From assembly GCF_900104575.1 (NCBI RefSeq), contig NZ_LT629730.1, forward strand, positions 124,001-188,000: 64,000 nt of DNA, given 5' to 3'. Under the pieces are notes generated by a model. That model saw nothing but the letters and a program-made list of their open reading frames with translations. It was not told where the DNA came from and searched no databases. Made by a program: the position numbers and the translations under genes. Numbering within the stretch: position 1 is the first letter of the stretch; every line of letters starts with the position of its first letter. Shown in pieces: positions 1-64,000 of the stretch. This stretch comes from Bacillus tuaregi (lineage in GTDB: Bacteria; Bacillota; Bacilli; Bacillales; Cytobacillaceae).

Positions 1-1
1 T

Positions 2-895
2 GAATCGGGTGGTTCATTAGTTTCCTTGACTCCACAAGGAGAGAAACGTTGGCAGTTTAGTACACCAACTATCCTGGGTGACCCTGTTATCTCTGAGGAC
101 GGCATTATCTATGCGAAAAGCTTTAACGATCTATATACGTATAACTTAAACGGTGAAGAAATGGGGCAGATTCCTTTTCAGTCAGAAAAAGGAGATGTCG
201 GAAACCCGATTCTTTTCGAAGATAAGCTGTATGTTCCAGTTTCTTCCTTAACGCATGGAACTTGGATTGCTGCCTTTACAAATACTGGGGAACGATTATG
301 GGAAAAGCAAGTCTCCGATGATTATATCCATTCAGCCCTTAGTATCTATCAAGGAAATTTATATTTAACGTCTGGAGGAAGTTTATACTCATTTGACCTA
401 CAAGGGAATCAGGTTTGGAAGTCAGAGGACCTTTATTTATGGGGAAAACCATCCTTCGGTGAAGATGGATCTGTCTACGTTGTCTCGCCTACCTTATCTA
501 AGGTATTGGCCTTTGATCAAACTACAGGTGATAAAAAGTGGGAGATAAAAACCGATTATTTATTTGCTGGTGACTCAGAAGTCACAGTTTCTCCAGAGGG
601 ACACCTCTATGTGAACGGAGCAGATAAAATTTATGTGATTAGTGCAGAAGGGCAATTAATCGCCACCTACTTTGTAGAATATTGGACAGCACCTGTTTCA
701 TTTGATTCATCAGGAAATGTGTACGTTGTGACAAGCTATTTTAACGTATCAAAAGTGATTAAATATGACCAGAATCATAATGAAAAACAGGTCTTTGAGT
801 ATACAGGTGATGGACGGATCGATAACCGTCCAACAATAGGAGAAAATGGAGTCGTGTACGTAGGTGGAACCAAAACGATGGCCATTCAGTTTTAG
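2..895 (+). CDS. PQQ-like beta-propeller repeat protein, 5'-truncated by the window edge
   Basis: The reading frame is open from base 2 without a start codon, so the N-terminus lies outside the window; an internal TTG at 26 is not a convincing start. About 297 residues are visible. They consist of repeated blades of the PQQ/YncE type, with recurring patterns such as SEDGIIYAKS, GEDGSVYVVS, SPEGHLYVNG and GENGVVYVGG, plus W-[KE] turns (KKWEIK, QVWKSE). Such propellers are usually secreted or membrane-anchored scaffolds. No catalytic residue is recognisable and no precise function can be given. A terminator-like hairpin and a type B repeat follow the stop. Confidence 0.75.
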   Translation, partial: ESGGSLVSLTPQGEKRWQFSTPTILGDPVISEDGIIYAKSFNDLYTYNLNGEEMGQIPFQSEKGDVGNPILFEDKLYVPVSSLTHGTWIAAFTNTGERLWEKQVSDDYIHSALSIYQGNLYLTSGGSLYSFDLQGNQVWKSEDLYLWGKPSFGEDGSVYVVSPTLSKVLAFDQTTGDKKWEIKTDYLFAGDSEVTVSPEGHLYVNGADKIYVISAEGQLIATYFVEYWTAPVSFDSSGNVYVVTSYFNVSKVIKYDQNHNEKQVFEYTGDGRIDNRPTIGENGVVYVGGTKTMAIQF

Positions 896-920
896 GTCAT
901 TTTTGGGTGCCCATTTTTGG

Positions 921-958
921 GTGCCTGTCACCGCCCGAAGTTTGGCGTTATTTGTCGA
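921..958 (+). repeat. Interspersed repeat, type B, head inverted
   Basis: Family definition: a 19-bp head GTGACAGGCACCRCCCGAA is followed by a tail. Type A tails carry TGTTTCAC twice (about 45 bp in all); type B tails carry TTTGTCGA-like words twice (about 38 bp). The first 11 bases of the head are a near-palindrome and occur in either sense. This copy has GTGCCTGTCAC at 921-931, CGCCCGAA at 932-939, then TTTGGCG and TTTGTCGA. It starts 25 bp after the stop of the propeller gene, in the same orientation. Confidence 0.85.
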
Positions 959-1014
959 CATTAAGGAATAAGAGAAGCTCAGTAGTCTAAATATTAGAAA
1001 TTAAATATAATCTA

Positions 1015-1056
1015 AGCCCTATCCTCTAAATTTGAGAGATAGGGTTCTTTTATTTA
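1015..1056 (+). terminator. Rho-independent terminator
   Basis: CCCTATC at 1017-1023 pairs with GATAGGG at 1038-1044 and is followed by a T-rich run. It probably ends the transcript of the propeller gene. Confidence 0.6.
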
Positions 1057-1187
1057 ACTTCATTCAGTGGGGGTTCAAACCCCGGCTGAATGAAGTTAAG
1101 ACTCCGGTGGATGTTACGGATTTTTTTAAGGTAGTTTATCGAGCGAACTCAGGTAATCCGGACGCAAATTCGACGGGCGAATTTGAT
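1054..1187 (+). repeat. Structured non-coding repeat S, deletion derivative
   Basis: A 14-bp arm (1054-1067) pairs perfectly with 1086-1099, enclosing a GGGG-ttcaaa-CCCC inner hairpin. The 3' part has an AAATTCG-N5-CGAATTT hairpin at 1166-1184. It is the same element as 50905-51130, but the 91 bp between two ATTCAG words is missing. No coding potential is apparent. Identity unknown. Confidence 0.75.
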
Positions 1188-1236
1188 AAATATAAGAAGT
1201 AGATTTCATTAGTAGCTCACACCGTTTATTGGTGTT

Positions 1237-2154
1237 TCACTGTGGTCGATAGTTGTTAATCACTTTTTCCAAATAACGATGAAACTCCTGTTTGAAAATA
1301 CCGCCGTCTACAATTTGGGCATTTGCTCCTAACTGTAAAATAAAACGATAGGCGTTCTCCACATTTGGAAGCTTCAAGTCTGCATAGTAGGTGTCATCAT
1401 CACACGGTGTAATCACTGAGATGCCAAAGCGTTCAATAATGATATCGCGGACCCGCATATTCGCTTTCAACCGAACCGGATAAACTGGAGGGAGCTTATC
1501 CTTTGGAATTTTGTCGATGACGCTATAATCTCGTGCCTGAAAAGTTTCGTTTGTAAATTGCAAATTCGACATGCGCGCCAAGCGAAAGGTGCGAAAATCC
1601 TCTCGTTCATAGCTATAGCCCTGTAAGTACCAGCGCTCCCCTTTATACATCAAGTGATAGGGTTCAACTTTGCGAGAGGAGTGTGTGCCATTTACATCAT
1701 AGTAGTCAAATTGGACGATAATCTGATCGCGAATGGCCTCTTGTAAAGACTCAGCGACCGCCTTCAATTCCTCTGTTCCTGGCCACCCGGTAAAATGCAA
1801 AGAAAAATCCAGCTCATCGTTTTGTTGTTCCGTTTGCATAGCACGGATTTTCGTGATGGTTGATTTGATTTCCGGACTTTGAATCAACTGCTCCACACCA
1901 TGTAAGGCCGTTAATATATTTTGTAAATCCTTTGAGGTTAACAGCTTTTTATCCACCTTATAGGTAGACATGAGTCCAATTCCACCATCTCGACCCGGAA
2001 CCGTATAAATGGGAATATTCGCCATGCTAAGCGTTTCGACATCGCGATAAATCGTCCGTGTTGTCACCTCAAACGTTTCTGCTAGTTCAGTGGCCGAAAC
2101 TAACTCCCGCTTTAATAGAATCATAATGATAGAAATTAATCGCTCGATTTTCAT
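1237..2154 (-). CDS. WYL-domain transcriptional regulator (YobV/YafY type)
   Basis: The protein has 305 residues. Residues 1-60 form a DeoR-type winged helix-turn-helix (LISIIMILLK...TTRTIYRDVETL). A central linker is followed by a WYL ligand-sensing domain with the signature RWYLQGYSYE near residue 175, then a C-terminal extension. Family members are repressors or activators that sense small ligands. It is divergent from the effector-binding protein at 2235, the same arrangement as yobV/yobU of Bacillus subtilis, so it probably controls that gene. A perfect 6-bp-arm inverted repeat in the 80-bp shared promoter region is a candidate operator. The start was chosen because it follows an AT-rich upstream region and begins directly with the HTH. 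Confidence 0.88.
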   Translation of the reverse strand: MKIERLISIIMILLKRELVSATELAETFEVTTRTIYRDVETLSMANIPIYTVPGRDGGIGLMSTYKVDKKLLTSKDLQNILTALHGVEQLIQSPEIKSTITKIRAMQTEQQNDELDFSLHFTGWPGTEELKAVAESLQEAIRDQIIVQFDYYDVNGTHSSRKVEPYHLMYKGERWYLQGYSYEREDFRTFRLARMSNLQFTNETFQARDYSVIDKIPKDKLPPVYPVRLKANMRVRDIIIERFGISVITPCDDDTYYADLKLPNVENAYRFILQLGANAQIVDGGIFKQEFHRYLEKVINNYRPQ

Positions 2155-2171
2155 AAATATCTCCGTATATA

Positions 2172-2187
2172 TGACAGACTGCTGTCA
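2172..2187. promoter_or_regulatory. Candidate operator in the divergent promoter region
   Basis: TGACAG-N4-CTGTCA, a perfect inverted repeat, lies between the divergently transcribed regulator and its neighbour. It is just upstream of a TATAGTATAAAT box for the rightward gene. Binding by the WYL regulator is inferred. Confidence 0.5.
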
Positions 2188-2234
2188 AGGTTTGTTGGTT
2201 ATAGTATAAATACAAATGAAGAAAAGAGGAATGA

Positions 2235-2729
2235 ATGATGACAAAATTAACAATCAAGCATATCGATGAATTACAATTAACTGGCTATAGTACGAGCGTG
2301 CCACTCCCAACAATGGAAAATGTGGAGGAAGTATCGAAACAAAAGACCGCACACTTCGGGTCCCTTGCCAAAAGTGGCAAATTTGGTGCGCTAATGGCTG
2401 GCAGCAGAGATAAAATCGGTTATGCGGTTGGGACAACCAGCAGTGATAGCTTATCCTATTTCGCAGGAGCAAATACGACGACCGTTGTGGAAGATGCGGA
2501 GCAATTAATTCTGCCGGCTAATGATTATGTCGTGCTTACGGCAGAAGGAGGTCAAAGCCGAAAATTATTCGACCAATTAATCCGCCAATTTTTTGGAGAA
2601 ATATTACCCAATCATCCAGAGCTTGAGTATGAAGATACGTATGTCATTGAAATGTTAGTAAACGGAAATCCAATGGATGCGGTTGTTGAATTAGCCGTCC
2701 CGGTGACAGGCACCGCCCGAAGTTTGTAG
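2235..2729 (+). CDS. Effector-binding (GyrI-like/AraC_E_bind) domain protein, YobU type, C-terminus encoded by a repeat
   Basis: A 164-residue stand-alone SOUL/GyrI-fold effector-binding domain: the N-terminal beta strand (KLTIKHIDELQLTGYS), central AGANTTTVVEDAEQLILPANDYVVL and the C-terminal DTYVIEMLVNG...DAVVELAVPV are typical of small-molecule-binding YobU-like proteins. No DNA-binding domain is present, so it probably binds a ligand for, or acts with, the divergent WYL regulator. An ATG at 2238 follows the first; RBS AAAAGAGGAATG lies close by. The last eight residues (VTGTARSL) and the stop codon come from the type B repeat at 2703, so the native stop has apparently been replaced. Confidence 0.82.
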   Translation: MMTKLTIKHIDELQLTGYSTSVPLPTMENVEEVSKQKTAHFGSLAKSGKFGALMAGSRDKIGYAVGTTSSDSLSYFAGANTTTVVEDAEQLILPANDYVVLTAEGGQSRKLFDQLIRQFFGEILPNHPELEYEDTYVIEMLVNGNPMDAVVELAVPVTGTARSL

Positions 2730-2740
2730 AATTATGTCGA
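2703..2740 (+). repeat. Interspersed repeat, type B, read through by the preceding gene
   Basis: The head at 2703-2721 is GTGACAGGCAC then CGCCCGAA; the tail is GTTTGTAGAATTATGTCGA. It begins inside the 3' end of the effector-binding gene; the gene's TAG at 2727-2729 lies in the tail. Confidence 0.9.
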
Positions 2741-2764
2741 CCTTTGTAAATTAAGAATAAATAC

Positions 2765-2813
2765 AGTGACAAGTACATGTTTCCCTGCTTTTTGGATTCA
2801 GGTACTTGTCACT
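2765..2813. terminator. Long-stem hairpin after the effector-binding gene
   Basis: AGTGACAAGTAC (2765-2776) pairs perfectly with GTACTTGTCACT (2802-2813) around a 25-nt loop. It may act as a terminator. The rest of 2814-3039 is AT-rich with no supported gene. Confidence 0.4.
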
Positions 2814-3039
2814 TCTATTAAGTCAAATTCATCTTGCTTATCTGGATTTCAGCAATACTCATGAAATTATGATTCTGATTCCCTATAAGTCATCATCGGT
2901 TTCACTATATGGAAGTAAATATTCATCAATTAGGCTTTCTTCCCCTCCTACAATTTTATAATTACTATATAAAATGGAGTAAATCACTATTGAAATCTCC
3001 CCCTCCTTTTTCAAAAACGTCCCGCCCTCATCACCATCC

Positions 3040-3564
3040 TCAGTTTTTCAATTGCTCCTTTATATAACCTCTTATTTCCGAGTGGTTTGTGTATAAGGTA
3101 ATACTATAAAGAATCGTCGAGGCCGCTATGGTAGACCAAAGAATCCAATCTCCTGAACCAGTCAGGAAATGAGCAAGTTCAACCATTATGGATTCACCAC
3201 CATTTTTAAAACCAGAGATGATAGTAGAAAAGTTAAAAATAAATATAACGATAAACCGACCGATAATCAGCAGAAGCAACCCGATGATATAATTAATTCC
3301 TCCGACCGTACTTAATTTATGCTCATGATACATGACTCTTGTTTTCCGTGCCTGAATGTTGCCAATGACCGCACCTAATGCGAGAAGAATGATTAACTCG
3401 AACAGCATGGTCGTGCTCAATGTATTCGGCAAACTGGAATAGGTTTTATATAATGCCAAAATAGGCAGTCCGATAAAATCAAAGCGATTAACTTCCTTCG
3501 GGATAAATTGCCGAAATATCAATAGGCCGATGGCAATGAGTATAATGAGCGAGATTTTATCCAT
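3040..3564 (-). CDS. Multi-pass membrane protein, possibly CcdC-like
   Basis: The protein has 174 residues with about four to five hydrophobic helices (SLIILIAIGLLIF, MLFELIILLALGAVIG, YIIGLLLLIIGRFIVIFIF, ILWSTIAASTILYSITLY). Helix 2 is followed by a basic loop, IQARKTRVMYHEHKLS, before the next segment, a layout reminiscent of CcdC/DUF1453 family membrane proteins; this family call is tentative. Its start overlaps the end of the upstream TetR gene by 8 bp, so the two are co-transcribed and translationally coupled, and the TetR protein probably regulates it. No catalytic motif is evident. Confidence 0.6.
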   Translation of the reverse strand: MDKISLIILIAIGLLIFRQFIPKEVNRFDFIGLPILALYKTYSSLPNTLSTTMLFELIILLALGAVIGNIQARKTRVMYHEHKLSTVGGINYIIGLLLLIIGRFIVIFIFNFSTIISGFKNGGESIMVELAHFLTGSGDWILWSTIAASTILYSITLYTNHSEIRGYIKEQLKN

Positions 3565-4168
3565 TCGGTACTGTCCCCTTTTTATTACTTAAATAGTATT
3601 CGATTAATCGGTCTACCTTGCTTTCCGTATAGAATGCCGGACTTTGAAGTACATGGATGACCATGCCATCGATAAAAGCATAAAGAGTTTCAAGCTCTAA
3701 TTCTACCTCGGCTTTTTCATCCACATATCCTAAATCTATCATCAGGTTCAACATCATCTGCACCATATTCCTTGAATAACGATCCATCCTTTGCTGTAAT
3801 TCGAAAAGTGTCGGATCACTGAAGGAACGCCCTAAGAATGAGATCCATACTCTTGCTTCCATTAATTCCTCATCATCAGTTGGAATAAGGAAATTCATTA
3901 ACCCTCTTAAAGTTTCTTCCTTTGTTCCAGTAAATGTTTGGGACCTTGCCTTTGCCCGTTCCTCCATCCGATTTAATACTAAATTCATCGCATAATGTAT
4001 AATTTTCTCTTTCGATGAAAAATTATGCTGTATTAAGCCAACTGACATTTGGGCTTCCTCTGCAATGTTTTGTATTGATGCTTTATCAATTCCTTTATTT
4101 AAAATCACTCGCCAAGTAGCAGCAGCAATTTGATTTTTTCTTTCAACAAGATCCACTTTTTTTGGCAT
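3557..4168 (-). CDS. TetR-family transcriptional regulator
   Basis: The protein has 203 residues from the ATG at 4168, preceded by AGAGAGGAG. An upstream in-frame extension to 4300 is open, but it lacks an RBS and runs through the operators and a degenerate repeat, so it was discarded. Residues 10-55 carry the TetR helix-turn-helix (ATWRVILNKGIDKASIQNIAEEAQ, then VGLIQHNFSSKEKII); the rest is a helical ligand-binding domain with TetR_C_6-like features. Two inverted repeats just upstream are likely autoregulatory operators. It is probably co-transcribed with the membrane protein at 3040. Confidence 0.88.
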   Translation of the reverse strand: MPKKVDLVERKNQIAAATWRVILNKGIDKASIQNIAEEAQMSVGLIQHNFSSKEKIIHYAMNLVLNRMEERAKARSQTFTGTKEETLRGLMNFLIPTDDEELMEARVWISFLGRSFSDPTLFELQQRMDRYSRNMVQMMLNLMIDLGYVDEKAEVELELETLYAFIDGMVIHVLQSPAFYTESKVDRLIEYYLSNKKGTVPNG

Positions 4169-4190
4169 GCAATAACACTCCTCTCTTTTA

Positions 4191-4208
4191 ACAATATGAT
4201 TATATTGT
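4191..4208. promoter_or_regulatory. Candidate TetR operator 1
   Basis: ACAATAT-GATT-ATATTGT is an inverted repeat with 7-bp arms, 22 bp upstream of the tetR start codon. TetR autoregulation through such sites is common; binding here is inferred. Confidence 0.6.
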
Positions 4209-4227
4209 ATAAAAAGTATTTTGGCAA

Positions 4228-4242
4228 TACAATTATATTGTA
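4228..4242. promoter_or_regulatory. Candidate TetR operator 2
   Basis: TACAAT-TAT-ATTGTA shares the ACAAT...ATTGT words of operator 1 but has a 3-bp spacer. The two palindrome centres are about 35 bp apart. Confidence 0.5.
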
Positions 4243-4254
4243 AAAACAGGCCGG

Positions 4255-4296
4255 GTGACAGGCAGTATCCAAAAGTGCGAAGTGACCGGCGCCATC
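4255..4296 (+). repeat. Degenerate fragment of the interspersed repeat
   Basis: GTGACAGGCA at 4255-4264 matches the repeat head, followed by diverged sequence with GTGACCGGCGCC near 4279. Probably a decayed copy. Confidence 0.35.
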
Positions 4297-4314
4297 CCAA
4301 TATTATCTACCGCA

Positions 4315-4350
4315 CGAAAAAGCCCTATCCTCCAATTGGATAGGGCTAAC
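4315..4350 (-). terminator. Rho-independent terminator
   Basis: AGCCCTATCC (4321-4330) pairs with GGATAGGGCT (4338-4347). On the minus strand the stem is followed by TTTTTC, downstream of the MFS gene that ends at 4416. Confidence 0.7.
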
Positions 4351-4415
4351 TTTGAATAATCTTCATTCATCCACCTGAACTAGCGTATAAAATTTTTGAA
4401 GCATGGTTCGTATTC

Positions 4416-5759
4416 TTAACTAGCAGATGTGTCCACCTGTTTTTTAGTATTTAAAACCTTCGCTCCTTGCTGATTGGCCAAGAAAACAGCTAATGCGGCA
4501 ATGACTCCTGGAAGAGCAAATACTAAAAAGTTTACCTGTAAAGTTAATTGTGAAGCGAGTAAAATACCGCCAATGGTTGGTCCAAGGATTCCGCCAATAC
4601 GTCCTACGGCTAATGCCCATCCTAAAGCGGTTGAGCGCATCGTGATTGGGTAGAATTGAGAAGTGTAGGAATGTGTAAGGTTTTGTGTTCCAACGGTTGC
4701 GGCACCTGCAATCGCTACCAAAATATACAATAGAACCATATTGGTTGCATATCCTAAGCTTGTAATCGAAATAGCGGCAATGACAAAGAACAGAATAAGT
4801 GCTTTCCCAACACCCCAACGGTCCGCTACCCATCCCATCAGAATGGCACCGACAGTCGCGCCGACATTTAACGCTAAAAGGAAGCTTAAGCTTGAACCAA
4901 GCGGGAATCCAGCTTCGGTCATGAATTTCGGCAGCCATGTATTTAATCCATAGATCATCAATAGGGACATAAAGTAGGTGACCCAAATCATTACGGTTAA
5001 AAGGGCTCTGTTTTCAGTAAATAAATTCTTAACAGGAGATGAATCTTCCTTTTGTTTATTTAAAATAAATCTTTCATTTTCTGTTGGTTGATAAGTGGAA
5101 TTTAATTTTACAAGAATCTTCTGTATTCCTTTGTAGTCATTTTTAGAAACTAATGTTCCGACTGAGTCTGGTAATGACTTTACGAGGAACGGCAGGAATA
5201 AAATAGGAAGGGCACCAAAGAAAAAGACGGACTCCCAACCAAAATTAGTAATCAGAACCATACTTAGTAATGCAGCGACAACGCCGCCAATGGAATATCC
5301 GGCCATAATCGTCGCAATCATCCGGCTGCGCAATCCTTCCGGGGAATACTCACTAACTAATCCAATTACATTTGGCATCATACCACCTAAGCCTAAGCCA
5401 GTAATGAATCGGAACACTCCAAACATTTCTGGAGTTGGGGCTAATCCTGAAAGAAGCATAAAGAGACTGAAGATAAAAACACAAATCAAGATAATCTTTT
5501 TACGGCCTAGTTTATCTGCCAATGTTCCAAAGATTAAGGCACCAAACATCATGCCGAATAAGGCATAGCTCCCATACATCCCTGCTTGAACAGCAGAAAT
5601 TCCCCATTCTTCCATTAACGTAGGGACAACTGCACCATAGATGGTTAAATCAAACCCATCAAATAGCATTAATATGGCACCCCAAAATAGTAACACACCA
5701 TGAAACTTGTTAAATTTTGTCTTCTGAACGATTTGTTCAGCATTCGTTGTTACTTGCAT
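4416..5759 (-). CDS. MFS transporter, aromatic acid:H+ symporter (AAHS) family
   Basis: The 447-residue, 12-helix major facilitator is a proton-coupled importer in the cytoplasmic membrane. The AAHS signature DGFDLTIYGAVVP in helix 1 and the MFS motif GTLADKLGRKKII between helices 2 and 3 are both present; FRFITGLGLGGMMPNVIGLVSEYSP and GWVADRWGVGK are the matching conserved loops. Relatives (PcaK, BenK, MhbT type) take up protocatechuate, benzoate or hydroxybenzoates; the substrate here cannot be read from sequence and no aromatic degradation genes adjoin it. Its own terminator follows, and the ATG is preceded by AAGGAGG-like sequence (minus strand of 5761-5775). It appears monocistronic. Confidence 0.88.
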   Translation of the reverse strand: MQVTTNAEQIVQKTKFNKFHGVLLFWGAILMLFDGFDLTIYGAVVPTLMEEWGISAVQAGMYGSYALFGMMFGALIFGTLADKLGRKKIILICVFIFSLFMLLSGLAPTPEMFGVFRFITGLGLGGMMPNVIGLVSEYSPEGLRSRMIATIMAGYSIGGVVAALLSMVLITNFGWESVFFFGALPILFLPFLVKSLPDSVGTLVSKNDYKGIQKILVKLNSTYQPTENERFILNKQKEDSSPVKNLFTENRALLTVMIWVTYFMSLLMIYGLNTWLPKFMTEAGFPLGSSLSFLLALNVGATVGAILMGWVADRWGVGKALILFFVIAAISITSLGYATNMVLLYILVAIAGAATVGTQNLTHSYTSQFYPITMRSTALGWALAVGRIGGILGPTIGGILLASQLTLQVNFLVFALPGVIAALAVFLANQQGAKVLNTKKQVDTSAS

Positions 5760-6460
5760 TGTCTTTTTCCTCCTTCGATGTCATTTCCTTTATAAGTGCA
5801 AATGCTGATAAAAAATACATTAATATCATAACCACTATGCATATAGTGTTTATTGAATAAAAAAATGAGAAATACTATGTTGCGCCTTTTGAAAGTGTGG
5901 CGACAGTATTTCTATTATTCTTGGGGTTAATATGTTGTCTGGGTTCAGTTTAGTAGTATGCGCTTTCATAGGTAAGAAAAATTATCGCTATGAAAATGGC
6001 AACTTACTAGACTAGAAGTGTGGCTAGCAGTCCATTTTATATTAGGAAAAATAAAAAATTTTTTAGATAAATAAAATAATTTAAATGTAAATATAATTTA
6101 ATGTTTTTCTGGCAAAATGTCTAATAAATATTATCTTGTATAAATCGCTAAAAACCAAAAAAAAATTAGGGTGGTGAAAACTGGCATAAAATGGAAATGT
6201 AAAAACTAGCATAAAATGGAAATATGGAAACCAGAAAGACAAGTGGTGTGGACTGCGGATCGAGGTGGTAGCTGGCATCGAAATCCTGGGTAATCCCTAT
6301 TGCTCTAATCTTAGTCACATTAATTTGGCGGATAGTTCAATATAATAGGGCACTTATATTATTCACCTTTTTTTATACTGAATAACCTATAGGGATGGGA
6401 GATTTGTTTGTTTTGGTTTTGGGATAAGATCATTCAAAATATTTAAAAGGAGAATGTGGA
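5760..6460. other. 700-bp intergenic region
   Basis: AT-rich and without a supported gene. It contains a 25-bp tandem direct repeat (CTGGCATAAAATGGAAAT at 6181 and CTAGCATAAAATGGAAAT at 6206). The last 120 bp before the collagen-like gene probably hold its sporulation promoter, but I could not assign a sigma factor box with confidence. Confidence 0.5.
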
Positions 6461-7786
6461 GTGTCTCAACCGAATATTCCTAATATTTCGCCTAATATCA
6501 CAATTACTCGGGACGATGTGATTAATTTATTGCTTGCATCTATTGCAATGGAAGAGTTAGGGCTTGCCCATATCATTAATGCTGAGGGAGAAAAACTTCA
6601 ATATGTTTTGGGAACATTGCCAGGATTAACATTGCCTGCTTCATTGGAAGAGATTTTAGAAGTCAATGAAAGTGTGAAGGACATGCTTGAGATGGCAATG
6701 AAAAAGGAATTGCTGCTTGATAATAAATTGAAACAAGTTGCAGGTATTACAAATAATAGTGGTATTCCCGGGCCGCCTGGTCCAGAGGGTCCAGCCGGTC
6801 CAGAGGGTCCAGAGGGTCCAGCCGGTCCAGAGGGTCCAGAGGGTCCAGCCGGTCCAGCTGGTCCAGCTGGTCCAGAGGGTCCAGCCGGTCCAGAGGGTCC
6901 AGCCGGTCCAGAGGGTCCAGAGGGTCCAGCCGGTCCAGAGGGTCCAGAGGGTCCAGCCGGTCCAGCTGGTCCAGCTGGTCCAGAGGGTCCAGCCGGTCCA
7001 GAGGGTCCAGCCGGTCCAGCTGGTCCAGCTGGTCCAGAGGGTCCAGCCGGTCCAGAGGGTCCAGCCGGTCCAGAGGGTCCAGCCGGTCCAGAGGGTCCAG
7101 CCGGCCCAGAGGGTCCAGCCGGTCCAGAGGGTCCAGCCGGTCCAGAGGGTCCAGCCGGCCCAGAGGGTCCAGTCGGTCCAGAAGGTCCAGCCGGCCCAGA
7201 GGGTCCAGCCGGCCCAGAAGGTCCAGCCGGTCCGGAGGGTCCAGCCGGCCCAGAGGGTCCTCCAGGAGCCGGTGCCATCATTCCGTTTGCTTCGGGGACT
7301 CCTGTTACACTTACCACACTTTTAAATGGCTTAGCGGGTACGGGAGGCCTTATTGGATTTGGAAGTTCAGTTGCAGCTATTAATCTAGCTGGAGGTACGA
7401 TCGACCTTACAGGTGCAGCAGGGACCCTGCTCAACTTTGCATTTTCAGTACCACGAGAGGGAACGATTACTTCAATAGCCGCTTATTTCAGCGTAACAGC
7501 AGGACTTTCCCTTGCATTAGGTTCGATGACAATTAGAGCTCAACTATATCGATCCACTACACCAAATAATCTTTTCACGCCCATTCCTGGTGCCGAAGTT
7601 GTGTTAAGTCCAAATTTAACTGGTTTAATCTCATTAGGGGATATTGTGAATGGGAATATATCTGGACTAAATATCCCTGTATCACCTGAAGATCGTTTAT
7701 TATTGGTATTCTCCGCTACTACTAGCGGTCTGGCTGTCGTTAGTACGATTGCAGGGTACGCAAGTGGTGGTGTAGCTATTAGTTAA
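6461..7786 (+). CDS. BclB-like exosporium collagen-like glycoprotein
   Basis: The 441-residue protein starts at GTG behind AAAAGGAGAATGTGGA. Residues 1-97 are a leader domain ([21 protein letters not shown]...[19 protein letters not shown]) shared with two neighbours. Residues 101 to about 270 are uninterrupted Gly-Pro-[Ala/Glu] collagen triplets, roughly 56. Residues 271-441 match the BclB C-terminal domain ([49 protein letters not shown]). Such proteins form trimeric filaments on the exosporium of spores and are usually O-glycosylated on the collagen stalk; here almost no Thr is present in the stalk, so any glycosylation would have to be elsewhere. A GT2 enzyme is encoded 1.5 kb downstream. 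The stalk DNA is a near-perfect tandem array, so its length is likely to vary between strains. Confidence 0.93.
6767..7267 (+). repeat. Tandem array encoding Gly-Pro-X triplets
   Basis: About 500 bp built almost only from the 9-mers GGTCCAGAG, GGTCCAGCC and GGTCCAGCT. The reverse complement also reads Gly-Pro-X, giving a long open antisense frame that is an artefact. Confidence 0.95.
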
Positions 7787-7800
7787 TGAGATATTTTGGA

Positions 7801-7834
7801 AAAAGAAAGACTCCTGTTGGGGTCTTTCTTTTCG
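7801..7834 (+). terminator. Rho-independent terminator of the collagen gene
   Basis: AAAGAAAGAC (7802-7811) pairs with GTCTTTCTTT (7822-7831), ending in a T-rich tract. Confidence 0.85.
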
Positions 7835-8004
7835 TTTGGATTGGAAACCATTAAGAAAAATAAGCCTCCATAACCATCAGTAGATTGCTTTTTGGGCGTA
7901 CTAGCACCTATTGTATAGGCTTGAATATATTAGCGAATAGATAATTAGGATTGCTTGATGTTTTTATTGAAAAACAAGTCTTGCACTTTGAAGAGAAAGC
8001 GGTG

Positions 8005-8607
8005 ATGAGCATGTCGATGCCAAATATCCCCAATATTACACCTTTAATCTCTTTAAATCGTTGTGACACCATTAATCTGCTTTTATCCTCAATCGCGTTA
8101 GAGGAGATGGGGTTGTCTCATCTATTAAATGCAGAAGGAGAAAAACTGCAGAAATTTATCCAAACCTCGCCTAAAGGATTGAATGACTATTTACAGATGA
8201 ACGAAAGTGTCAATAAAACACTGCGCACGGTGGTGAAATCACAAATCTTATTGGAAATGAAGCTTGAGGATGTAGTGGAGTTAACTAAATGTACATCCTG
8301 TGATGAGAATTGTCGTTGTCACGGTCACCATGATTGTGAAGAAAACAATGCTGATGACGGATGTAATGATTGTGAAGAAAACAATGCTGATGACGGATGT
8401 AATGATTGTGAAGAAAACAATGCTGATGACGGATGTAATGATTGTGAAGAAAACAATGCTGATGACGGATGTAATGATTGTGAAGAAAACAATTTTGACG
8501 ACGACTGCAATGATTGTAAAGAAAACAATGCTGATGACGAATGTGTTTATTGTAAAAAAAACAAGGCAGCAGACCGCTGCAATTATTGTGATGAAGAACT
8601 ATTCTGA
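8005..8607 (+). CDS. Spore-surface-type protein with Cys/Asp/Glu-rich 12-residue repeats
   Basis: The likely start is ATG 8005 (MSMSMPNIPNITP), giving 200 residues; the open frame extends upstream to a TTG at 7951 without an RBS. Residues 1-95 are the same leader domain as in the BclB-like protein ([19 protein letters not shown]). The C-terminal half is a CHGHHDC segment followed by eight units of DCEENNADDGCN: four identical, three diverged, one partial. Each unit carries two cysteines about eight residues apart, so the tail could form a disulfide network or bind metal ions. Its location next to the collagen-like protein and the shared leader suggest an exosporium or coat protein. I know of no named family for the tail. 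Confidence 0.8.
   Translation: MSMSMPNIPNITPLISLNRCDTINLLLSSIALEEMGLSHLLNAEGEKLQKFIQTSPKGLNDYLQMNESVNKTLRTVVKSQILLEMKLEDVVELTKCTSCDENCRCHGHHDCEENNADDGCNDCEENNADDGCNDCEENNADDGCNDCEENNADDGCNDCEENNFDDDCNDCKENNADDECVYCKKNKAADRCNYCDEELF
8332..8601 (+). repeat. 36-bp in-frame tandem repeat
   Basis: Units start at 8332, 8368, 8404, 8440 (identical), then 8476, 8512, 8548 (diverged) and a partial unit at 8584. The period of 36 keeps the reading frame (12 residues). Confidence 0.95.
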
Positions 8608-8742
8608 TAAACCATACATGTATTTATACATGACGAAAAAATAACACTAAATGAGTTTCTGTCAGTCATTCTCGCCGGGTCCTGCTGCAGGGGTATTTCA
8701 TTTTTTTACAGGTGCAATATTGCGAAAGGAAATTTTCCAGAG

Positions 8743-9234
8743 ATGAGAGTGAATCATAGAGAAGATCAGAAAAGGAAAGAACAGGAATTTATCCATTTTA
8801 CCTATTCCTTTATCGTATTTTTACTTCAGTTATTTCAGCTTCTGGATGCCCACGAACCGCTTTCACGGAAAATGAGAATACAAATGGAACACAATATCAT
8901 GACCTCTATATCGATTTTATGGAAAGTACATGTATCGATTTTTTCAAAAAAAAGGTTGTATATTCAAATAGACCGCACTTTGCGGAAACGGGAAAGCTTT
9001 TATTTCAATTACGAGCAGTCAAAGGAGCTTCAGCCGTTCTTTTTACAGTTAAAAAATGTGGTGGGAAACTATTCGTTTCTGCTTGAAACGGATCAAATTC
9101 AGTGTCAAAGCATGCTAGAGCAGATTTCTCAATATTATGATTTCCGTTCTTCCTCCAGTCCGATTAGTGTAGAACCAGAACACTCTGCCCCTCCATGGCT
9201 GGCTAAGTCATTGTATTTCAACCCCCGACAGTAA
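8743..9234 (+). CDS. Hypothetical protein upstream of a glycosyltransferase
   Basis: The protein has 163 residues. Its ATG is preceded by AAAGGAAATTTTCC. No recognised domain, signal peptide or transmembrane helix is evident; a hydrophobic stretch (YSFIVFLLQLFQLLDA) near residue 22 looks amphipathic. The C-terminus is Ser/Pro-rich. It ends 12 bp before the GT2 gene and is probably translated from the same mRNA, so a role in modifying or assembling the neighbouring spore-surface proteins is possible but unproven. Confidence 0.6.
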   Translation: MRVNHREDQKRKEQEFIHFTYSFIVFLLQLFQLLDAHEPLSRKMRIQMEHNIMTSISILWKVHVSIFSKKRLYIQIDRTLRKRESFYFNYEQSKELQPFFLQLKNVVGNYSFLLETDQIQCQSMLEQISQYYDFRSSSSPISVEPEHSAPPWLAKSLYFNPRQ

Positions 9235-9246
9235 GGAAGTGATTCA

Positions 9247-10323
9247 ATGAGTGTTTTTCCGACGATTACCCTTTGTATGATTGTGAAGGATGAAGCACAC
9301 TGTATCCAGACATGCTTAGAAAGCGTGAAAGAGCTAGTTGATGAGATGATCATCGTTGACACGGGTTCAACAGATGCAACGATTTCTTTATGTGAAGCTA
9401 GCGGGGCAAAGGTCTTTGCTTATGAATGGAAGAATGATTTCGCGGCCGCACGAAATTATGGTTTATCCTTTGCGTCAGGTGATTGGATTTTATGGTTGGA
9501 CGCTGATGAAGAAATGGACGCAGAGGGAATAGATAAGCTCCCAACATTATTAGCGAATACAACTGCCGATTTTCTGTCTTTGCCTGTCATGAATTATTAT
9601 GGAGAATCATTCGATCGACAGCATGCCTATTTACTGTATCAGCCCCGGTTGTTTCGTCATCATCAACAGATAAGGTTTCAGCAGCCGATTCATGAAACGC
9701 CCCATTTACCAGGTGATGTATCAGAGGATAGGCTTGCGAATATTCCCGTTGTGATTCATCATTACGGCTATTTAGATGAATTCGTGAAAGTGAAGCAAAA
9801 GGGCCAACGAAATATTCAGATTCTGGAGGAAAGTGTAGCAACCGCTGACCATAGTCCGTGGATGGAATATCATTTAGCTAGTGAATATTATCGGCTGAAA
9901 AATTATGAACAAGCCTTCCAGTATGTCAATCAATCAATCGTTCTTTTTTTACAGCAAAAGCAGCTGCCACCTTCGTTTCTCTATAAACTAAAATATGCGA
10001 TACTCATTGAAACCAATAGTCTTGAGGGGGCATGGCCGAGTATTGAAAAGGCCATTCTACTTTATCCGGATTATGTCGATTTGTATTTTTATAAAGGGTA
10101 TATACTATACGAATTGAAGCGCTTTTCAGAAGCGTTGCAGGCCTTTCATAAATGTCTGGAATTAGGTGACCATCATACAAAATATCTTATTTTACAGGGA
10201 GTGGGAAGCTTCAAGGCCTGGCATTATAAGGGATTATGTCTCGAGCGCTTGGGGAAAATGGCGGAAGCGCAAGAGGCGTTTCAATATGAAAAACAAGCAA
10301 GAGAGGAAGCGAACAAAAAGTAA
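9247..10323 (+). CDS. Family 2 glycosyltransferase with C-terminal TPR repeats
   Basis: The 358-residue protein starts at ATG behind AAGGAAGTGA. The N-terminal GT-A domain has CMIVKDE, IIVDTGSTDAT, the acceptor-loop FAAARNYGLSFASGDWILWLDADEE (DAD is the metal/nucleotide-sugar binding motif) and HHYGYL near residue 180. Residues about 195-355 are TPR-like helices (YHLASEYYRLKNYEQAFQYV, YKGYILYELKRFSEALQAF). This architecture is typical of Firmicutes enzymes that glycosylate proteins or peptides. Flanked by two genes with the spore-leader domain, it is a good candidate to glycosylate the spore-surface proteins. Cytoplasmic, no membrane helices. Confidence 0.85.
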   Translation: MSVFPTITLCMIVKDEAHCIQTCLESVKELVDEMIIVDTGSTDATISLCEASGAKVFAYEWKNDFAAARNYGLSFASGDWILWLDADEEMDAEGIDKLPTLLANTTADFLSLPVMNYYGESFDRQHAYLLYQPRLFRHHQQIRFQQPIHETPHLPGDVSEDRLANIPVVIHHYGYLDEFVKVKQKGQRNIQILEESVATADHSPWMEYHLASEYYRLKNYEQAFQYVNQSIVLFLQQKQLPPSFLYKLKYAILIETNSLEGAWPSIEKAILLYPDYVDLYFYKGYILYELKRFSEALQAFHKCLELGDHHTKYLILQGVGSFKAWHYKGLCLERLGKMAEAQEAFQYEKQAREEANKK

Positions 10324-10437
10324 GGGATTTAACTAACCGTTGGTGAGCTGCTTGAATAGACTGTTAAGAGAAGAACCGATGAAATGGGTTAAATGATTGA
10401 GGGTTCTAATACAGAAAGAAAGAGTGAGTGAGGTTAT

Positions 10438-10731
10438 ATGTCCCAAGCGAATATCCCTAATATTACACCGGAGATATCGATTAATCGAGAAGATGTGGTC
10501 AACCTGCTTTTAGCGTCCATCGCCCTGGAGGAACTTGGGCTTGCGCATCTTGTGAATGCAGAAGCGGAAAAAATTCAATATGCTCTTGGTACCTTGCCAG
10601 GGTTATCTCCAGCCGCCACCCTACAAGACCTTCTACAGGTAAACGAAAGCGTCCAAGATATGCTAGACCTAGTCATAAAAAAAGAACTGCTATTAGATAA
10701 TAAATTAAGACAAATTATGAATTCCATTTAA
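10438..10731 (+). CDS. Stand-alone spore-surface leader-domain protein
   Basis: The 97-residue protein consists only of the leader domain shared with the BclB-like and Cys-rich proteins ([41 protein letters not shown]). It is about 75 percent identical by eye to residues 1-95 of the collagen protein and contains no cysteine or collagen repeat. It may assemble with the larger paralogues through this domain, acting as a cap or scaffold. The start follows GAGTGAGGTTAT. A type B repeat begins 10 bp after the stop. Confidence 0.8.
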   Translation: MSQANIPNITPEISINREDVVNLLLASIALEELGLAHLVNAEAEKIQYALGTLPGLSPAATLQDLLQVNESVQDMLDLVIKKELLLDNKLRQIMNSI

Positions 10732-10741
10732 GATAAGAGAA

Positions 10742-10779
10742 GTGACAGGCACGCCCCGAGATTTGTTGGTATTTGTCGT
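10742..10779 (+). repeat. Interspersed repeat, type B
   Basis: GTGACAGGCAC then GCCCCGAG and a tail with TTTGTTGG and TTTGTCG. It lies 10 bp after the leader-domain gene stop, in the same orientation. The GCCCCGA variant recurs at 29813. Confidence 0.85.
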
Positions 10780-10816
10780 TTTATAATATTTTTTATGGCT
10801 CCACCGAATCAAATAA

Positions 10817-10845
10817 AAATGCAGGGACAAATCGTCCCTGCATTT
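10817..10845. terminator. Bidirectional terminator between convergent genes
   Basis: AAATGCAGGGAC (10817-10828) and GTCCCTGCATTT (10834-10845) form a perfect 12-bp stem. Placed between convergent transcription units, it serves tcyP on the minus strand. Confidence 0.75.
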
Positions 10846-10887
10846 CCATTCTGCCACATAGAGCATTACTGCATCCCTTTACTCCAT

Positions 10888-12273
10888 TTATGATGCTTCA
10901 GAGATTTCTGGTTGCTGGTATACTTTTCCTTCGAAGTCACCTGTGATTTTACTTGTTAGGATTCCAGTTGTCATACTGCCGCTAACGTTTAGGGCTGTAC
11001 GGCCCATGTCGATTAAGGGTTCAACTGAGATTAATAGACCGACGATGGCAACGGGTAGGTCCATGACAGATAGCACGATTAAGGAAGCGAACGTTGCGCC
11101 GCCGCCGACACCGGCAACACCGAATGAACTAATCATCACGACGACAATTAGTGTAAGGATAAAAGAAATACTTGTCGGGTCAATCCCTGCCGCTGGTGCT
11201 GCCATGACGGCAAGCATGGCTGGGTAAATTCCGGCACAGCCGTTTTGACCGATCGAAAGACTGAAAGGACCCGCAAAGTTGGCAATCCCTTCTGATACAC
11301 CGAAATCATTGACCTGAGTTTTTATATTTAATGGCAATGCTCCCGCGCTTGAGCGTGACGTAAAGGCAAACGTCAAGGTTGGTAATCCTTTTTTAAGATA
11401 AAGACCCGGGTTTAATTTTGCCAGCATTAATAATAGTAAATGGACAACGAACATGAGAATCAAGGCGACATAGGAAGCCACCACGAACTTCCCTAAGCTG
11501 ACGACCGCTTCATAATTGCTCGTTGCGGCCACTTTTGTAATTAACGCCATAATTCCGTACGGAGTTAGACGAAGAACGAGTGTCACGACCCTCATGATAA
11601 TCGCATAAAGAGAGTTGACGATTTTGGCAAAAAGCTCTGCCTCTGCCGGCTGCTTGCGCTTAATGCCGATGAAAGCAACACCGATGAATGCCGCGAAGAT
11701 GACCACAGCAATCGTCGAAGTTGGACGGGCACCTGTTAGATCAGCAAACGGATTGCTCGGAATCATCTCAAGAAGCTGCTGCGGGATGGTCAGGTTTGCA
11801 GCCGTATCCACTCTGTCCACAAGCTCTGCATTACGAGCTGCCTCGGCTTCCCCCTCTGTTAACTCAAATTTATCCAAGCCGAATCCAAGTGTTGAGCCGA
11901 TTCCAATGACTGCCGAAATCCCCGTTGTTGCCAGAAGGATTCCGATAACAAGGAAACTGATTTTCCCAAGGTTTTTAGTCACTTTTAATTTCGTAAAAGC
12001 TCCCACAATTGAAATAAAGACGAGCGGCATAACCACCATTTGCAACAGCTTCACATAGCCGCTACCGACAATATTCAACCAACTAATTGTCTCAGATGTA
12101 ACAGTCGACTCCATTCCATAGATTAGGTGAAGGATATAGCCGAATACAATTCCTAAGCCCAAACCAGTGAATACACGCTTTGAAAAAGAGACATGCTTTT
12201 TTTGCATCTTAAACAAAGCAAAGGTTAATAGTAAAAAAATAGCAATATTAATGATAATAAGTACTGAATCCAT
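10888..12273 (-). CDS. tcyP: L-cystine symporter TcyP (dicarboxylate/amino acid:cation symporter family)
   Basis: The 461-residue protein starts at ATG 12273 behind GGAGGACAAAAGTA; a longer open frame to 12327 lacks an RBS. It has the DAACS fold with about eight helices, the serine-rich re-entrant loop FAFTSRSSAGALPLNI (hairpin 1) and the helix-7/hairpin-2 region AGVGGGATFASLIVLS with the conserved DMGRTALNVSGS near the C-terminus. It is closely similar to B. subtilis TcyP, a sodium/proton-coupled cystine importer. No sulfur metabolism genes adjoin it. It is monocistronic with a shared terminator. Confidence 0.9.
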   Translation of the reverse strand: MDSVLIIINIAIFLLLTFALFKMQKKHVSFSKRVFTGLGLGIVFGYILHLIYGMESTVTSETISWLNIVGSGYVKLLQMVVMPLVFISIVGAFTKLKVTKNLGKISFLVIGILLATTGISAVIGIGSTLGFGLDKFELTEGEAEAARNAELVDRVDTAANLTIPQQLLEMIPSNPFADLTGARPTSTIAVVIFAAFIGVAFIGIKRKQPAEAELFAKIVNSLYAIIMRVVTLVLRLTPYGIMALITKVAATSNYEAVVSLGKFVVASYVALILMFVVHLLLLMLAKLNPGLYLKKGLPTLTFAFTSRSSAGALPLNIKTQVNDFGVSEGIANFAGPFSLSIGQNGCAGIYPAMLAVMAAPAAGIDPTSISFILTLIVVVMISSFGVAGVGGGATFASLIVLSVMDLPVAIVGLLISVEPLIDMGRTALNVSGSMTTGILTSKITGDFEGKVYQQPEISEAS

Positions 12274-12584
12274 TACTTTTGTCCTCCAATTATAGTAGTA
12301 AGCACGATTAAAAGAGTACATAACCAATTCCGACTTGTCAAGTAAGGATTAAAAAGTAAGTATATTGAAATAATAAATGGATAATGGTTTGTGTCATAAA
12401 AATGGGAAAAGGAAACAAATAGTTTGATGCTCAGGTTTTATTGATAAGAAGGACCAGAGGGAGAGGTTTTTTTGAAGAGAATACAAATTAAACGATACCT
12501 GTCTAAAATAACAATTTATTATTCATACTAAATAAAGTATAGTCAAAAAGAATAGAACAATTATTTCATTAAGGTTGTGTCAAT

Positions 12585-13292
12585 ATGCGTATTAATAAAT
12601 ATATTAGTGAGTCTGGAAAAGCATCTAGGCGGGGTGTGGATAAGTTAATTGTCGATGGAAGAGTTACGATAAATGGCAAACGTGCAACATTAGGCTGTCA
12701 AGTTGAGCCGGGAGATGACGTTCGGGTCAATGGGGAATCCATCCGAGTGGCGAGGAATCATGTTTATATTGCCTTAAATAAACCTGTCGGCATTACTAGT
12801 ACAACAGAAAAAGGTGTAAAGGGAAATATTGTTGATTTGGTCAATCATCCCTTAAGAATCTTTAATATTGGGCGCCTGGATAAGGATTCAGAGGGCTTAA
12901 TACTTCTTACGAACGATGGTGACATTGTTAACGAAATCCTGCGTTCTGAAAATAAGCATGAAAAGGAATATATTGTTTCAGTAGACAAACCAATTACACC
13001 TGACTTTTTGAAGAGGATGTCTGAGGGCGTCAAAATCCTAGGTACCAAAACACTTCCTTGTGAGGTAGTTCAATTATCAAAATTTGATTTTCAAATCATT
13101 TTAACCCAGGGGCTAAATCGTCAAATTCGCCGTATGTGCGCTGAATTAGGGTACGAAGTATATCGATTGCAAAGAACCCGAATCATGAATATTCATTTAG
13201 GCAATCTTCCACCTGGACAATGGAGAGACTTATCCAAGAAAGAGCGAACACAATTATTTAGAGAATTAAACTATGAGCCAAAAGAATGGTAA
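12585..13292 (+). CDS. rluF: 23S rRNA pseudouridine synthase RluF-type
   Basis: The protein has 235 residues. Residues 1-60 are an S4 RNA-binding domain ([22 protein letters not shown]). Residues 63-235 are an RsuA/RluB/E/F-type catalytic domain with the catalytic aspartate in [18 protein letters not shown] and the C-terminal [13 protein letters not shown] motif. RluF isomerises U2604 (E. coli numbering) of 23S rRNA and, in E. coli, a tRNA-Tyr position; the Bacillus substrate is inferred from family. It appears monocistronic. A type B repeat starts 3 bp after the stop. Confidence 0.88.
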
Positions 13293-13295
13293 TTG

Positions 13296-13333
13296 GTGCC
13301 TGTCACCACCCGAAGTTTGTCGGTTTTTGTAGA
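13296..13333 (+). repeat. Interspersed repeat, type B, head inverted
   Basis: GTGCCTGTCAC, CACCCGAA, then GTTTGTCGGTTTTTGTAGA. It is 3 bp after the rluF stop, in the same orientation. Confidence 0.85.
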
Positions 13334-13471
13334 TTTTTCTTTGTATTCCTATGTTATGTGTGATAAAAATCATAGGAATAATAGCAGCATTTAACCTACA
13401 ATTATTAATTGTGATAAGGTTATAAAAACTATGAACTATGTTCGGAAGGTTACCAATTAGTAGGTTTCAAT

Positions 13472-13513
13472 AAGAATAGGCTATTTTATGAAAATGAAAT
13501 AGCCTATTCTTGT
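13472..13513. terminator. Rho-independent terminator-like hairpin
   Basis: A 15-bp stem, AAGAATAGGCTATTT (13472-13486) with AAATAGCCTATTCTT (13497-13511). It separates rluF from the next unit. No U-tract of length follows, so its efficiency is uncertain. Confidence 0.6.
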
Positions 13514-13589
13514 TGGCTTTTAAGATTTTTCCATCACTACCTATCATCATAAACACGTAAACTATTAACACATTGAAAGGAGCATTTTT

Positions 13590-13934
13590 GTGGAAGTGTT
13601 AAAAATAGATCGGCGTTTACAGCTGCTAAAGAAACAGTTTCAACTAGATGCATATCATATTTTTCAAACCGAAACGTATCAATCGCTTCATCGAATTTTA
13701 AATTATGTATATCTAAATACTGATATTGTCTATATTCAATTTATCGATGAAGAAATACTCTATGGTTATATGAACTATCATAGAAAGAATCATTTTATAG
13801 AGATTAGTTTTTCACAGGTGATGAAGGATATTAAAAATTATCTTTCATTCCTCGAAAATGATAAGCAAATGAAACAATGTATACCTAAGGTTGATTTGTC
13901 TTTAAGAAATCATCCTCTATGGACTGAATTGTAA
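13590..13934 (+). CDS. Hypothetical protein, 114 residues
   Basis: GTG start behind GAAAGGAGCATTTTT. The protein is soluble and Tyr/Ile/Leu-rich (YQSLHRILNYVYLNTDIVYIQFIDEEILYGYMNYH is broken into beta-like segments) with no family I recognise. It ends 55 bp before the chemoreceptor gene and may share its transcript. No signal peptide or membrane helix is seen. Function unknown. Confidence 0.6.
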   Translation: MEVLKIDRRLQLLKKQFQLDAYHIFQTETYQSLHRILNYVYLNTDIVYIQFIDEEILYGYMNYHRKNHFIEISFSQVMKDIKNYLSFLENDKQMKQCIPKVDLSLRNHPLWTEL

Positions 13935-13989
13935 ATGAAAGCGGAATCAATAATGGAAGAAAAATTTTACAAAAAAAGAGGTTAGTCCT

Positions 13990-15981
13990 GTGAAAAAATT
14001 CCTTAGAAGTGGAAGCAGTATTAGATTCAGTCACATTAGAACAAAATTAATATCAGCCTTTGCCCTCATCTTAATCATTCCGATTGTGATTGTGGGTGCT
14101 TTATCTTTTTTAACAGCTAAAAATACAGTGGAGCAGGAAATGCTAGCTGGTATTAATCAAAATTTAAACCTGTTAAATTCATCGATTAACAATGAAATAG
14201 AATCAAAAATTCAAAACGTGGATTATTATGCTCAAACGATTCCGTCTGATTTGATGGATGAGAATAATGTAACAGAATTACGGAAACAGTTTGATCAATA
14301 TGTTAAACACCATCCTGAGATCGCAACGATTTATGTCGCAACAGATGAAGGAGTATTTATCCAAGAGCCTAATGTGGAGGTAAGTGCTGATTTCGATGCG
14401 AGAGAGCGTGCCTGGTATAAGGAGGCTAAGGAAAAGAACGGGGAAGCCGTGATTTCGGACCCTTATGTATCCGTCAGCACCGACAGCATGGTGTTGGCTA
14501 TTTCACAAACAACGAAGGACGGTAAAGGGGTAATGGCCGTCGATATTGATTTAGCCTATCTGCAAAAACTAACCAATCAAGTGAAGGTAGGCGATGGGGG
14601 TTATGCATTTCTTTTAGATGAAAATAAAACATACATCGCACACCCGCTGAACGAAGCAGGAAGTGAAGCGAGCTTAGATTTTTATAATAAAATGTATGAA
14701 CAGAATCAAGGTGAATTCACCTACGAATACAAAGGTGAACAAAGGATTATGAATTTCATCACCAATGATTTAACAGGGTGGAAATTAGCGGGGAACCTTG
14801 TCACTGCTGAGATTAGTTCCCATACTGCAACCATACTAAAAACTACGATTATTGTTATGCTGCTTTCTGTTTTCATTGGATCCATAGCTGTCTTCTTTAT
14901 TATTAAATCGATTATTACGCCTCTTAATAAAATTAAGGAAAAAGCGATTACAATTAGTCAGGGTGATTTAACCGAGCCGATTGAAATCAAAACGAACGAT
15001 GAGATTGGGCAGCTGGGAAGGGCCTTCAATGAAATGCAGGATAGTCTTCGAAATCTTGTTCAAAGACTAGAAAATAGCGCTAAGCAGGTGACGGATGCTT
15101 CTGAGGAATTGTCGGCGAATGCTGAACAGACAAGCTTAGCCACCGAACAGGTGACCTTGGCGATTCAGGAGATAGCAAGCAGTGCTGAAACACAAACACA
15201 TAAAGTAGAGGAAAATGCTCATTCCTTGGAAAGAGTGACAGCGGGTGTGTCCCAGATTGCCAAAAGCTCTACCAAGGTATCAGCGCTTTCTCATCACGCC
15301 ATGCAGTATGCAGAGGATGGCGGTCAAGCGGTGCAGAATACCGTAGCACAAATGCAATCGATCTATGATTCTGTTACGGAATCGAATCAAGTAATCAAAT
15401 TATTAAATGAGCGTTCAAAGGAAGTCAATTCCATCTTGTCTGTCATTACCAATATTGCCGACCAAACGAATCTATTAGCTTTAAATGCTGCGATTGAAGC
15501 AGCTCGTGCAGGGGAACATGGCAAAGGCTTTTCCGTCGTGGCTGAAGAGGTACGAAAACTAGCTGAGCAATCACAGCAGTCAGCGAAGGAAATCTATGAG
15601 ATTATCGACAGAATTCAAATTGATACAGGCAACTCTGTCACCATCATGGCTCGTGTTATGGAGGATGTTCAGAATGGGGTAAAGGTTTCCAATGATGCCA
15701 TCGATAAATTTAATAATATCATTCAGTCGACAAAAGAGATGACACCGCAAATGGGGGAAGTGTCTGCTGCAGCGCAACAAATGATAGCAGCAATCCAAGA
15801 GGTGACCGAATCCTCCAATGAATTAGCGGCCATTGCTCAAGAAAATGCAGCCACATCAGAAGAGGTTGCGGCTTCAACCGAAGAACAGCTGGCTTCAATG
15901 GAGGAAATCTCCAGCTCCTCTAAGTATCTTTCAAGCATGGCAGAGGAATTAAATGGGCTGGTTTCTCAGTTTAAATACTGA
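13990..15981 (+). CDS. Methyl-accepting chemotaxis protein with dCache sensor
   Basis: The 663-residue transmembrane chemoreceptor resembles B. subtilis McpA/McpB/TlpA in length and layout; GTG start. Residues about 20-43 form TM1; 45-275 an extracellular dCache_1 sensor ([22 protein letters not shown] is the typical Cache motif); about 283-305 TM2 ([19 protein letters not shown]); 305-357 HAMP; then the cytoplasmic signalling helix with the hairpin tip [20 protein letters not shown]. Cache receptors bind amino acids or organic acids; the ligand is unknown. It signals to CheA/CheW. The stop is directly followed by a type A repeat. Confidence 0.92.
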
Positions 15982-16026
15982 GTGACAGGCACCCCCCGAA
16001 AAATCTTGTTTCACAGATTGTTTCAC
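15982..16026 (+). repeat. Interspersed repeat, type A
   Basis: The head variant CCCCCGAA is followed by the type A tail with two TGTTTCAC words. It starts at the first base after the chemoreceptor stop codon, in the same orientation. Confidence 0.92.
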
Positions 16027-16069
16027 ACGGGTTATTTATTAACTTAAATGAATCTACGGTGAGACAAAA

Positions 16070-16125
16070 AATGTACCCTATAGGTAGAATTGTTTAGGTG
16101 TCTACTCTAGAGGGTACATTTTTTT
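16070..16125 (+). terminator. Branched rho-independent terminator
   Basis: ATGTACCCT (16071-16079) pairs with AGGGTACAT (16111-16119), then seven T. An inner GTAGA/TCTAC pair closes the loop. It serves the chemoreceptor transcript. Confidence 0.8.
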
Positions 16126-16187
16126 AAAGGTAGTTTATCCGAGCGAGCTCAGGTAATCCGGACGCAAATTCGACGGGCGAATTTGAT
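16119..16187 (+). repeat. Structured repeat S, 3' part only
   Basis: Matches the 3' portion of the elements at 1054 and 50905 (TTTATC, GAGCGAGCTC, GGTAATCCGGACG, AAATTCG-N5-CGAATTT). It begins exactly in the U-tract of the preceding terminator. Confidence 0.7.
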
Positions 16188-16191
16188 TCTT

Positions 16192-16284
16192 TTATTTCCT
16201 TTTTCTTTTAAACAAATCAAAAGCTACGGCAATACAGATTATCATCGTTAAGATACTCCAAGCTGACCAGCCTCCAAAACTCAT
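16192..16284 (-). CDS. Possible 30-residue single-span membrane peptide
   Basis: ATG at 16284 encodes MSFGGWSAWSILTMIICI then AVAFDLFKRKRK. It is one clear transmembrane helix with a strongly basic C-terminal tail, a composition typical of real small membrane peptides. The upstream sequence GGATGATGGAATA is a weak RBS. It precedes nothing in the same orientation and overlaps no other gene. Family unknown; it could be a regulator or toxin-like peptide, but there is no antitoxin RNA signal that I can see. Confidence 0.4.
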   Translation of the reverse strand: MSFGGWSAWSILTMIICIAVAFDLFKRKRK

Positions 16285-16378
16285 TATTCCATCATCCAAT
16301 CTTTATATTTTTTAGGAACTCCCTCGTACTAAATTAATGTGCTTTCATCCCCGATTTTCCCCTCAATATTTGCTAATA

Positions 16379-16723
16379 TTATTCTAGTTTATCCAATCTA
16401 TTATTAATTTGCTGGATTCTTTTGTTGTTTATATAATCTATGAGTTTTAATAAGCCGAAGGATCCTGAAAACGACACAATCCATACAATAAATATTTCAA
16501 GTCCAAATATATATTCTTCACCATTTATGATTTGTAATATGGTTAAAACAATCGTAATGACGATACTGTTGATGAGGCTTGTAACGAGATGTTGCTTATT
16601 GGTTTTTTTACTGTCTTGCACATAATGATTTCCTTGAAAGGTATTTCGGAAAATAATATAAAAGGTTGTTCCGAAGAAGCCAAGAAATTCAATCATATAG
16701 TCTTCAAAAGGTGCCTCTAACAC
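16379..16723 (-). CDS. Hypothetical small membrane protein
   Basis: The protein has 114 residues from GTG 16723, or 105 from ATG 16696 (MIEFLGFFGTTFYIIF); neither has a strong RBS. There are three hydrophobic segments (FFGTTFYIIF, LINSIVITIVLTILQII, LEIFIVWIVSFSGSFGLL) and a charged coiled tail (NKRIQQINNRLDKLE). The layout of short helices with a coiled-coil tail recalls holin-like or stress membrane proteins, but no family is recognised. The type B repeat at 16744 lies 20 bp upstream of the GTG and may have disturbed the promoter region. Confidence 0.5.
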   Translation of the reverse strand: MLEAPFEDYMIEFLGFFGTTFYIIFRNTFQGNHYVQDSKKTNKQHLVTSLINSIVITIVLTILQIINGEEYIFGLEIFIVWIVSFSGSFGLLKLIDYINNKRIQQINNRLDKLE

Positions 16724-16743
16724 AAATTGTTTGATTAATTTCG

Positions 16744-16780
16744 GTGCCTGTCACCGCCCGAAGTTTGTCGAATAAGGGCA
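16744..16780 (+). repeat. Interspersed repeat, type B, head inverted
   Basis: GTGCCTGTCAC, CGCCCGAA, GTTTGTCGAATAAGGGCA. The tail extends like that of the copy at 20923 (AAT-R-AGGGCA-Y-ATC). No same-orientation gene ends here. Confidence 0.85.
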
Positions 16781-16953
16781 TATCTGTTGCCTAGTGCCGC
16801 TCGTTAAGTAGTCACACTTGTCTTGTTTTTTCGTTTGAATTAGTTTACAGTCTCGCCCCCTCTTGCAAGCGATGCTTGTCTTGCTCTAATATTATTTTAA
16901 GATAATAAAAAACGCGTGAATGAACCATCCCCGCGTTTGAGGGGGAAACCAAT

Positions 16954-18597
16954 ATGGATACTTCTATTGAAATGTTGATTCGTTTGTTTGAACGGGCGAC
17001 ATTAATCTTAATATGCTTATTCTTTTTGCTGAGGATACCCCGGTTTCGGGCCACGCTTCAAAGGGACAAGTATTCACCATTTGAACTATTTATCATCACT
17101 TTATTCTTCATTTTATTTGCCATTTTTGGAACGTACTCAGGAATCGAGGTAGAGGGCTCGCTCGTGAACACGCGAATTATTGCGGTGGTTTCCGGCGGGG
17201 TCTTATTTGGTCCATGGGTGGGGATTACGACGGGAATTGTTTCCGGTCTCCACCGATATTTAATTGATATTGGGGGAGTAACCTCCATCCCCTGTTTAAT
17301 CACCACTATTCTGGCAGGCGTTCTCTCTGGCTATATTCATCAAAAAACGAAGAAGTCCCTGCGTTGGATGTATGGCATTTTAGCAGGGGTGCTTTCGGAA
17401 GTTCTCACGATGCTGCTGATTATTGTCATGGCAGACTCCTATGAAGTGGGAATGAGCATTGTGTCAAAAATTGCTTTTCCGATGATTATGGGAGAAGTAA
17501 ATATTGGCTTTATTGTGCTCATGATCATGAAGGTAGAAAGTGATAAAGCAATCGTTGCTGCCAAGCAAGCCAAATTAGCGCTTAATATTGCCAATAAAAC
17601 ACTGCCATATTTTCGTTCGATTAATAGTGTATCGTTGGAAAAAATTTGTCTGATTATCAAGGATGAAATAAAAGCGGATGCGGTAGCTATCACCGACACA
17701 AACAATGTACTCGCCTATGCGGGAGTGGGTAGGGAACGCTATAAAATTGGCGGAGAAATTATTAGTGAAAGAACGATATCGGCGATTAAAAATGGAGAAA
17801 TAACTTTTTCAAAAAATCCTTCGAACTTGTACAATCTGATTATTCCTTTAAAAATTCATGATGAAGTGACAGGTACGTTGAAAATTTATTATCTGAAGGA
17901 ATACAAGATGACGTATCCGTTACAAATTATGGCGATTGGTTTATCACAAATTATTTCTACACTCATGGAGGTTTCACGGGTTGAACAGATTAAAGCAGAA
18001 GCGAAAAAAGCCGAATTAAACGCCTTACAGACCAAAATCAATCCCCATTTTCTATTCAATGCCTTGAATGCCATTGCGTCAACCACACGTAAGGACCCGC
18101 AAAAAGCGAGGGAATTGATAATTAGTCTTTCGAGCTATATGCGCTATAACCTAGAATTAACGGATGACATGATTGATATGGAAAAAGAATTACAGCAGGT
18201 AAAGGATTATGTCGTGATTGAAAAAGCTCGTTTTGGCTCACGATTGCAGGTTGAATATGATATTGATGAGGTAGACTTGAAGATTCCGAGTCTACTGATC
18301 CAGCCTCTCGTCGAAAATGCGATTAAGCATGGGGTGTTAAAAACGAAGGAACCGGGAGTTGTGACCATTTCGGTCAAGGACAACGGAGGGGTCATCCGAA
18401 TAAGCGTGAAAGATACTGGGGTTGGAATAGCGGAGGAGGTCATTGAGAATCTCTACCAGCAAAATGTCCCCGCGAATAAAATCGGTCTTTTTAACGTCTA
18501 CCAGCGAGTGAAGCTTATCTATGGAAAGGAACTTGTCATCCATCGTTTGAATCCAGGGACCGAGGTTTATTTTGATATAGAGAGGGAGATTTCATGA
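16954..18597 (+). CDS. LytS/YpdA-type sensor histidine kinase
   Basis: The 547-residue protein starts at ATG behind GAGGGGGAAACC. Residues 1-195 are a 5TM-5TMR_LYT membrane sensor (SGGVLFGPWVGITTGIVSGLHRY is characteristic). About 215-340 is a GAF domain; 355-435 is a His_kinase domain with the phosphoacceptor histidine in NPHFLFNALNAI; 445-545 is an HATPase_c (LLIQPLVENAIKHG, KDTGVGI). It phosphorylates the LytTR regulator whose ATG overlaps its stop (ATGA). The E. coli relatives BtsS and YpdA sense extracellular pyruvate; the OFA-family transporter downstream fits a similar carboxylate-sensing role (inference). Confidence 0.92.
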   Translation: MDTSIEMLIRLFERATLILICLFFLLRIPRFRATLQRDKYSPFELFIITLFFILFAIFGTYSGIEVEGSLVNTRIIAVVSGGVLFGPWVGITTGIVSGLHRYLIDIGGVTSIPCLITTILAGVLSGYIHQKTKKSLRWMYGILAGVLSEVLTMLLIIVMADSYEVGMSIVSKIAFPMIMGEVNIGFIVLMIMKVESDKAIVAAKQAKLALNIANKTLPYFRSINSVSLEKICLIIKDEIKADAVAITDTNNVLAYAGVGRERYKIGGEIISERTISAIKNGEITFSKNPSNLYNLIIPLKIHDEVTGTLKIYYLKEYKMTYPLQIMAIGLSQIISTLMEVSRVEQIKAEAKKAELNALQTKINPHFLFNALNAIASTTRKDPQKARELIISLSSYMRYNLELTDDMIDMEKELQQVKDYVVIEKARFGSRLQVEYDIDEVDLKIPSLLIQPLVENAIKHGVLKTKEPGVVTISVKDNGGVIRISVKDTGVGIAEEVIENLYQQNVPANKIGLFNVYQRVKLIYGKELVIHRLNPGTEVYFDIEREIS

Positions 18598-19364
18598 AAG
18601 CGATAATCGTTGAAGATGAATTACCAGCTCGCGAGGAACTTCAGTATTTAATCGAAACCTATAGTGAAATTGAGGTGACGGACTATTTTGAAGACGGCCT
18701 CGATGTGTTGAAGTTTTTACAGGAACATGAAACGGATGCTATTTTCTTAGATATCAATATTCCTTCCTTTAATGGAATGCTGCTGGCGAATAACATCAGC
18801 CTGTTTGAAAAAAAGCCCTTTATTATTTTTACAACTGCATATAAAGAACATGCAGTCGAGGCCTTTGAGCTGGAGGCCTTTGATTATATTCTGAAACCCT
18901 ATGATGAAAAGCGGATTGCTGCGATGCTACACAAGCTTGAAGACGTTTACCGTCGTAAGCAATTGGAAAAAACGCAGCTGCCAGCTGCGAACGTAAAGGA
19001 GTCACAGGCTCAAGAGGACGACCAGTTTGGAATGTCCCAACGTATCAACCTGCAGAAGGACGAAACAATTATTGTGGTTGATGCCAATGATATCTATTAT
19101 GCTGAGGCGAGCGAGAAGAACACGCTTGTGTATACCATCGAGGATATGTACACGATGCCTATGAGTATATCGGCGTTTTATTCTAAACTGCCTCCTAGCC
19201 TTTTTTACCAAAGTCATCGTTCTTATATTGTCAATCTATCTAAAATCCGTGAAATTGTCCCGTGGTTTAATCAAACCTATATCTTGAGATTAACGGATTT
19301 GAAAGCGGAAATCCCAGTAAGCCGAAGCAAGGTCAAAGTGTTTAAGCAGATTATGAAGCTATAG
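18594..19364 (+). CDS. LytTR-family response regulator
   Basis: The protein has 256 residues, with a 4-bp overlap with the kinase gene. Residues 1-115 are a receiver domain (IIVEDELPAREEL, phosphoacceptor in AIFLDINIPSFNG, lysine in DYILKPYDE). Residues about 150-255 are a LytTR DNA-binding domain (RINLQKDETIIVVDANDIYYAEASEKNT, FYQSHRSYIVNL). LytTR regulators bind pairs of direct repeats two helical turns apart upstream of membrane-protein genes. Such a pair lies in front of the next gene (19563-19592), which is therefore the probable target. Confidence 0.92.
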   Translation: MKAIIVEDELPAREELQYLIETYSEIEVTDYFEDGLDVLKFLQEHETDAIFLDINIPSFNGMLLANNISLFEKKPFIIFTTAYKEHAVEAFELEAFDYILKPYDEKRIAAMLHKLEDVYRRKQLEKTQLPAANVKESQAQEDDQFGMSQRINLQKDETIIVVDANDIYYAEASEKNTLVYTIEDMYTMPMSISAFYSKLPPSLFYQSHRSYIVNLSKIREIVPWFNQTYILRLTDLKAEIPVSRSKVKVFKQIMKL

Positions 19365-19374
19365 ATTATTTAAG

Positions 19375-19417
19375 AGGCAGTGGACCCATCTGAGTTTTGA
19401 AGGGCGCTGCCTTTTTT
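19375..19417 (+). terminator. Rho-independent terminator of the two-component operon
   Basis: AGGCAG (19375-19380) pairs with CTGCCT (19407-19412), followed by TTTTT. Confidence 0.65.
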
Positions 19418-19457
19418 AACTTCATTCAGCAAATGTTTCTTGTACCGAAAGCTTGTG
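19416..19457 (+). repeat. Structured repeat S, 5' fragment
   Basis: Matches the first about 42 bp of the 50905 element (TTAACTTCATTCAGCAAATG, then TGTACCGAAAGCTTG). It abuts the U-tract of the LytTR operon terminator, as does the copy at 16119. Confidence 0.65.
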
Positions 19458-19562
19458 TTTATTTTTCAAGCGTAGGGTTATCGACCTGCTTACAATCAAT
19501 TACTGTACTTTAACTTAGCCAGCATAATAGAAAGCTACTCCGAAAATCATTCTACCTAGAAG

Positions 19563-19592
19563 GTCATTCATTCCCGATTTTAGTCATCTCAT
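19563..19592 (+). promoter_or_regulatory. Candidate LytTR-binding direct repeat
   Basis: GTCATTCATT (19563) and GTCATCTCAT (19583) start 20 bp apart. The second matches the E. coli YpdB site GGCATTTCAT at 8 of 10 positions. It ends 11 bp upstream of the proposed -35 box. Confidence 0.5.
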
Positions 19593-19603
19593 GTTGAAAC
19601 CGA

Positions 19604-19631
19604 TTTCACACTTTTTTTGCGGTGCTATACT
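19604..19631 (+). promoter_or_regulatory. Candidate promoter of the OFA transporter
   Basis: -35 TTTCAC and -10 TATACT with a 16-bp spacer, about 50 bp upstream of the ATG. The weak -35 box is consistent with activator dependence. Confidence 0.5.
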
Positions 19632-19680
19632 TTGTCCATAAGCTACTTACTAGTAAGAAATAACAAACTACAAAATATAG

Positions 19681-20922
19681 ATGAAAAGAGGAATCGATAT
19701 GAGAGATAGCAAGAATCGCTGGCTCATCGTGTTAGGAACCATTATCGTCATGATGGCATTAGGGACCATTTATACATGGAGTTTATATAATCAATCACTA
19801 GTTGATCGTTTCGGCTGGGAGTTAAGTTCTGTTTCGACGACCTTTTCGATTATGAGTTTATCATTGGCTGTTGCCACTTTGTTTTCAAGTAAGCTTCAGG
19901 AAAAAATCGGTCTTAGACGGTTAATCCTGTTTTCTGGTTTCGCGATGGGATTAGGATTGATCATTAGCTCGCAAATGTCATCTTTATGGGGATTATACTT
20001 ATTCGCTGGAATCGTTGTTGGGGGCGCAGATGGACTTGCCTATATGACCACCCTATCCAATGCACTGAAGTGGTTTCCAGAGAGAAAAGGGTTAATTTCA
20101 GGAATTTCTGTTGGTTCGTACGGTATGGGAAGTCTATTTTTCAAATATATAAACGGCGCCATTCTTGAAGCAGTGGGGATTACGCAAACCTTCTTATTCT
20201 GGGGCATCATTGTCATCGTGATGATGGCTGTCGGCTCCTTCTTTATTAGAGAGGCAACGGTAAAAGCTGGAGCGTCGGCTGCCCAATTGCCTGTTGCAAG
20301 GAATTACTCTGTAAAAGAAATGCTTCGTACAAAAGAAGCCTATCTCTTGTTTATTGTGTTATTTACAACTTGTATGAGCGGATTATTTGTAATTGGCATT
20401 GTAGCCGATATTGGGGTAAGTATGGTCGGCTTGAGCGCAGCTTCAGCAGCAAACGCAGTCGCTATCGTCGCCATCTTTAATACACTTGGTCGGATTGTTC
20501 TTGGATCGCTATCAGATAAATTGGGCCGTATGACTGTCGTATCAGGCTCAATTATCGCCATGACGCTTGCTGTTGCCGCTCTAAGCTACCTCGACTTAAA
20601 TTACGGCTTCTATATCGCCAGTGTCGCCATCATCGCTTTCAGCTTTGGCGGAAATATAACGATTTTCCCTGCCATCGTTGCTGATTTCTTTGGCTTGAAA
20701 AATTCCGGTCAAAACTACGGAATCATTTATCAAGGTTTCGGATTAGGTGCCTTAAGCGCCTCCTTCATCTCCATCCTGCTTGGAGGATTCGCATCAACGT
20801 TTAAACTGATCATGGTGTTAAGTATTATGTCAGTCATCATCGCCTTGACACTTAAAGCACCAAGGGCTAAGCAAGAAAAAGGAAAAGTCGTCCTCAAAAA
20901 ATTACAGCATAAAGCTAGCTGA
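19681..20922 (+). CDS. OFA-family MFS transporter (YhjX-like)
   Basis: The 413-residue, 12-helix major facilitator belongs to the oxalate/formate antiporter group: helix 1 MMALGTIYTWSLYNQSLVDRFGW and the loop ALKWFPERKGLISGISVGSYGMG are diagnostic. An internal ATG at 19699 is an alternative start; the first ATG is preceded by only weak RBS bases, whereas AAAAGAGGAATCGAT precedes the second, so MRDSKNRW may be the true N-terminus. E. coli YhjX is induced by the pyruvate-responsive YpdAB LytTR system, and this gene sits directly after a LytS/LytTR pair with a candidate binding site. Substrate is probably a carboxylate such as pyruvate, formate or oxalate (inference). Confidence 0.88.
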   Translation: MKRGIDMRDSKNRWLIVLGTIIVMMALGTIYTWSLYNQSLVDRFGWELSSVSTTFSIMSLSLAVATLFSSKLQEKIGLRRLILFSGFAMGLGLIISSQMSSLWGLYLFAGIVVGGADGLAYMTTLSNALKWFPERKGLISGISVGSYGMGSLFFKYINGAILEAVGITQTFLFWGIIVIVMMAVGSFFIREATVKAGASAAQLPVARNYSVKEMLRTKEAYLLFIVLFTTCMSGLFVIGIVADIGVSMVGLSAASAANAVAIVAIFNTLGRIVLGSLSDKLGRMTVVSGSIIAMTLAVAALSYLDLNYGFYIASVAIIAFSFGGNITIFPAIVADFFGLKNSGQNYGIIYQGFGLGALSASFISILLGGFASTFKLIMVLSIMSVIIALTLKAPRAKQEKGKVVLKKLQHKAS

Positions 20923-20959
20923 GTGACAGGCACCGCCCGAAGTATGTCGAATGAGGGCA
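20923..20959 (+). repeat. Interspersed repeat, type B
   Basis: Head plus tail GTATGTCGAATGAGGGCA. It begins at the first base after the transporter stop, in the same orientation. Confidence 0.9.
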
Positions 20960-20983
20960 CATCCTGCCATTTAAATCCATAAT

Positions 20984-21029
20984 AAAAAGCAATCCCTGTA
21001 AGGCGAACCTTCCACAGGGATTGCTTTTT
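20984..21029. terminator. Bidirectional terminator between convergent genes
   Basis: AAAAAGCAATCCCTGT (20984-20999) and ACAGGGATTGCTTTTT (21014-21029) form a perfect 16-bp stem with T-runs on both strands. Confidence 0.9.
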
Positions 21030-21047
21030 CGTCTATTGTTAGCTATC

Positions 21048-22274
21048 TCAACGTCTAGAGTCAAACAGTTGAGTTACTATTTTTTGAAAAACATTAGGTT
21101 TCTTAGCCAGCAACTCCTCAAGCTCTGGTCGATAGAATTGGAAATTGGCTTTTCCTTGGCTTTTCGCGTAGTACATCGCCTTGTCAGCGTTATTGATGAG
21201 TGTGTCTTGATCTTTTCCGTCTTTTGGATATAAGCTAATGCCGATACTTGGTGTGACAGTCGCTAGTTTTCCATTTAATTGATAAGACTGCGAGATTTCA
21301 TCTAAAAGTCGCTCAGCGGTCTTTTCGATATTTCTTTGATTGGTTGCTTCAAATACAATCAAAAACTCGTCCCCGCCAAGACGGGCAATGAAATCTTCCT
21401 CGCGAACCGAATCATTCAGCCTGTTTGCGACTTCTTTTAATAACAGATCACCGATTTCATGTCCCATTGTATCATTGACCTTCTTAAATCCATCTAAATC
21501 CACAAACATGATTCCTAACGTATTTTTCTGCCGCTTGGAGCGGGCTAATGACTTTTTAAGCTGTCGTTCCATTAAGGAGCGATTGGCCAAATTCGTTAAA
21601 TCATCATAATAAGCCATCTGCTTTAATTGAAACTCAAGCTTCTTACGATCGGAAATATCAATCACATTTCCCTGAACCCTAATCACTTCGCCCAATTCAT
21701 TTTTTATCGGGATTTCTCTTTGAATGACCCAGCGTGTGTCACCGTTAGAAAGCACAACTCGATATTCGGAGGTGATCATTTCACCTGAAAGTAACCGCTG
21801 ATCTTTTTCATCTCTACCAGCGATATCCTCATGATGTACGGCATGTCTCCAAAGGTGAGGATTACTCATGAGTTCTTGATGTGTATAGCCAAAAATATGT
21901 TCAGCACCCTTTGATATATAAATTTTATTTGTAGTCACGTCAAAGGAAAAAATTGCAATATCAGTTATGTTATCAAGGTTTTGTTCAATCAACCTGATAT
22001 TTTGCGATAGTTTTTCGTTTTCTTTCTCTAATACGTCCATTCGTTGTCTGTACGCTTCTATTTCTAATCTCTGTATTTCTTCCCTTTGCTTTTCTTCTTC
22101 TTGATAGACTAATTCCTGTTTTTTCCATAATAGCCATAGAAAAGTCAGGATGAAAATGTAGATAATCATTGTTGTGATGGATATTTTGCCAATCAATAAA
22201 TAGCTATGGGTAGCGAACGCTAGTGTAAAAAGCACATATGTTAGAATGAGGACATTTTTTCTGGTAAAAGCCAT
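21048..22274 (-). CDS. Membrane PAS-GGDEF diguanylate cyclase
   Basis: The 408-residue protein has two N-terminal membrane helices (residues 8-27 and 32-50), a coiled coil (QEEEKQREEIQRLEIEAYRQ onward), a PAS/PAC domain around 105-230 (YISKGAEHIFGYTHQELM) and a GGDEF domain at about 235-395. The active-site loop RLGGDEFLIVF is intact and the metal/GTP residues FVDLDGFKKVNDTMGH are present, so it should convert two GTP to c-di-GMP. No obvious RxxD inhibitory site is seen. The ATG follows GAAGGAGAATAC. The split GGDEF-EAL gene next to it suggests a local c-di-GMP module. Confidence 0.92.
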   Translation of the reverse strand: MAFTRKNVLILTYVLFTLAFATHSYLLIGKISITTMIIYIFILTFLWLLWKKQELVYQEEEKQREEIQRLEIEAYRQRMDVLEKENEKLSQNIRLIEQNLDNITDIAIFSFDVTTNKIYISKGAEHIFGYTHQELMSNPHLWRHAVHHEDIAGRDEKDQRLLSGEMITSEYRVVLSNGDTRWVIQREIPIKNELGEVIRVQGNVIDISDRKKLEFQLKQMAYYDDLTNLANRSLMERQLKKSLARSKRQKNTLGIMFVDLDGFKKVNDTMGHEIGDLLLKEVANRLNDSVREEDFIARLGGDEFLIVFEATNQRNIEKTAERLLDEISQSYQLNGKLATVTPSIGISLYPKDGKDQDTLINNADKAMYYAKSQGKANFQFYRPELEELLAKKPNVFQKIVTQLFDSRR

Positions 22275-22444
22275 TGTATTCTCCTTCCATCCTGCTGCTT
22301 GAATGCAAGTAAACCAAATTCATGATAGATAGACTTCATGCTTTTATAAAAATTTTTGTTCTGCTTGTGATTGAATATGTTCTGCATGTGGGGTAATGAA
22401 TTTTCCGTGAGCGTGACTAACGAAGTAAAAAACGGTTAAACGAT

Positions 22445-22487
22445 TGAAAAAAATAGTAGCCTTTTCTGTTATCAATAAAGGCTATTC
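22445..22487 (-). terminator. Rho-independent terminator of the GGDEF-EAL gene
   Basis: AGCCTTT (22458-22464) pairs with AAAGGCT (22476-22482), with flanking AATAG/CTATT pairing. On the minus strand it is followed by TTTTTTT. It lies about 100 bp past the stop at 22589. The rest of 22275-22588 shows no supported gene. Confidence 0.65.
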
Positions 22488-22588
22488 GACTAACTTTGAC
22501 AGTATATAAAACGCCGGAACTATTTGAAATGGTATCCGTTTTTATGACATAAAACGAATGATATATCAAAAGTCCCGGCTTATCAACC

Positions 22589-23743
22589 CTAATTCTGAGG
22601 GTTAACAGAGAAATATTGCTGCTTCGATTCCTGAAGAAAATCACTGTTCGGTAAAAATTGTTTTTTATTGACTTGAATGCTCAATCGATTAAAAAGAGGG
22701 GCTAATTTATCTCTATCGATTCTGCTAATTTGAAATTCAAGTCCATATTGAAAGAGATTATCGACTTCCATTTTCCAGACAATGACACCGATAAATGTAA
22801 CCGACTCATTTAATATGGTCGTTGTAAATTGTAGCAGAATATCCTTTTGAACGGGTAAGTTAATATTTGTTAGAAAGCGTAAACCACCAAGGCTTATGTT
22901 TTCAATTAAGGCATTGGAATAGCCTAGGTTTGTATCCTTGTCCTTAAATTTAATAATCGTCATGTCTGCACATAAAGGATTCTGAAAGGCTAGACGATAA
23001 TATTTGCGTCGGTTTTCCACAATCGATTTTGGTCTGCGTACTTGTACAGGCTTTAGGATTTCTTTTTTCATCAGCTTAATCAGCTGGTTGGCCTTAACCG
23101 GCTTACTAAAAATATAGCCTTGAATTTGATGGCATTCCTGCTGCTGAAGAAAGCTTAATTGCTCTTGAACCTCGACACCCTCGGCAACGACTTTAATGCC
23201 TAAGTCCTTGGAAAGAATGATAAGACTTTTTATCACACTTTCATTCACTGGATTAATCGAAATCCCATCAATAAAGGATTTATCGATTTTAAGGATTTGA
23301 ATGTCAAAATTGATTAAGTCAAATAACGAGGAAAAGCCTGTGCCAAAATCATCAAGGGCAATGGAAACACCATAGTGATGCAAATCAGTTATGATGTTTT
23401 TGGTCGTCTCAGACTGTTGAATAATCGATTGCTCCGTTAACTCTAGCTCGATTAATTCTGGTTCAATTCCCGCTTCTTCAATGGTGTCTTTTACAAACTG
23501 GGTGAAGTCTGTCTTCATCAATCTTTTGGGAGAAACATTGACGGCAATCGGAACGATGGGTAAGCCCTGCTCCTTCCAGTTTGCAATCATTTTGCAAACT
23601 TCCTTAAATACCCAGTCGCCAAGAGTACAAATATATCCATTTTCTTCTGCTAAAGGGATAAATTCACCCGGTGAGACAATTCCCCATTCTGAATGCTTCC
23701 AACGAATCAGGGCCTCGGCTCCTTCTATCTTACCCGTTCGTAT
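22589..23743 (-). pseudogene. C-terminal half (EAL-PilZ) of the IS-split c-di-GMP enzyme
   Basis: The frame is open from the IS junction to the stop at 22589 and lacks its native start; an internal ATG at 23590 would omit the first part of the EAL domain. It starts IRTGKIEGAEALIRW and includes ELELTE (the EAL-position motif reads ELE), DDFGTGFSSL, KIDKSFIDG and AEGVE, so the phosphodiesterase catalytic residues look intact. A C-terminal PilZ domain (RRKYYRLAF ... NISLGGLRF) would bind c-di-GMP. Excision of the 1,615-bp element restores the frame with the 25359-27140 part, giving a 978-residue protein. Without the IS-proximal part the fragment is probably not expressed normally. Confidence 0.85.
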
Positions 23744-23749
23744 TATAAG

Positions 23750-23780
23750 GTCAGCCAGAGAAATCTGGTTGACTATTTTT
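23750..23780 (+). terminator. Terminator-like hairpin at the IS left end
   Basis: GTCAGCCAGA (23750-23759) pairs with TCTGGTTGAC (23764-23773, one G-U pair) with a GAAA loop, followed by a T-rich tract. It may insulate the element from read-in transcription. Confidence 0.6.
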
Positions 23781-23785
23781 TATTC

Positions 23786-23985
23786 AATTTATAGATTGAT
23801 AGTAGCCGGGGTAGAACGGACGCACCCGTGGGACTTGATCCCGACAACTAAACTGTTCGCCCTCTACTTGTTAACACATGATTAGGCTGGTTGGGACATT
23901 GAGATCCCGTATAACAAGCGAATATATGAATGACAAGCTAGATAGAGGTTACCGGTCAATCCACTACACTAGGAGGAGATAAACT
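23786..23985 (+). ncRNA. Candidate bridge RNA region of the IS110 element
   Basis: About 200 bp of non-coding leader precedes the transposase, where IS110-group elements encode bridge RNAs. It can form GGGA-cttga-TCCC (23830-23842) and GGGA-N8-TCCC hairpins. ACTAAAC at 23847-23853 is complementary to GTTTAGT at the element's right end (25350-25356), a possible donor guide; 7 nt is weak evidence. Confidence 0.45.
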
Positions 23986-25221
23986 ATGAATCCAGTTGTT
24001 GGTCTGGATGTCGCTAAAGGTGAAAGTCAGATTCAAATGTTCTTGGATAAAAAGATGCCCTATAAAAACAGTGTGAAGGTTGAACATACGGTGGAAGGTC
24101 TAAAAGAGTTACACTCTTATTTACTCGATTTAGAGCGTCAAGCAGGGATGAAACCACCTGTCGTTTTGGAGTCAACAGGTCACTATCATGCCCCAGTTGT
24201 ACAGTTTTTAGAAGCAAGAGAGTACATTGTGATTATCGTAAATCCATTGGTATCCTACCGGGCAAAAAGTTCTAGCTTACGAAAAACCAAAACAGATGCC
24301 ATTGATGCTTATCACTTAGGCGAACTGTATTACAAGGAGGATTTAGAGCCTCAGAAAAAGCGTGGTGTTCAGTTATTAAATCTTCGGCATCTGACAAGAC
24401 AACATGAAAATATGACGGGAATTATGGTTCAAACAAAGCTTCAATTTCAAGCTGTGTTAGATCAAGTATTTCCAGAGTATAAAGGTGTTTTTGGCGATTT
24501 GTATGCCGAGGTTTCATTAAAAACTTTACAAACCTTCCCTACCTCGGAGTCCGTCTTAAAAGCTGGTGTGGAGGAAATTGCACAATTTATTGATAGGCAT
24601 TGTAAAGCACGTTCATTTAATTGGGCGCATAAAAAAGCAGAAGGATTAATCGCAGCTGCAGAACGCAATCCATTTCAGTCAACGCTATATCAAAGCCTTC
24701 TAGTCAGTCTGAATATGTATATTGATTTACTTCAAGCGTACCACCAACAACTTTCTACGTTGGAGCGTGAGATTGATAAGTTGGCGGTACAACTTGAAGA
24801 ATATGAACTACTCCAAACAATTCCCGGTGTAGGTGAAAAAATCGCTGCCACGATTATTTCTGAAATCGGAGAAATTGATCGGTTTAGTCATCCCAAAAAG
24901 TTAGTTGCCTTTGCAGGACTTGACCCTAGTGTTTTTGAATCAGGTCGCTTTAAAGGTACGAAGAATCATATTACTAAACGAGGCTCTGCAAGGCTTCGCC
25001 ACATGCTTTTTACAGCAGTTCGGTGTTCCATTCGAGATAGTCGTAAAAAGAAAACAACTGATGAAACCATTGCACGAAATAAGCGATTACGTGCCTTCTA
25101 CGATTTAAAACGTGAAGAAGGTAAGCCTTATAAAGTAGCCATTATTGCATGTGCTAATAAACTTTTACACTGGATTTATGCGATGTTAAAAACGAAAACA
25201 CCATTCCAAGAAACTATTTAA
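23986..25221 (+). CDS. IS110-family DEDD/serine transposase
   Basis: The 411-residue protein starts at ATG behind AGGAGGAG. The N-terminal RuvC-like DEDD domain has GLDVAKGES (first Asp), VLESTGHYH (Glu) and KTKTDAIDAYHL (Asp pair). A central coiled coil (YHQQLSTLEREIDKLAVQ) is followed by the Transposase_20 domain with IPGVGEKIAATIISEIGEI, FAGLDPSVFESG and ITKRGSARLRHML, where the catalytic serine lies in the ESGRFKG...KRGS region. The full length is intact, so the element is potentially active. The transposase acts with the bridge RNA to recombine the element into DNA targets. Confidence 0.95.
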   Translation: MNPVVGLDVAKGESQIQMFLDKKMPYKNSVKVEHTVEGLKELHSYLLDLERQAGMKPPVVLESTGHYHAPVVQFLEAREYIVIIVNPLVSYRAKSSSLRKTKTDAIDAYHLGELYYKEDLEPQKKRGVQLLNLRHLTRQHENMTGIMVQTKLQFQAVLDQVFPEYKGVFGDLYAEVSLKTLQTFPTSESVLKAGVEEIAQFIDRHCKARSFNWAHKKAEGLIAAAERNPFQSTLYQSLLVSLNMYIDLLQAYHQQLSTLEREIDKLAVQLEEYELLQTIPGVGEKIAATIISEIGEIDRFSHPKKLVAFAGLDPSVFESGRFKGTKNHITKRGSARLRHMLFTAVRCSIRDSRKKKTTDETIARNKRLRAFYDLKREEGKPYKVAIIACANKLLHWIYAMLKTKTPFQETI

Positions 25222-25358
25222 TAACAGCATTTTCAAATAAAGCAAAAACCTTCCAAATTAAGTTCGGAGGGTTATTTGAGTTGCGCATTTTTAGTATAGC
25301 ATGAAGTTGTTTTCGATTTAAAAGATTTTTCTTGACAATCTATTAGCTGGTTTAGTGT

Positions 25359-27140
25359 ATTGACCTTTGGCTGGTATTCCAGATACATTTCGTTATTCAT
25401 CAAGGCTTTTCGCAAATCCTTTTCTAATTGAAACTTTTTAAACGATTCAATGTTCATTAAGGATGAATAGACTTGCCAATGACTTTGTCCGATTTCCTTT
25501 ATATTGTGTAAGGCAATTGCGGCTTTTTTTAAAAGAGTATGAGAATCCTCGCCATCAAAAGGGTAATAACAAATCCCAACGCTTGTGGTTGAATAGATTT
25601 CCTCCTCCTCGAGGTAAAAAGGCTTCTCAAATTCCTGAATAATCTTTTTTGCCACTTGGATGGCATCCTCTGCTTCGATAATATTTCTGACATAGATGGC
25701 AAATTCATCTCCTGCAATACGGGCAAGAAACGTATCCTCGCCCACGAGGACACGATTTAACCTTTCAGCAATACTAATAAGCAGCTCATCGCCTAATTGA
25801 TATGAAAAGGTATCGTTAATCGATTTTAAGCGGTCAATGCCTAGATATAAAACAGCAAATTTCTCTGCATGGCTTTGCGACTGAATATGCTCGGTTAAGA
25901 CCCTTTTAAAGTAACGACGATTCGGAAGTCTAGTTAAAGAATCGTGGTCTGCGAGAAACGAAAGAGCATCAATATACACTTTTTCCTCGGTAAAATCCTC
26001 GACAAATCCATCTATTTGCATCACTTTTCCGGTGTGCTCAAAATAGGGAATCATTTGGACGCGAAGGCATTTTTCAATTCCTTTTACATTTCGAATCCGA
26101 TACTTATGGGTCACTTCTTTTCCATTGATTGCCTTGTCTATGTTTTCAATAACAGAGGGTAAATCATCTTCGTGAATGCTGTCGGTCCATAATAAAGGCT
26201 TCATCATTAGTTCAGCTTGATTTAACCCATATATGTCCTCTAAGCCCTTGGAGCAGAATATATGTCGATTTTCGTTTAAACTATAGGACCAAATCCCAAC
26301 CTGTAAACGATCGGTAATCGATTGTAGCATCTGTTCATTTTTGTTTAACTGATTTTCAATTTCCCTTTGTGAAGTGACATCCTGAACGGTCCCTATTATC
26401 CGAATCGCCTTTCCTGTCTCATCAAGCATGATTTCAGCGCGTTGATAAAGGGTCCTTTGTTCCCCGCTATTTTTAAGAATTCTCGTTTCAAGCTCATAGC
26501 CTTCGCCGAAATGCTTGGCTCTACCTAGTGTTTTTTCAACCTTCTCTAAATCATCCGGATGGATTAATTTTGCTATCGATTCATTAGCAGGGATAAAGTC
26601 TGGATCCTCGATTCCGAAAATTTGATAGGTTTGCTGTGACCAAAAGGCTTCATTTTCGATTAAATCATAATCAAAGCTGCCGATGTTTGTTCTTTTTTGG
26701 GATTGCTGTAGATGATCGGTTAGGATTAGAATCCCTTTTTCGTATAATTGGGTGGTTCGCAAATCCTTACAGACACAATAGGTGAGTATACTTTTATCCT
26801 TCTGCACGCTTGGAATGACTGATATCTCCACAGGGATTCTATACCCTTTTTTATGGATTAACTGACAGTCAAAAGAAGAAGGGAGGTTATGAAAGGCTTT
26901 GTGGATATGGTATTGAAATTTCTCAAAGTCATGTGGGGATATCCATTTATCTATATCTTCCAAGACATCCTTAAGCGAATGTCCTAATAGATGGGTGAAA
27001 GCCTTATTGATTGATAGTATTTGTTCATTTACATTCATCGTAAAAATGGCGTCAGGGTAGTCTAAAAATAAGGATGTGTTTTCCAAAAAATTACCAGCTG
27101 TAGATGTTTTGCTATTTGTCCATTTGTCCCAAAAAAACAT
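25359..27140 (-). pseudogene. N-terminal half (PAS-PAS-PAS-GGDEF) of the IS-split c-di-GMP enzyme
   Basis: The preferred start is ATG 27140 (MFFWDKWTNSK) behind AGTAGGTGG; the frame is open to 27263. Three PAS/PAC units precede a GGDEF domain with RIAGDEFAIYV (AGDEF variant, usually active) and LGIDRLKSINDTFSYQLGDE. It then enters the EAL domain (MYLEYQPKVN) and is cut by the IS; the frame continues 28 codons into IS sequence before a stop at 25272. The product would be a c-di-GMP synthase without its EAL and PilZ parts, so the insertion may change the enzyme from bifunctional to synthase-only. Confidence 0.85.
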
Positions 27141-27428
27141 TAAAGTCCACCTACTCTTCATTTCCGCATATTTGTTCTCCATCTTGAAAAAAAGAAAACT
27201 CACATTCATACCGAAAGTGAGCCAAAAAGCATTTATTTTCGGTAACCTGGCTGGCATATCCATACAGACGTAGCCCCTCTAGTTTTGCGTCCCATCATTT
27301 CCAATGGTTTGCCATTTCGTATAAAACATATGTAATTTTCTCGTGATATTGATTATCATCTAATATATTATATAAAAATACTAAATTCTGTCAATTGATG
27401 GTATAAAATTCATACAATTACAATTAGA

Positions 27429-27473
27429 GTGACAGGCACCACCCGAAAAATCTTGTTTCACAAAATGTTCCAC
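27429..27473 (+). repeat. Interspersed repeat, type A, in an inverted pair
   Basis: Head CACCCGAA variant; tail with TGTTTCAC and TGTTCCAC. It is followed 14 bp later by an inverted head at 27487. It is not adjacent to a gene end. Confidence 0.9.
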
Positions 27474-27486
27474 GCTGAGTAATGGA

Positions 27487-27500
27487 TGGTGCCTGTCACC
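27487..27500 (-). repeat. Inverted bare head of the repeat family
   Basis: TGGTGCCTGTCACC, the reverse complement of the head's first 13 bases. With 27429 it forms a 72-bp inverted pair. Confidence 0.7.
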
Positions 27501-27977
27501 CCATTCGATTAACCTGAATTATTAGAAATGCGCGAATTATATTATTTGAGCGTTTAAATATACAAATCAGATTGAGTATATGGTACTATGTTATCTGGAT
27601 TTGGTTACTACTGTAGTGATAGTAGAAAAAGGACTTAGATTACTTTTTGTGAATTTCTTCAGCCACTTATGACTATTCACATAAAAATGGACTCAACCCG
27701 AAGCCTCTGTAGGATAACTCCTAAACACTCTTCGAAAGAGAAATATCTATAGAAACGTACTTCCTTCGTTTTTCAAGGTTCAATAATGGACTTTATGACT
27801 TATGTTTTTACATACATCATGTGAATAAAACAACTAATTTTTACGAGCTTATTCTAATTAATATTATTTTTTGAATGAGATTTTTGTTCTGAACTGACCA
27901 AAGCTTTTTACTTTTTAGATGGACTTGATACGGGTTCATAGCATGGTAACTATATTTTTTTACAGGAGGGTATAATC

Positions 27978-28787
27978 ATGAACTTATTATTAAAAACAAG
28001 AAAAATTAATGCTCTATTACAAAAAGCTGCAGGTAAATCTGTGAATTTTAATGAAATGTCAGAAACACTAAGTGGAATTATTGACGCCAATATCTTTATC
28101 GTAAGCCGGACGGGCAAGCTGCTTGGTTTTGCTGTATGCCAACAAATTGAAAATGAGCGGATGAATAAATTGATTGAGGCGCGTCAATTTCCTGAGGAAT
28201 ATACGAAGCATTTATTTACGATCGAGGAGACGTCTTCCAATCTGGATGTGAACAGTGAATATACAGCCTTTCCAGTGGAAAATAGAGATTTGTTTAAAAC
28301 AGGTCTAACCACGATTGTTCCCATTATTGGGGCGGGTGAACGCTTAGGAACGTTAATTCTGGCAAGATTAGATAAGCCATTTCATGATGATGACCTCATT
28401 CTAGCAGAATATAGCTCAACAGTGGTTGGCATGGAAATCCTTCATGCAAAAACGGAGGAAAGGAATGAGGAGGTACGTAAAAAAGCCGTTGTACAAATGG
28501 CTATTCATTCATTATCGTACAGTGAGATGGAGGCTATCGTTCATATATTCGATGAGCTTAACGAAGAGGAAGGGTTAGTGGTCGCTTCAAAAATTGCCGA
28601 TCGTGCCGGAATTACTCGTTCAGTGATTGTAAATGGTCTTCGTAAACTTGAGAGTGCCGGGGTTCTCGAATCGCGTTCATTAGGAATGAAAGGAACCTAT
28701 ATAAAAGTACTAAATGATAAATTTTATCATGAAATTGAACAGGTAAGGTCAACCAGTAGGATAAGTAACCTAAAAATGAGGGCCTAA
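27978..28787 (+). CDS. codY: GTP-sensing pleiotropic repressor CodY (stand-alone, probable paralogue)
   Basis: The 269-residue protein starts at ATG behind GGAGGGTATAATC. The N-terminal GAF domain ([47 protein letters not shown]) binds branched-chain amino acids and the C-terminal winged helix ([20 protein letters not shown]) binds DNA; overall length and motifs match CodY. In most Bacilli codY follows xerC/clpQ/clpY; here it is alone with a long leader and its own terminator, and the N-terminal helices differ from the usual sequence. It may be a second CodY copy. Its targets cannot be inferred from the window. Confidence 0.88.
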
Positions 28788-28843
28788 TCTGGGGCAGGAT
28801 ATGTATCTAGTTGAACCTAAATGTTAGTCATTTTTTTCAGCAA

Positions 28844-28887
28844 AAAAGGATTGTTCTCTGGTTTATACAGGGGCCAATCCTTTTCAT
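28844..28887 (+). terminator. Rho-independent terminator of codY
   Basis: AAAAGGATTG (28844-28853) pairs with CAATCCTTTT (28875-28884), then T-rich sequence. Confidence 0.8.
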
Positions 28888-28986
28888 TTTCCTCAGATTT
28901 TTCATAACAGTGTAGTCTTTATATGTTTAGTTTATAGACCAAGGGTCATTACTACAGTTTTCCCAAGAAATGGAGAGTTATTGTTA

Positions 28987-29808
28987 ATGTTTAACAAAGT
29001 AGATTCTTTAGAGCACGTTGTTGCTATGATTCCTATATTAAAAGCGGCCGTACCAGCTGATTTATCAATCGCTTTATGTGATTTAGAAAAATTTATTGCT
29101 TATTTTCCCGGAGAGACTATTGATTTAAAGATTCATGTGGGACAGCCATTACATTCCGAAGAGCCACTCGCACTGGCACTTAAGCAAAATAGACGTCTGC
29201 AGGCTGAAGTGCCGGCTGAATTCTATGGCTTTGAATTTACGGGAACCGCACTTCCTCTTCATAACCAAAAGGGTCAAGTCATTGGTGGAATGGCGATTCA
29301 GATACGTAGGCAAAGCGAATTAAGAGCCATTTCCAATCAGATTGTCGAATCCTTATCATTAGCAAATGAACAACTTAGCTATGTGGCCAATGGCTCCAAT
29401 TCACTTGCCGATTTTTCTCAAGAGCTTCTAGTACAATCTCATCAAGCAGGGGAGGATGTAAAAAATACAGATGAAGTATTAACGGTAATCAAAAGAATGG
29501 CGGATCAGACGAATTTGCTAGGACTCAATGCAGCGATTGAGGCAGCCCGGGCAGGTGAAAAAGGGAGAGGCTTTGAAGTGGTTGCAAAAGAAATTCGCAG
29601 GTTTTCAAAGGAAACCGCTACTTCAACACAGGATATACGTGATAAAATGTCGCAAATCCAATCTGTTACGAAAGAAATGGGAGCTTCCATTGAACAAATC
29701 ACTTCTGTAGGTCAAGAACAAGCTGCCTCCATTCAACAAATATTAACTGTTATTGTAGAGATTGGAGAATTATCTAAAAAACTAAACGAGTTTGCTAATA
29801 AATTATAG
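28987..29808 (+). CDS. Soluble chemoreceptor (YfmS-like)
   Basis: The 273-residue protein starts at the ATG at 28987, 7-9 nt after GGAGAG; an in-frame TTG at 28981 is too close to it. It has no transmembrane segment. Residues 1-100 form a PAS/Cache-like sensory region ([19 protein letters not shown] at its end). The C-terminal half is a short MCP signalling helical hairpin with the conserved tip [39 protein letters not shown], thus able to bind CheA/CheW. B. subtilis YfmS has the same length and architecture. Ligand unknown. A type B repeat starts 4 bp after the stop. Confidence 0.85.
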
Positions 29809-29812
29809 GGGA

Positions 29813-29850
29813 GTGACAGGCACGCCCCGAAGTTTATCGGATTTTGTCGA
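29813..29850 (+). repeat. Interspersed repeat, type B
   Basis: GTGACAGGCAC, GCCCCGAA, then GTTTATCGGATTTTGTCGA. It is 4 bp after the soluble chemoreceptor stop, in the same orientation. Confidence 0.9.
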
Positions 29851-29994
29851 TTTGATGATAGGCACGGTACCACCTGTAGTAGGTTAGTACATATTCGTTA
29901 GTGGTCTCGTGCGTGTTCAAACGGGAGTGCTGACTATCGGCAGTAACTGTATGCTTGAAAAATAAATGGAAAAATGGACTTCCTACCTCTCCAT

Positions 29995-31023
29995 CTAACT
30001 CAAATGATAATAATTCCTAATCTTTGGAAAGTGAATTGCTACTTTTGTATAGCTGTTTTCTTCTGATTCGATAGTGATGTCATGACCAAGTTTGTTGGCA
30101 AGCTGCTTGGCAAGATAGAGCCCGATGCCTGTCGATTTAGCGTGGCTTCTGCCGATGGTGCCGGTAAATCCCTTTTCAAAGACTCGGTGGATGTCTTCCG
30201 CTTTAATTCCAATTCCATTATCAAGAATATAGACTCTTTTTTCCAGAGAATCTTCCTCAAGCTGGATAGTAATCTTCCCACCTTCGTTTGTATATTTGAG
30301 GGAATTGGCTAGAATTTGGTCAATCACAAAGCCAAGCCATTTGCTATCACTTTGAACATATTGATCCGCAAGGTCCATTTCAAACTGGATTCCTTTATTA
30401 ATAAACAGCTTAGCGTATTTCTTCACGCTGCTATTCACAATCTGATTCAGATGCACCTCGGTAATGAAATAGTCCTTTGAGAAGGAGTCGACCCTTGAAT
30501 AGTAAAGGGCCTGCTCCACATATTGGTCAATTTTGTTCAGTTCATCCTCCAATTTATCGGCAAGCCATTCTGCGGAGCGGCCTTCACTGTTTTCTATCAG
30601 GAGCCGGCCCGCGGCAATCGGCAGCTTCACTTCATGTATCCAGGAGAGGATGAATTCCTGATGATCAAGCTTTTCATCATATAGCTGCTGCAGCTTGTGA
30701 AAATGGTCCTTTTGCCTTTTTTCTAAAAAACGTAGAAACAGTCTTTGCTCCTGGCTGGAGGGCTGCAGTATACTCACAAGCACTCCGTCCTGTTCACTTT
30801 CAGTCCACTCCATTAATTCGCGATAAAATGTACGATGATAAAAATAACCGATGGTGATATAGAGAAGCACCAGCAAAAAGCCGCTCAAATTGATATATAA
30901 AACATTGGCAAACGCATACGGCTCTTCCACACTGACCACTGTCATTATGGAAATAAAGGCCATCAAAACCAAATAGAAGAGGAAGAAGAATCTTTTATCC
31001 TTTAAGTAATGATGAAAGCTCAT
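29995..31023 (-). CDS. BceS-type intramembrane-sensing histidine kinase
   Basis: The 342-residue protein has two closely spaced membrane helices (FFFLFYLVLMAFISIMTVV and INLSGFLLVLLYITIGYFY) with almost no extracellular domain, typical of kinases that get their signal from a partner ABC transporter. The phosphoacceptor histidine is in ILSWIHEVKLPIAA; N, G1 and G2 boxes follow (ILANSLKYTNEGG, ILDNGIGI, STGIGLYLAKQLA). It overlaps the upstream regulator gene by 4 bp. With the divergent BceAB-type transporter it forms a peptide-antibiotic sensing and detoxification module. Confidence 0.9.
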   Translation of the reverse strand: MSFHHYLKDKRFFFLFYLVLMAFISIMTVVSVEEPYAFANVLYINLSGFLLVLLYITIGYFYHRTFYRELMEWTESEQDGVLVSILQPSSQEQRLFLRFLEKRQKDHFHKLQQLYDEKLDHQEFILSWIHEVKLPIAAGRLLIENSEGRSAEWLADKLEDELNKIDQYVEQALYYSRVDSFSKDYFITEVHLNQIVNSSVKKYAKLFINKGIQFEMDLADQYVQSDSKWLGFVIDQILANSLKYTNEGGKITIQLEEDSLEKRVYILDNGIGIKAEDIHRVFEKGFTGTIGRSHAKSTGIGLYLAKQLANKLGHDITIESEENSYTKVAIHFPKIRNYYHLS

Positions 31024-31691
31024 TGAATCACATACCCCTCGCCTTTCTTCGTTGTAATGAAATGTTCCTTGCCGATTTCAGCGAGTTTTTTGCGCAGACG
31101 ATTAATATTGACTGTTAATGTGTTGTCATCGATAAAGCTTTCGTCCTTCCAAAGCCTTCGCATGATTTTGTTCCGACTAACAATGGTTCCTTTCTGCTGC
31201 ATGAGGAGATGGAGGATGATAAATTCGGTTTTGGATAGATTGATTTTTTCATCTCCATAGTATACCTCCCAGTCATTCTGGTTTAAGATGATTCCATCAT
31301 GCTCCAGCACATTGGATGGAGCTTGGATGTACGAATAGGAGCGACGTAACAGCGCATTGATCTTAGCCATCAGAACATTTGTATCAAACGGCTTTTGAAT
31401 ATAATCGTCGCCGCCCATGTTCATGGCCATGATCATATCCATTGGGGTGGTGCGGGAAGAAATAAAGATAATCGGCACCTTCGAGATTTCTCTAATCTTA
31501 TTGCACCAGTAAAAGCCGTCATAGGCCGGCAGGTTAATATCCAATAGCACCAATTGAGGATTTTCTGTCGTCAATACGTGAAGGATCTGGTTAAAATCCT
31601 CTACCTTCACAATCTCAAACCCCCATTTCGCAATCGATTCCCCTAGCATATCTCGAATCGTAATGTCATCTTCGACAATCATCATTTTCAT
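31020..31691 (-). CDS. BceR-type OmpR-family response regulator
   Basis: The 223-residue protein starts at ATG 31691 behind GGAGGGACTTCT; a longer frame to 31712 reads through the RBS and was rejected. The receiver domain has MIVEDDITIRD, phosphoacceptor Asp in LVLLDINLPAYDG and Lys in DYIQKPFD; the C-terminal winged helix is of the OmpR type (LSKTEFIILHLLMQQKG ... NTLTVNINRLRKKLAEIG). It probably activates the divergent ABC transporter genes by binding the motif at 31780-31793. Confidence 0.92.
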   Translation of the reverse strand: MKMMIVEDDITIRDMLGESIAKWGFEIVKVEDFNQILHVLTTENPQLVLLDINLPAYDGFYWCNKIREISKVPIIFISSRTTPMDMIMAMNMGGDDYIQKPFDTNVLMAKINALLRRSYSYIQAPSNVLEHDGIILNQNDWEVYYGDEKINLSKTEFIILHLLMQQKGTIVSRNKIMRRLWKDESFIDDNTLTVNINRLRKKLAEIGKEHFITTKKGEGYVIQ

Positions 31692-31779
31692 AGAAGTCCC
31701 TCCAGAAACCAAGTGTGCTATATAGTAGATAGATTTCTTGCCTCCATCTTATCTAAAATAGAGAAGAATTGCATCATGG

Positions 31780-31821
31780 TGACAATACTGTAAGGTTGAA
31801 CCCCGGAACTGTAAGTTTGAA
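31780..31821 (+). promoter_or_regulatory. Candidate BceR-type binding site and adjacent direct repeat
   Basis: TGACA-ATAC-TGTAA at 31780-31793 fits the described BceR-like consensus TNACA-N4-TGTAA. ACTGTAAGGTTGAA (31787) is repeated as ACTGTAAGTTTGAA (31808), period 21. A promoter with TTGAAT (31817) and TAGAAT (31838) follows. Confidence 0.65.
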
Positions 31822-31891
31822 TCATGATTCATTCGTTTAGAATAAAAGTATCAGTTATTCAAGATTCATAACAAATGGGGGAAATTATAGA

Positions 31892-32659
31892 ATGAAAGCA
31901 ATTGTAGAAGCAAAGCGATTGAAAAAAATATATGGTTCGAAGGGTCATGTTTTTACCGCACTGGAGGAAATTAACTTAACGGTTGCAGAAGGTGAGTTTG
32001 TCGGGATTATGGGACCGTCCGGTGCAGGGAAATCCACCTTGTTAAATATATTAGCTACCATCGATACACCTAGCTCAGGGGAGGTTAGAATCGATGGGCA
32101 GAGTATCCTGAATATGAACGAAGAGCAGCTATCAAATTTTCGCCGCGAACAATTAGGGTTTATTTTTCAAGATTATAACCTGCTGGATACGTTAACGGTT
32201 AAGGAAAATATTCTGCTTCCGTTAGCCTTGGCGAAAATGAATATAAAGGAGCTGGAGCGGCGCGTAGCTGAGGTGGCAGAAAAGTTTGGGATTCGCTCGA
32301 TTTTGGAAAAGTATCCATATCAAATTTCAGGCGGTCAAAAGCAGCGAACGGCAGCCGCACGGGCGATTGTAGCAGGGCCAAGCCTGATTCTGGCTGACGA
32401 GCCGACAGGGGCGCTTGATTCCAAATCGGCAACTGATTTATTGGAAAGCATGAAGCAGCTGAGTGAGCATGACAAAGCGACTATTCTGATGGTGACGCAT
32501 GATGCCTATGCTGCCAGCTATAGCGAAAGAGTCTTATTTATCAAGGATGGCAAGCTGTTTACAGAGCTTGTCAAAGGGAAGCAGTCTCGAAAGGAATTTT
32601 TCAACAAGATACTGGATGTATTAGCTGCGCTTGGGGGTGGAGTGCATGACGCTATTTAA
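31892..32659 (+). CDS. BceA-type ABC transporter ATP-binding protein
   Basis: The 255-residue protein starts at ATG behind GGGGGAAATTATAG. Walker A is GPSGAGKST (near residue 43), the Q-loop FIFQDYNLLDTL, the signature SGGQKQR, Walker B LILADEPTGALD and the H-loop MVTHD, all intact. It is the ATPase of a BceAB-type (MacB superfamily) exporter/target-protection pump acting on cell-wall-active peptides such as bacitracin or lantibiotics. The real start of the permease gene lies inside its 3' end, so the two are translationally coupled. Confidence 0.93.
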   Translation: MKAIVEAKRLKKIYGSKGHVFTALEEINLTVAEGEFVGIMGPSGAGKSTLLNILATIDTPSSGEVRIDGQSILNMNEEQLSNFRREQLGFIFQDYNLLDTLTVKENILLPLALAKMNIKELERRVAEVAEKFGIRSILEKYPYQISGGQKQRTAAARAIVAGPSLILADEPTGALDSKSATDLLESMKQLSEHDKATILMVTHDAYAASYSERVLFIKDGKLFTELVKGKQSRKEFFNKILDVLAALGGGVHDAI

Positions 32660-34571
32660 CCTAGCCTGGAAAAATATGAAGGGGAATTTTAGTCATTATT
32701 TGGTCTATTTTATTTCATTCGTTTTTAGCATTGTCATTTACTATACCTTTGTTTCCTTACAATATAACGAGAATATTAAAGAAAGCATTTTAGTGTCTGA
32801 TACGATGAATTTTATGTTTATGGCATCGTCTCTTCTCTTAATTTTATTCGTGGGCATATTTATTTTATATTCCAATGCTTTTTTTACAAGAAAAAGAAAA
32901 AAGGAAGTCGGCTTGTATTCGATGCTTGGCCTACGAAAAAAGACGATTGGAAAGATGCTCTTTTATGAAAATCTATGCATGGGTCTCATCTCATTAGTGG
33001 TTGGAATGGTGCTGGGAACCTTTCTTAGCAAGCTGTTTACGATGATTCTGATTCGCCTAATGGGGTCCACGACAGGGGTTGATTTTACTATCTCCATCGA
33101 AGCGGTGCTGCAAACGGTCATCGTATTTCTGATGATTACCTTGTTTACTTCGCTTCAAGGCTACCGGCTAATCTATCGTTTTAAGTTAATTGAATTATTC
33201 CATGCAGAGAAAAAGGGGGAAGAGAAGCCAAAGGTTTCTGTCATCTCCTCGATGCTTGGGGTCGTACTGCTGGCTGTGAGTTATTGGATGATTATGAGGC
33301 CATTTCCCGAGGAGCTAACGACCTCTTATATTTTTACCAATTACGGGATTGCGCTGATTCTTATGATGGCTGGTACGTATTTATTTTTCCGCTCTGTAAC
33401 GGTGTACCTATTAAAGCTGCTACAAAAGAATAAGCCGCGTTATTACAAAGGAACGAATCTGATTGAAATCACGCAGCTTTTTTACCGAATGAAAGGGAAC
33501 ACCAATACATTTACACTGATTGCGTTATTAAGTGCCGCCACGATTAGTTTTTTTGGGGCAACCTATAGCACCTATTATGGAAGTGAGAGACAGACGCTGC
33601 AGGATGTGCCGTTTAGCTACACCCATTTATCAAAGGGCGATGATTTTGATACAAAAATACACTCGATGATTGTCGAGGACCACGAACATCCGATTCGTGA
33701 ACAGGTTGAAATTCCTGTGCTCCATATGACAGGAGAGCTGTCCTTTGAACTGGATTATGTAACAGAGTCCATGAAGCTTGTTCCGGAGAGTGCTTATAAT
33801 CAAGCCGCAACGGCGTTAGATCGAGCGAACCAGCTTACTCTTTCGGAGAATGAGGTGGTTATCATTAAGCCGCGACTGACGGAGTTTACTGATTCTGATT
33901 TTGCGGGGGAGAGCCTGACGCTGCAAATGGCAAATGAACATCAATCCCTTTCGATTGTGGGGATGGTTGAAGGAAGTATTCTGCCGTTTGATTATCCGGA
34001 TTTCTTTGTTGTCGTATCAGATGAACTTTTTTCTATCGTTTCTGAAAAAATGGAGCCGTTCATCTATCAGGCCTATGAAGTGGAGGACGAGAAAACGACT
34101 GAGGCTACGGCGTTAAAGCTTGAGCCCTATATTGGAGAGGACTTCCAGGTTTCTTCCTCCTATTATATTGCCTATAAGAAGGGGAAGGAAGGTAACGCGC
34201 TCAACCTCTTTATTTTCGGATTTTTAGGGTTAGTCTTTTTAGCTGCCACCGGGAGCATTATTTATTTTAAGCAGCTGACAGAGGCCAATGAAATGAAGCC
34301 AAATTATGAAATATTACGGAAAGTCGGTGTCAGTCAAAGGGAGCTACGGAAATCGATCAGGAAACAAACACTCTTTGTGTTCGGTTTACCATTAATTGTC
34401 GGCTTATTGCATGGAGGTACAATTCTCTACTTTATCAGTAACTTTATCTCCAGCTTGATTGGCGCGAATATGTTTATCCCGCTATTCTCCGCGATGCTTG
34501 CGTTTATCATCATTTATGCCATCTATTACATCATGACCGTGAAGACCTATACAAGCATTGTGAATAAATAA
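32646..34571 (+). CDS. BceB-type ABC transporter permease
   Basis: The protein has 641 residues from ATG 32646 behind GGGGGTGGAG; an upstream TTG at 32631 is less likely. Ten predicted helices include the N-terminal pair (SHYLVYFISFVFSIVIYYTF, FMFMASSLLLILFVGIFILY), the FtsX-like segments (KEVGLYSMLGLRKKTIGKML, NYEILRKVGVSQRELRKSI) and a large extracellular domain of about 200 residues (about 310-520) between helices 7 and 8. That domain is the sensing and substrate hallmark of BceB-like permeases, which also signal to BceS. The substrate is not predictable from sequence alone. Confidence 0.92.
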   Translation: MTLFNLAWKNMKGNFSHYLVYFISFVFSIVIYYTFVSLQYNENIKESILVSDTMNFMFMASSLLLILFVGIFILYSNAFFTRKRKKEVGLYSMLGLRKKTIGKMLFYENLCMGLISLVVGMVLGTFLSKLFTMILIRLMGSTTGVDFTISIEAVLQTVIVFLMITLFTSLQGYRLIYRFKLIELFHAEKKGEEKPKVSVISSMLGVVLLAVSYWMIMRPFPEELTTSYIFTNYGIALILMMAGTYLFFRSVTVYLLKLLQKNKPRYYKGTNLIEITQLFYRMKGNTNTFTLIALLSAATISFFGATYSTYYGSERQTLQDVPFSYTHLSKGDDFDTKIHSMIVEDHEHPIREQVEIPVLHMTGELSFELDYVTESMKLVPESAYNQAATALDRANQLTLSENEVVIIKPRLTEFTDSDFAGESLTLQMANEHQSLSIVGMVEGSILPFDYPDFFVVVSDELFSIVSEKMEPFIYQAYEVEDEKTTEATALKLEPYIGEDFQVSSSYYIAYKKGKEGNALNLFIFGFLGLVFLAATGSIIYFKQLTEANEMKPNYEILRKVGVSQRELRKSIRKQTLFVFGLPLIVGLLHGGTILYFISNFISSLIGANMFIPLFSAMLAFIIIYAIYYIMTVKTYTSIVNK

Positions 34572-34726
34572 GGGGAAGGTAGCTGTTGTCTAGTATTTTG
34601 GTGAAATACTCGGATTCGGCTACACCTCGCTTTTAGTGAACATGGTGAATGCTTCCATGCGCCGTTCATCCAGTATGAAATGACCCTCTTTTGAGAATAT
34701 TAGCTCATAAGGGAGGTGTGTTTAAA

Positions 34727-34882
34727 GTGGCAAAGGATGTAAAATGTGAAGTGAATAGCTGTAATTACTGGGGAGCAGGAAACCAATGTCATGCCTCTTC
34801 GATTTATGTGGTGAATCGTACATCAGAACATGCATCTACTTCTGAAGAAACCGACTGTAAAACATTTGAACCTAAAGTGTAA
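34727..34882 (+). CDS. DUF1540 small Cys-rich protein
   Basis: The 51-residue protein starts at GTG 34727 behind GGGAGGTG; a longer frame starting at 34691 reads through this RBS. It has VKCEVNSCNYWGAGNQCHAS and TDCKTFEP, the four-cysteine pattern of DUF1540 proteins that are common in sporulating Firmicutes and probably bind metal or form a compact redox fold. Monocistronic with its own terminator. Sporulation-stage expression is likely from family knowledge, not from a visible promoter. Confidence 0.88.
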   Translation: MAKDVKCEVNSCNYWGAGNQCHASSIYVVNRTSEHASTSEETDCKTFEPKV

Positions 34883-34890
34883 TACCTCGA

Positions 34891-34925
34891 AAGGCAACTA
34901 TTTAAGTTGCCTTCTCTTTTTATAG
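34891..34925 (+). terminator. Rho-independent terminator
   Basis: AAGGCAAC (34891-34898) pairs with GTTGCCTT (34906-34913), followed by a T-rich tract. Confidence 0.85.
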
Positions 34926-34958
34926 TATAACCGAGAATGAGAATTATTATCACGAAAA

Positions 34959-35004
34959 GTGACAGGCACCACCCGAAAAATCTTGTTTCACAAAAATGTT
35001 TCAC
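34959..35004 (+). repeat. Interspersed repeat, type A
   Basis: Head with CACCCGAA; tail with two TGTTTCAC-like words and one extra A between them. It lies 76 bp after the DUF1540 gene, past its terminator. Confidence 0.9.
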
Positions 35005-35109
35005 AGCCCATAGGGTAAGAAATACCAAATGGATTATGAAACATTGTGATGATACAGAACGATATTAAGGTGAAGCCGGTGACTTGTCCATATGAAATAA
35101 GAACGTCAC

Positions 35110-35565
35110 TCACTCCTGCGACTTCCTATTAAAAAACCACTTACTCTCTGGTCTTTCTCTAGGCGTTAGATTCATAATGAAGTATCCAATGATTAAGACT
35201 AATATAACGATAGAATATAATAATGTATTTAATGGGTCCTTGTGATCAACAATGATGAGGCGTATCATGGCCGTGATGCCAATATAAATAAAATAGCGAA
35301 GCGGAAAATGGTAATGCTCTTTGAAATATTTCACAATCATCGTGATAAACTCGAAGTAGAGAAAGAAGATCAGAATGTTCTCTAGGAATATTTTAAAATT
35401 ATTATTTTCATTCTTGATTAATAAGAGTACAAACGACACAAGTTCCTTGAATAATAGGAAGGATAAAACAATAGCTAATAATATTAATGAAAGATTTAGC
35501 ACCCATTGAAGCACCTTGGGGATGACATGAGATAAATCGGACGTCACTTTTTTTATTCCAGACAT
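35110..35565 (-). CDS. psiE: PsiE-family membrane protein
   Basis: The 151-residue protein has four helices (LNLSLILLAIVLSFLLF, ILIFFLYFEFITMIV, YFIYIGITAMIRLIIV, YSIVILVLIIGYFIM). The conserved PsiE features FLYFEF, HFPLRYFIYIGITAMIRLIIVDH are clear. PsiE proteins are phosphate-starvation-inducible membrane proteins of unknown biochemical activity. The ATG is preceded on the minus strand by GGAGGAAC (35569-35580 region). Monocistronic. No Pho box was recognised. Confidence 0.88.
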   Translation of the reverse strand: MSGIKKVTSDLSHVIPKVLQWVLNLSLILLAIVLSFLLFKELVSFVLLLIKNENNNFKIFLENILIFFLYFEFITMIVKYFKEHYHFPLRYFIYIGITAMIRLIIVDHKDPLNTLLYSIVILVLIIGYFIMNLTPRERPESKWFFNRKSQE

Positions 35566-35905
35566 ATAATTAGTTCCTCCGTTTCCTTATTTACTTATTA
35601 TTATACCGTAATGCTCTGGCGGTAGATATGTACTCGGAAAATCTCCATTCATTCTGGCGAGGGAACTTCAACACTGCTGCCACAACATACGCCTGCTAGT
35701 TTTATAAAAAAGCCTCGTATCAATCTATTGCAAAAAAATAGATAGGTTATCCCTAGTTTCAATCTAAAGAATGAATGGAATAGGTAGTAAGTGTAATGAT
35801 AAAATTTTATGTGTATGTGAAAAAAAGAACATGGTGCTACTGCAAGGAATTGTGCTGTCTATTGAAAAATTAAACTAGCTTGAGTAAACCAGTGAGGTGG
35901 AAAAA
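35566..35905. other. Intergenic region between psiE and the DsrE-like gene
   Basis: About 340 bp, AT-rich, divergent promoters expected. No repeat, hairpin or gene that I can support. Confidence 0.4.
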
Positions 35906-36244
35906 TTGAAAAATAAAGTGATTTTACTTTCGTCCGACCAGCTTGGTGCAGGAGAAAAGGAACTGGGAGAAGGGATATTAGAAACCTTCTTTACTGTTCT
36001 TAAGCAACAAGAAGAGCTGCCTGTGGCTGTTTTTTGCATGAATAGAGGTGTCTATAGCTTAACGGGCGAATCATTTGTCTCTCTTCAATTAAAAGAACTG
36101 GAGGAAAAAGGCGTTGACATTCTTGCTTGTAAAACATGTGTCGACTACTATGAGTTAGGTGAGAAGCTTGTAGCCGGTCAAATCAGCGGGATGGCGCAAT
36201 TTGTAGAATTAGCCTCAAAATATGAAGTGTTAACCATATCATAA
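35906..36244 (+). CDS. DsrE/YedF-C-like sulfurtransferase-family protein
   Basis: Start TTG 35906 behind GAGGTGG is preferred (112 residues); a GTG at 35897 overlaps the RBS. The fold is DsrE-like (VILLSSDQLGAGEKELGEGILETFF ... VAVFCMNRGVYSLTG ... DILACKTCVDYYELG). It matches the C-terminal domain found in selenium-metabolism YedF proteins. The CKTC pair is a plausible persulfide site. There is no SirA-like N-terminal domain and no adjacent selenium genes, so the partner is unknown. Cytoplasmic. Confidence 0.78.
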   Translation: MKNKVILLSSDQLGAGEKELGEGILETFFTVLKQQEELPVAVFCMNRGVYSLTGESFVSLQLKELEEKGVDILACKTCVDYYELGEKLVAGQISGMAQFVELASKYEVLTIS

Positions 36245-36263
36245 GCGGAAAACGTAAAAAGTG

Positions 36264-36308
36264 GTGACAGGCACCGCCCGAAAAATCTTGTTTCACAGAA
36301 TGTTTCAC
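36264..36308 (+). repeat. Interspersed repeat, type A
   Basis: Consensus-like copy, 19 bp after the DsrE-like gene, same orientation. It is the first part of a 110-bp block repeated at 39052. Confidence 0.93.
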
Positions 36309-36373
36309 ATGGTTAGCTATTCGAAGTGAATATATGAAGTAGACCTGGAATCAGAGCATTCCAGGTCTATTTT
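36264..36373 (+). repeat. Left copy of a 110-bp direct repeat flanking the SLH operon
   Basis: Type A repeat plus about 65 bp (GTTAG, TCGAAGTGAATATATGAAGT, terminator stem). Nearly identical to 39052-39162. Confidence 0.9.
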
Positions 36374-36375
36374 TT
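36341..36375 (+). terminator. Terminator inside the left 110-bp block
   Basis: ACCTGGAA pairs with TTCCAGGT around TCAGAGCA, followed by CTATTTTTTT. Confidence 0.8.
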
Positions 36376-36666
36376 TATACTCCTAGTGATTACAAACTCT
36401 TTGTCATCGTTTCTATTTGGACTTCCTCTACTTTTTTTAAAAATCCACAAAAAATATAGTAATAAAATGAAAGAATAGTTGATTAGAGCCATTTTGAAAT
36501 CAATGAAGTTACCTATTTATAATCTAGATTTCCCTGGAAATATCGACATTAAATCGCAAATGGAAAATTTAACCACAACTTATCAGTATTGAGAACAAAG
36601 ATTAATAATGTTATATTTTATTATAGGAATATAGTGCCAAGATATGTAATTTAAGGATGTGACAAA

Positions 36667-37755
36667 ATGATGTATTCAGCAAAAAAATTCAACCTTTTAG
36701 CGCAGACGGTTAAGCTTGCTATCATATTCATGCTTATTGCCGTATTTGCCATTCCCACGCCTTCTAGTGCTGATTTGGCGAATGAATTTGCGCTTGAGAC
36801 CGATTACCTAGATGTTAAATCACCGATTGTTTTAGAGTTTGATACACCTATTAAATGGAACCCAGATGAGGACCTTTATCCTGCCGCTCCGAATGAATCG
36901 ATGAAGAATCATCCAGGTATTTCATTAATAGAAGATGATACAGGAGAGCTTGTTTCCATTAGCATGGAAATTGATTCTGACAATCCATATAAGTTAATCA
37001 TTACTCCTGATGAAGGGGAGCATTGGAAAAGTAATCGATACTATACACTCTCAATTACCGAACCGATTGTATTAGACCTATCGGATAATGAAGTTTTTAC
37101 ACATGAAAGCTATGGTTTCGGTACATACAGTCTATCTTTTACAGAATTAATGTTTGCGGAAATCGAGGCAGATCATCCAGATAGTGATGATACGAAAACA
37201 AAGGTTGAGGAGCTTATCGAAGATTTTTCACCAAGAAATATTAAAGTAACTGCACCATTACGTTATATAAAAGAGGTTGAGGTTATTCACAAGGTCGAAG
37301 AGGTGACAGATGATACGACCATTTCATCTTCCATCACCAATGTTGATACGATTATTGATACAAAAGGTATTGAAAATGGCGAGATTGATAGAATAGTCGT
37401 GAATGTATTCAAGCCAGGAGAAACAGCTGACGATGCAGCGACGCTTATAGATACAAAATCATTTGAAACTTTAAGCGCTGACAATAAATTATATGATGTT
37501 GGCTTTACAAAGCTACCGGATCATGAAAAATATGATGTTGAAGTCATTCTTTATGGTGAAAATGATTACGAATTGGAAAAACGAGTGGTTCAAGTACCTG
37601 TCAATAAAGATAAACCTGTTGTGAATAAAAAGCGCTTCTCTAGCGCAGGTAAGAGCTATTCACTTTATGATTTAATGGAGAAGCCTAAAAATCTTCAAAC
37701 ACTACTCGAGCAAAACAGCATGGATGAACTGAAAGTACAGGTGGTGCACCCATGA
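36667..37755 (+). CDS. Secreted protein with SbsA-type Ig-like region
   Basis: The 362-residue protein has an N-terminal signal peptide (residues 1-35; LAIIFMLIAVFAIPTPSSA, likely cleaved after SSA). The first 150 residues resemble a bacterial Ig-like Big_5/SbsA domain (SPIVLEFDTPIKWNPDED ... YKLIITPDEGEHWKSNRYYTLSI); the rest is acidic and beta-rich with no named domain. It overlaps the next gene by 4 bp (ATGA), so the three-gene operon 36667-39050 is co-translated. Probably located on the cell wall or S-layer with its SLH partner. Function otherwise unknown. Confidence 0.75.
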   Translation: MMYSAKKFNLLAQTVKLAIIFMLIAVFAIPTPSSADLANEFALETDYLDVKSPIVLEFDTPIKWNPDEDLYPAAPNESMKNHPGISLIEDDTGELVSISMEIDSDNPYKLIITPDEGEHWKSNRYYTLSITEPIVLDLSDNEVFTHESYGFGTYSLSFTELMFAEIEADHPDSDDTKTKVEELIEDFSPRNIKVTAPLRYIKEVEVIHKVEEVTDDTTISSSITNVDTIIDTKGIENGEIDRIVVNVFKPGETADDAATLIDTKSFETLSADNKLYDVGFTKLPDHEKYDVEVILYGENDYELEKRVVQVPVNKDKPVVNKKRFSSAGKSYSLYDLMEKPKNLQTLLEQNSMDELKVQVVHP

Positions 37756-38390
37756 TGAAAATAAAAAAATGGGGGATTCTCTCCATTTTATGTATAATCA
37801 CACTCTTTATGGTCGTTCCTAACTCAGTCTCAAGCGCTGAAGAGAATGTGAGCACTTGGAAGTCTAAGACCATCACTGACAGCAATAAAGTATGGACGGT
37901 TGCATTCAGTCAGCCTTTAAAGGAATCATCTGTGACGAAAACGAACATAAAGGTTAAGGATGAAAATAATCGTACCATCTCAACAGAGGTTACGCTTTCG
38001 AGCGACAAGAAAGCAATCATTGTCACACCGAAATCAGCTTATGAGGAAAATAAATCCTATACATTGAATATTTCCAGCAAAGTAACATCTGCTGATGGGG
38101 AAAAGCTAGCAAAGGGTATTGTGCAGCCATTTACTTTAGATGCCATTCCTGATGCAAATGAGCCGATTAATCATGTATCACTCAAACACAATACCTATGT
38201 AACATCCATCACTGCTAGCGGCAACAACTCCGTTATCAAGATGACTGCAAATAACAAGGAAATGCATTATGAAGGCAATAATACTTACAGCTTGGGCTTA
38301 ACTGGGTTAACCTCCGGCGATTCTATTACAATTAAAGCCTATGATCAAAATAATAAAGTCATATTTACAAAGGATTATCAGGTTCAATAA
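37752..38390 (+). CDS. Secreted SbsA Ig-like (Big_5) domain protein
   Basis: The 212-residue protein has a signal peptide (residues 1-29, LCIITLFMVVPNSVSSA). Residues about 35-130 are a Big_5 Ig-like domain (VWTVAFSQPLKESSVTKTNI ... KAIIVTPKSAYEENKSYTLNI), the module common in Bacillus S-layer and cell-wall proteins. A smaller C-terminal beta domain follows. It has no wall-anchoring motif of its own, so it may rely on the SLH protein encoded 18 bp downstream. A second ATG (37755) is an alternative start. Confidence 0.82.
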   Translation: MMKIKKWGILSILCIITLFMVVPNSVSSAEENVSTWKSKTITDSNKVWTVAFSQPLKESSVTKTNIKVKDENNRTISTEVTLSSDKKAIIVTPKSAYEENKSYTLNISSKVTSADGEKLAKGIVQPFTLDAIPDANEPINHVSLKHNTYVTSITASGNNSVIKMTANNKEMHYEGNNTYSLGLTGLTSGDSITIKAYDQNNKVIFTKDYQVQ

Positions 38391-38408
38391 CACTGGAGGT
38401 TCTAGGCA

Positions 38409-39050
38409 ATGAAGAAAGTTTGGCTTTTAATGCTTGCGGCTGTCTGTGCGGGTTCTATTGTTCTTGGGTTTACCGTTACAGCGCAGACAACATTTCATGA
38501 TATCCCAGACCAGTATTGGGCAAAGGGAGATATAGAATATTTGTCAGGCAAGAAGGTTATTAATGGATACAAAGATGGAAGCTTTGGACCGAATGCAACC
38601 ATTAAACGGGTAGACGCGGCGACGATGATTGTAAGAGCGCTCGGCTTAGAAACGACCAATCGTCCGGACCCTAAGCTTCAGGATGCCAGCAAGGAATCCT
38701 ACGGATATGATACGATGGCAACGGTTATCGATGAAGGCATTTTTCAAGGTAATGGCGGCTATTTCTACCCTGACAAAACGTTAACGAGAGCGGAAATGGC
38801 TGCTGTCATCAACCGCGCCTTCTCTTTAGCAGAAGAAAGTACCACCATTTCCTTTACGGATATTGATTCGAACCATTGGGCCTATTCTCATATCCAGGCT
38901 TTAGCGGCCAATAGCATTACAACCGGATATCAGGATAACAGCTTTAAACCAAATCAAACCATCACAAGAGCAGAGTTCTCTGTTTTTATGTCCCGTGTCT
39001 TACAAAATAGCGATAACGACCAAAGCTTTGAGGTCATCGATATCTATTAG
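38409..39050 (+). CDS. Secreted protein of three SLH domains
   Basis: The 213-residue protein starts at ATG behind CTGGAGG. A signal peptide (residues 1-25) is followed by three SLH domains at about 30-78, 85-137 and 146-195, with the motifs GYKDGSFGPNATIKR, FYPDKTLTRAEMAAVINRAF and GYQDNSFKPNQTITRAEF. Three SLH units bind pyruvylated secondary cell-wall polymer. The protein is little more than an anchor, so it probably tethers the two Ig-like products of the operon or caps the wall surface. A type A repeat starts 1 bp after the stop. Confidence 0.9.
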   Translation: MKKVWLLMLAAVCAGSIVLGFTVTAQTTFHDIPDQYWAKGDIEYLSGKKVINGYKDGSFGPNATIKRVDAATMIVRALGLETTNRPDPKLQDASKESYGYDTMATVIDEGIFQGNGGYFYPDKTLTRAEMAAVINRAFSLAEESTTISFTDIDSNHWAYSHIQALAANSITTGYQDNSFKPNQTITRAEFSVFMSRVLQNSDNDQSFEVIDIY

Positions 39051-39051
39051 G

Positions 39052-39096
39052 GTGACAGGCACCACCCGAAAAATCTTGTTTCACAAAATGTTTCAC
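39052..39096 (+). repeat. Interspersed repeat, type A
   Basis: CACCCGAA head variant. It is 1 bp after the SLH gene stop, same orientation, and part of the right 110-bp block. Confidence 0.93.
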
Positions 39097-39162
39097 AGGG
39101 TTAGATAATCGAAGTGAATATATGAAGTAGACCTGGAATCAGAGCATTCCAGGTCATTTTTT
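39052..39162 (+). repeat. Right copy of the 110-bp direct repeat flanking the SLH operon
   Basis: Type A repeat plus the same following 65 bp as at 36264, including the terminator stem ACCTGGAA/TTCCAGGT (39130-39153) and T-run. Confidence 0.9.
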
Positions 39163-39183
39163 GCGGTTGCACATTGGCATTGC

Positions 39184-39660
39184 TTACAGCTTTTTCCGCA
39201 ATAACAGGTATTCCGGCCCGAAAGTAGGCTGGAAGCTTTCGTCAACATCACAGGGATTTTCACTTACCATTTTAACTTTTTCTGTAAAGCCCAATCTCGT
39301 ATATAATCGAACATTAGCCTCTTGGTCAGGCTCCACGCCAATGGTTGCGTAGCTGATGCCCAGCTCAGTTAATCTCTCAAAAACTGTGTTCATCAGCCTG
39401 GTTCCGAGCCCTTTTCCGCGCATGATTTCTTCGGTTTGGAAGCCATAAAGATAGGCGGTGGTCTTCCCATCTGCAAAATCAGGATCCTCCAGTGATTTGA
39501 AAAAATATAATTCCCCAATCAATCTCGCGTGATGCTCAATTGCCCAAAACTCCGCATTCCCACTCTGCATTTGCGCTGCAAAGTAATCGGAGGTGTGAAA
39601 TTTAAACCAAAGTGCTAGCATCTCATCGCTGGTAGCTTGTCTAATTAACATATCCATCAC
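39184..39660 (-). CDS. GNAT-family N-acetyltransferase
   Basis: The 158-residue protein has a GNAT fold with the acetyl-CoA loop (EEIMRGKGLGTRLMNTVFERL; RGKGLGT is the Q/RxxGxG/A motif) and the downstream ANVRLYTRLGFTEKV strand-helix. The start is MMDMLIRQAT; the third residue Met is an alternative. The substrate is not predictable: GNAT enzymes acetylate amines of antibiotics, peptides or metabolites. It is monocistronic, convergent with the SLH operon. Confidence 0.9.
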   Translation of the reverse strand: MMDMLIRQATSDEMLALWFKFHTSDYFAAQMQSGNAEFWAIEHHARLIGELYFFKSLEDPDFADGKTTAYLYGFQTEEIMRGKGLGTRLMNTVFERLTELGISYATIGVEPDQEANVRLYTRLGFTEKVKMVSENPCDVDESFQPTFGPEYLLLRKKL

Positions 39661-39836
39661 CTTAATAAAAGTAGTTAAACCGCATAATTCCTTGCCCAGG
39701 AGCAGCTATTTTTACAAAAATCCCTATATCAACCCGCCGAGCTTTGGATACGAACAGGATTCATGATTCTGATGAAGTGTGGGAGAATTCTTTCAGAAGG
39801 GTCCATCACGGAACTAGAATCACTGAATCATGCTCC

Positions 39837-39881
39837 GTGAAACATTTTGTGAAACAAGAAAATTCGGGTGGTGCCTGTCAC
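39837..39881 (-). repeat. Interspersed repeat, type A
   Basis: Minus-strand copy; the head lies 5 bp after the stop of the minus-strand GerB gene (39887), same orientation as the gene. Confidence 0.92.
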
Positions 39882-39886
39882 TTTTT

Positions 39887-40966
39887 TCAGCTACCTTTCA
39901 ATCGTTTGAGCTCCCCGATTCCGAGCATGACGAGGGGGAGAATGACTTGAAAGGGGAAGGCGTAGTAGGAGTAGATTTCAAATGCCCAGGCTCTCATTTC
40001 AAAGATGCTGTCGTATAAGGTATAGGAGAAGTATACCATTAATAAACCGGTTTGAATGACGACTGAACGATAGTCATGTAATTTAAATACCTTGGCTATT
40101 CCCATGCTGGATACTAACAAACAAATGCTGGCTTTGATGAAAACGCCAAATATTAGGACAACCGCTACCGTGACTTCAATTCTTTGCAGGAAATGGCCGA
40201 TGCTGATTCGAGATACTGCCACATGTGACGGAAAATATAAATTGGGTAGCATTCCTCCCAATATAAAAATATTCCTGAGCGTAATAATGAGCAAGAAAAA
40301 CCCAGCAATCGCCGTTCCTTTTAGGAAAATTTTATAAGCGGAATGGTTTGTTTTTAACGAAAAAAAAGCGCCCAATAAGACAACCGATTCTGCAAAGGGA
40401 AAGGAAAAAACCGAAAAGCCTCCCTTCAGAACGGGGAGAAACCCATTAGCAAGTATGGGTTTAACATTCTCCAAATTCCAATTGGGCAGACCCATAATTT
40501 GAACAATGAAGATGATAAAAAATATTAAAGGGAGACTATAGACACTAATTCTGCCAATCACTTCAATTCCCGACCTTACAGCCGCAATGCAGACCAACCC
40601 TAGGCAAAGCATCGGTATCAATAGAGGAGTTTCCGGCATCGTAGTCGTATTAATGTATTGTCCAAAGTTTTGAATCACCAACGCCCCAAGGTGGAAGGTA
40701 TACCAAATATATAAAAATGCCACACATTTTCCGATGATTTTACCAAAAACCAATTCAAGAATATCAAATAAGCCTTTTTCGGGAAAAAGGGCTAAGAGCC
40801 TCGCATAGACAAATAACATCGGTGTAGCTAAGATGACCCCCAGAATAACGCTGATCCAAGTATCATTTTTGGCCCCTGCTCCAGCACCTATAATAAACGT
40901 ACTCCCAATATAGAAAATAATTAATAGGTGGGTTGCCTGTTTATCCGTGATTCTTTCCTTCTGCAT
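39887..40966 (-). CDS. Spore germination receptor B subunit (YfkT-like)
   Basis: The 359-residue protein has ten predicted helices of the Spore_permease family (amino acid/polyamine/organocation fold): RITDKQATHLLIIFYIG at the N-terminus, then AKNDTWISVILGVILATPML, and the conserved FPFAESVVLLG segment. GerB subunits sit in the inner spore membrane and bind germinants such as amino acids. It is the last gene of an A-C-D-B operon, the order of B. subtilis yfkQ-yfkR-yfkS-yfkT. Confidence 0.92.
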   Translation of the reverse strand: MQKERITDKQATHLLIIFYIGSTFIIGAGAGAKNDTWISVILGVILATPMLFVYARLLALFPEKGLFDILELVFGKIIGKCVAFLYIWYTFHLGALVIQNFGQYINTTTMPETPLLIPMLCLGLVCIAAVRSGIEVIGRISVYSLPLIFFIIFIVQIMGLPNWNLENVKPILANGFLPVLKGGFSVFSFPFAESVVLLGAFFSLKTNHSAYKIFLKGTAIAGFFLLIITLRNIFILGGMLPNLYFPSHVAVSRISIGHFLQRIEVTVAVVLIFGVFIKASICLLVSSMGIAKVFKLHDYRSVVIQTGLLMVYFSYTLYDSIFEMRAWAFEIYSYYAFPFQVILPLVMLGIGELKRLKGS

Positions 40967-40981
40967 GATAAAAGCCTACCT

Positions 40982-41194
40982 TCAAAAAAAGTATTCAATC
41001 ATTCTTTGAATGAGCTTTGCCGGGCTCGGTACCTTCCATCTAAGTGCAAGCATGACAGCAAACGAGAAGGAGGCGAGCCCTATAACCGAATTGACCCAAA
41101 GGTCGCGCCAAAGCTTTTGTTTATACAATGGGACAAACTCATAAATCACTAATATAAAATAGACAAAGACTGGAATAAAAATCATATTAATCAC
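40982..41194 (-). CDS. Small two-helix D-subunit-type germination protein (YfkS-like)
   Basis: The 70-residue protein has two transmembrane helices (MIFIPVFVYFILVIYEFVP and SVIGLASFSFAVMLALRW). It lies between the C and B subunit genes, as yfkS does in B. subtilis, and overlaps the C-subunit gene by 8 bp. Small D-subunit proteins of this size and topology modulate germination receptors in Bacillus. Assignment rests on size, topology and position. Confidence 0.78.
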   Translation of the reverse strand: MINMIFIPVFVYFILVIYEFVPLYKQKLWRDLWVNSVIGLASFSFAVMLALRWKVPSPAKLIQRMIEYFF

Positions 41195-42320
41195 CCATTT
41201 TTAACGGTTCAGCAATCATTCCGCTGTTGATGATCCTTACATTTGCCGTTACCTGTACGTTTAACTCTTTAAAATACTCTTCCCAATTCTTCTCGACCTT
41301 TTTCCAGGTTTTCGGTTCATTGGCATGTATTTTGGCGCCAAAACCAAATATATCTGTCCCATACTCGTTTTGGATGAATGAAATGAGCTTTTCTACACGC
41401 TTACTTAACAGCTCTTCGACTTCCTTCTTTAATTCCAGGAGGCTTTGTTCATCCGTTTCGATATCATTTCCAGCTATTTCACCTAATCCAAGCTTGGTAT
41501 CGATGTTTATTTCCATTTTAATGCCGTTTTTTTCAATCAAAGGCTGCGTCTTTGTGTTGGTCGTAAAGATTTCCATTGAAAGCGGAGGATGGGATTCATT
41601 TGCTTCGATGACAAGAATCCCACCTTTTATTTCATCTTTTGTAAAAAGAAGCGTTTGAGTTTCTTGGCTATTAAGAAAGCCTGCCAGCTTGTCTTGCTTT
41701 AAAATAGCAGTACCCGTGTTTTGCGCCAGGTCTTTATTTAATTGAATCACTGGTAAAATGGCAGAAATCCCGGAAGTCGCTATTTCATTTATGACCTTCC
41801 AAATTTCGATATCGGGTGCCTTACTCAATGCATCCTGACTTGTCAGCATTTCGGCTAGCTCTAAACCTTTTATTCTGTTTTGTGCTTTTTTTGCCAGCAG
41901 GATTTCCTTGGCCGATTTTCCTTTGGAAATAAAAATCTTGATATCGTCTCTTGTTTCAGAATCACGATGAAACCAATCGAGAAATTTTATGATTCCTTCC
42001 TTTGCTAACTCTTCGCTAATGATGACGGACTTTGCATGACTCCAATATAATCTTTTTCCGGTTAAGGAAATTTCGTTCCGGACCGCATCAAACATCGTTT
42101 TTCCATTCATGGAAAAAGATTTAGAGGCGACCTTCGCATCAGTTCCACCCTCAATTTGAATCGTTTCCACGGTGATGAGGTATTGGTCCTGTTCTCCTTT
42201 ATCAATCGCGACTCCACCCACAACCAATAAATCTTCTATTTCCCAGTAATTCCAGCATGCCGTCAGAACTAGGCAAATAGTCATGGTAAAAGAGCATAGT
42301 AAGCACATTTTCTTGTTCAT
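41187..42320 (-). CDS. Spore germination receptor C subunit, lipoprotein (YfkR-like)
   Basis: The protein has 377 residues from ATG 42320 (MNKKMCLLCSF); an open frame to 42356 overlaps the upstream gene and lacks an RBS. A lipoprotein signal peptide ends in LTAC, so the Cys is lipidated and the protein is anchored on the outer face of the inner spore membrane. The GerC domains are recognisable: LLVVGGVAIDKGEQDQYLITVETIQ, SHAKSVIISEELAKEGI and the C-terminal Spore_GerAC segment (VEELLSKRVEKLISFIQNEYGTDIFGFG). Confidence 0.92.
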   Translation of the reverse strand: MNKKMCLLCSFTMTICLVLTACWNYWEIEDLLVVGGVAIDKGEQDQYLITVETIQIEGGTDAKVASKSFSMNGKTMFDAVRNEISLTGKRLYWSHAKSVIISEELAKEGIIKFLDWFHRDSETRDDIKIFISKGKSAKEILLAKKAQNRIKGLELAEMLTSQDALSKAPDIEIWKVINEIATSGISAILPVIQLNKDLAQNTGTAILKQDKLAGFLNSQETQTLLFTKDEIKGGILVIEANESHPPLSMEIFTTNTKTQPLIEKNGIKMEINIDTKLGLGEIAGNDIETDEQSLLELKKEVEELLSKRVEKLISFIQNEYGTDIFGFGAKIHANEPKTWKKVEKNWEEYFKELNVQVTANVRIINSGMIAEPLKMGD

Positions 42321-42327
42321 AGGATCC

Positions 42328-43866
42328 CTACCTGTTTTTTCGGCTCTGCCTAACAAGATTTTTTGCCCCGATTAATTTGGGTCTTAGTGTCATCGACCAC
42401 CAGGGAGCACGCACCCAGATATCCTGTCCATTATGATTTTTCACAGAGGTTAAGCCAAGCACATATGGAATTCCAAAGGAGCGGAGATTCAGCATATGAA
42501 GCACGACTAAAATCATGCCAAAGATATATCCATATATTCCTAAAAAGGATGCAGCTATGATCAATAGATAACGGACTAACACAACCATCCCAATTGTGAC
42601 CGGACTCAGCATCGTCAGCATCCCTGATAAGGCGGTGACAATGACCACCGGGGCACTGACCAGCTTTGCTTCAACAGCGGCCTGTCCTAAGACTAGCGTA
42701 CCCACAATGTTAACCGCCTGACCGATAGGGGATGGCATGCGAATCCCCGCCTCGCGAATCACATCAAAGACTAGGAGCATCCCACTCAGTGTAATCACCG
42801 TTGGAAAAGGAACGCCCTGTCGCGATGCTGACACACTAATTAATAGGCGAGTCGGCAGTAATTCCTGGTGAAAGCAGGCAAGTGATAAATAGATGGCAGG
42901 TAATCCCATTGCTAAAAAAACACCAACGAGACGAAGTAATCGATAAAAGGTTGAATAAATATATTTACTATAATAATCCTCATTAGCTTGTAGCCCTTCA
43001 ATTAAGACATAGGGAACGGTCAGCACAAATGGACTTCCGTCGACAATGATGGCCACCCTTCCCTCCAACAGCTTTGCAGCAACCACATCAGGCCTCTCAC
43101 TATAGCCGACGGTCTCAAATAAGGAAAAGGGCGCATCGCTAATCATTTCCTGTATATACCCGGAGTCAAGAATCCCATCAAGCGTAATGTCATCTAAACG
43201 CTTGTCCAGCTCCTGCAGGATTTCCTCGAGGGCCAAGCCTTCGATATAACAAACACAAACCTTTGTGTGGGTTCTTTCGCCAATTTCTTTAAATTTCATC
43301 TTTAAATCCTGATTATTGATGATTTTCCTAATTAAACTAAGATTGGTCATGATAGCTTCTGTGAAGCCTTCTCGAGGACCACGCACAAGTCTCGAAGACT
43401 CCGGCTCTGTGATCGCTCTAGACAGAGATACCTTTGAATTGACTACTAGGCAATGGTCATAGCCATTCACCAATACTACTGTATGACCACGTATTAAGGA
43501 GTTGATAATACTGCTGATCTTGTTTTCTTTTACAACCTCATTCGAAACAATGACATTATTATGCAGCTCCTCTAATAGTGGAAGGGAAGAATGTCCACCT
43601 GCAAACGGATGGTTCATAATAGGCTGAATGATATTTTCATTCACTAACTCAGTATTTACCATCCCGTCAAAATAAAGCGCACAAAACCTAGTTTCCGATA
43701 ACACTCGATTACGCAGCTTCCTCAATTTTAATGTTTCATCGCCCTTGAAAATCTCCTTCAACGTCTCCACATTGGCTTCCAGTGATCTCGCTAAAGTACC
43801 GAAGTCTTTATCCTCTGTTTCTTTATTACTAGGACGATCTTTTTCAGAGCCCTTGTTAAAAATCAT
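42328..43866 (-). CDS. Spore germination receptor A subunit (YfkQ-like)
   Basis: The 512-residue protein starts at ATG 43866; a TTG precedes it. The N-terminal soluble domain (about 1-300, e.g. ALYFDGMVNTELVNENII and KEIGERTHTKVCVCYIEGLA) precedes five C-terminal membrane helices with the conserved GerA segments SRQGVPFPTVI, REAGIRMPSPIGQAVNIVGTLVLG and APVVIVTALSGM. GerA subunits oligomerise into a germinant-gated ion channel. It is the first gene of the A-C-D-B operon and ends 7 bp before the C-subunit start. Confidence 0.93.
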   Translation of the reverse strand: MIFNKGSEKDRPSNKETEDKDFGTLARSLEANVETLKEIFKGDETLKLRKLRNRVLSETRFCALYFDGMVNTELVNENIIQPIMNHPFAGGHSSLPLLEELHNNVIVSNEVVKENKISSIINSLIRGHTVVLVNGYDHCLVVNSKVSLSRAITEPESSRLVRGPREGFTEAIMTNLSLIRKIINNQDLKMKFKEIGERTHTKVCVCYIEGLALEEILQELDKRLDDITLDGILDSGYIQEMISDAPFSLFETVGYSERPDVVAAKLLEGRVAIIVDGSPFVLTVPYVLIEGLQANEDYYSKYIYSTFYRLLRLVGVFLAMGLPAIYLSLACFHQELLPTRLLISVSASRQGVPFPTVITLSGMLLVFDVIREAGIRMPSPIGQAVNIVGTLVLGQAAVEAKLVSAPVVIVTALSGMLTMLSPVTIGMVVLVRYLLIIAASFLGIYGYIFGMILVVLHMLNLRSFGIPYVLGLTSVKNHNGQDIWVRAPWWSMTLRPKLIGAKNLVRQSRKNR

Positions 43867-43932
43867 CAAGCATCACTCACTCGTAGTTGGTAAAATTAGT
43901 ATGACCAATTTTAGAATAAAAATGAGTAGGGG

Positions 43933-43977
43933 GTGACAGGCACCACCCGAAAAATCTTGTTTCACAGAATGTTTCAC
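43933..43977 (+). repeat. Interspersed repeat, type A, left arm of an inverted pair
   Basis: CACCCGAA head variant. It faces the type B copy at 44027-44055, and the two 20-bp heads are complementary. Confidence 0.92.
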
Positions 43978-44026
43978 GGACTTGGAGAGAGTACTTAATA
44001 GATTAAGGAGAGCCAATGCGCTCTCC

Positions 44027-44055
44027 TTCGACAAATTTCGGGCGGTGCCTGTCAC
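44027..44055 (-). repeat. Interspersed repeat, type B, short
   Basis: Minus strand: GTGACAGGCAC, CGCCCGAA, ATTTGTCGAA. It is 10 bp after the stop of the minus-strand GerC gene, same orientation. Confidence 0.85.
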
Positions 44056-44065
44056 CTATTCTTAC

Positions 44066-45241
44066 CTATTCTTTAATCTTGATCTTCCGGTTCTTAAACG
44101 AGCCAGAATGTTCTATGGTAATCGAAGCATTCATGTCTTTAATGCTATTGTCCCGTATAAAGGTGTCCTGATTCTGCTTCTTCAATCTTTCCCAGTCAGA
44201 ATTCCGCTTTCGGTATAGCTGATGCTCGAGGTTCAGAAAATCGATATTATGCTTTAGTCCTAATCTGTATAGGTCTCTGATTTCCGCTAGGATGGTTTCT
44301 TGGGTGTAGTCTTCCATTGTCTCAATGTTGACCACATTATTTTCCATCCGATTACTGATTATACCGGTCGCCTGATAGGTTAAATTAAACTGAAAGTGAT
44401 CGCCGCTTTTAACCGGCTGAATATGAAACCGCTGCTTTTTAAGGACAGCCAGGAATTCTGGTTTATTCCTTTTTGGCACGAGCAAGGCAGTACGTTCCGT
44501 TCCGGGCGTAATCCAACGTATTCCTTTAATCTGCTCCCAAGAGAAGAAGCCCTTAAACTTTTCCTCCTTAAGAAAAAAGGCGCCATCTATTTCTAATTTT
44601 GGCTCTTTCTTCTTGTTGACCTTCCACTGCTTCTTATTAATAGAAAGGGAAGGCAAAGCCGTGGTTCGACCCGGCTCGAAGACTTCTCTGCCAAACTGGT
44701 TTAATTTCAGTGGCATAATCGTCGAGCTTTGTTCATAGGAGCTATCAGGATTATGCAAAATCGTATATAGAGAGCTTTGCTGAAAAAATCCAGTGTTAGT
44801 CAAGATGTCTTCGATGGAATCCTTTGTACCAAACACCCATGGAGTCGGACGAAACTCATAATATCGGGTGATTCCATCGAAAATATTTTCTAAGCCCTGC
44901 TCTAAGGCGGATTGAGAAATAAGAATTGCTGTCACATGTGCCCATATTATCCGTTCCTGTGCCGTATGATACGCTTTAAAAAAACCATCGATAAAGGTTT
45001 TTCCCGTTGTTTTCGAAACGTATACCTTAGGAGAACTTTTATCACCACCCTCACTTTTCGCAATCGACTCTAAACCAATCATTTGAATATAAATCACGTA
45101 TTCTCCATTCTCATAGTCCACCCCGATGGCGGTTGCATAGTTTTGTTGTTCAATTTCACCGATATCATTACTACATGAGGTAACCACCAGTAAACATAAG
45201 CAAACCGTGATAGTCAAAGATTTGAATGTGTGTCCGATCAT
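44066..45241 (-). CDS. Spore germination receptor C subunit, lipoprotein (second operon)
   Basis: The 391-residue protein has a lipoprotein signal (TVCLCLLVVTSC; cleavage before Cys). The GerC hallmarks YATAIGVDYENGEYVIYIQMIG, RIIWAHVTAILISQSALEQG and the C-terminal region LGLKHNIDFLNLEHQLYRK are present. The start follows the A-subunit stop by 1 bp (TGA-T-ATG), so translation is coupled. It is the last gene of a B-A-C operon. It is clearly diverged from the C subunit at 41187, so the two operons are not a recent duplication. Confidence 0.92.
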   Translation of the reverse strand: MIGHTFKSLTITVCLCLLVVTSCSNDIGEIEQQNYATAIGVDYENGEYVIYIQMIGLESIAKSEGGDKSSPKVYVSKTTGKTFIDGFFKAYHTAQERIIWAHVTAILISQSALEQGLENIFDGITRYYEFRPTPWVFGTKDSIEDILTNTGFFQQSSLYTILHNPDSSYEQSSTIMPLKLNQFGREVFEPGRTTALPSLSINKKQWKVNKKKEPKLEIDGAFFLKEEKFKGFFSWEQIKGIRWITPGTERTALLVPKRNKPEFLAVLKKQRFHIQPVKSGDHFQFNLTYQATGIISNRMENNVVNIETMEDYTQETILAEIRDLYRLGLKHNIDFLNLEHQLYRKRNSDWERLKKQNQDTFIRDNSIKDMNASITIEHSGSFKNRKIKIKE

Positions 45242-45242
45242 A

Positions 45243-46679
45243 TCATTTTCTCCGTCTCTGTAAAAAAGAAGTTTTCCCTGTTTTTCGGTTAATCGAATTC
45301 ACAACAAACGCATCTGCTATTTTCTTCATATTCAAGGAGATAAAAGGCTCAAGATATGGCAGTTTAAAGGATTCCAGCTTGGATAAATAAACAAGTGTAC
45401 TGAAATAACCTATCAATAGCCCGTATACGCCTAGAAAGATGGAAAGAATCAAGATGTAAATCCGTAAAAGGGTAACTGTTCCAACTAGGGACTGATTGAC
45501 AAGCGTGTAGCTAGAAACTGCTGTCAAGGCGATGACGACAATCATTGTCGGTGAAGCTAAGCCTGCCCGGATGGCGGCATCTCCAATAATCAACCCCCCG
45601 ACAATGGACACGGTTTGTCCAACCACTGCAGGCATTCGAACGCCAGCTTCTCGTAAAAGCTCAAAAAGCCCAAGAATTAACAGGGCCTCTAGCCCAATCG
45701 GTAACGGCAGCCCTTCTCGGGAAACGATAACTGTAGCCAGAAGAGCAAAAGGAAGCTGATCCATATTAATATTGGATAAGGCGATCCAAAACCCGGGCAG
45801 AAAGATGGAAATCATTAAGCCGATAATGCGAAGCATCCGTCCAAAGATGACAAAATAATAAGGGAAATGAATATCCTCAGGGGATTTGATTAACTCGATA
45901 AGAGTAATCGGACCAACCAAAACAGACGGTGACCCATTTACAATTAGGATAAACTTTCCCCGCAGCATGGTTTCAATCGCAAAATCAGGACGAGTCACAT
46001 AATCGATTAACGGAAAGAGGGAATAGGTGTGGTCAGATACCCATTGCTCCAATTGGCCGCTGCCAATCACACTTTCTGAGTCAAATTCATCCAAACGCTT
46101 TCTTATCTCTGCAATGACCTCCGGTTTGGCTTTATTTTTCAAATAGAGAAGCGAGACCTCCGTTTTACTAAGGGAACCAAGTTCAAAGGCTTCACAATAG
46201 AGCTGTTCGGATTTCATTCTTTTTCGAATCAAGGAGATATTGGTATAAATCTCTTCTGTAAAACTATCCTTTGGTCCTTTAATCGAAACCTCTGTACTAG
46301 ATTCCTCCGGATTGCGCTGCGGGACCTTGGCAATATTATATACATGGAAAAAAGGCGTCCCTTCCCGAAAGAGGATGAGAAATCCTGAAAAGACATGTTG
46401 CAGCATCTCTTTCATCGTGTGCACATGCTTTACAGGTGGAAGCTCCTCGGATTGATATCGAGTATGATCATCTGTACTGATGCTCAGCAGAATGGGATTA
46501 AAATATTCATTTAACTGAGTGGTATCCAGCATGCCTTTACAATAGTAGACTTGAATGTTTAAATCACTCTCAATCGACATAAATTGAATATCACTATAAT
46601 TTTTGAAAAAATCATTGATTTCCTCATTAGAAAGCTCCCCTTTTTTTAACAGAAAATCCAGTTCTTCTAGTTGGTTCAT
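45243..46679 (-). CDS. Spore germination receptor A subunit (second operon)
   Basis: The 478-residue protein is shorter than typical because the N-terminal region is compact. The N-terminal soluble domain (IQVYYCKGMLDTTQLNEYF, YCEAFELGSLSKTEVSLLYL) is followed by five helices with SREGLPLPIGLEALLILGLF, REAGVRMPAVVGQTVSIVGG and LASPTMIVVIALTAVSSYT. The first 51 bp of the gene and the DNA just before it are part of a 154-bp tandem duplication, so an extra copy of its start codon lies upstream at 46833. Only the 46679 start leads into the full gene. Confidence 0.93.
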   Translation of the reverse strand: MNQLEELDFLLKKGELSNEEINDFFKNYSDIQFMSIESDLNIQVYYCKGMLDTTQLNEYFNPILLSISTDDHTRYQSEELPPVKHVHTMKEMLQHVFSGFLILFREGTPFFHVYNIAKVPQRNPEESSTEVSIKGPKDSFTEEIYTNISLIRKRMKSEQLYCEAFELGSLSKTEVSLLYLKNKAKPEVIAEIRKRLDEFDSESVIGSGQLEQWVSDHTYSLFPLIDYVTRPDFAIETMLRGKFILIVNGSPSVLVGPITLIELIKSPEDIHFPYYFVIFGRMLRIIGLMISIFLPGFWIALSNINMDQLPFALLATVIVSREGLPLPIGLEALLILGLFELLREAGVRMPAVVGQTVSIVGGLIIGDAAIRAGLASPTMIVVIALTAVSSYTLVNQSLVGTVTLLRIYILILSIFLGVYGLLIGYFSTLVYLSKLESFKLPYLEPFISLNMKKIADAFVVNSINRKTGKTSFLQRRRK

Positions 46680-46936
46680 TGGTCTTGTATGCCTCGCTTC
46701 ATTGGTAAATAACTAATCAAAAACAGGGAGAACGTAAAGAACATACTGCAGATAAAAGAAATCGGGTAAAAAACCTTTCCAAAGAAAGCTCCCCTTTTTT
46801 TAACAGAAAATCCAGTTCTTCTAGTTGGTTCATTGGTCTTGTATGCCTCGCTTCATTGGTAAATAACTAATCAAAAACAGGGAGAACGTAAAGAACATAC
46901 TGCAGATAAAAGAAATCGGGTAAAAAACCTTTCCAA
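46629..46936. repeat. Exact 154-bp tandem duplication across the GerB-GerA junction
   Basis: Copy 1 is 46629-46782 and copy 2 is 46783-46936; they are identical by inspection. Each contains the GerB 3' end, its stop, and the first 51 bp of GerA. Before duplication the GerB stop and GerA start overlapped as ATGA. Confidence 0.93.
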
Positions 46937-47912
46937 TCGCGATTTGGACCTGCACATCGCTGGTAGGCACCGTTGTAACGATGGTTAATATGAGAGAAAA
47001 AACCACAAGTAGAGTGAATTTTGTACGCTTAGATTGTGTCTTAATGGAATCTAATAGAAGGAATAATCCTAATGAGACGCGGATAAACACTCCGCTTAGC
47101 AATTGATAAACGGCTAAAAAGTCAACATGTGAAACATATTCCCCCAGTGTGACAAGCCTCCACTGCTCAAAGGCAGGAAAGCGCATATCTGCTGCAATGC
47201 TTGGTCCAAATGAAGAAAGGACTCCGAGCGTTGGACCGAGGATTAACCAAACTAGAATCGTGATAAGGGTAAAAAGATTTTTATAGCTAAAGGTATTCTG
47301 CATATGATGCTGGATGAGTAAAAGGATTAGTAAATCAGCGCTGCCGCCAAGGATGATGATGACCCCTTTAAGAACCGGTTCATAGCCATTTGTTAGAACG
47401 GGGAAAATATAGGAATAATCCTTTTCTTCCATTGTAAAAAAGGCAACAAAAAAGCCTAATATCCATACAATTGGCAATATAATGGTAGAAGTGTAAATAA
47501 TCGATTTCATCCCGCTATAGGCCGCCCACGCACAGATGATGAGAAAGGGCAGCATGACAACAAAGGACGGGGTTTCTGGGAGAAAATAAATATTCACCGA
47601 TTGAATTAAATCATAAAAAGAAACGGCGCTAATGGTCAGGACATAAATGATGAAAAAGGCCATGATGAACCGTGAAACCATCCCGCCAGCACGTGCCTTG
47701 ACCCAATCCTCCAATCGGAGTCTTTCTTGGTTCCGTTTCATAATCAGATAAATAAGGAAGCCCCAAAAAAGTAAGAACAAGTAAGCAACCAATGCACTTA
47801 TCCATGCATCACGCTGTCCCGTTGTTAACAGGTGGGGCATGATTAATACATGATTCGAAATACCGATAAACAAAAGCAGCACAAAAAACATCTGCAGCCG
47901 CGAAAATTTCAT
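46830..47912 (-). CDS. Spore germination receptor B subunit (second operon)
   Basis: The protein has 360 residues from ATG 47912 (MKFSRLQMFFVLLLFIG); an ATG at 47930 would add six residues. Ten helices of the Spore_permease family (TTGQRDAWISALVAYLFLLF, TFSYKNLFTLITILVWLIL). It is the first gene of a B-A-C operon. Its last 107 bp are duplicated downstream, so the intact stop is now followed by 150 bp of duplicate before the A subunit starts, removing the original 4-bp overlap. That probably weakens translational coupling. Confidence 0.92.
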   Translation of the reverse strand: MKFSRLQMFFVLLLFIGISNHVLIMPHLLTTGQRDAWISALVAYLFLLFWGFLIYLIMKRNQERLRLEDWVKARAGGMVSRFIMAFFIIYVLTISAVSFYDLIQSVNIYFLPETPSFVVMLPFLIICAWAAYSGMKSIIYTSTIILPIVWILGFFVAFFTMEEKDYSYIFPVLTNGYEPVLKGVIIILGGSADLLILLLIQHHMQNTFSYKNLFTLITILVWLILGPTLGVLSSFGPSIAADMRFPAFEQWRLVTLGEYVSHVDFLAVYQLLSGVFIRVSLGLFLLLDSIKTQSKRTKFTLLVVFSLILTIVTTVPTSDVQVQIAIGKVFYPISFICSMFFTFSLFLISYLPMKRGIQDQ

Positions 47913-47994
47913 CCCAACCAACACCACCATTGTTCACTCAATACAAAGTATTTTTTGGATAATCCTGCAGAATTATACAGGGTGACTATACAGA

Positions 47995-48039
47995 GTGACA
48001 GGCACCACCCGAAAAATCTTGTTTCACAGGATGTTTCAC
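47995..48039 (+). repeat. Interspersed repeat, type A
   Basis: CACCCGAA head. It lies upstream of the GerB gene (opposite strand) and 205 bp before the next plus-strand gene, so it is not at a gene end. Confidence 0.92.
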
Positions 48040-48246
48040 AGCTCGTTGCATCAAATTAAATGTGACGGAAATTTCCAGAAAGAGAATGAGTTTGTTACGG
48101 GAATTTCTCCTTTTTTTACAAAATGATTGTCCGCCCTTGTTAGCGGTCTTAGGGAGATGTATAGACGGGTAGCCTAGGATTTTTTTATAATAGAGAAATA
48201 GTCAAAATGAGTAGATAAAGAGAAATATAAATGTGGGGATTGTGTG

Positions 48247-48705
48247 ATGAATATAAAAATGCTTGTGTTAGATGTCGATGGAACGCTTACGGACGGTAAA
48301 ATCTATATGGGTTCACATGGGGAAATGATGAAGGCTTTTAATGTGAAAGATGGATTTGGCATTGTTAAGCTTCAAGCTCAAGGGATTGTTCCTGTTATTA
48401 TGACAGGGCGTGTATCCGAGATAGTAGAGCAAAGGGCCAAGGAGCTAGGAATAACCGAGATCCATCAAGGGATAAAAGACAAGGTGAAGGTATTAAGACA
48501 AATCGCTGATCGGTATCAATATCAGCTTGAGGAAGTAGCCTATATCGGTGATGATGAGAATGATATTGAATCTATGAAGCTATGTGGAGTAGTAGGCTGC
48601 CCAGCAGATGCAGTAGATTCTGTAATAGAGATTGCGGATTATGTATGCAAACGAAAAGGTGGAAAGGGTGCCGTTAGGGAATTCATTGAATATCTGCTTG
48701 AGTGA
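48247..48705 (+). CDS. KdsC-like HAD phosphatase
   Basis: The 152-residue protein starts at ATG 48247 (a GTG precedes it). The HAD motifs are intact: LDVDGTLTDGKIYM (nucleophile Asp plus acid Asp), MTGR, K-loop KDKVKVLRQI and GDDENDIESM. It has no cap domain, as in KdsC/YrbI-type enzymes that dephosphorylate 8-phosphate sugar acids such as KDO or sialic-acid-like nonulosonates. Those sugars decorate surface polymers. No synthase gene is adjacent, but a glycosyltransferase follows. The stop codon TGA is supplied by the repeat head (48702). Confidence 0.85.
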   Translation: MNIKMLVLDVDGTLTDGKIYMGSHGEMMKAFNVKDGFGIVKLQAQGIVPVIMTGRVSEIVEQRAKELGITEIHQGIKDKVKVLRQIADRYQYQLEEVAYIGDDENDIESMKLCGVVGCPADAVDSVIEIADYVCKRKGGKGAVREFIEYLLE

Positions 48706-48746
48706 CAGGCACCGCCCGAAAAATCTTGTTTCACAGAATGTTTCAC
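48702..48746 (+). repeat. Interspersed repeat, type A, supplying a stop codon
   Basis: Consensus copy. The TGA at 48703-48705, bases 2-4 of the head, is the stop of the KdsC-like gene. Confidence 0.95.
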
Positions 48747-48877
48747 AGGGTCTGTCTTTCCTTTCCTTTTCTTCAACCAATCTAACAGCTATGCCCTCCC
48801 TCAACACAATGGAACCTTTCTTATGCTATAATTCACCAGACAACGATAGAATTTTTTTACATAGAAAGAGGAATTAG

Positions 48878-50077
48878 ATGATGAACAAGAAAGTGTTATT
48901 TATCAGCAGCTCCATTGGTCTTGGGCATGCGGCGAGGGATTTGGCGATTGCGAAGGAAATGAAGAAGCGGAACCCTGATATTGAAATTTCCTGGCTGGCG
49001 GGTGACCCTGCCCGAAGAGTGATTGAGGAAGCGGGCGAGTATTTGCTGCCAGAATGCCAGCTGCTCGGAGAGGATAGCTTATTGGCTGAGCAGGTGTCGA
49101 ATGGCTACGGATTAAATGTTAATACCTATTTATTTCGGGTGCTATTGGAATGGCGAAAAAGTATTGCGGTCATCAATAAGATTACAAAGGAAAATCAATT
49201 CGACCTAATCATTGCGGATGAGGCATATGAATTAATTTTAGCCTTTTTACTGTTTCCAGGTATCAAGCGGAAGGCTCCTTTTGTGATGATTTATGACTTT
49301 TTTGGCTTTGATGCGACCACTAAAAATCCCATTGAAAAATTGGGTACCTACCTTTGGAATTTCGCTTGGATTACAGGCAATCGTATTCCCTGGGTGGAGG
49401 ATCTGTCACTGTTTGTCGGAGAAGCAGACGATATTGCGGATAAATCCTATGGGTTATTTTTACCAAGTGCAAGAAAGCATGCGGAAAAGCATTATAACTT
49501 CCTGGGGAACATTCTTGCCTTTGACCCACAGAATTATCGCGATTCGGTAGAGCTGAAAAGCCAGCTTGGTTATGGAAAAGGGCCTTTGATTATATGTGCG
49601 GTTGGCGGAACGGCGATTGGGGTCGACCTATTAAATCTATGTTCACGTACCTACGGCTTGTTAAAAGCTAAAGTGCCTGACCTACAGATGGTGCTCGTCT
49701 GCGGGCCGCGAATCGATCCGGATTCTGTTACGGTGACGGAAGGAATCGAGATCAATGGCTATGTACCTGAATTATATAAGCATTTAGCCGCAAGTGACCT
49801 GGCGATTGTCCAGGGTGGTGGGACGACCACGATAGAGCTCGCTTCCATGAGAAAGAACTTCCTTTATTTCCCTTTAGAAGAGCACTTTGAGCAAAAACTG
49901 GTGTCTGATAAACTGACAAGGCTTGGAGCCGGGGTTAAAATGAACTTTTCCGAAACGGATGAAGGGACACTGGCAAAAGCTGTGCTGGACCACTTAGGTA
50001 AGAAGGTTGAGCATCAAGAGGTTAAGATAAACGGAGCGGTAAAGGCAGCAGAGTTTATCCAGCCGTTGTTGGGGTAG
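48878..50077 (+). CDS. GT28/UGT-type glycosyltransferase
   Basis: The 399-residue protein starts at ATG behind AAAGAGGAATTAG. GT-B fold: the N-terminal domain begins VLFISSSIGLGHAARDLAIAKEM (MurG/UGT-like nucleotide-fold start) and the C-terminal donor domain has VGGTAIG, INGYVPELYKHLAASDLAIVQGGGTTTIELASM and PLEEHFEQ, the sugar-nucleotide-binding signature. It is similar in layout to glycosyltransferases acting on lipids, antibiotics or polysaccharides; acceptor unknown. The stop is immediately followed by a type A repeat. Possibly in one functional set with the KdsC-like phosphatase. Confidence 0.85.
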   Translation: MMNKKVLFISSSIGLGHAARDLAIAKEMKKRNPDIEISWLAGDPARRVIEEAGEYLLPECQLLGEDSLLAEQVSNGYGLNVNTYLFRVLLEWRKSIAVINKITKENQFDLIIADEAYELILAFLLFPGIKRKAPFVMIYDFFGFDATTKNPIEKLGTYLWNFAWITGNRIPWVEDLSLFVGEADDIADKSYGLFLPSARKHAEKHYNFLGNILAFDPQNYRDSVELKSQLGYGKGPLIICAVGGTAIGVDLLNLCSRTYGLLKAKVPDLQMVLVCGPRIDPDSVTVTEGIEINGYVPELYKHLAASDLAIVQGGGTTTIELASMRKNFLYFPLEEHFEQKLVSDKLTRLGAGVKMNFSETDEGTLAKAVLDHLGKKVEHQEVKINGAVKAAEFIQPLLG

Positions 50078-50122
50078 GTGACAGGCACCGCCCGAAAAAT
50101 CTTGTTTCACAGAATGTTTCAC
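50078..50122 (+). repeat. Interspersed repeat, type A
   Basis: Begins at the base after the glycosyltransferase TAG, same orientation. Confidence 0.95.
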
Positions 50123-50162
50123 GCGTGAGGCAGTGTCTCGTTCTTAATTTAGCTAGTCAATT

Positions 50163-50205
50163 AAAAAAAGCCTAATTTCTCGGTGATTTCACACAGAAAA
50201 TAGGC
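50163..50205 (-). terminator. Hairpin with minus-strand U-tract
   Basis: GCCTA-A-TTTCT (50170-50180) pairs with AGAAA-A-TAGGC (50195-50205). The poly-T lies on the minus-strand side, although no minus-strand gene is known here; on the plus strand it lacks a U-tract. Confidence 0.5.
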
Positions 50206-50318
50206 ATTATAAAGAATGGAGTGCGGCTGTTAACTGTACCTATGGCTCATTACGGGGAATATTGTTAAAATATTAGGTGAACTTGATGTAATAATATGTT
50301 GAGCCTAGGAGGATTTCA

Positions 50319-50819
50319 ATGTTTGACAAATTTAGAAAGAAGAAACAAAAGGATCCACTTCAAGTCGTTGAAGGACAAGAGCTTCATCTCAGCAATGAAG
50401 AGGTAGAGGATTTAAGAAGTAAAGCTGAAACGATGGATGAAAAAGCACTTCAGGAGCATAGCAAACATTACTCGGAAAATGGGCTTTGGGAAAAAATAAA
50501 AAAATACTCTAAAAAGGCTGGTTCCTCTGCTGTATACGCGGTGCTGCTCCTTTATTATGTATTACAAAAGAAAGAGGTACCAAAGAAAAGCAAAGCGGTC
50601 ATCCTTGGCGCCTTAGGATATTTTATTTTACCTTTAGACTTTATTCCGGATATCGCTGCCGGAATTGGCTTTACCGATGACATCGGGGCACTCGTTGCCG
50701 CTCTATGGCAGGTATCCATGTACATTGATGCCGACGTAAAGCAGCAAGCAAGAGATAGACTCAAAAGTTGGTTTGGCGACCATGTAGATACCTCGGAAAT
50801 TGATGATAAATTGGTGTAG
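50319..50819 (+). CDS. YkvA/DUF1232-family membrane protein
   Basis: The 166-residue protein starts at ATG behind CTAGGAGG. The DUF1232 core (residues about 90-130) is GALGYFILPLDFIPDIAAGIGFTDDIGAL, with one hydrophobic helix pair. The N-terminal half is charged and helical. Function of the family is unknown, though it is widespread in Bacillus (YkvA). Monocistronic, with a type A repeat directly after the stop. Confidence 0.88.
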   Translation: MFDKFRKKKQKDPLQVVEGQELHLSNEEVEDLRSKAETMDEKALQEHSKHYSENGLWEKIKKYSKKAGSSAVYAVLLLYYVLQKKEVPKKSKAVILGALGYFILPLDFIPDIAAGIGFTDDIGALVAALWQVSMYIDADVKQQARDRLKSWFGDHVDTSEIDDKLV

Positions 50820-50864
50820 GTGACAGGCACCGCCCGAAAAATCTTGTTTCACATGATGTTCCAC
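50820..50864 (+). repeat. Interspersed repeat, type A, left flank of the RAYT region
   Basis: Begins right after the DUF1232 stop. With the inverted copy at 51927 it brackets the transposase gene (1,160 bp in total). Confidence 0.95.
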
Positions 50865-50904
50865 GGATTACCGGGACCTGGAGAGGAGCGCTTTTCAGGT
50901 CTGT

Positions 50905-51130
50905 TTAACTTCATTCAGCAAATGCTTTTTGTACCGAAAGCTTGCGACAGGTACAGAAGTCCGCAACTTCTACAAGTGGGGGATGAATGCAAATGGTACT
51001 TTGATTCAGTGGAGGTCAAACCCCGGGGAAAATGAAGTTAAGCCTCCGGCGGATGTCTCGGATTTTTTTAAGGTAGTTTATCGAGCGAGCTCGATAAAAT
51101 CTGGTCGCAAATTCGACGGGCGAATTTGAT
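50905..51130 (+). repeat. Structured non-coding repeat S, longest copy
   Basis: A 226-bp element between the DUF1232 gene and the transposase. Predicted hairpins include GTACC-N14-GGTAC (50931-50954), GAAGT-CCGCA-ACTTC (50956-50970) and AAATTCG-N5-CGAATTT near the 3' end. It contains ATTCAG at 50913 and 51004; deletion between these gives the copy at 1054. Possibly an IS-related RNA or MITE. Short open frames across it are not convincing. Confidence 0.7.
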
Positions 51131-51361
51131 TTTTTTTTAAAAATATTTATCCTTATTTAAAGGATTATAGGGATTGTTATCGAAATATAATAATGAAATC
51201 CCTCTATAATCAACATCTTATCATAACCTTCGATTTATTCAGGGCTGCTATCAGGGGAACTTTTAGTAGCACATATTTTACCCGTGATTTATCCACTTCC
51301 TTTTTTTCAATGAAAGTAGTTCTAGCTAAAAAAATAACATTCGACTGCGAGGAACCGACCT

Positions 51362-51916
51362 ATGCCGCGTAAGAGAAGAATCTGGGTTTTCGACCACTAT
51401 TACCATATCACGTGTCGGGGAAACCGAAAGGACACTCTGTTTCATAGCACGGAGGACTTTCAAGCTTTTCTCCATATCCTGCATCAGCTTCATGAAAAAA
51501 TCCCCTTTGAAGTTGCCTCTTTTTGTTTCATGACCAACCATTATCATCTCCAGTTACGTTCGACAGAGGTTCCTATTTCAAAATTAATGGGGATCATCAA
51601 CACACGTTATTCAAAGTATTACAACACAAAATATTGTCTAACCGGACATGTATTTGAGAAACGTTTTTTTGACAAAATCATAGTCGATCAGGAAGGGATG
51701 CTTGAGTTGAGTAGTTATATTCATCAAAATCCAGTTGAAGCCAACATAGTCAAGCAGCCCGAGCATTATCAGTGGAGCAGCTATCGTTTTTACAAAAATC
51801 CCAATTCTCTGCCGCCGGTGTTTGTTAATTTGAACAGTCTCCTAAACTTTTATGAAGGGACAGAGAGGGAGAAGAGGAGACAGTTTTGTCAGTACGTTCC
51901 AATTAAGGAGCGCTGA
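51362..51916 (+). CDS. REP-associated tyrosine transposase (RAYT), Y1_Tnp family
   Basis: The 184-residue protein starts at ATG behind GAGGAACCGACCT. It has the HUH motif in FMTNHYHLQL (H60-Y61-H62), the GHVFEKRF segment at 95-102 and the catalytic tyrosine in SSYIHQNPV (Y119), all typical of TnpA_REP proteins that cut and join single-stranded DNA at REP elements. It carries no accessory TnpB and no IS200-type ends. It stands alone between inverted type A repeats, and the 3' one starts 11 bp after its stop. This supports a role in moving the repeat family (inference). Confidence 0.92.
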   Translation: MPRKRRIWVFDHYYHITCRGNRKDTLFHSTEDFQAFLHILHQLHEKIPFEVASFCFMTNHYHLQLRSTEVPISKLMGIINTRYSKYYNTKYCLTGHVFEKRFFDKIIVDQEGMLELSSYIHQNPVEANIVKQPEHYQWSSYRFYKNPNSLPPVFVNLNSLLNFYEGTEREKRRQFCQYVPIKER

Positions 51917-51926
51917 ATCGTTATCC

Positions 51927-51979
51927 GTGAAACAATTCGCGATTCTGTGAAACAAGATTTTTCGGGCGGTGCCTGTCAC
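51927..51979 (-). repeat. Interspersed repeat, type A, with 8-bp insertion, next to the RAYT gene
   Basis: Minus-strand copy. Between its two GTGAAACA words the spacer is ATTCGCGATTCT instead of about four bases, making it 53 bp. The head is 2 bp after the cheB stop (minus strand); the tail is 10 bp after the RAYT stop. Confidence 0.92.
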
Positions 51980-51981
51980 CC

Positions 51982-53031
51982 TCACAACATCCCTAACAAA
52001 ATCTGTGGTATCTGGTGGAGGGGGGCTTGTTTTTCAACGGCGCCGATATTAAAGGATGCTTTCGGCATGCCGTAGACAACGGAGGTTTCCTCGTCCTGAC
52101 CGATGGTTCGGCCGCCTTTTCGTCTGATGGCCAGCAGTCCCTTTGCTCCGTCATAGCCCATACCTGTCAGGATGATGCCGATGGCTTGGCGGCCGGCTTC
52201 CTTGGCGACCGATTCAAACAGGACATCGATGGAGGGACAATGTCCATTCACTTTGTCCTCCGCTAAAATTTCAACCTTGTATGTATCGCGCCATCTTTTA
52301 ATTCGCATATGCTTGCCGCCGGGTGCGACAAGCACCTGGCCTTGCTTCATCACATCGCCATCTTCCGCCTCCTTCACATTGAGGGCTGTTTGGTTGTTCA
52401 GCCTTTCTGCAAACATCCTTGAGAATACAGATGGAATATGCTGAACGATTAAGATACCAGGCATGGAGGAGGGCAAAGCTTTGATAATCGAAAAAAGAGC
52501 CTCTGTTCCACCTGTTGAAGCCCCCATGGCTATGAGGCGATTTGTGTCCAATTTCCCTACCGCTATACGAGCTTTGTCAGGTGATGGCTCAGGAATGGAG
52601 ACCTTAGATTGGGCGGCAATTTTAATTTTAAAAATTAAATCATTAATAAAATCCTCTACACTAACTGGTGATTGCACATTCGGCTTTGTGACAAAATCGA
52701 CCGCCCCAGCGTTGAGCGCATCAAAGACTGCCGAGCTGATTTGCGTCACGACGATAACAGGTATGGGGTATTGCGGAAGCAGCCTGTTAATAAATTCAAT
52801 CCCATTCATTCTTGGCATCTGTACATCACAAATCATCACATCTGGATGGTATTGCAGTAATTGGTCCCTAGCATCGAAGGGATCGACAGCCTTTGCCACG
52901 ACCTCAATCGCTGGATCAATGGAAACGCCCATGGCTAGAACCTCTCTAAAAACAATGGAATCATCGACAATAATAACCCGTATTTTTCCTGCTGAAGGCT
53001 GGCTCATGTTCTCACCTGATTTATTTTTCAT
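51982..53031 (-). CDS. cheB: Chemotaxis methylesterase CheB
   Basis: The protein has 349 residues. The receiver domain has VIIVDDSIVFREVL, phosphoacceptor Asp in VMICDVQMPRMNG and Lys in DFVTKP. The catalytic domain has the Ser in MGASTGGTEAL, His in IVQHIP and Asp in ILTGMGYDGAKG. CheB demethylates receptor glutamates. It overlaps the CheR gene by 1 bp. A Met at residue 9 (MSQPSAGK) is an alternative start. B. subtilis keeps its main cheB in the flagellar operon, so this belongs to an additional chemosensory gene set. Confidence 0.95.
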   Translation of the reverse strand: MKNKSGENMSQPSAGKIRVIIVDDSIVFREVLAMGVSIDPAIEVVAKAVDPFDARDQLLQYHPDVMICDVQMPRMNGIEFINRLLPQYPIPVIVVTQISSAVFDALNAGAVDFVTKPNVQSPVSVEDFINDLIFKIKIAAQSKVSIPEPSPDKARIAVGKLDTNRLIAMGASTGGTEALFSIIKALPSSMPGILIVQHIPSVFSRMFAERLNNQTALNVKEAEDGDVMKQGQVLVAPGGKHMRIKRWRDTYKVEILAEDKVNGHCPSIDVLFESVAKEAGRQAIGIILTGMGYDGAKGLLAIRRKGGRTIGQDEETSVVYGMPKASFNIGAVEKQAPLHQIPQILLGML

Positions 53032-53846
53032 TATTGCTTCTGATAAATGGCCGGCATCACATACTTAAACCCTGTTTGTAAGCCAAACAATGATTCTGAA
53101 TGGCCGATAAATAAGTATCCGCCGGGTTCGAGACTGTCGTAAAACTTCTTGACCAGCTCAAGCTTTGTCTGTTGGTCAAAATAAATCATGACATTGCGGC
53201 AAAAAATGGTGTGGAATTTCTTTTTAAAAGGAAAGCGAGCCTCCATCAAATTAAATCGGCGAAAAATCACTTCCTTTTTGAGTGAATCCTGTACAGCGTA
53301 CTGATGATGCCCTTGTTTTAGGAAGTGCTTGAGTATCCAGCTGACAGGCAGGTTTCGAACGTCCTCCTCCTGATAGATTCCTCTATTAGCCATACGGAGG
53401 ACCTTATCGGAAATATCTGTCGCCAATATCACGGCATCCCAATATTTTTTGTCCTCCCCAAGAAATTCATCCATGACCATCGCAATAGTGTACGCCTCTT
53501 CACCCGTTGAGCAGCCTGCGCACCAAACCCTGAGGTCATGATCCTTGATTTGCTGCTTCAGTTGGGGAAGCACGGTATCACGGAAAAAAAAGAAATGGTT
53601 TGACTCTCGCATGAAAAAGGTGTGGTTGGTAGTAATTTTATCAAGCAGCATATCAACGGCATGACCTGTTTTATCTGTTACAACGTATTGATAGTAATCG
53701 GTAAAATTAGTAAAGCCCTCCTGCATCAGGACATTTTGCAGTCTTCCCGTAACAAGCAGCTTTTTCTCCTTTTTTAAAAAAATACCATAATGATCACGGA
53801 TGTAAGCTGACAGCTGATTGAATTCTTTCTCTGTTATCTTAATCAT
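53031..53846 (-). CDS. cheR: Chemotaxis receptor methyltransferase CheR
   Basis: The 271-residue protein has an N-terminal helical domain (residues 1-70), the SAM-binding domain with CAGCSTGEEAYTIAM, ILATDIS and YFDQQTKLELVKKFYDSLEPGGYLFIGHSE, and CheR-typical KKFHTIFCRNVMIYF. It adds methyl groups from SAM to receptor glutamates. It is translated just before CheB and just after the receptor gene (70 bp away) in one operon. Confidence 0.94.
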   Translation of the reverse strand: MIKITEKEFNQLSAYIRDHYGIFLKKEKKLLVTGRLQNVLMQEGFTNFTDYYQYVVTDKTGHAVDMLLDKITTNHTFFMRESNHFFFFRDTVLPQLKQQIKDHDLRVWCAGCSTGEEAYTIAMVMDEFLGEDKKYWDAVILATDISDKVLRMANRGIYQEEDVRNLPVSWILKHFLKQGHHQYAVQDSLKKEVIFRRFNLMEARFPFKKKFHTIFCRNVMIYFDQQTKLELVKKFYDSLEPGGYLFIGHSESLFGLQTGFKYVMPAIYQKQ

Positions 53847-53916
53847 GCCTACACTTCCTTACCTAGCACAGATGGAGAGGGAGACTGTCCTCTCCATCCT
53901 CATGACAGTGTTATGT

Positions 53917-56289
53917 TTATTGAAGGGAATATTTGCCGAACTCCTGATCACTTAAGACAATACTGGCAGGCTTTGCGGCGGCACCATTTGCTTTCGAATT
54001 CTTATAATAAGCAGTGCCTGGTTTACTGCCCATTTGCTCTAATTTTTTCAATACGTCTGGGTTTAATTCATCAAGACCCTTATAGCTGTCCTGTGTTTGG
54101 CTTCTTTTTCTGAGCTTAAATTTGGCAACCTGATTTTGCAATAGCTCTGCCTGGCTGGCAAGCTCTTCACTGGCTGCAGCGCTTTCCTCAGATGTAGCCG
54201 AATTGGTTTGAACGACCTTGGAAATTTGCATAACTCCTTGATTGATTTGCTCGATGGCAGAGGCCTGCTCGTTTGAAGCGGTTGTGATATCGCCGACAAT
54301 ATTGGCTACCTGTGCCACACCCTCAACAATCTGGTTCAGGGCAACAGCGGTTTGGTTGGCAATATTGGTACCGCCCTCTACCTTATGAATCGAGCCCTCT
54401 ATTAAATCCGTTGTTTCCTTCGCTGCATTTGCTGATCTGGCAGCTAAATTTCTTACCTCTTCAGCTACAACCGCAAAGCCCTTTCCATGCTGCCCAGCCC
54501 TTGCTGCCTCTACTGCTGCATTCAAGGCAAGGATATTAGTTTGGAAGGCAATATCATCGATGACCTTGATAATTTTTGAAATATTACCTGAAGCGACATT
54601 GATATCATCCATCGCAGTAAGCATTTGCTGCATTTGTCTGTTGCCCTGCTCGGCATTGGATTTCGCATCTTCGGCTAGTTTATTGGCATCATTCGCATTG
54701 TCAGCGTTCAGCTTCGTTTGGGCTGATATTTCTTCAAGGGAAGCCGTTAATTCTTCAACCGAGCTTGCTTGCTCTGTAGCTCCCTGCGATAGTGCCATAC
54801 TGGAGTCTGACAGCTGTCTAGAGCCAGAGGCGACCTGGCCGGAGGCAATGTTGATTTCATTCATCATGTCATTCAGCTTGGTACTGATATTATTTAGCGA
54901 ATGCTTGATTTGCTCGAAGTCTCCTCGGTAGTCTCTCGTAATTTCCACATCTAAATTACCGTTTGTCATTTCCCCTAGAACGGAGGAAATCTCATTTACA
55001 TAGGAGAAGAGTGTTTCAATACTATCATTTAAAGCATGTTTGATTTTTGCATGATCGCCCTTGTAGTTACCCTTCACACTGGCCTGTAAATTGCCTCGTG
55101 ACAATTCATCGAGGACATCTGCTGCCTCCTGGATTGGTTCAAGAATGGCATCAATCAGACCATTTAATCCTTCCATCAGCTTGGCCCAATCCCCTTGGAA
55201 GGCCGCCGCATTGGCTCTTTCGGTTAATTTTCCTTCGTTAGAGGCGAGAATAAGCTGCTGAACCTCAGCATTAACCTCTTTTAAATTTTTGCGAAGAGCC
55301 TCGAGATTATCGTTAATAAACGCTTTTTTACCCGGAAATCGTTCAAGTGGCGCATTAAAATTTCCCTTTGCAAACTCAGCGACACAGGCCATGGCTTTTT
55401 TCTTAACTGCAATATGCCCACTGACCATACCGTTAACACCCTGAGCCATGGTCTTAAAGTCACCCTGGAACCTGTCCTCTGGAACAAAAACATCAATATC
55501 GCCTGCATCATGCTCAGCAGACATATGATTCATATCGGAAATAAACGACTTTACATTTCGTCTAAGCTCTTCAAGATTATCGTTAATAAAGGCTTTTTTA
55601 CCTGGGAATCGTTCAAGCTCTGCATCAAAATTTCCTTTTGCAAACTCAGCGACACAGGCCATCGCTTTTTTCTTAACAGAAATATGTCCCTTGACCATTT
55701 CATTAATATTGTCTGCTAAGGTTCCGTAAACCCCCTGAAACTTATCTATAGGAAGAAAAACGTCAATATCTCCAGCATTGTGCTCGTTAGACATTTTCTT
55801 AATCTCTGCCATAATCTGATCAATCCTACCCTTGATTTCTAGTAAGTTCTTAGAAAGAATATCATCATCAGAGCGGACCTTTATTTCTAATTTTGGATCG
55901 CCGGTTGCGATTTGATGCGCAATGTATGCCTGACGCTGTAGTTCATCCAGTATTTTCTGGAACGATGCTGAGAGAGCACCTATTTCATTGTCTGCTGTGT
56001 ATTCCATTTTTACATGGAAATCTCCGCTTGCCGCTTGTTCAAATTTGTCCATCATTACTTCCATTGGTTTCTTAATGGTACTGGCGGTCGTCATGCCAAA
56101 GATAACTGACACCAAAATGGTTAGTAATAGGATTGCGATGATGTAAAGGCTGGCACTTCCGGTTAAAGGTGTGGATATGAAATCGGCTTGGAATGCGCCG
56201 AAAATAGCAATGATTCCAACCAAAACACCTACCCAGAGATGACTGACAATCAGTTTTCCGGTCATTTTCATGTGATTATACCATTGCAT
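53917..56289 (-). CDS. HAMP-rich methyl-accepting chemotaxis protein
   Basis: The protein has 790 residues from ATG 56289 behind AAGGAGGG; a frame to 56340 overlaps cheW and lacks an RBS. Two membrane helices are at the N-terminus (residues about 10-30 and 42-64) with no large periplasmic domain. A HAMP domain is followed by two tandem about 75-residue repeats ([14 protein letters not shown] ... [12 protein letters not shown]) and further HAMP-like units ([30 protein letters not shown]). The signalling hairpin has [19 protein letters not shown]. It lacks an obvious ligand domain, so it probably senses through the HAMP array, membrane or cytoplasmic cues. It is the sole receptor of this cluster. 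Confidence 0.93.
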
Positions 56290-56302
56290 GCTTAAACCCT
56301 CC

Positions 56303-56788
56303 TTAACTAAAATTTGATAGATTCTCCGTTTCCTCCTCATTCAGCAGCTTATGGCAATCAATGAGCAGTTTGACGTCGGTTCCAGACTTTCCAATTCCTT
56401 TAATATATTTATTGCTATTTTTGCTTAATTCGGGCGGGGGAACGATTTCCTCCTCGACGATGGTTAATACCTCTGACACACGGTCCACGATCAGCCCGAT
56501 GGAAATATCATCGATATCAATCACAATCACACAGGTTCGATCGTTATACTCACGAAAGGCTTTCTTGAAGCGAAGCCTAACATCCATTACCGGAATAATT
56601 TTTCCCCGCAAATTAATAATTCCTCTGATATATTCCGGCAGCTCGGGTACTTCGGTAATCGGCTGCAAACCAATAATTTCTGTCACAAACTTAATCTCAA
56701 TTCCATAGGATTCCTCGCCAATTTCAAATGTAAGAAAGCGGTCCTTCTGCGTATCCTCCTCCAGCACATCCAAGACGACCTCATTCAT
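56303..56788 (-). CDS. cheW: Chemotaxis coupling protein CheW
   Basis: The protein has 161 residues from ATG 56788, 9 nt after GGAG; ATG 56794 is 3 nt from the same RBS and is less likely. It is a CheW SH3-like fold ([57 protein letters not shown] is present in segments). CheW links receptors to CheA. It ends 13 bp before the receptor start and is preceded by a 52-bp tandem repeat array and by cheA. Confidence 0.94.
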
Positions 56789-56929
56789 GCTCATCAACTC
56801 CTTTAGATAAATTCGTTATGTAGCCTACTACTCGAGCTTACTCTTTCTGCCACTAGCTACTGAATGCAATGGACTCAAGTAGGCAGGGGCTCTTTTTGAA
56901 AAAAATAGATATGGATTCCTTTCGTTTCG

Positions 56930-57293
56930 GTTGCGTAAGGGCTTATAGGCTACCGACCGAGCAAATAAACATAGTGTACAGTAGCGTAAAGAGGTTATAA
57001 GCTCCCGAACAAGTGAATTATTATCAAGCAGGGTAGCATAGAGCCCCTGTAAGCTACCGACCGAGTGAGTTTTCAACAAGCACAGTAGCATAGATCCCTT
57101 ATAGGCACCCGAACAAGTGAATTATTATCAAGCAGGGTAGCGTAGAGCCCCTGTAAACTCCCAAGCAAGTCCATTTTCTTCAAGCAGAGTCGCTTAAAGC
57201 CCCCATAGCCTCCCATGCTGAGTCTATTTTCCTCAAACCCGGTCGCCTAAAGCCCATAAACTCTCAATCTCCACATTTTCCTCATGCGTTGTT
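56930..57293. repeat. Seven-unit 52-bp tandem repeat between cheA and cheW
   Basis: Units begin at 56930, 56981, 57033, 57085, 57137, 57189 and 57241. Typical words are GTAGCRTAGAGCCCC, TAAGCTACCGACCGAGTGA and TCAAGCAGGG. The period of 52 is not a multiple of 3, so the open frame across part of it is not a gene. Confidence 0.9.
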
Positions 57294-57305
57294 AACCTCC
57301 ATAGC

Positions 57306-59357
57306 TCAGTCAACTAAACCCGCAATATCTAAAATCAGACTGATACTGCCGTCCCCTAATAGGGTGCAACCTGAAATACCTTTAATATTTCGTTGATTTT
57401 TAATATAGGCAGGCAGAGTTTTGACCACCACCTGCTGTTGACCGACCAATTCATCTGCAAATAGACAAAGGACCTTTTCCTCAGCTTCGACCATAATGAG
57501 AATTCCTTCATGGATTTCGGTTACGTCAGATTGTACCCCAAAGTACTTATACAGCCGGAGAATCGGATAGCATTCTCCGCGCACCATAATCATTTCGTTG
57601 CCGTCAGGGTCACTGAAATAATCATTGGTCTTTGCCTTGAAGGATTCCTTAATCGCTGTAATCGGAATCGTGTAGCTCGAACGCCCAACGAGTACGTTCA
57701 TTCCTTCGATGATCGCCAGTGTTAGGGGGATTTTCAGTGTCACGGTCGTCCCTAGGCCCGGCTCACTTTCAATCGAAGCAGTACCGCCAACGGCTTCGAT
57801 ATTTTTTACGACGACATCCATTCCGACGCCCCGCCCGGAAAACTCGGTAATTTTCTCATTGGTCGACAATCCTGGCATAAAGACAAGATTATAAATCTCC
57901 TTATCTGTCATTTCCTCGGCCGGCTTCACTAGCAGGCCTTTAGCGATAGCCTTCTGAAGCATCTTGTCTTTATTTAAGCCCTGACCATCATCCTTGATTA
58001 AAATCAAAACATCGTTGCCGGCATTTTTCGCCTCTATTGTCACGGTGCCGGCCTTTGGTTTATTTTTCGCCAGCCGCATTTGACTAGTGGCCTCAATCCC
58101 ATGATCGACGGCATTGCGGACCAAATGCATTAAAGGATCGGAAATATGCTCGATAATATTTTTATCAACCTCCGTCTCTTCGCCAATGATTTCAAGCTTG
58201 ACCTCCTTTCCAAGCTTCTTACTCATATCGCGAACCACTCTGTGCATTTTGTGAAAGGTATTGGCAAGCGGCACCATCCGAATCGACATGACGAGGTCTT
58301 GGAGCTCAACGGTAATTTTATGAAGCTGCCGGGCTGCTTTTTGAAAATTATCGATCTCCAAATCCTTTATATCCGGATTTTGCGTGACCATCGCTTCCGC
58401 AATGACCATTTCCCCGACGAGGTCCATTAAGCTGTCCAGCTTTGCCACATTCACGCTAATAATGCTTTGAGCGTGATTAGGATGCATGTCCTTTTCCTCT
58501 AATAGAGTAGGCTTTTGCTTGATAGCCGAACCCTCGGTAGTTACTTGCTGATTTTTTTTGAAAAAAAGCTCTTGGATTTCCCGATCATCCTCCAACTCAA
58601 CTAACTGCAGTTCTTTAAGAAAAATCGTCTGCAACAGAAGCTGATGGACTTCCTCGTAGGAATGATCTGTTTTGAGATAAATGATAAAGCCGTTTTCTCT
58701 GATTTCGTTTACAGCACGATCATTGTTTTTAATAAGATCCTTTGGAAGATGATAGATTTCCTGACTAAGCTCCTGCAGGTTAGTTAGAAGTCCGAAGGCC
58801 CGGATATTCTCCATTTCGCAGCCTTCCTTGTAAAAAATGGTCGCCTTCAGGATGTTTTGCGGAAGCCCAGAAGAAGCATCATTAGGAGAATTGGCGTCGA
58901 CCTGACTGTCCAAACTAGCCTTCTCAATTTTTGGGTTTTCAGCAGTGGAGTTTTGCTTTAGAATCTCCAAAAAATCCCTGATCGTTTGGATAAGGGACTC
59001 TGCATCACCGTCTGGTTTATCACCATTTTTAATTTTCTCTAGCTCAACCTTAATAAAATCTACTCCGTCCAGAATCAAGTCATCTAAGTCTGACTGGTCC
59101 ATATCCTTGATTCCATTTTCCCGAATATAGAAAAATAAATCCTCGATTGAATGGGCGAGAGTGGAAAGATGATGAAACAGCATCATGGCAGAGGATCCCT
59201 TGATGGTGTGCATATGGCGGAATATTTCATTAATATTTTCCTCGGTATAACCGTTGGATTCCTCGCTGGAAAGGATCGCCTCTTCAATCTGTTCAAGATT
59301 TTGCGTGGTTTCAAATATGTAAACATCCAATAATGATTCATTCGGTGTATCAGACAT
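57306..59357 (-). CDS. cheA: Chemotaxis histidine kinase CheA
   Basis: The protein has 683 residues from ATG 59357 (MSDTPNES) behind AAGGGAGG; the open frame to 59486 continues upstream without an RBS. The phosphorylated histidine is H50 in FRHMHTIKGSSAM (HPt domain). Then follow an acidic linker with P2-like segments, the dimerisation helices, an HATPase_c (MHLVRNAVDHGIEA, ILIKDDGQGL, GRGVGMDVV) and a C-terminal CheW-like domain. It should phosphorylate CheY and CheB. No cheY, cheC, cheD or fliY is adjacent. Confidence 0.95.
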   Translation of the reverse strand: MSDTPNESLLDVYIFETTQNLEQIEEAILSSEESNGYTEENINEIFRHMHTIKGSSAMMLFHHLSTLAHSIEDLFFYIRENGIKDMDQSDLDDLILDGVDFIKVELEKIKNGDKPDGDAESLIQTIRDFLEILKQNSTAENPKIEKASLDSQVDANSPNDASSGLPQNILKATIFYKEGCEMENIRAFGLLTNLQELSQEIYHLPKDLIKNNDRAVNEIRENGFIIYLKTDHSYEEVHQLLLQTIFLKELQLVELEDDREIQELFFKKNQQVTTEGSAIKQKPTLLEEKDMHPNHAQSIISVNVAKLDSLMDLVGEMVIAEAMVTQNPDIKDLEIDNFQKAARQLHKITVELQDLVMSIRMVPLANTFHKMHRVVRDMSKKLGKEVKLEIIGEETEVDKNIIEHISDPLMHLVRNAVDHGIEATSQMRLAKNKPKAGTVTIEAKNAGNDVLILIKDDGQGLNKDKMLQKAIAKGLLVKPAEEMTDKEIYNLVFMPGLSTNEKITEFSGRGVGMDVVVKNIEAVGGTASIESEPGLGTTVTLKIPLTLAIIEGMNVLVGRSSYTIPITAIKESFKAKTNDYFSDPDGNEMIMVRGECYPILRLYKYFGVQSDVTEIHEGILIMVEAEEKVLCLFADELVGQQQVVVKTLPAYIKNQRNIKGISGCTLLGDGSISLILDIAGLVD

Positions 59358-59697
59358 CACCATGGCCTCCCTTGGAGAGCGGTATTCGAACCGATTAGTT
59401 TTAAGGATTATATTATTGTGAAGATGTGAACAAATAAAATAACTTGGATGAAGTTGCAATAAGTGCAGTAGGGGGATTTCGTTCACTGTATAAGATTGTA
59501 ATGCATCTGGTTGTATCCCATCATGCTATTGACCTGTCCTAAATGCAAACGGTTGAAGTAGTTGGAGTGTCGTGTGTGTAGTTCTAATTGACCCTTTACA
59601 ACGAAGGACTAATTTACTATCACTTAAGAACATTATATCGATAAAATTTCACCTAGTAAATGGAATTTGTTTGACGAATTCGAAACATTCAAAAATA

Positions 59698-59743
59698 GTG
59701 ACAGGCACCACCCGAAAAATCTTGTTTCACAGGAATGTTTCAC
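59698..59743 (+). repeat. Interspersed repeat, type A
   Basis: CACCCGAA head, one extra base in the tail spacer. No plus-strand gene ends near it. Confidence 0.92.
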
Positions 59744-59860
59744 AAGAAAAGGGGGTTTGGGGATGTAGATAGGAGGCAAATGGTGGTATAGCAATAAATC
59801 AACTGTGTAAGATAAGATACGACAACCATATAAACAAGTGGAGATCCTTTTCTACTATTT

Positions 59861-60039
59861 TTGTCAAAACAAGCTGCTTATTCTGATAGATATAGTCACT
59901 AAGGTTGTCAATAGAGGAACTTCATTCTGACAGATTTCCTGGGAAATCTATTAATTATGTCAAAACAGAGGGGGAATTCTGACAAGCAAAACTAGGAAAC
60001 AGTAAAAAGGACCGAACAAGGGGCTAGCTCTGACAAGTC
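59861..60039. repeat. Degenerate repeat with TGTCA...TGACA units
   Basis: Four units near 59861, 59906, 59957 and 60010 share a GTCAAAACA-like word followed 15-25 bp later by TTCTGACAAG-like sequence, each able to pair TGTCA with TGACA. Confidence 0.45.
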
Positions 60040-60080
60040 ACCCGAAAAATCCGCCACCCCTGTCAGAGGATAACCCATAA

Positions 60081-60107
60081 GAAAAAGCCGATAAATTTCT
60101 TATCGGC
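60081..60107 (-). terminator. Rho-independent terminator of the ABC operon
   Basis: GCCGATAA (60087-60094) pairs with TTATCGGC (60100-60107). On the minus strand it is followed by TTTTTC. Confidence 0.85.
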
Positions 60108-60111
60108 CCGA

Positions 60112-60888
60112 TTACATTTTAATGGATACCCTCTTCGTTATGCGGCGAACCGACCAAAACGTCAAAAGAATCACAACCAAGATACCGCACAACGCCACAC
60201 TCATTGGGAGGAAAGTTAATTTCGAAAACCAACCAAATACAGGTAATTCCAATGCAATACGTAATAAGGTGTCAAGCAACATTTTTATCACAATCGAAGT
60301 GAGGATAGCCGCTAACCCGGCAATAAAATCAAAACGATAGAAGCTTGAACTGATGAACCAGCCGAGTAAATAATAAATAAAAAGGTTTAAACTGAGAACG
60401 CAAATCGCTAATAGCCAATGATCCAGGGGATTCACATATGGTGTTAAAATGATGGACTGGACAATATCTCCAATAAGGTTTCCATCAAGCTCGATGTCAT
60501 TAATCGTTTGCATTTTATAAGGTAAATCGACTAGTCCGAGGATCATTTTTTCCAAGAGTGAAATGATCAGGGTAATAATCGGAATCGTGATGGATAGGCC
60601 AATGGAAGCTAGCGCTGTCCCGAGGAAGCAATCCCTTCTTGTTACACCATTTCCGACAAAATGGGGGAGAAAGTATATAGACAGAATCCCAACAATTAGC
60701 ATAAATATGTTAGCAGCGATATAAATGGAATTGAAATATCCCTCCACTTCATCTTGGATTCCCATACCTGTAAGGATTATTTTGACTATGTTAACGATGA
60801 GCATGACGCCAAGAAATCCGCCTGCCCACATTAATTGGGCAAAAAACATATCGATGGCTACTTTTCGAAAAATAGCTGTTTGCTTCAT
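60112..60888 (-). CDS. ABC transporter permease
   Basis: The 258-residue protein has six predicted helices (FFAQLMWAGGFLGVMLIVNIV, IYIAANIFMLIVGILSIYFL, GLSITIPIITLIISLLEKM, LLAICVLSLNLFIYYLLG, FIAGLAAILTSIVIKMLL, MSVALCGILVVILLTFW). The cytoplasmic loop VGNGVTRRDCFLGT is reminiscent of ABC-2 permeases of YtrC/YhcI type. It starts 1 bp after the ATPase stop. With the GntR-type repressor and ATPase it forms a YtrA-like regulated ABC module. Substrate unknown. Confidence 0.8.
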   Translation of the reverse strand: MKQTAIFRKVAIDMFFAQLMWAGGFLGVMLIVNIVKIILTGMGIQDEVEGYFNSIYIAANIFMLIVGILSIYFLPHFVGNGVTRRDCFLGTALASIGLSITIPIITLIISLLEKMILGLVDLPYKMQTINDIELDGNLIGDIVQSIILTPYVNPLDHWLLAICVLSLNLFIYYLLGWFISSSFYRFDFIAGLAAILTSIVIKMLLDTLLRIALELPVFGWFSKLTFLPMSVALCGILVVILLTFWSVRRITKRVSIKM

Positions 60889-60889
60889 C

Positions 60890-61756
60890 TTAATTCTCCT
60901 CCTCTGTTAAATGGACGAACAAATCGTGAAGGGAAACGGGGGATAATTCAAGTCCTTTTTCCAGAGCGTTCTCCTGCTCAGCCTCACTTAGCTCTCCGAA
61001 AACCGTAACCGATTTTGTATTTCCGAGCTTTTGGACGTTCATCTGCTTTTTCGAACGAACAAATTCATCTACTAACGCTGCATCCCCGGTAATCGCAGCA
61101 CCCTTTGTCATTAAGGAATCAAATTCCTCGTGCAGTAAAATGCGGCCTTCGTGTAAAATCAACACTTCATCAAATAAATAATCCATTTCCGACACGAGGT
61201 GGGTAGAAAGGATGATCATTCTTGGGTGTTTTTCCTGACCCTCTAACAGCTCCTTGTAAAAAATATCTCTTGAGGGAGCATCCATTCCGAGATACACCTC
61301 ATCAAAGATTGTAATCGGAGCTCGACAGGCTAGGCCAATCACGACATTCAACGACGATTGCATTCCCTTGGAAAACTGCTTAATTGGCTTTTTCTTGTCC
61401 AGCTTAAATCGATCGACGAGGTAATCAGCATACTCCCTGTCGAAATGGGGACGATATCGCTGGATTCCGTCCAGCATGGCCATGATATTGTCTGACTCAT
61501 CCTTATAATCCTTGTTATACAAAAAGGCAACCTGCTGCATCAGCTTCGCATTTTCAAAGGGAGTTTCCCCGTTTATCGTCATGGTGCCTGAAGTCGGTTC
61601 ACGGAAGGATGCCAAAATCGAGAGGAGAGAGGTTTTCCCGGCACCATTTCTGCCAAGTAACCCATAGATTTTATCGCCGCTTAGCTCAAACGTAATATCC
61701 TTAAGTGCATCATGATTCCCATAATTTAATTGAAGCTTATCCGCTCTCACCTTCAT
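60890..61756 (-). CDS. ABC transporter ATP-binding protein (YtrB-like)
   Basis: The 288-residue protein has Walker A GLLGRNGAGKTSLL, signature QFSKGMQSSLNVV (FSKGM replaces LSGGQ, common in this subgroup), Walker B ITIFDEVYLGMDA and the H-loop ILSTHLVSEMDYLFD. A C-terminal extension of about 80 residues follows. It overlaps the GntR gene by 4 bp (61753-61756) and precedes the permease. Such modules usually respond to cell-wall-active compounds. Confidence 0.9.
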   Translation of the reverse strand: MKVRADKLQLNYGNHDALKDITFELSGDKIYGLLGRNGAGKTSLLSILASFREPTSGTMTINGETPFENAKLMQQVAFLYNKDYKDESDNIMAMLDGIQRYRPHFDREYADYLVDRFKLDKKKPIKQFSKGMQSSLNVVIGLACRAPITIFDEVYLGMDAPSRDIFYKELLEGQEKHPRMIILSTHLVSEMDYLFDEVLILHEGRILLHEEFDSLMTKGAAITGDAALVDEFVRSKKQMNVQKLGNTKSVTVFGELSEAEQENALEKGLELSPVSLHDLFVHLTEEEN

Positions 61757-62136
61757 CTCGATTCACGCCCTTTTACATTTTTTATAAATTCAACAATTTC
61801 CTTTTCAGAAATTCCCAGCTTATCCGCCTCGTGAACTAATTTAACAACATAATCCTCCACAAAGGATTCCTTGCGCTTTTGAATGAGCTTTTCTTTCGCA
61901 CCCTCCGCGACAAACATACCAATTCCCCTTTTTTTAAAAAGAATACCTTCGTCTACCAGCTGATTAACTCCCTTTGAAACCGTGACATGGTTGATTTTAT
62001 AAAAATTAACCAGTTGATTCGTGGATGGTGCTTGATCGCCTTCCTTGAGTTGATCATTCAAAATTTGGTCTTCAATCTTTTCCCGAACCTGCAAATAGAT
62101 CGGTTTATCCTGAACAAATGATTTATTCATCTTCAT
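61753..62136 (-). CDS. GntR-family regulator (YtrA/YhcF subtype)
   Basis: The 127-residue protein has an N-terminal winged helix (YLQVREKIEDQILNDQLKEGDQAPSTNQLVNFYKINHVTVSKGVNQLVDEGILFKKRG is present in segments) and a short C-terminal helical dimerisation tail, without the large effector domain of other GntR proteins. It starts at ATG 62136 (two methionines 6 bp apart). It probably represses its own operon through the palindrome at 62178-62199, just upstream. Confidence 0.9.
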   Translation of the reverse strand: MKMNKSFVQDKPIYLQVREKIEDQILNDQLKEGDQAPSTNQLVNFYKINHVTVSKGVNQLVDEGILFKKRGIGMFVAEGAKEKLIQKRKESFVEDYVVKLVHEADKLGISEKEIVEFIKNVKGRESR

Positions 62137-62177
62137 CGCCCACTATTCATAATTTAAGTCCTATCCATAAATGGTTA

Positions 62178-62199
62178 TATAGTTATGTATATAACTATA
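62178..62199. promoter_or_regulatory. Candidate GntR operator
   Basis: TATAGTTAT-GTAT-ATAACTATA is a perfect palindrome with 9-bp arms, 41 bp upstream of the regulator start and overlapping its likely promoter. Confidence 0.7.
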
Positions 62200-62224
62200 A
62201 TGGCAGATGTGTGATTAGTCAATA

Positions 62225-62269
62225 GTGACAGGCACCACCCGAATAATCTTGTTTCACATAATGTTCCAC
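62225..62269 (+). repeat. Interspersed repeat, type A
   Basis: Variant with GAATAATC and TGTTCCAC. It lies upstream of the GntR operon, on the opposite strand. Confidence 0.9.
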
Positions 62270-62390
62270 GGAAGCAGGGTGGCATGGTTATGGTGTTGGG
62301 GTTATTCAATGAAGGGTGGAGTAGAAGTGTTGAGGTAAGAGATGCATGTGTTTTGCGTTAATAAATTTAAAAGCAGATCATTAACGAAAC

Positions 62391-62437
62391 TTGGCTCGGC
62401 TCCATCATTTCACTGGGAAACAACCGGGCCGAGCCTA
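62391..62437 (-). terminator. Hairpin after the truncated membrane gene
   Basis: GGCTCGGC (62393-62400) pairs with GCCGAGCC (62428-62435). It lies downstream of the minus-strand gene remnant ending at 62463. Confidence 0.6.
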
Positions 62438-62462
62438 TTCTATAAGTGTATTTTTTCACAAT

Positions 62463-62822
62463 TCAATCGAAAAAACGGATGGGGATATGTGGCTCGAGCT
62501 TAAGCTTAAGGCGTTCACTAACCCTTTGGTTTTCAAAAAGCTTTTGTAATCCGTACAATAAAAATGCTTTAGAAAAGAAATAAAGGAAAAATTGAAAGTG
62601 ATTCAATCTAACCAATGTGTAGTACTTGAATTTGCTCGCAAAAAAGGTGAATGGATAGGCAAATAGAGCATTTGTGACTCCGTTATAGGCAATAAACTTT
62701 ATAAAATTGCTATATGTCCATTTTAAAAGCCACATCGAAATGGCTAAGAATGGGCCAATTAAATAGGGGACCTCTCCCCAAAGTATTGACTTTGGTTTAT
62801 TGTAGAATACCCACCGGCCGAT
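62463..62822 (-). pseudogene. 5'-truncated multi-pass membrane protein gene
   Basis: The frame is open from the edge of the repeat at 62825 to the stop at 62463 without a start codon in its first part; an ATG at 62735 would leave only 90 residues. The visible product reads PIGRWVFYNKPKSILWGEVP, then helices LIGPFLAISMWLLKW and GVTNALFAYPFTFF, and YYTLVRLNHFQFFLYFFSKA. It resembles small Bacilli membrane proteins sometimes annotated as CBO0543 family (tentative). The N-terminal part and start have been removed or replaced at the repeat insertion point. Confidence 0.55.
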
Positions 62823-62824
62823 AG

Positions 62825-62861
62825 GTGACAGGCACCGCCCGAAGCGTGTCGAATTGACTTA
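62825..62861 (+). repeat. Interspersed repeat, type B, first of a direct pair
   Basis: Head plus GCGTGTCGAATTGACTTA. Its left edge coincides with the truncation of the membrane gene. Confidence 0.85.
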
Positions 62862-62865
62862 TGGA

Positions 62866-62910
62866 GTGACAGGCACCGCCCGAAAAATCTTGTTTCACAG
62901 GATGTTTCAC
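62866..62910 (+). repeat. Interspersed repeat, type A, second of a direct pair
   Basis: Consensus-like copy 4 bp after the type B copy, same orientation. It is the only direct B-A tandem in the window. Confidence 0.93.
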
Positions 62911-62988
62911 AGAGAAGCGGGTCGTTGGGCTTAGAGCTTCATTTGTTAGATAAAGCAGAATATCTAGGAATAATAAGAACGGTTCTAA

Positions 62989-63021
62989 TATTTCATTATG
63001 AAGTATTAGAACTGTTTTTTT
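62989..63021 (+). terminator. Rho-independent terminator-like hairpin
   Basis: GTTCTAATA (62992-63000) pairs with TATTAGAAC (63004-63012), followed by TGTTTTTTT. No plus-strand gene is seen immediately upstream. Confidence 0.65.
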
Positions 63022-63301
63022 GCGTGATCATTTAGTTCCCCCCAGCGTCTTTATTCCAACAGATAGTAAAGAAGGCTGAGTGATTTCAATAATCGCTTGG
63101 CTTTTTTTATGGAGGTATTCCAGCTCTTAAGCCCCTTATGGTCGTGGGCTTGGTACTCAATACATATAGTTTGACACAGCTGAAGCATAAACAATTTCAC
63201 ATGGGCTCCACGAGAGTTCATGCTTGTTTGTGGTCCACTTTCTATTCCGATATAATAAAATCCAAATCGAAATGAGACAGTAGAAATGAGAGTGAGTAGA
63301 C

Positions 63302-64000
63302 TTGATTGATATTAGTAAAATTATTCAAGGGCGGAATTTGTCGGAGTTAGATGTACAAATTATTCAGTATATTGTTGATCATATTGACACGGTTTTACAT
63401 AAGGGTGTGCGTGAAATTGCCAAGGACAACTACACTTCCCCGGCTACGGTGATTCGCCTATCGAAAAAACTGGGCTATACCGGGTTTGTGGATATGTATT
63501 ATCAGCTCTTGCCGATGATCAAAAAGGTGGAAAGGCCGCAGGTCGGTGAGATGGAGGACTTTTTACAAATTAGTCAAAAGGACTTTTTAAGCTATAATTC
63601 GCTTGAGGATATTGAAACATTTATCAGCCAGGTCATGAACCTTAAGCATAAATATATCTTCATATATGCGACGGGGTTTTCAGCGATTGCGGCCGATTAT
63701 TTATATAAAAAGCTACTTGTGCTGGGGCGGAAAACGATTTTTGCCAGTGGGACGGATTCCATTGGGGTATTTGAAAATAATCTCGAGGATGTTGGGGCGC
63801 TCGTCGTCATCTCCAAATCAGGCGAAACGCAGGTAGTGATAGAAAAATTACAGGCTGCCAAGGAGCATCTGGTGTTTACAGCTTCTTTCACAAAAGAAAC
63901 GAGTAACCGAATTGCTGAGCTTTCCGATTTAAACTTTAAAATAACCGATCCGAATAAGCTGGATGATCGTAATATGCTGCCAAGCAGCTTCTTTCCAGGC
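63302..64000 (+). CDS. RpiR/MurR-family regulator, 3'-truncated by the window end
   Basis: TTG at 63302 is the likely start, following GAGAGTGAGTAGAC; 233 codons are open to the window end. Residues 1-75 are an HTH_6 domain (REIAKDNYTSPATVIRLSKKLGYTGFVDMYYQL). The SIS sugar-phosphate-binding domain follows (YIFIYATGFSAIAADYLYKKLLVLGRKT, VVISKSGETQVVIEK). RpiR proteins regulate sugar-phosphate or amino-sugar genes in response to the bound phosphosugar. Its target is probably beyond the window. Confidence 0.9.
   Translation, partial: MIDISKIIQGRNLSELDVQIIQYIVDHIDTVLHKGVREIAKDNYTSPATVIRLSKKLGYTGFVDMYYQLLPMIKKVERPQVGEMEDFLQISQKDFLSYNSLEDIETFISQVMNLKHKYIFIYATGFSAIAADYLYKKLLVLGRKTIFASGTDSIGVFENNLEDVGALVVISKSGETQVVIEKLQAAKEHLVFTASFTKETSNRIAELSDLNFKITDPNKLDDRNMLPSSFFPG

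Follow-up and report, generated by a model that had tools for sequence, protein, structure and literature searches.

In REPs the foot has the form GT[AG]G, and the passages compared from the classification of Y1 transposases report that no REP-like sequences were found for subclass 2.1 (PMC6006769). The corresponding passages of a second study describe GTAG and CGTC REPs, REPtrons and TIRtrons with the motif GGGGWSAS, and name bcr1 as a MITE (PMC3733652). Parts of further RAYT/REP literature were also compared (PMC8266576, PMC3116915, PMC2817692). The words "Firmicutes" and "Bacill-" are absent from the main text of PMC6006769, and "Firmicutes" is absent from the main text of the RAYT/REP literature searched for that word, which includes PMC6006769 and PMC3733652. 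Among the matches listed, no title or abstract dealt with a Gram-positive RAYT/REP system, with the letters of the repeat described below, or with yifB together with a tyrosine transposase. Bacillota RAYT groups may have been mentioned before by Bertels and colleagues (2017), whose work PMC6006769 cites.

Here we analyse 64,000 nt of Bacillus tuaregi (contig NZ_LT629730.1, positions 124,001-188,000, forward strand), hereafter the window. It contains a RAYT and tagged hairpin elements that together look like a Gram-positive counterpart of the Gram-negative REP/RAYT systems. The system is not that of a canonical GTAG REP, from which it differs in tag, hairpin size, local spread and polarity within the bacterial family of the window organism.

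The enzyme and the repeated element in the window

The product of the RAYT-like gene (Table 1) matches Pfam Y1_Tnp with 44 bits against a cut-off of 23, and NCBIfam REP_Tyr_transpos with 71.8 bits, below the cut-off of 80, such that equivalog level is not reached. It contains the motifs NHYH (HUH) and YIHQNP (Tyr, with the Y---NP signature), and residues N59, H60 and H62 of the HUH motif, along with Y119 and P124, were invariant across 28 aligned sequences. Among solved structures, the chain closest to it in sequence is TnpArep 4er8 (E 0.0036). When the window protein and two homologues were searched at E values up to 1, Pfam returned Y1_Tnp alone and a C-terminal HTH was absent. The gene is preceded by a DUF1232 gene and followed by a convergent cheB (both from Pfam).

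Five Y1 genes are present in the genome of the window. Searching this genome with the RAYT gave four matches, with identities of 100, 59 and 41% among the matches listed; the enzyme is of low copy with diverged paralogues, as are RAYT/TnpA_REP enzymes. If the elements were the ends of an ordinary IS200/IS605 insertion sequence, with the RAYT as its transposase, membership of the same enzyme superfamily and the inverted copies flanking the gene in the window would be explained. However, only five Y1 genes exist, the other RAYT matches listed are 59 and 41% identical, the elements outnumber the gene by tens, and no tnpB was seen among the neighbouring ORFs, as judged by reading the ORFs and by Pfam on five chosen ones. 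We consider this explanation very improbable.

The repeat head, allowing up to three mismatches, was found at 24 places in the window, compared to a mean of 0.01 in 100 shuffles. The orientation that applies across genomes is the reverse complement of this head, tail-TTCGGG-NN-hairpin, and the resulting tag-plus-hairpin pattern recovers the same 24 places, 21 on the minus and three on the plus strand. Of the 304 sufficiently flanked copies in the stitched stretches, 12 were two-sided and were set aside; the remaining 292 one-sided copies yield the consensus C-R-A-S-A-W-W-W-T, TCGGG, two loose bases and GT-S-M-C-W-G-K-S-AC. Since the TCGGG and hairpin letters are set by the search pattern, it is the tail and the edge that constitute evidence. 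Beyond the hairpin there is one further base (C in 168/292 copies), after which information drops to approximately zero, thus the hairpin side of the element forms a sharp edge. Among the 292, a tail of type A, in which GTGRAACA occurs twice in direct orientation, was found in 109, a tail of type B (TTCGACAAAAT) in 124 and neither type in 59. The type A tail holds a direct repeat of GTGAAACA, which resembles half of the Bacillus parS site.

Hairpins of the window elements have a 4 bp stem. Five stretches were folded, and the three from the window gave z-scores no better than shuffles (-0.05, -0.34 and 0.73), while stretches of genomes G097 and G011 gave -1.35 and -3.48, respectively. Window elements show neither the stable 20-40 bp palindrome of GTAG-superfamily REPs nor GT[AG]G as a tag where the hairpin begins; all 24 carry TCGGG-NN before the hairpin. 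Elements of genome G129 are mostly two-sided (TCGGG-NN-hairpin-NN-CCCGA) and resemble the double-foot REPs described for another subclass.

An earlier note, made from the letters of the window, had claimed a Y1 transposase with HUH and Tyr motifs at 51362, without a tnpB partner and lying between inverted copies of a repeat that occurs 24 times in 64 kb and is unlike known REP sequences. The observation was confirmed, with heads free of mismatches at 50820 (+) and 51961-51979 (-) on the two sides of the gene, and with the GTAG tag that defines canonical REPs absent.

Table 1. Positions of the RAYT gene, the tagged hairpin elements and associated features in the window
Feature	Position	Strand	Basis
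Element, tail B, hairpin GTGACAGGCAC	920..972	-	tag+hairpin pattern
Element, tail B; read into 3' end of ORF 2235..2729	2702..2754	-	pattern; ORF list
Element, tail B	10741..10793	-	tag+hairpin pattern
Element, tail B, hairpin GTGACAGGCAC	13295..13347	-	tag+hairpin pattern
Element, tail A; abuts stop of ORF 13990..15981	15981..16033	-	pattern; ORF list
Element, tail B, hairpin GTGACAGGCAC	16743..16795	-	tag+hairpin pattern
Element, tail B; abuts stop of ORF 19681..20922	20922..20974	-	pattern; ORF list
Element, tail A	27428..27480	-	tag+hairpin pattern
Element, tail B	29812..29864	-	tag+hairpin pattern
Element, tail A	34958..35010	-	tag+hairpin pattern
Element, tail A	36263..36315	-	tag+hairpin pattern
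Element, tail A; far side of GNAT gene plus RAYT remnant	39051..39103	-	pattern; Pfam
Probable remnant, 3' end of second RAYT	39670..39745	+	E 0.094, weak alone; shared DNA stretches support
Element, tail A; 3' of probable RAYT remnant	39830..39882	+	tag+hairpin pattern
Element, tail A; inverted pair with 44004..44056	43932..43984	-	tag+hairpin pattern
Element, tail B; inverted pair with 43932..43984	44004..44056	+	tag+hairpin pattern
Element, tail A	47994..48046	-	tag+hairpin pattern
Element, tail A; overlaps stop of ORF 48244..48705	48701..48753	-	pattern; ORF list
Element, tail A; abuts stop of ORF 48878..50077	50077..50129	-	pattern; ORF list
Element, tail A; 5' of RAYT; abuts stop codon of DUF1232 gene (50819)	50819..50871	-	pattern; ORF list; Pfam
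Separate 230-nt dispersed repeat inside flanked unit; not judged part of system	50903..51131	+	genome search
RAYT-like Y1 HUH transposase, 184 aa	51362..51916	+	ORF list, Pfam, NCBIfam, alignment
Element, tail A; 3' of RAYT, inverted relative to 5' copy	51928..51980	+	tag+hairpin pattern
Element, tail A	59697..59749	-	tag+hairpin pattern
Element, tail A	62224..62276	-	tag+hairpin pattern
Element, tail B	62824..62876	-	tag+hairpin pattern
Element, tail A	62865..62917	-	tag+hairpin pattern

Several further features of the window were recorded. The 230-nt repeat was scored at 39 further places in the genome; its copies are approximately 90% identical and end in a hairpin and a T run, and it matched no Rfam family at the gathering score. 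Among its 34 listed copies on contig C16, 20 of 22 below 2.02 Mb are on the plus strand and 10 of 12 above it on the minus strand, and because the orientation flips at this position the repeat seems to follow the replichore. The sole Rfam match at the gathering score, for the RAYT unit and the window, was a c-di-GMP-I riboswitch located elsewhere (27238-27323, minus strand, 69.7 bits), which overlaps the 5' end of an ORF reading as a PAS/GGDEF protein (25272..27263). A perfect 154-base tandem duplication (46629-46936) extends across the boundary between two genes on the minus strand, both of which read as encoding germination receptors. The window also contains an IS110-type transposase gene (23986-25221, plus strand; Pfam DEDD_Tnp_IS110 and Transposase_20) and, from 6662, a nine-base repeat array within ORF 6461..7786 that codes for a collagen-like GPAGPEGP protein. 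An integron-like cassette array was considered and rejected; the window has genes on both strands that read like those of an ordinary chromosome, and the majority of elements are not placed behind a stop codon.

Association of the elements with close RAYTs

The pattern TCGGGNNGTSHCWGDSAC was searched in 193 genomes of the window organism's family and was present in 117, while its backwards control gave three matches in three genomes. A close RAYT (at least 51% identity, E approximately 1e-53 or better) was found in 41 genomes, counting a pseudogene in G113 and partial genes in G038 and G012. Seven genomes with a RAYT of 45-46% were set aside (15, 18, 15, 14, 1, 1 and 7 elements), and the remaining 145 include short or broken RAYT pieces of 52-56% in G028, G118, G134, G007 and G129. 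At least one element was found in 38/41 genomes with a close RAYT compared to 72/145 of these others, and at least five in 33/41 compared to 18/145; the median counts were 9 and 0, respectively. Copy number among the close-RAYT genomes ranges from 0 to 102.

Eight of the 18 element-rich genomes without a close RAYT were searched again, and in three of the eight a RAYT piece or distant RAYT was located in or beside an element cluster. G129 (121 copies) has a broken piece of 56% identity (C3:57636-57902) inside a dense cluster, and G007 has a piece at 3844661-3844843 beside a cluster at 3846-3849 kb. In G003 (83 copies), a 32%-identical RAYT at 3800168 falls within the largest cluster, where elements are mostly on the other strand; strands in G003 are mixed overall. 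A close RAYT piece was absent from the other five: G005, G022, G131 and G158 contain only distant RAYTs (33-42%), and the RAYT search found none in G033 (14 copies). Element positions relative to a RAYT come, among these five, from G005, where the nearest element seen lies approximately 75 kb from its distant RAYT.

Repeat density is local rather than genome-wide. The genome of the window (4.86 Mb) contains 26 exact heads, and 22 of these fall in C15:118.9-212.7 kb. In the complete genome G077, 43 of 45 elements are located at 4.286-4.572 Mb, and a 54%-identical RAYT at 4.351 Mb. Over 40 genomes, 205 of 706 elements lay within 20 kb of a fetched close RAYT against 5.0 expected under uniform spread, a 40-fold enrichment in tallies where two-sided elements are counted twice and some contigs end inside 20 kb. 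At least one element was found within 20 kb of 39/47 RAYT copies and none for the other eight; such locus counts are not independent because the loci are related by descent.

An element (up to two mismatches) was present at the 3' end of the RAYT in 16/47 loci, compared to 68/1120 random windows from the same stretches, and within 600 nt upstream in 14/47 loci (a count made without random windows). Flanking of the RAYT by inverted repeats, a REPtron trait, is seen in the window; across the 47 loci elements are mostly in one orientation, and tightly flanking inverted copies are not the usual layout. The earlier note had likened the layout to that of REP-flanked RAYTs, and of this the proximity of repeats was upheld (39/47) while the tight flank proved to be a minority arrangement. 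Two comparisons that had been set beforehand came out in favour of the association: repeats are far rarer in genomes without a close RAYT (median 0 compared to 9), and RAYT orthologues usually lie near repeats.

Hairpins fall into two classes, GTG..CAC and GTC..GAC. The strict GTG-class pattern was also seen in two stretches of viral contigs. Each RAYT was labelled by the majority class of its nearest elements, at most five and none farther than 20 kb (a 1-1 tie in G002 was assigned to GTC), giving labels for 38 of 45 RAYTs (24 GTG, 14 GTC). On a maximum-likelihood tree of the 45 RAYTs, in which branch support is modest and long branches are flagged, the class changes four times, compared to a mean of 11.6 and a minimum of 6 in 300 label shuffles. 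Seven changes were counted on a quick 57-row tree that also covered distant RAYTs and was run without shuffles. The window RAYT pairs with the GTG class, and its paralogue on contig C5, which has one element, clusters with GTC-associated RAYTs of other genomes. Thus two RAYTs of one genome have different hairpin classes as their clades predict, which argues against simple inheritance by genome. The repeat type co-evolves with its RAYT, as in the GTAG-superfamily REPs.

These results bear on whether the repeat (a terminator, a protein-binding site or another MITE) could be unrelated to the RAYT, with the two just accumulating in one chromosome region and on one strand. The preference of elements for gene 3' ends would suit such a repeat, as would the five of eight exceptional genomes that show no RAYT in the cluster, and the orientation of the RAYT, taken by itself, could be due to a bias in gene orientation. 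However, an unrelated repeat does not readily account for a 40-fold enrichment at RAYTs over 40 genomes, for hairpin classes that follow the RAYT tree, or for RAYT pieces in or beside the clusters of G129 and G007, and we judge it improbable.

In another collection, a RAYT with elements within 8 kb was found at 4 of 12 loci (Virgibacillus indicus, Metabacillus bambusae, Peribacillus glennii and Aquibacillus kalidii), and the other eight loci (29-36% identity, metagenome bins of other groups) contained no element. Plasmids lacked a close RAYT and gave three distant matches only (31-36% identity).

Strand polarity, gene ends and persistence of the elements

Strand was scored for 47 RAYT copies (50% identity or more over a minimum of 90 residues) in fetched stretches. 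Among 214 RAYT-element pairs within 20 kb, in which elements between neighbouring RAYTs are counted twice, 197 were on opposite strands and 17 on the same strand. Opposite elements formed the majority for 37 of the 39 RAYT copies with elements, with a same-strand majority in G037 and a tie in G038. GC skew and ORF direction of the fetched stretches served as stand-ins for the replication fork. The RAYT strand matched the sign of local GC skew and the ORF direction in 47/47 copies (44 stretches; in four, of less than 4 kb, the RAYT's own sequence influences the skew measure). Because the RAYT is on the presumed leading strand every time, fork polarity and gene polarity are inseparable near RAYTs; moreover, 24 of the 47 lie behind yifB, and RAYT orientation may simply be that of yifB.

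At the four named loci of the other collection, elements were opposite to the RAYT in 5 of 10 cases (Virgibacillus indicus 0/3, Metabacillus bambusae 1/2, Peribacillus glennii 1/2, Aquibacillus kalidii 3/3). In the Virgibacillus indicus locus (L096) the elements at 8579, 10747 and 10776 are all on the strand of the RAYT, contrary to the family rule. At a distance from close RAYTs, four elements of G005 (4.10-4.17 Mb) and four of G011:C3 had the reverse sign with respect to skew. Since the named loci, G005 and G011:C3 break it, we take the strand rule as a finding on the window's family rather than on the system in general.

Elements prefer gene 3' ends. The hairpin edge lies 1-4 bases behind a stop codon for 20/305 elements, and between -3 and +4 of a stop for 30/305, compared to 67/11409 intergenic control points. 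Modes of the stop position at -3 (10 elements) and -9 (16 elements) fit a TGA inside the hairpin, because the hairpin letters, worked by hand, contain such a TGA.

In tight syntenic gaps between G011 and G013, elements were exact and on the same strand in 7/9 and 9/9 cases, compared to 3/170 and 1/160 control non-coding 18-mers, and their flanks were approximately 67-80% identical. Most comparable sites of this pair hold the element in both genomes, thus many elements are old and have been maintained there. At some sites the hairpin was inverted or exchanged. At positions 4159 and 6076 of locus L076, compared to G013:C1 61080 and 62988, it is inverted (GTGACAGGCAC versus GTGCCTGTCAC), which might reflect quasi-palindrome template switching or enzyme action. 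From G165 to G175, tight gaps retained 0/3 elements exactly and 9/60 control 18-mers; in looser intervals three G165 elements were matched by a version with one mismatch, a single G175 site serving two of these, and three had no counterpart. From G119 to G141, 0/1 elements and 0/7 controls were kept, and in the reverse direction 1/1 and 3/20. Absences comprised one element in a tight interval (G011 9687 compared to G013) and, in loose intervals, three for G165 versus G175 and two for G141 versus G152, with no clean junction. The syntenic intervals compared between related genomes contained no cleanly edged empty site, so that movement of the element is something we infer.

In 24/47 loci (for example L027, L028 and L031), a C-terminal motif of a YifB/ComM-type Mg-chelatase ATPase precedes the RAYT start by 137-141 bases and is on the strand of the RAYT; the window locus is without yifB/comM. 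For L028, the only locus scanned, Pfam identified ChlI, Mg_chelatase and Mg_chelatase_C in the 1500 bases upstream of the RAYT, and the stop of the yifB-type gene directly precedes the RAYT start. yifB/comM and the RAYT form a conserved gene pair, an ssDNA enzyme with a ComM-type ATPase.

Retention and gene pairing raise the possibility that the elements are host-selected sites (fork-polar ssDNA, transcription-end or recombination signals) that a domesticated RAYT processes, in which case the clustering would mark the domain served rather than recent transposition. Along with the retention in G011/G013 and the position of the RAYT directly behind yifB/comM, strand polarity within the family and the scarcity of RAYT matches on plasmids agree with such sites. 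However, copy number varies from 0 to 102 between genomes with a close RAYT, none of the three elements was kept from G165 to G175 when 9/60 control 18-mers were, polarity fails in the four named loci, and the RAYT could itself bring about retention through correction. We regard host-selected sites as possible, although on balance unlikely.

A model for the system and its relation to described systems

Taken together, these results support a model, to which we assign a probability of approximately 0.7, in which a REP/RAYT-type system of Bacillota has an enzyme that recognises the tail-TTCGGG-hairpin in ssDNA and copies or moves the element, mostly nearby. The RAYT would bind the tail, TTCGGG and small hairpin in ssDNA, probably at the replication fork, and would then copy or move the element, mostly no farther than tens to a few hundred kb from the RAYT gene. 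In the window's family new elements would land in one orientation, often right behind stop codons, and the RAYT may perhaps also maintain hairpin elements. The element, its sharp edge, clustering, the family strand rule, covariation with RAYT clade and retention in one genome pair are supported directly. An enzyme that spreads or maintains the elements on ssDNA is the best explanation, and cleavage, movement, fork coupling and the substrate strand are what we infer.

A more speculative and less probable proposal is that the RAYT has been domesticated and forms, together with its elements, a system that processes ssDNA with fork polarity in a chromosomal domain around the RAYT gene. The elements would be kept by selection or by enzyme-driven correction, in which a hairpin is inverted or replaced at its site. 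The RAYT would work with YifB/ComM, beside which it is encoded in half of the loci, in single-strand recombination or DNA uptake.

Repeats that crowd the gene of their enzyme, one way round within a family, make the long-standing question of whether and how RAYTs spread REPs directly testable, with Bacillus subtilis available as a tractable host. The analysis offers an in silico signature of distance, strand and hairpin class, none such being described in the RAYT/REP passages compared. The passages compared from the Y1 classification report no repeats for the subclass that the window enzyme resembles (PMC6006769).

Among described systems, IS200/IS605 (IS608, ISDra2) share the enzyme family and, according to the passages compared, have ssDNA hairpin ends and lagging-strand coupling. 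They differ in that here no tnpB was seen among the neighbouring ORFs, no near-identical gene copies occurred among the matches listed, and the elements far outnumber the gene. The bcr repeats of the Bacillus cereus group, of which bcr1 is about 155 bp, are likewise dispersed intergenic repeats in Bacillaceae, a likeness at the level of description. TnpA_Y1 subclass 2.1/TIRYT, as far as the compared passages describe it, shares the NH[YF]H and Y[IV]HLNP motifs with most homologues and the flanking inverted repeats with the window (PMC6006769, PMC3733652). In contrast to this group, Pfam found no C-terminal HTH in the window protein of 184 aa, and the TIR motif GGGGWSAS was absent from both strands of 50800-52000.

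The TnpA_REP/RAYT enzymes with GTAG REPs (the REPtrons of Proteobacteria and others) are alike in having a low-copy Y1 HUH enzyme and many short elements per enzyme, each a tag plus a hairpin, that prefer gene 3' ends. In both systems the repeat type goes with the enzyme clade and two-sided (double-foot) forms exist, here in G129. While the GTAG REPs carry GT[AG]G at the hairpin foot, the tag here is TTCGGG, two bases from a hairpin of 4-6 bp and joined to an extra tail of two types, and tens of copies lie largely in one region with one main orientation in the family.
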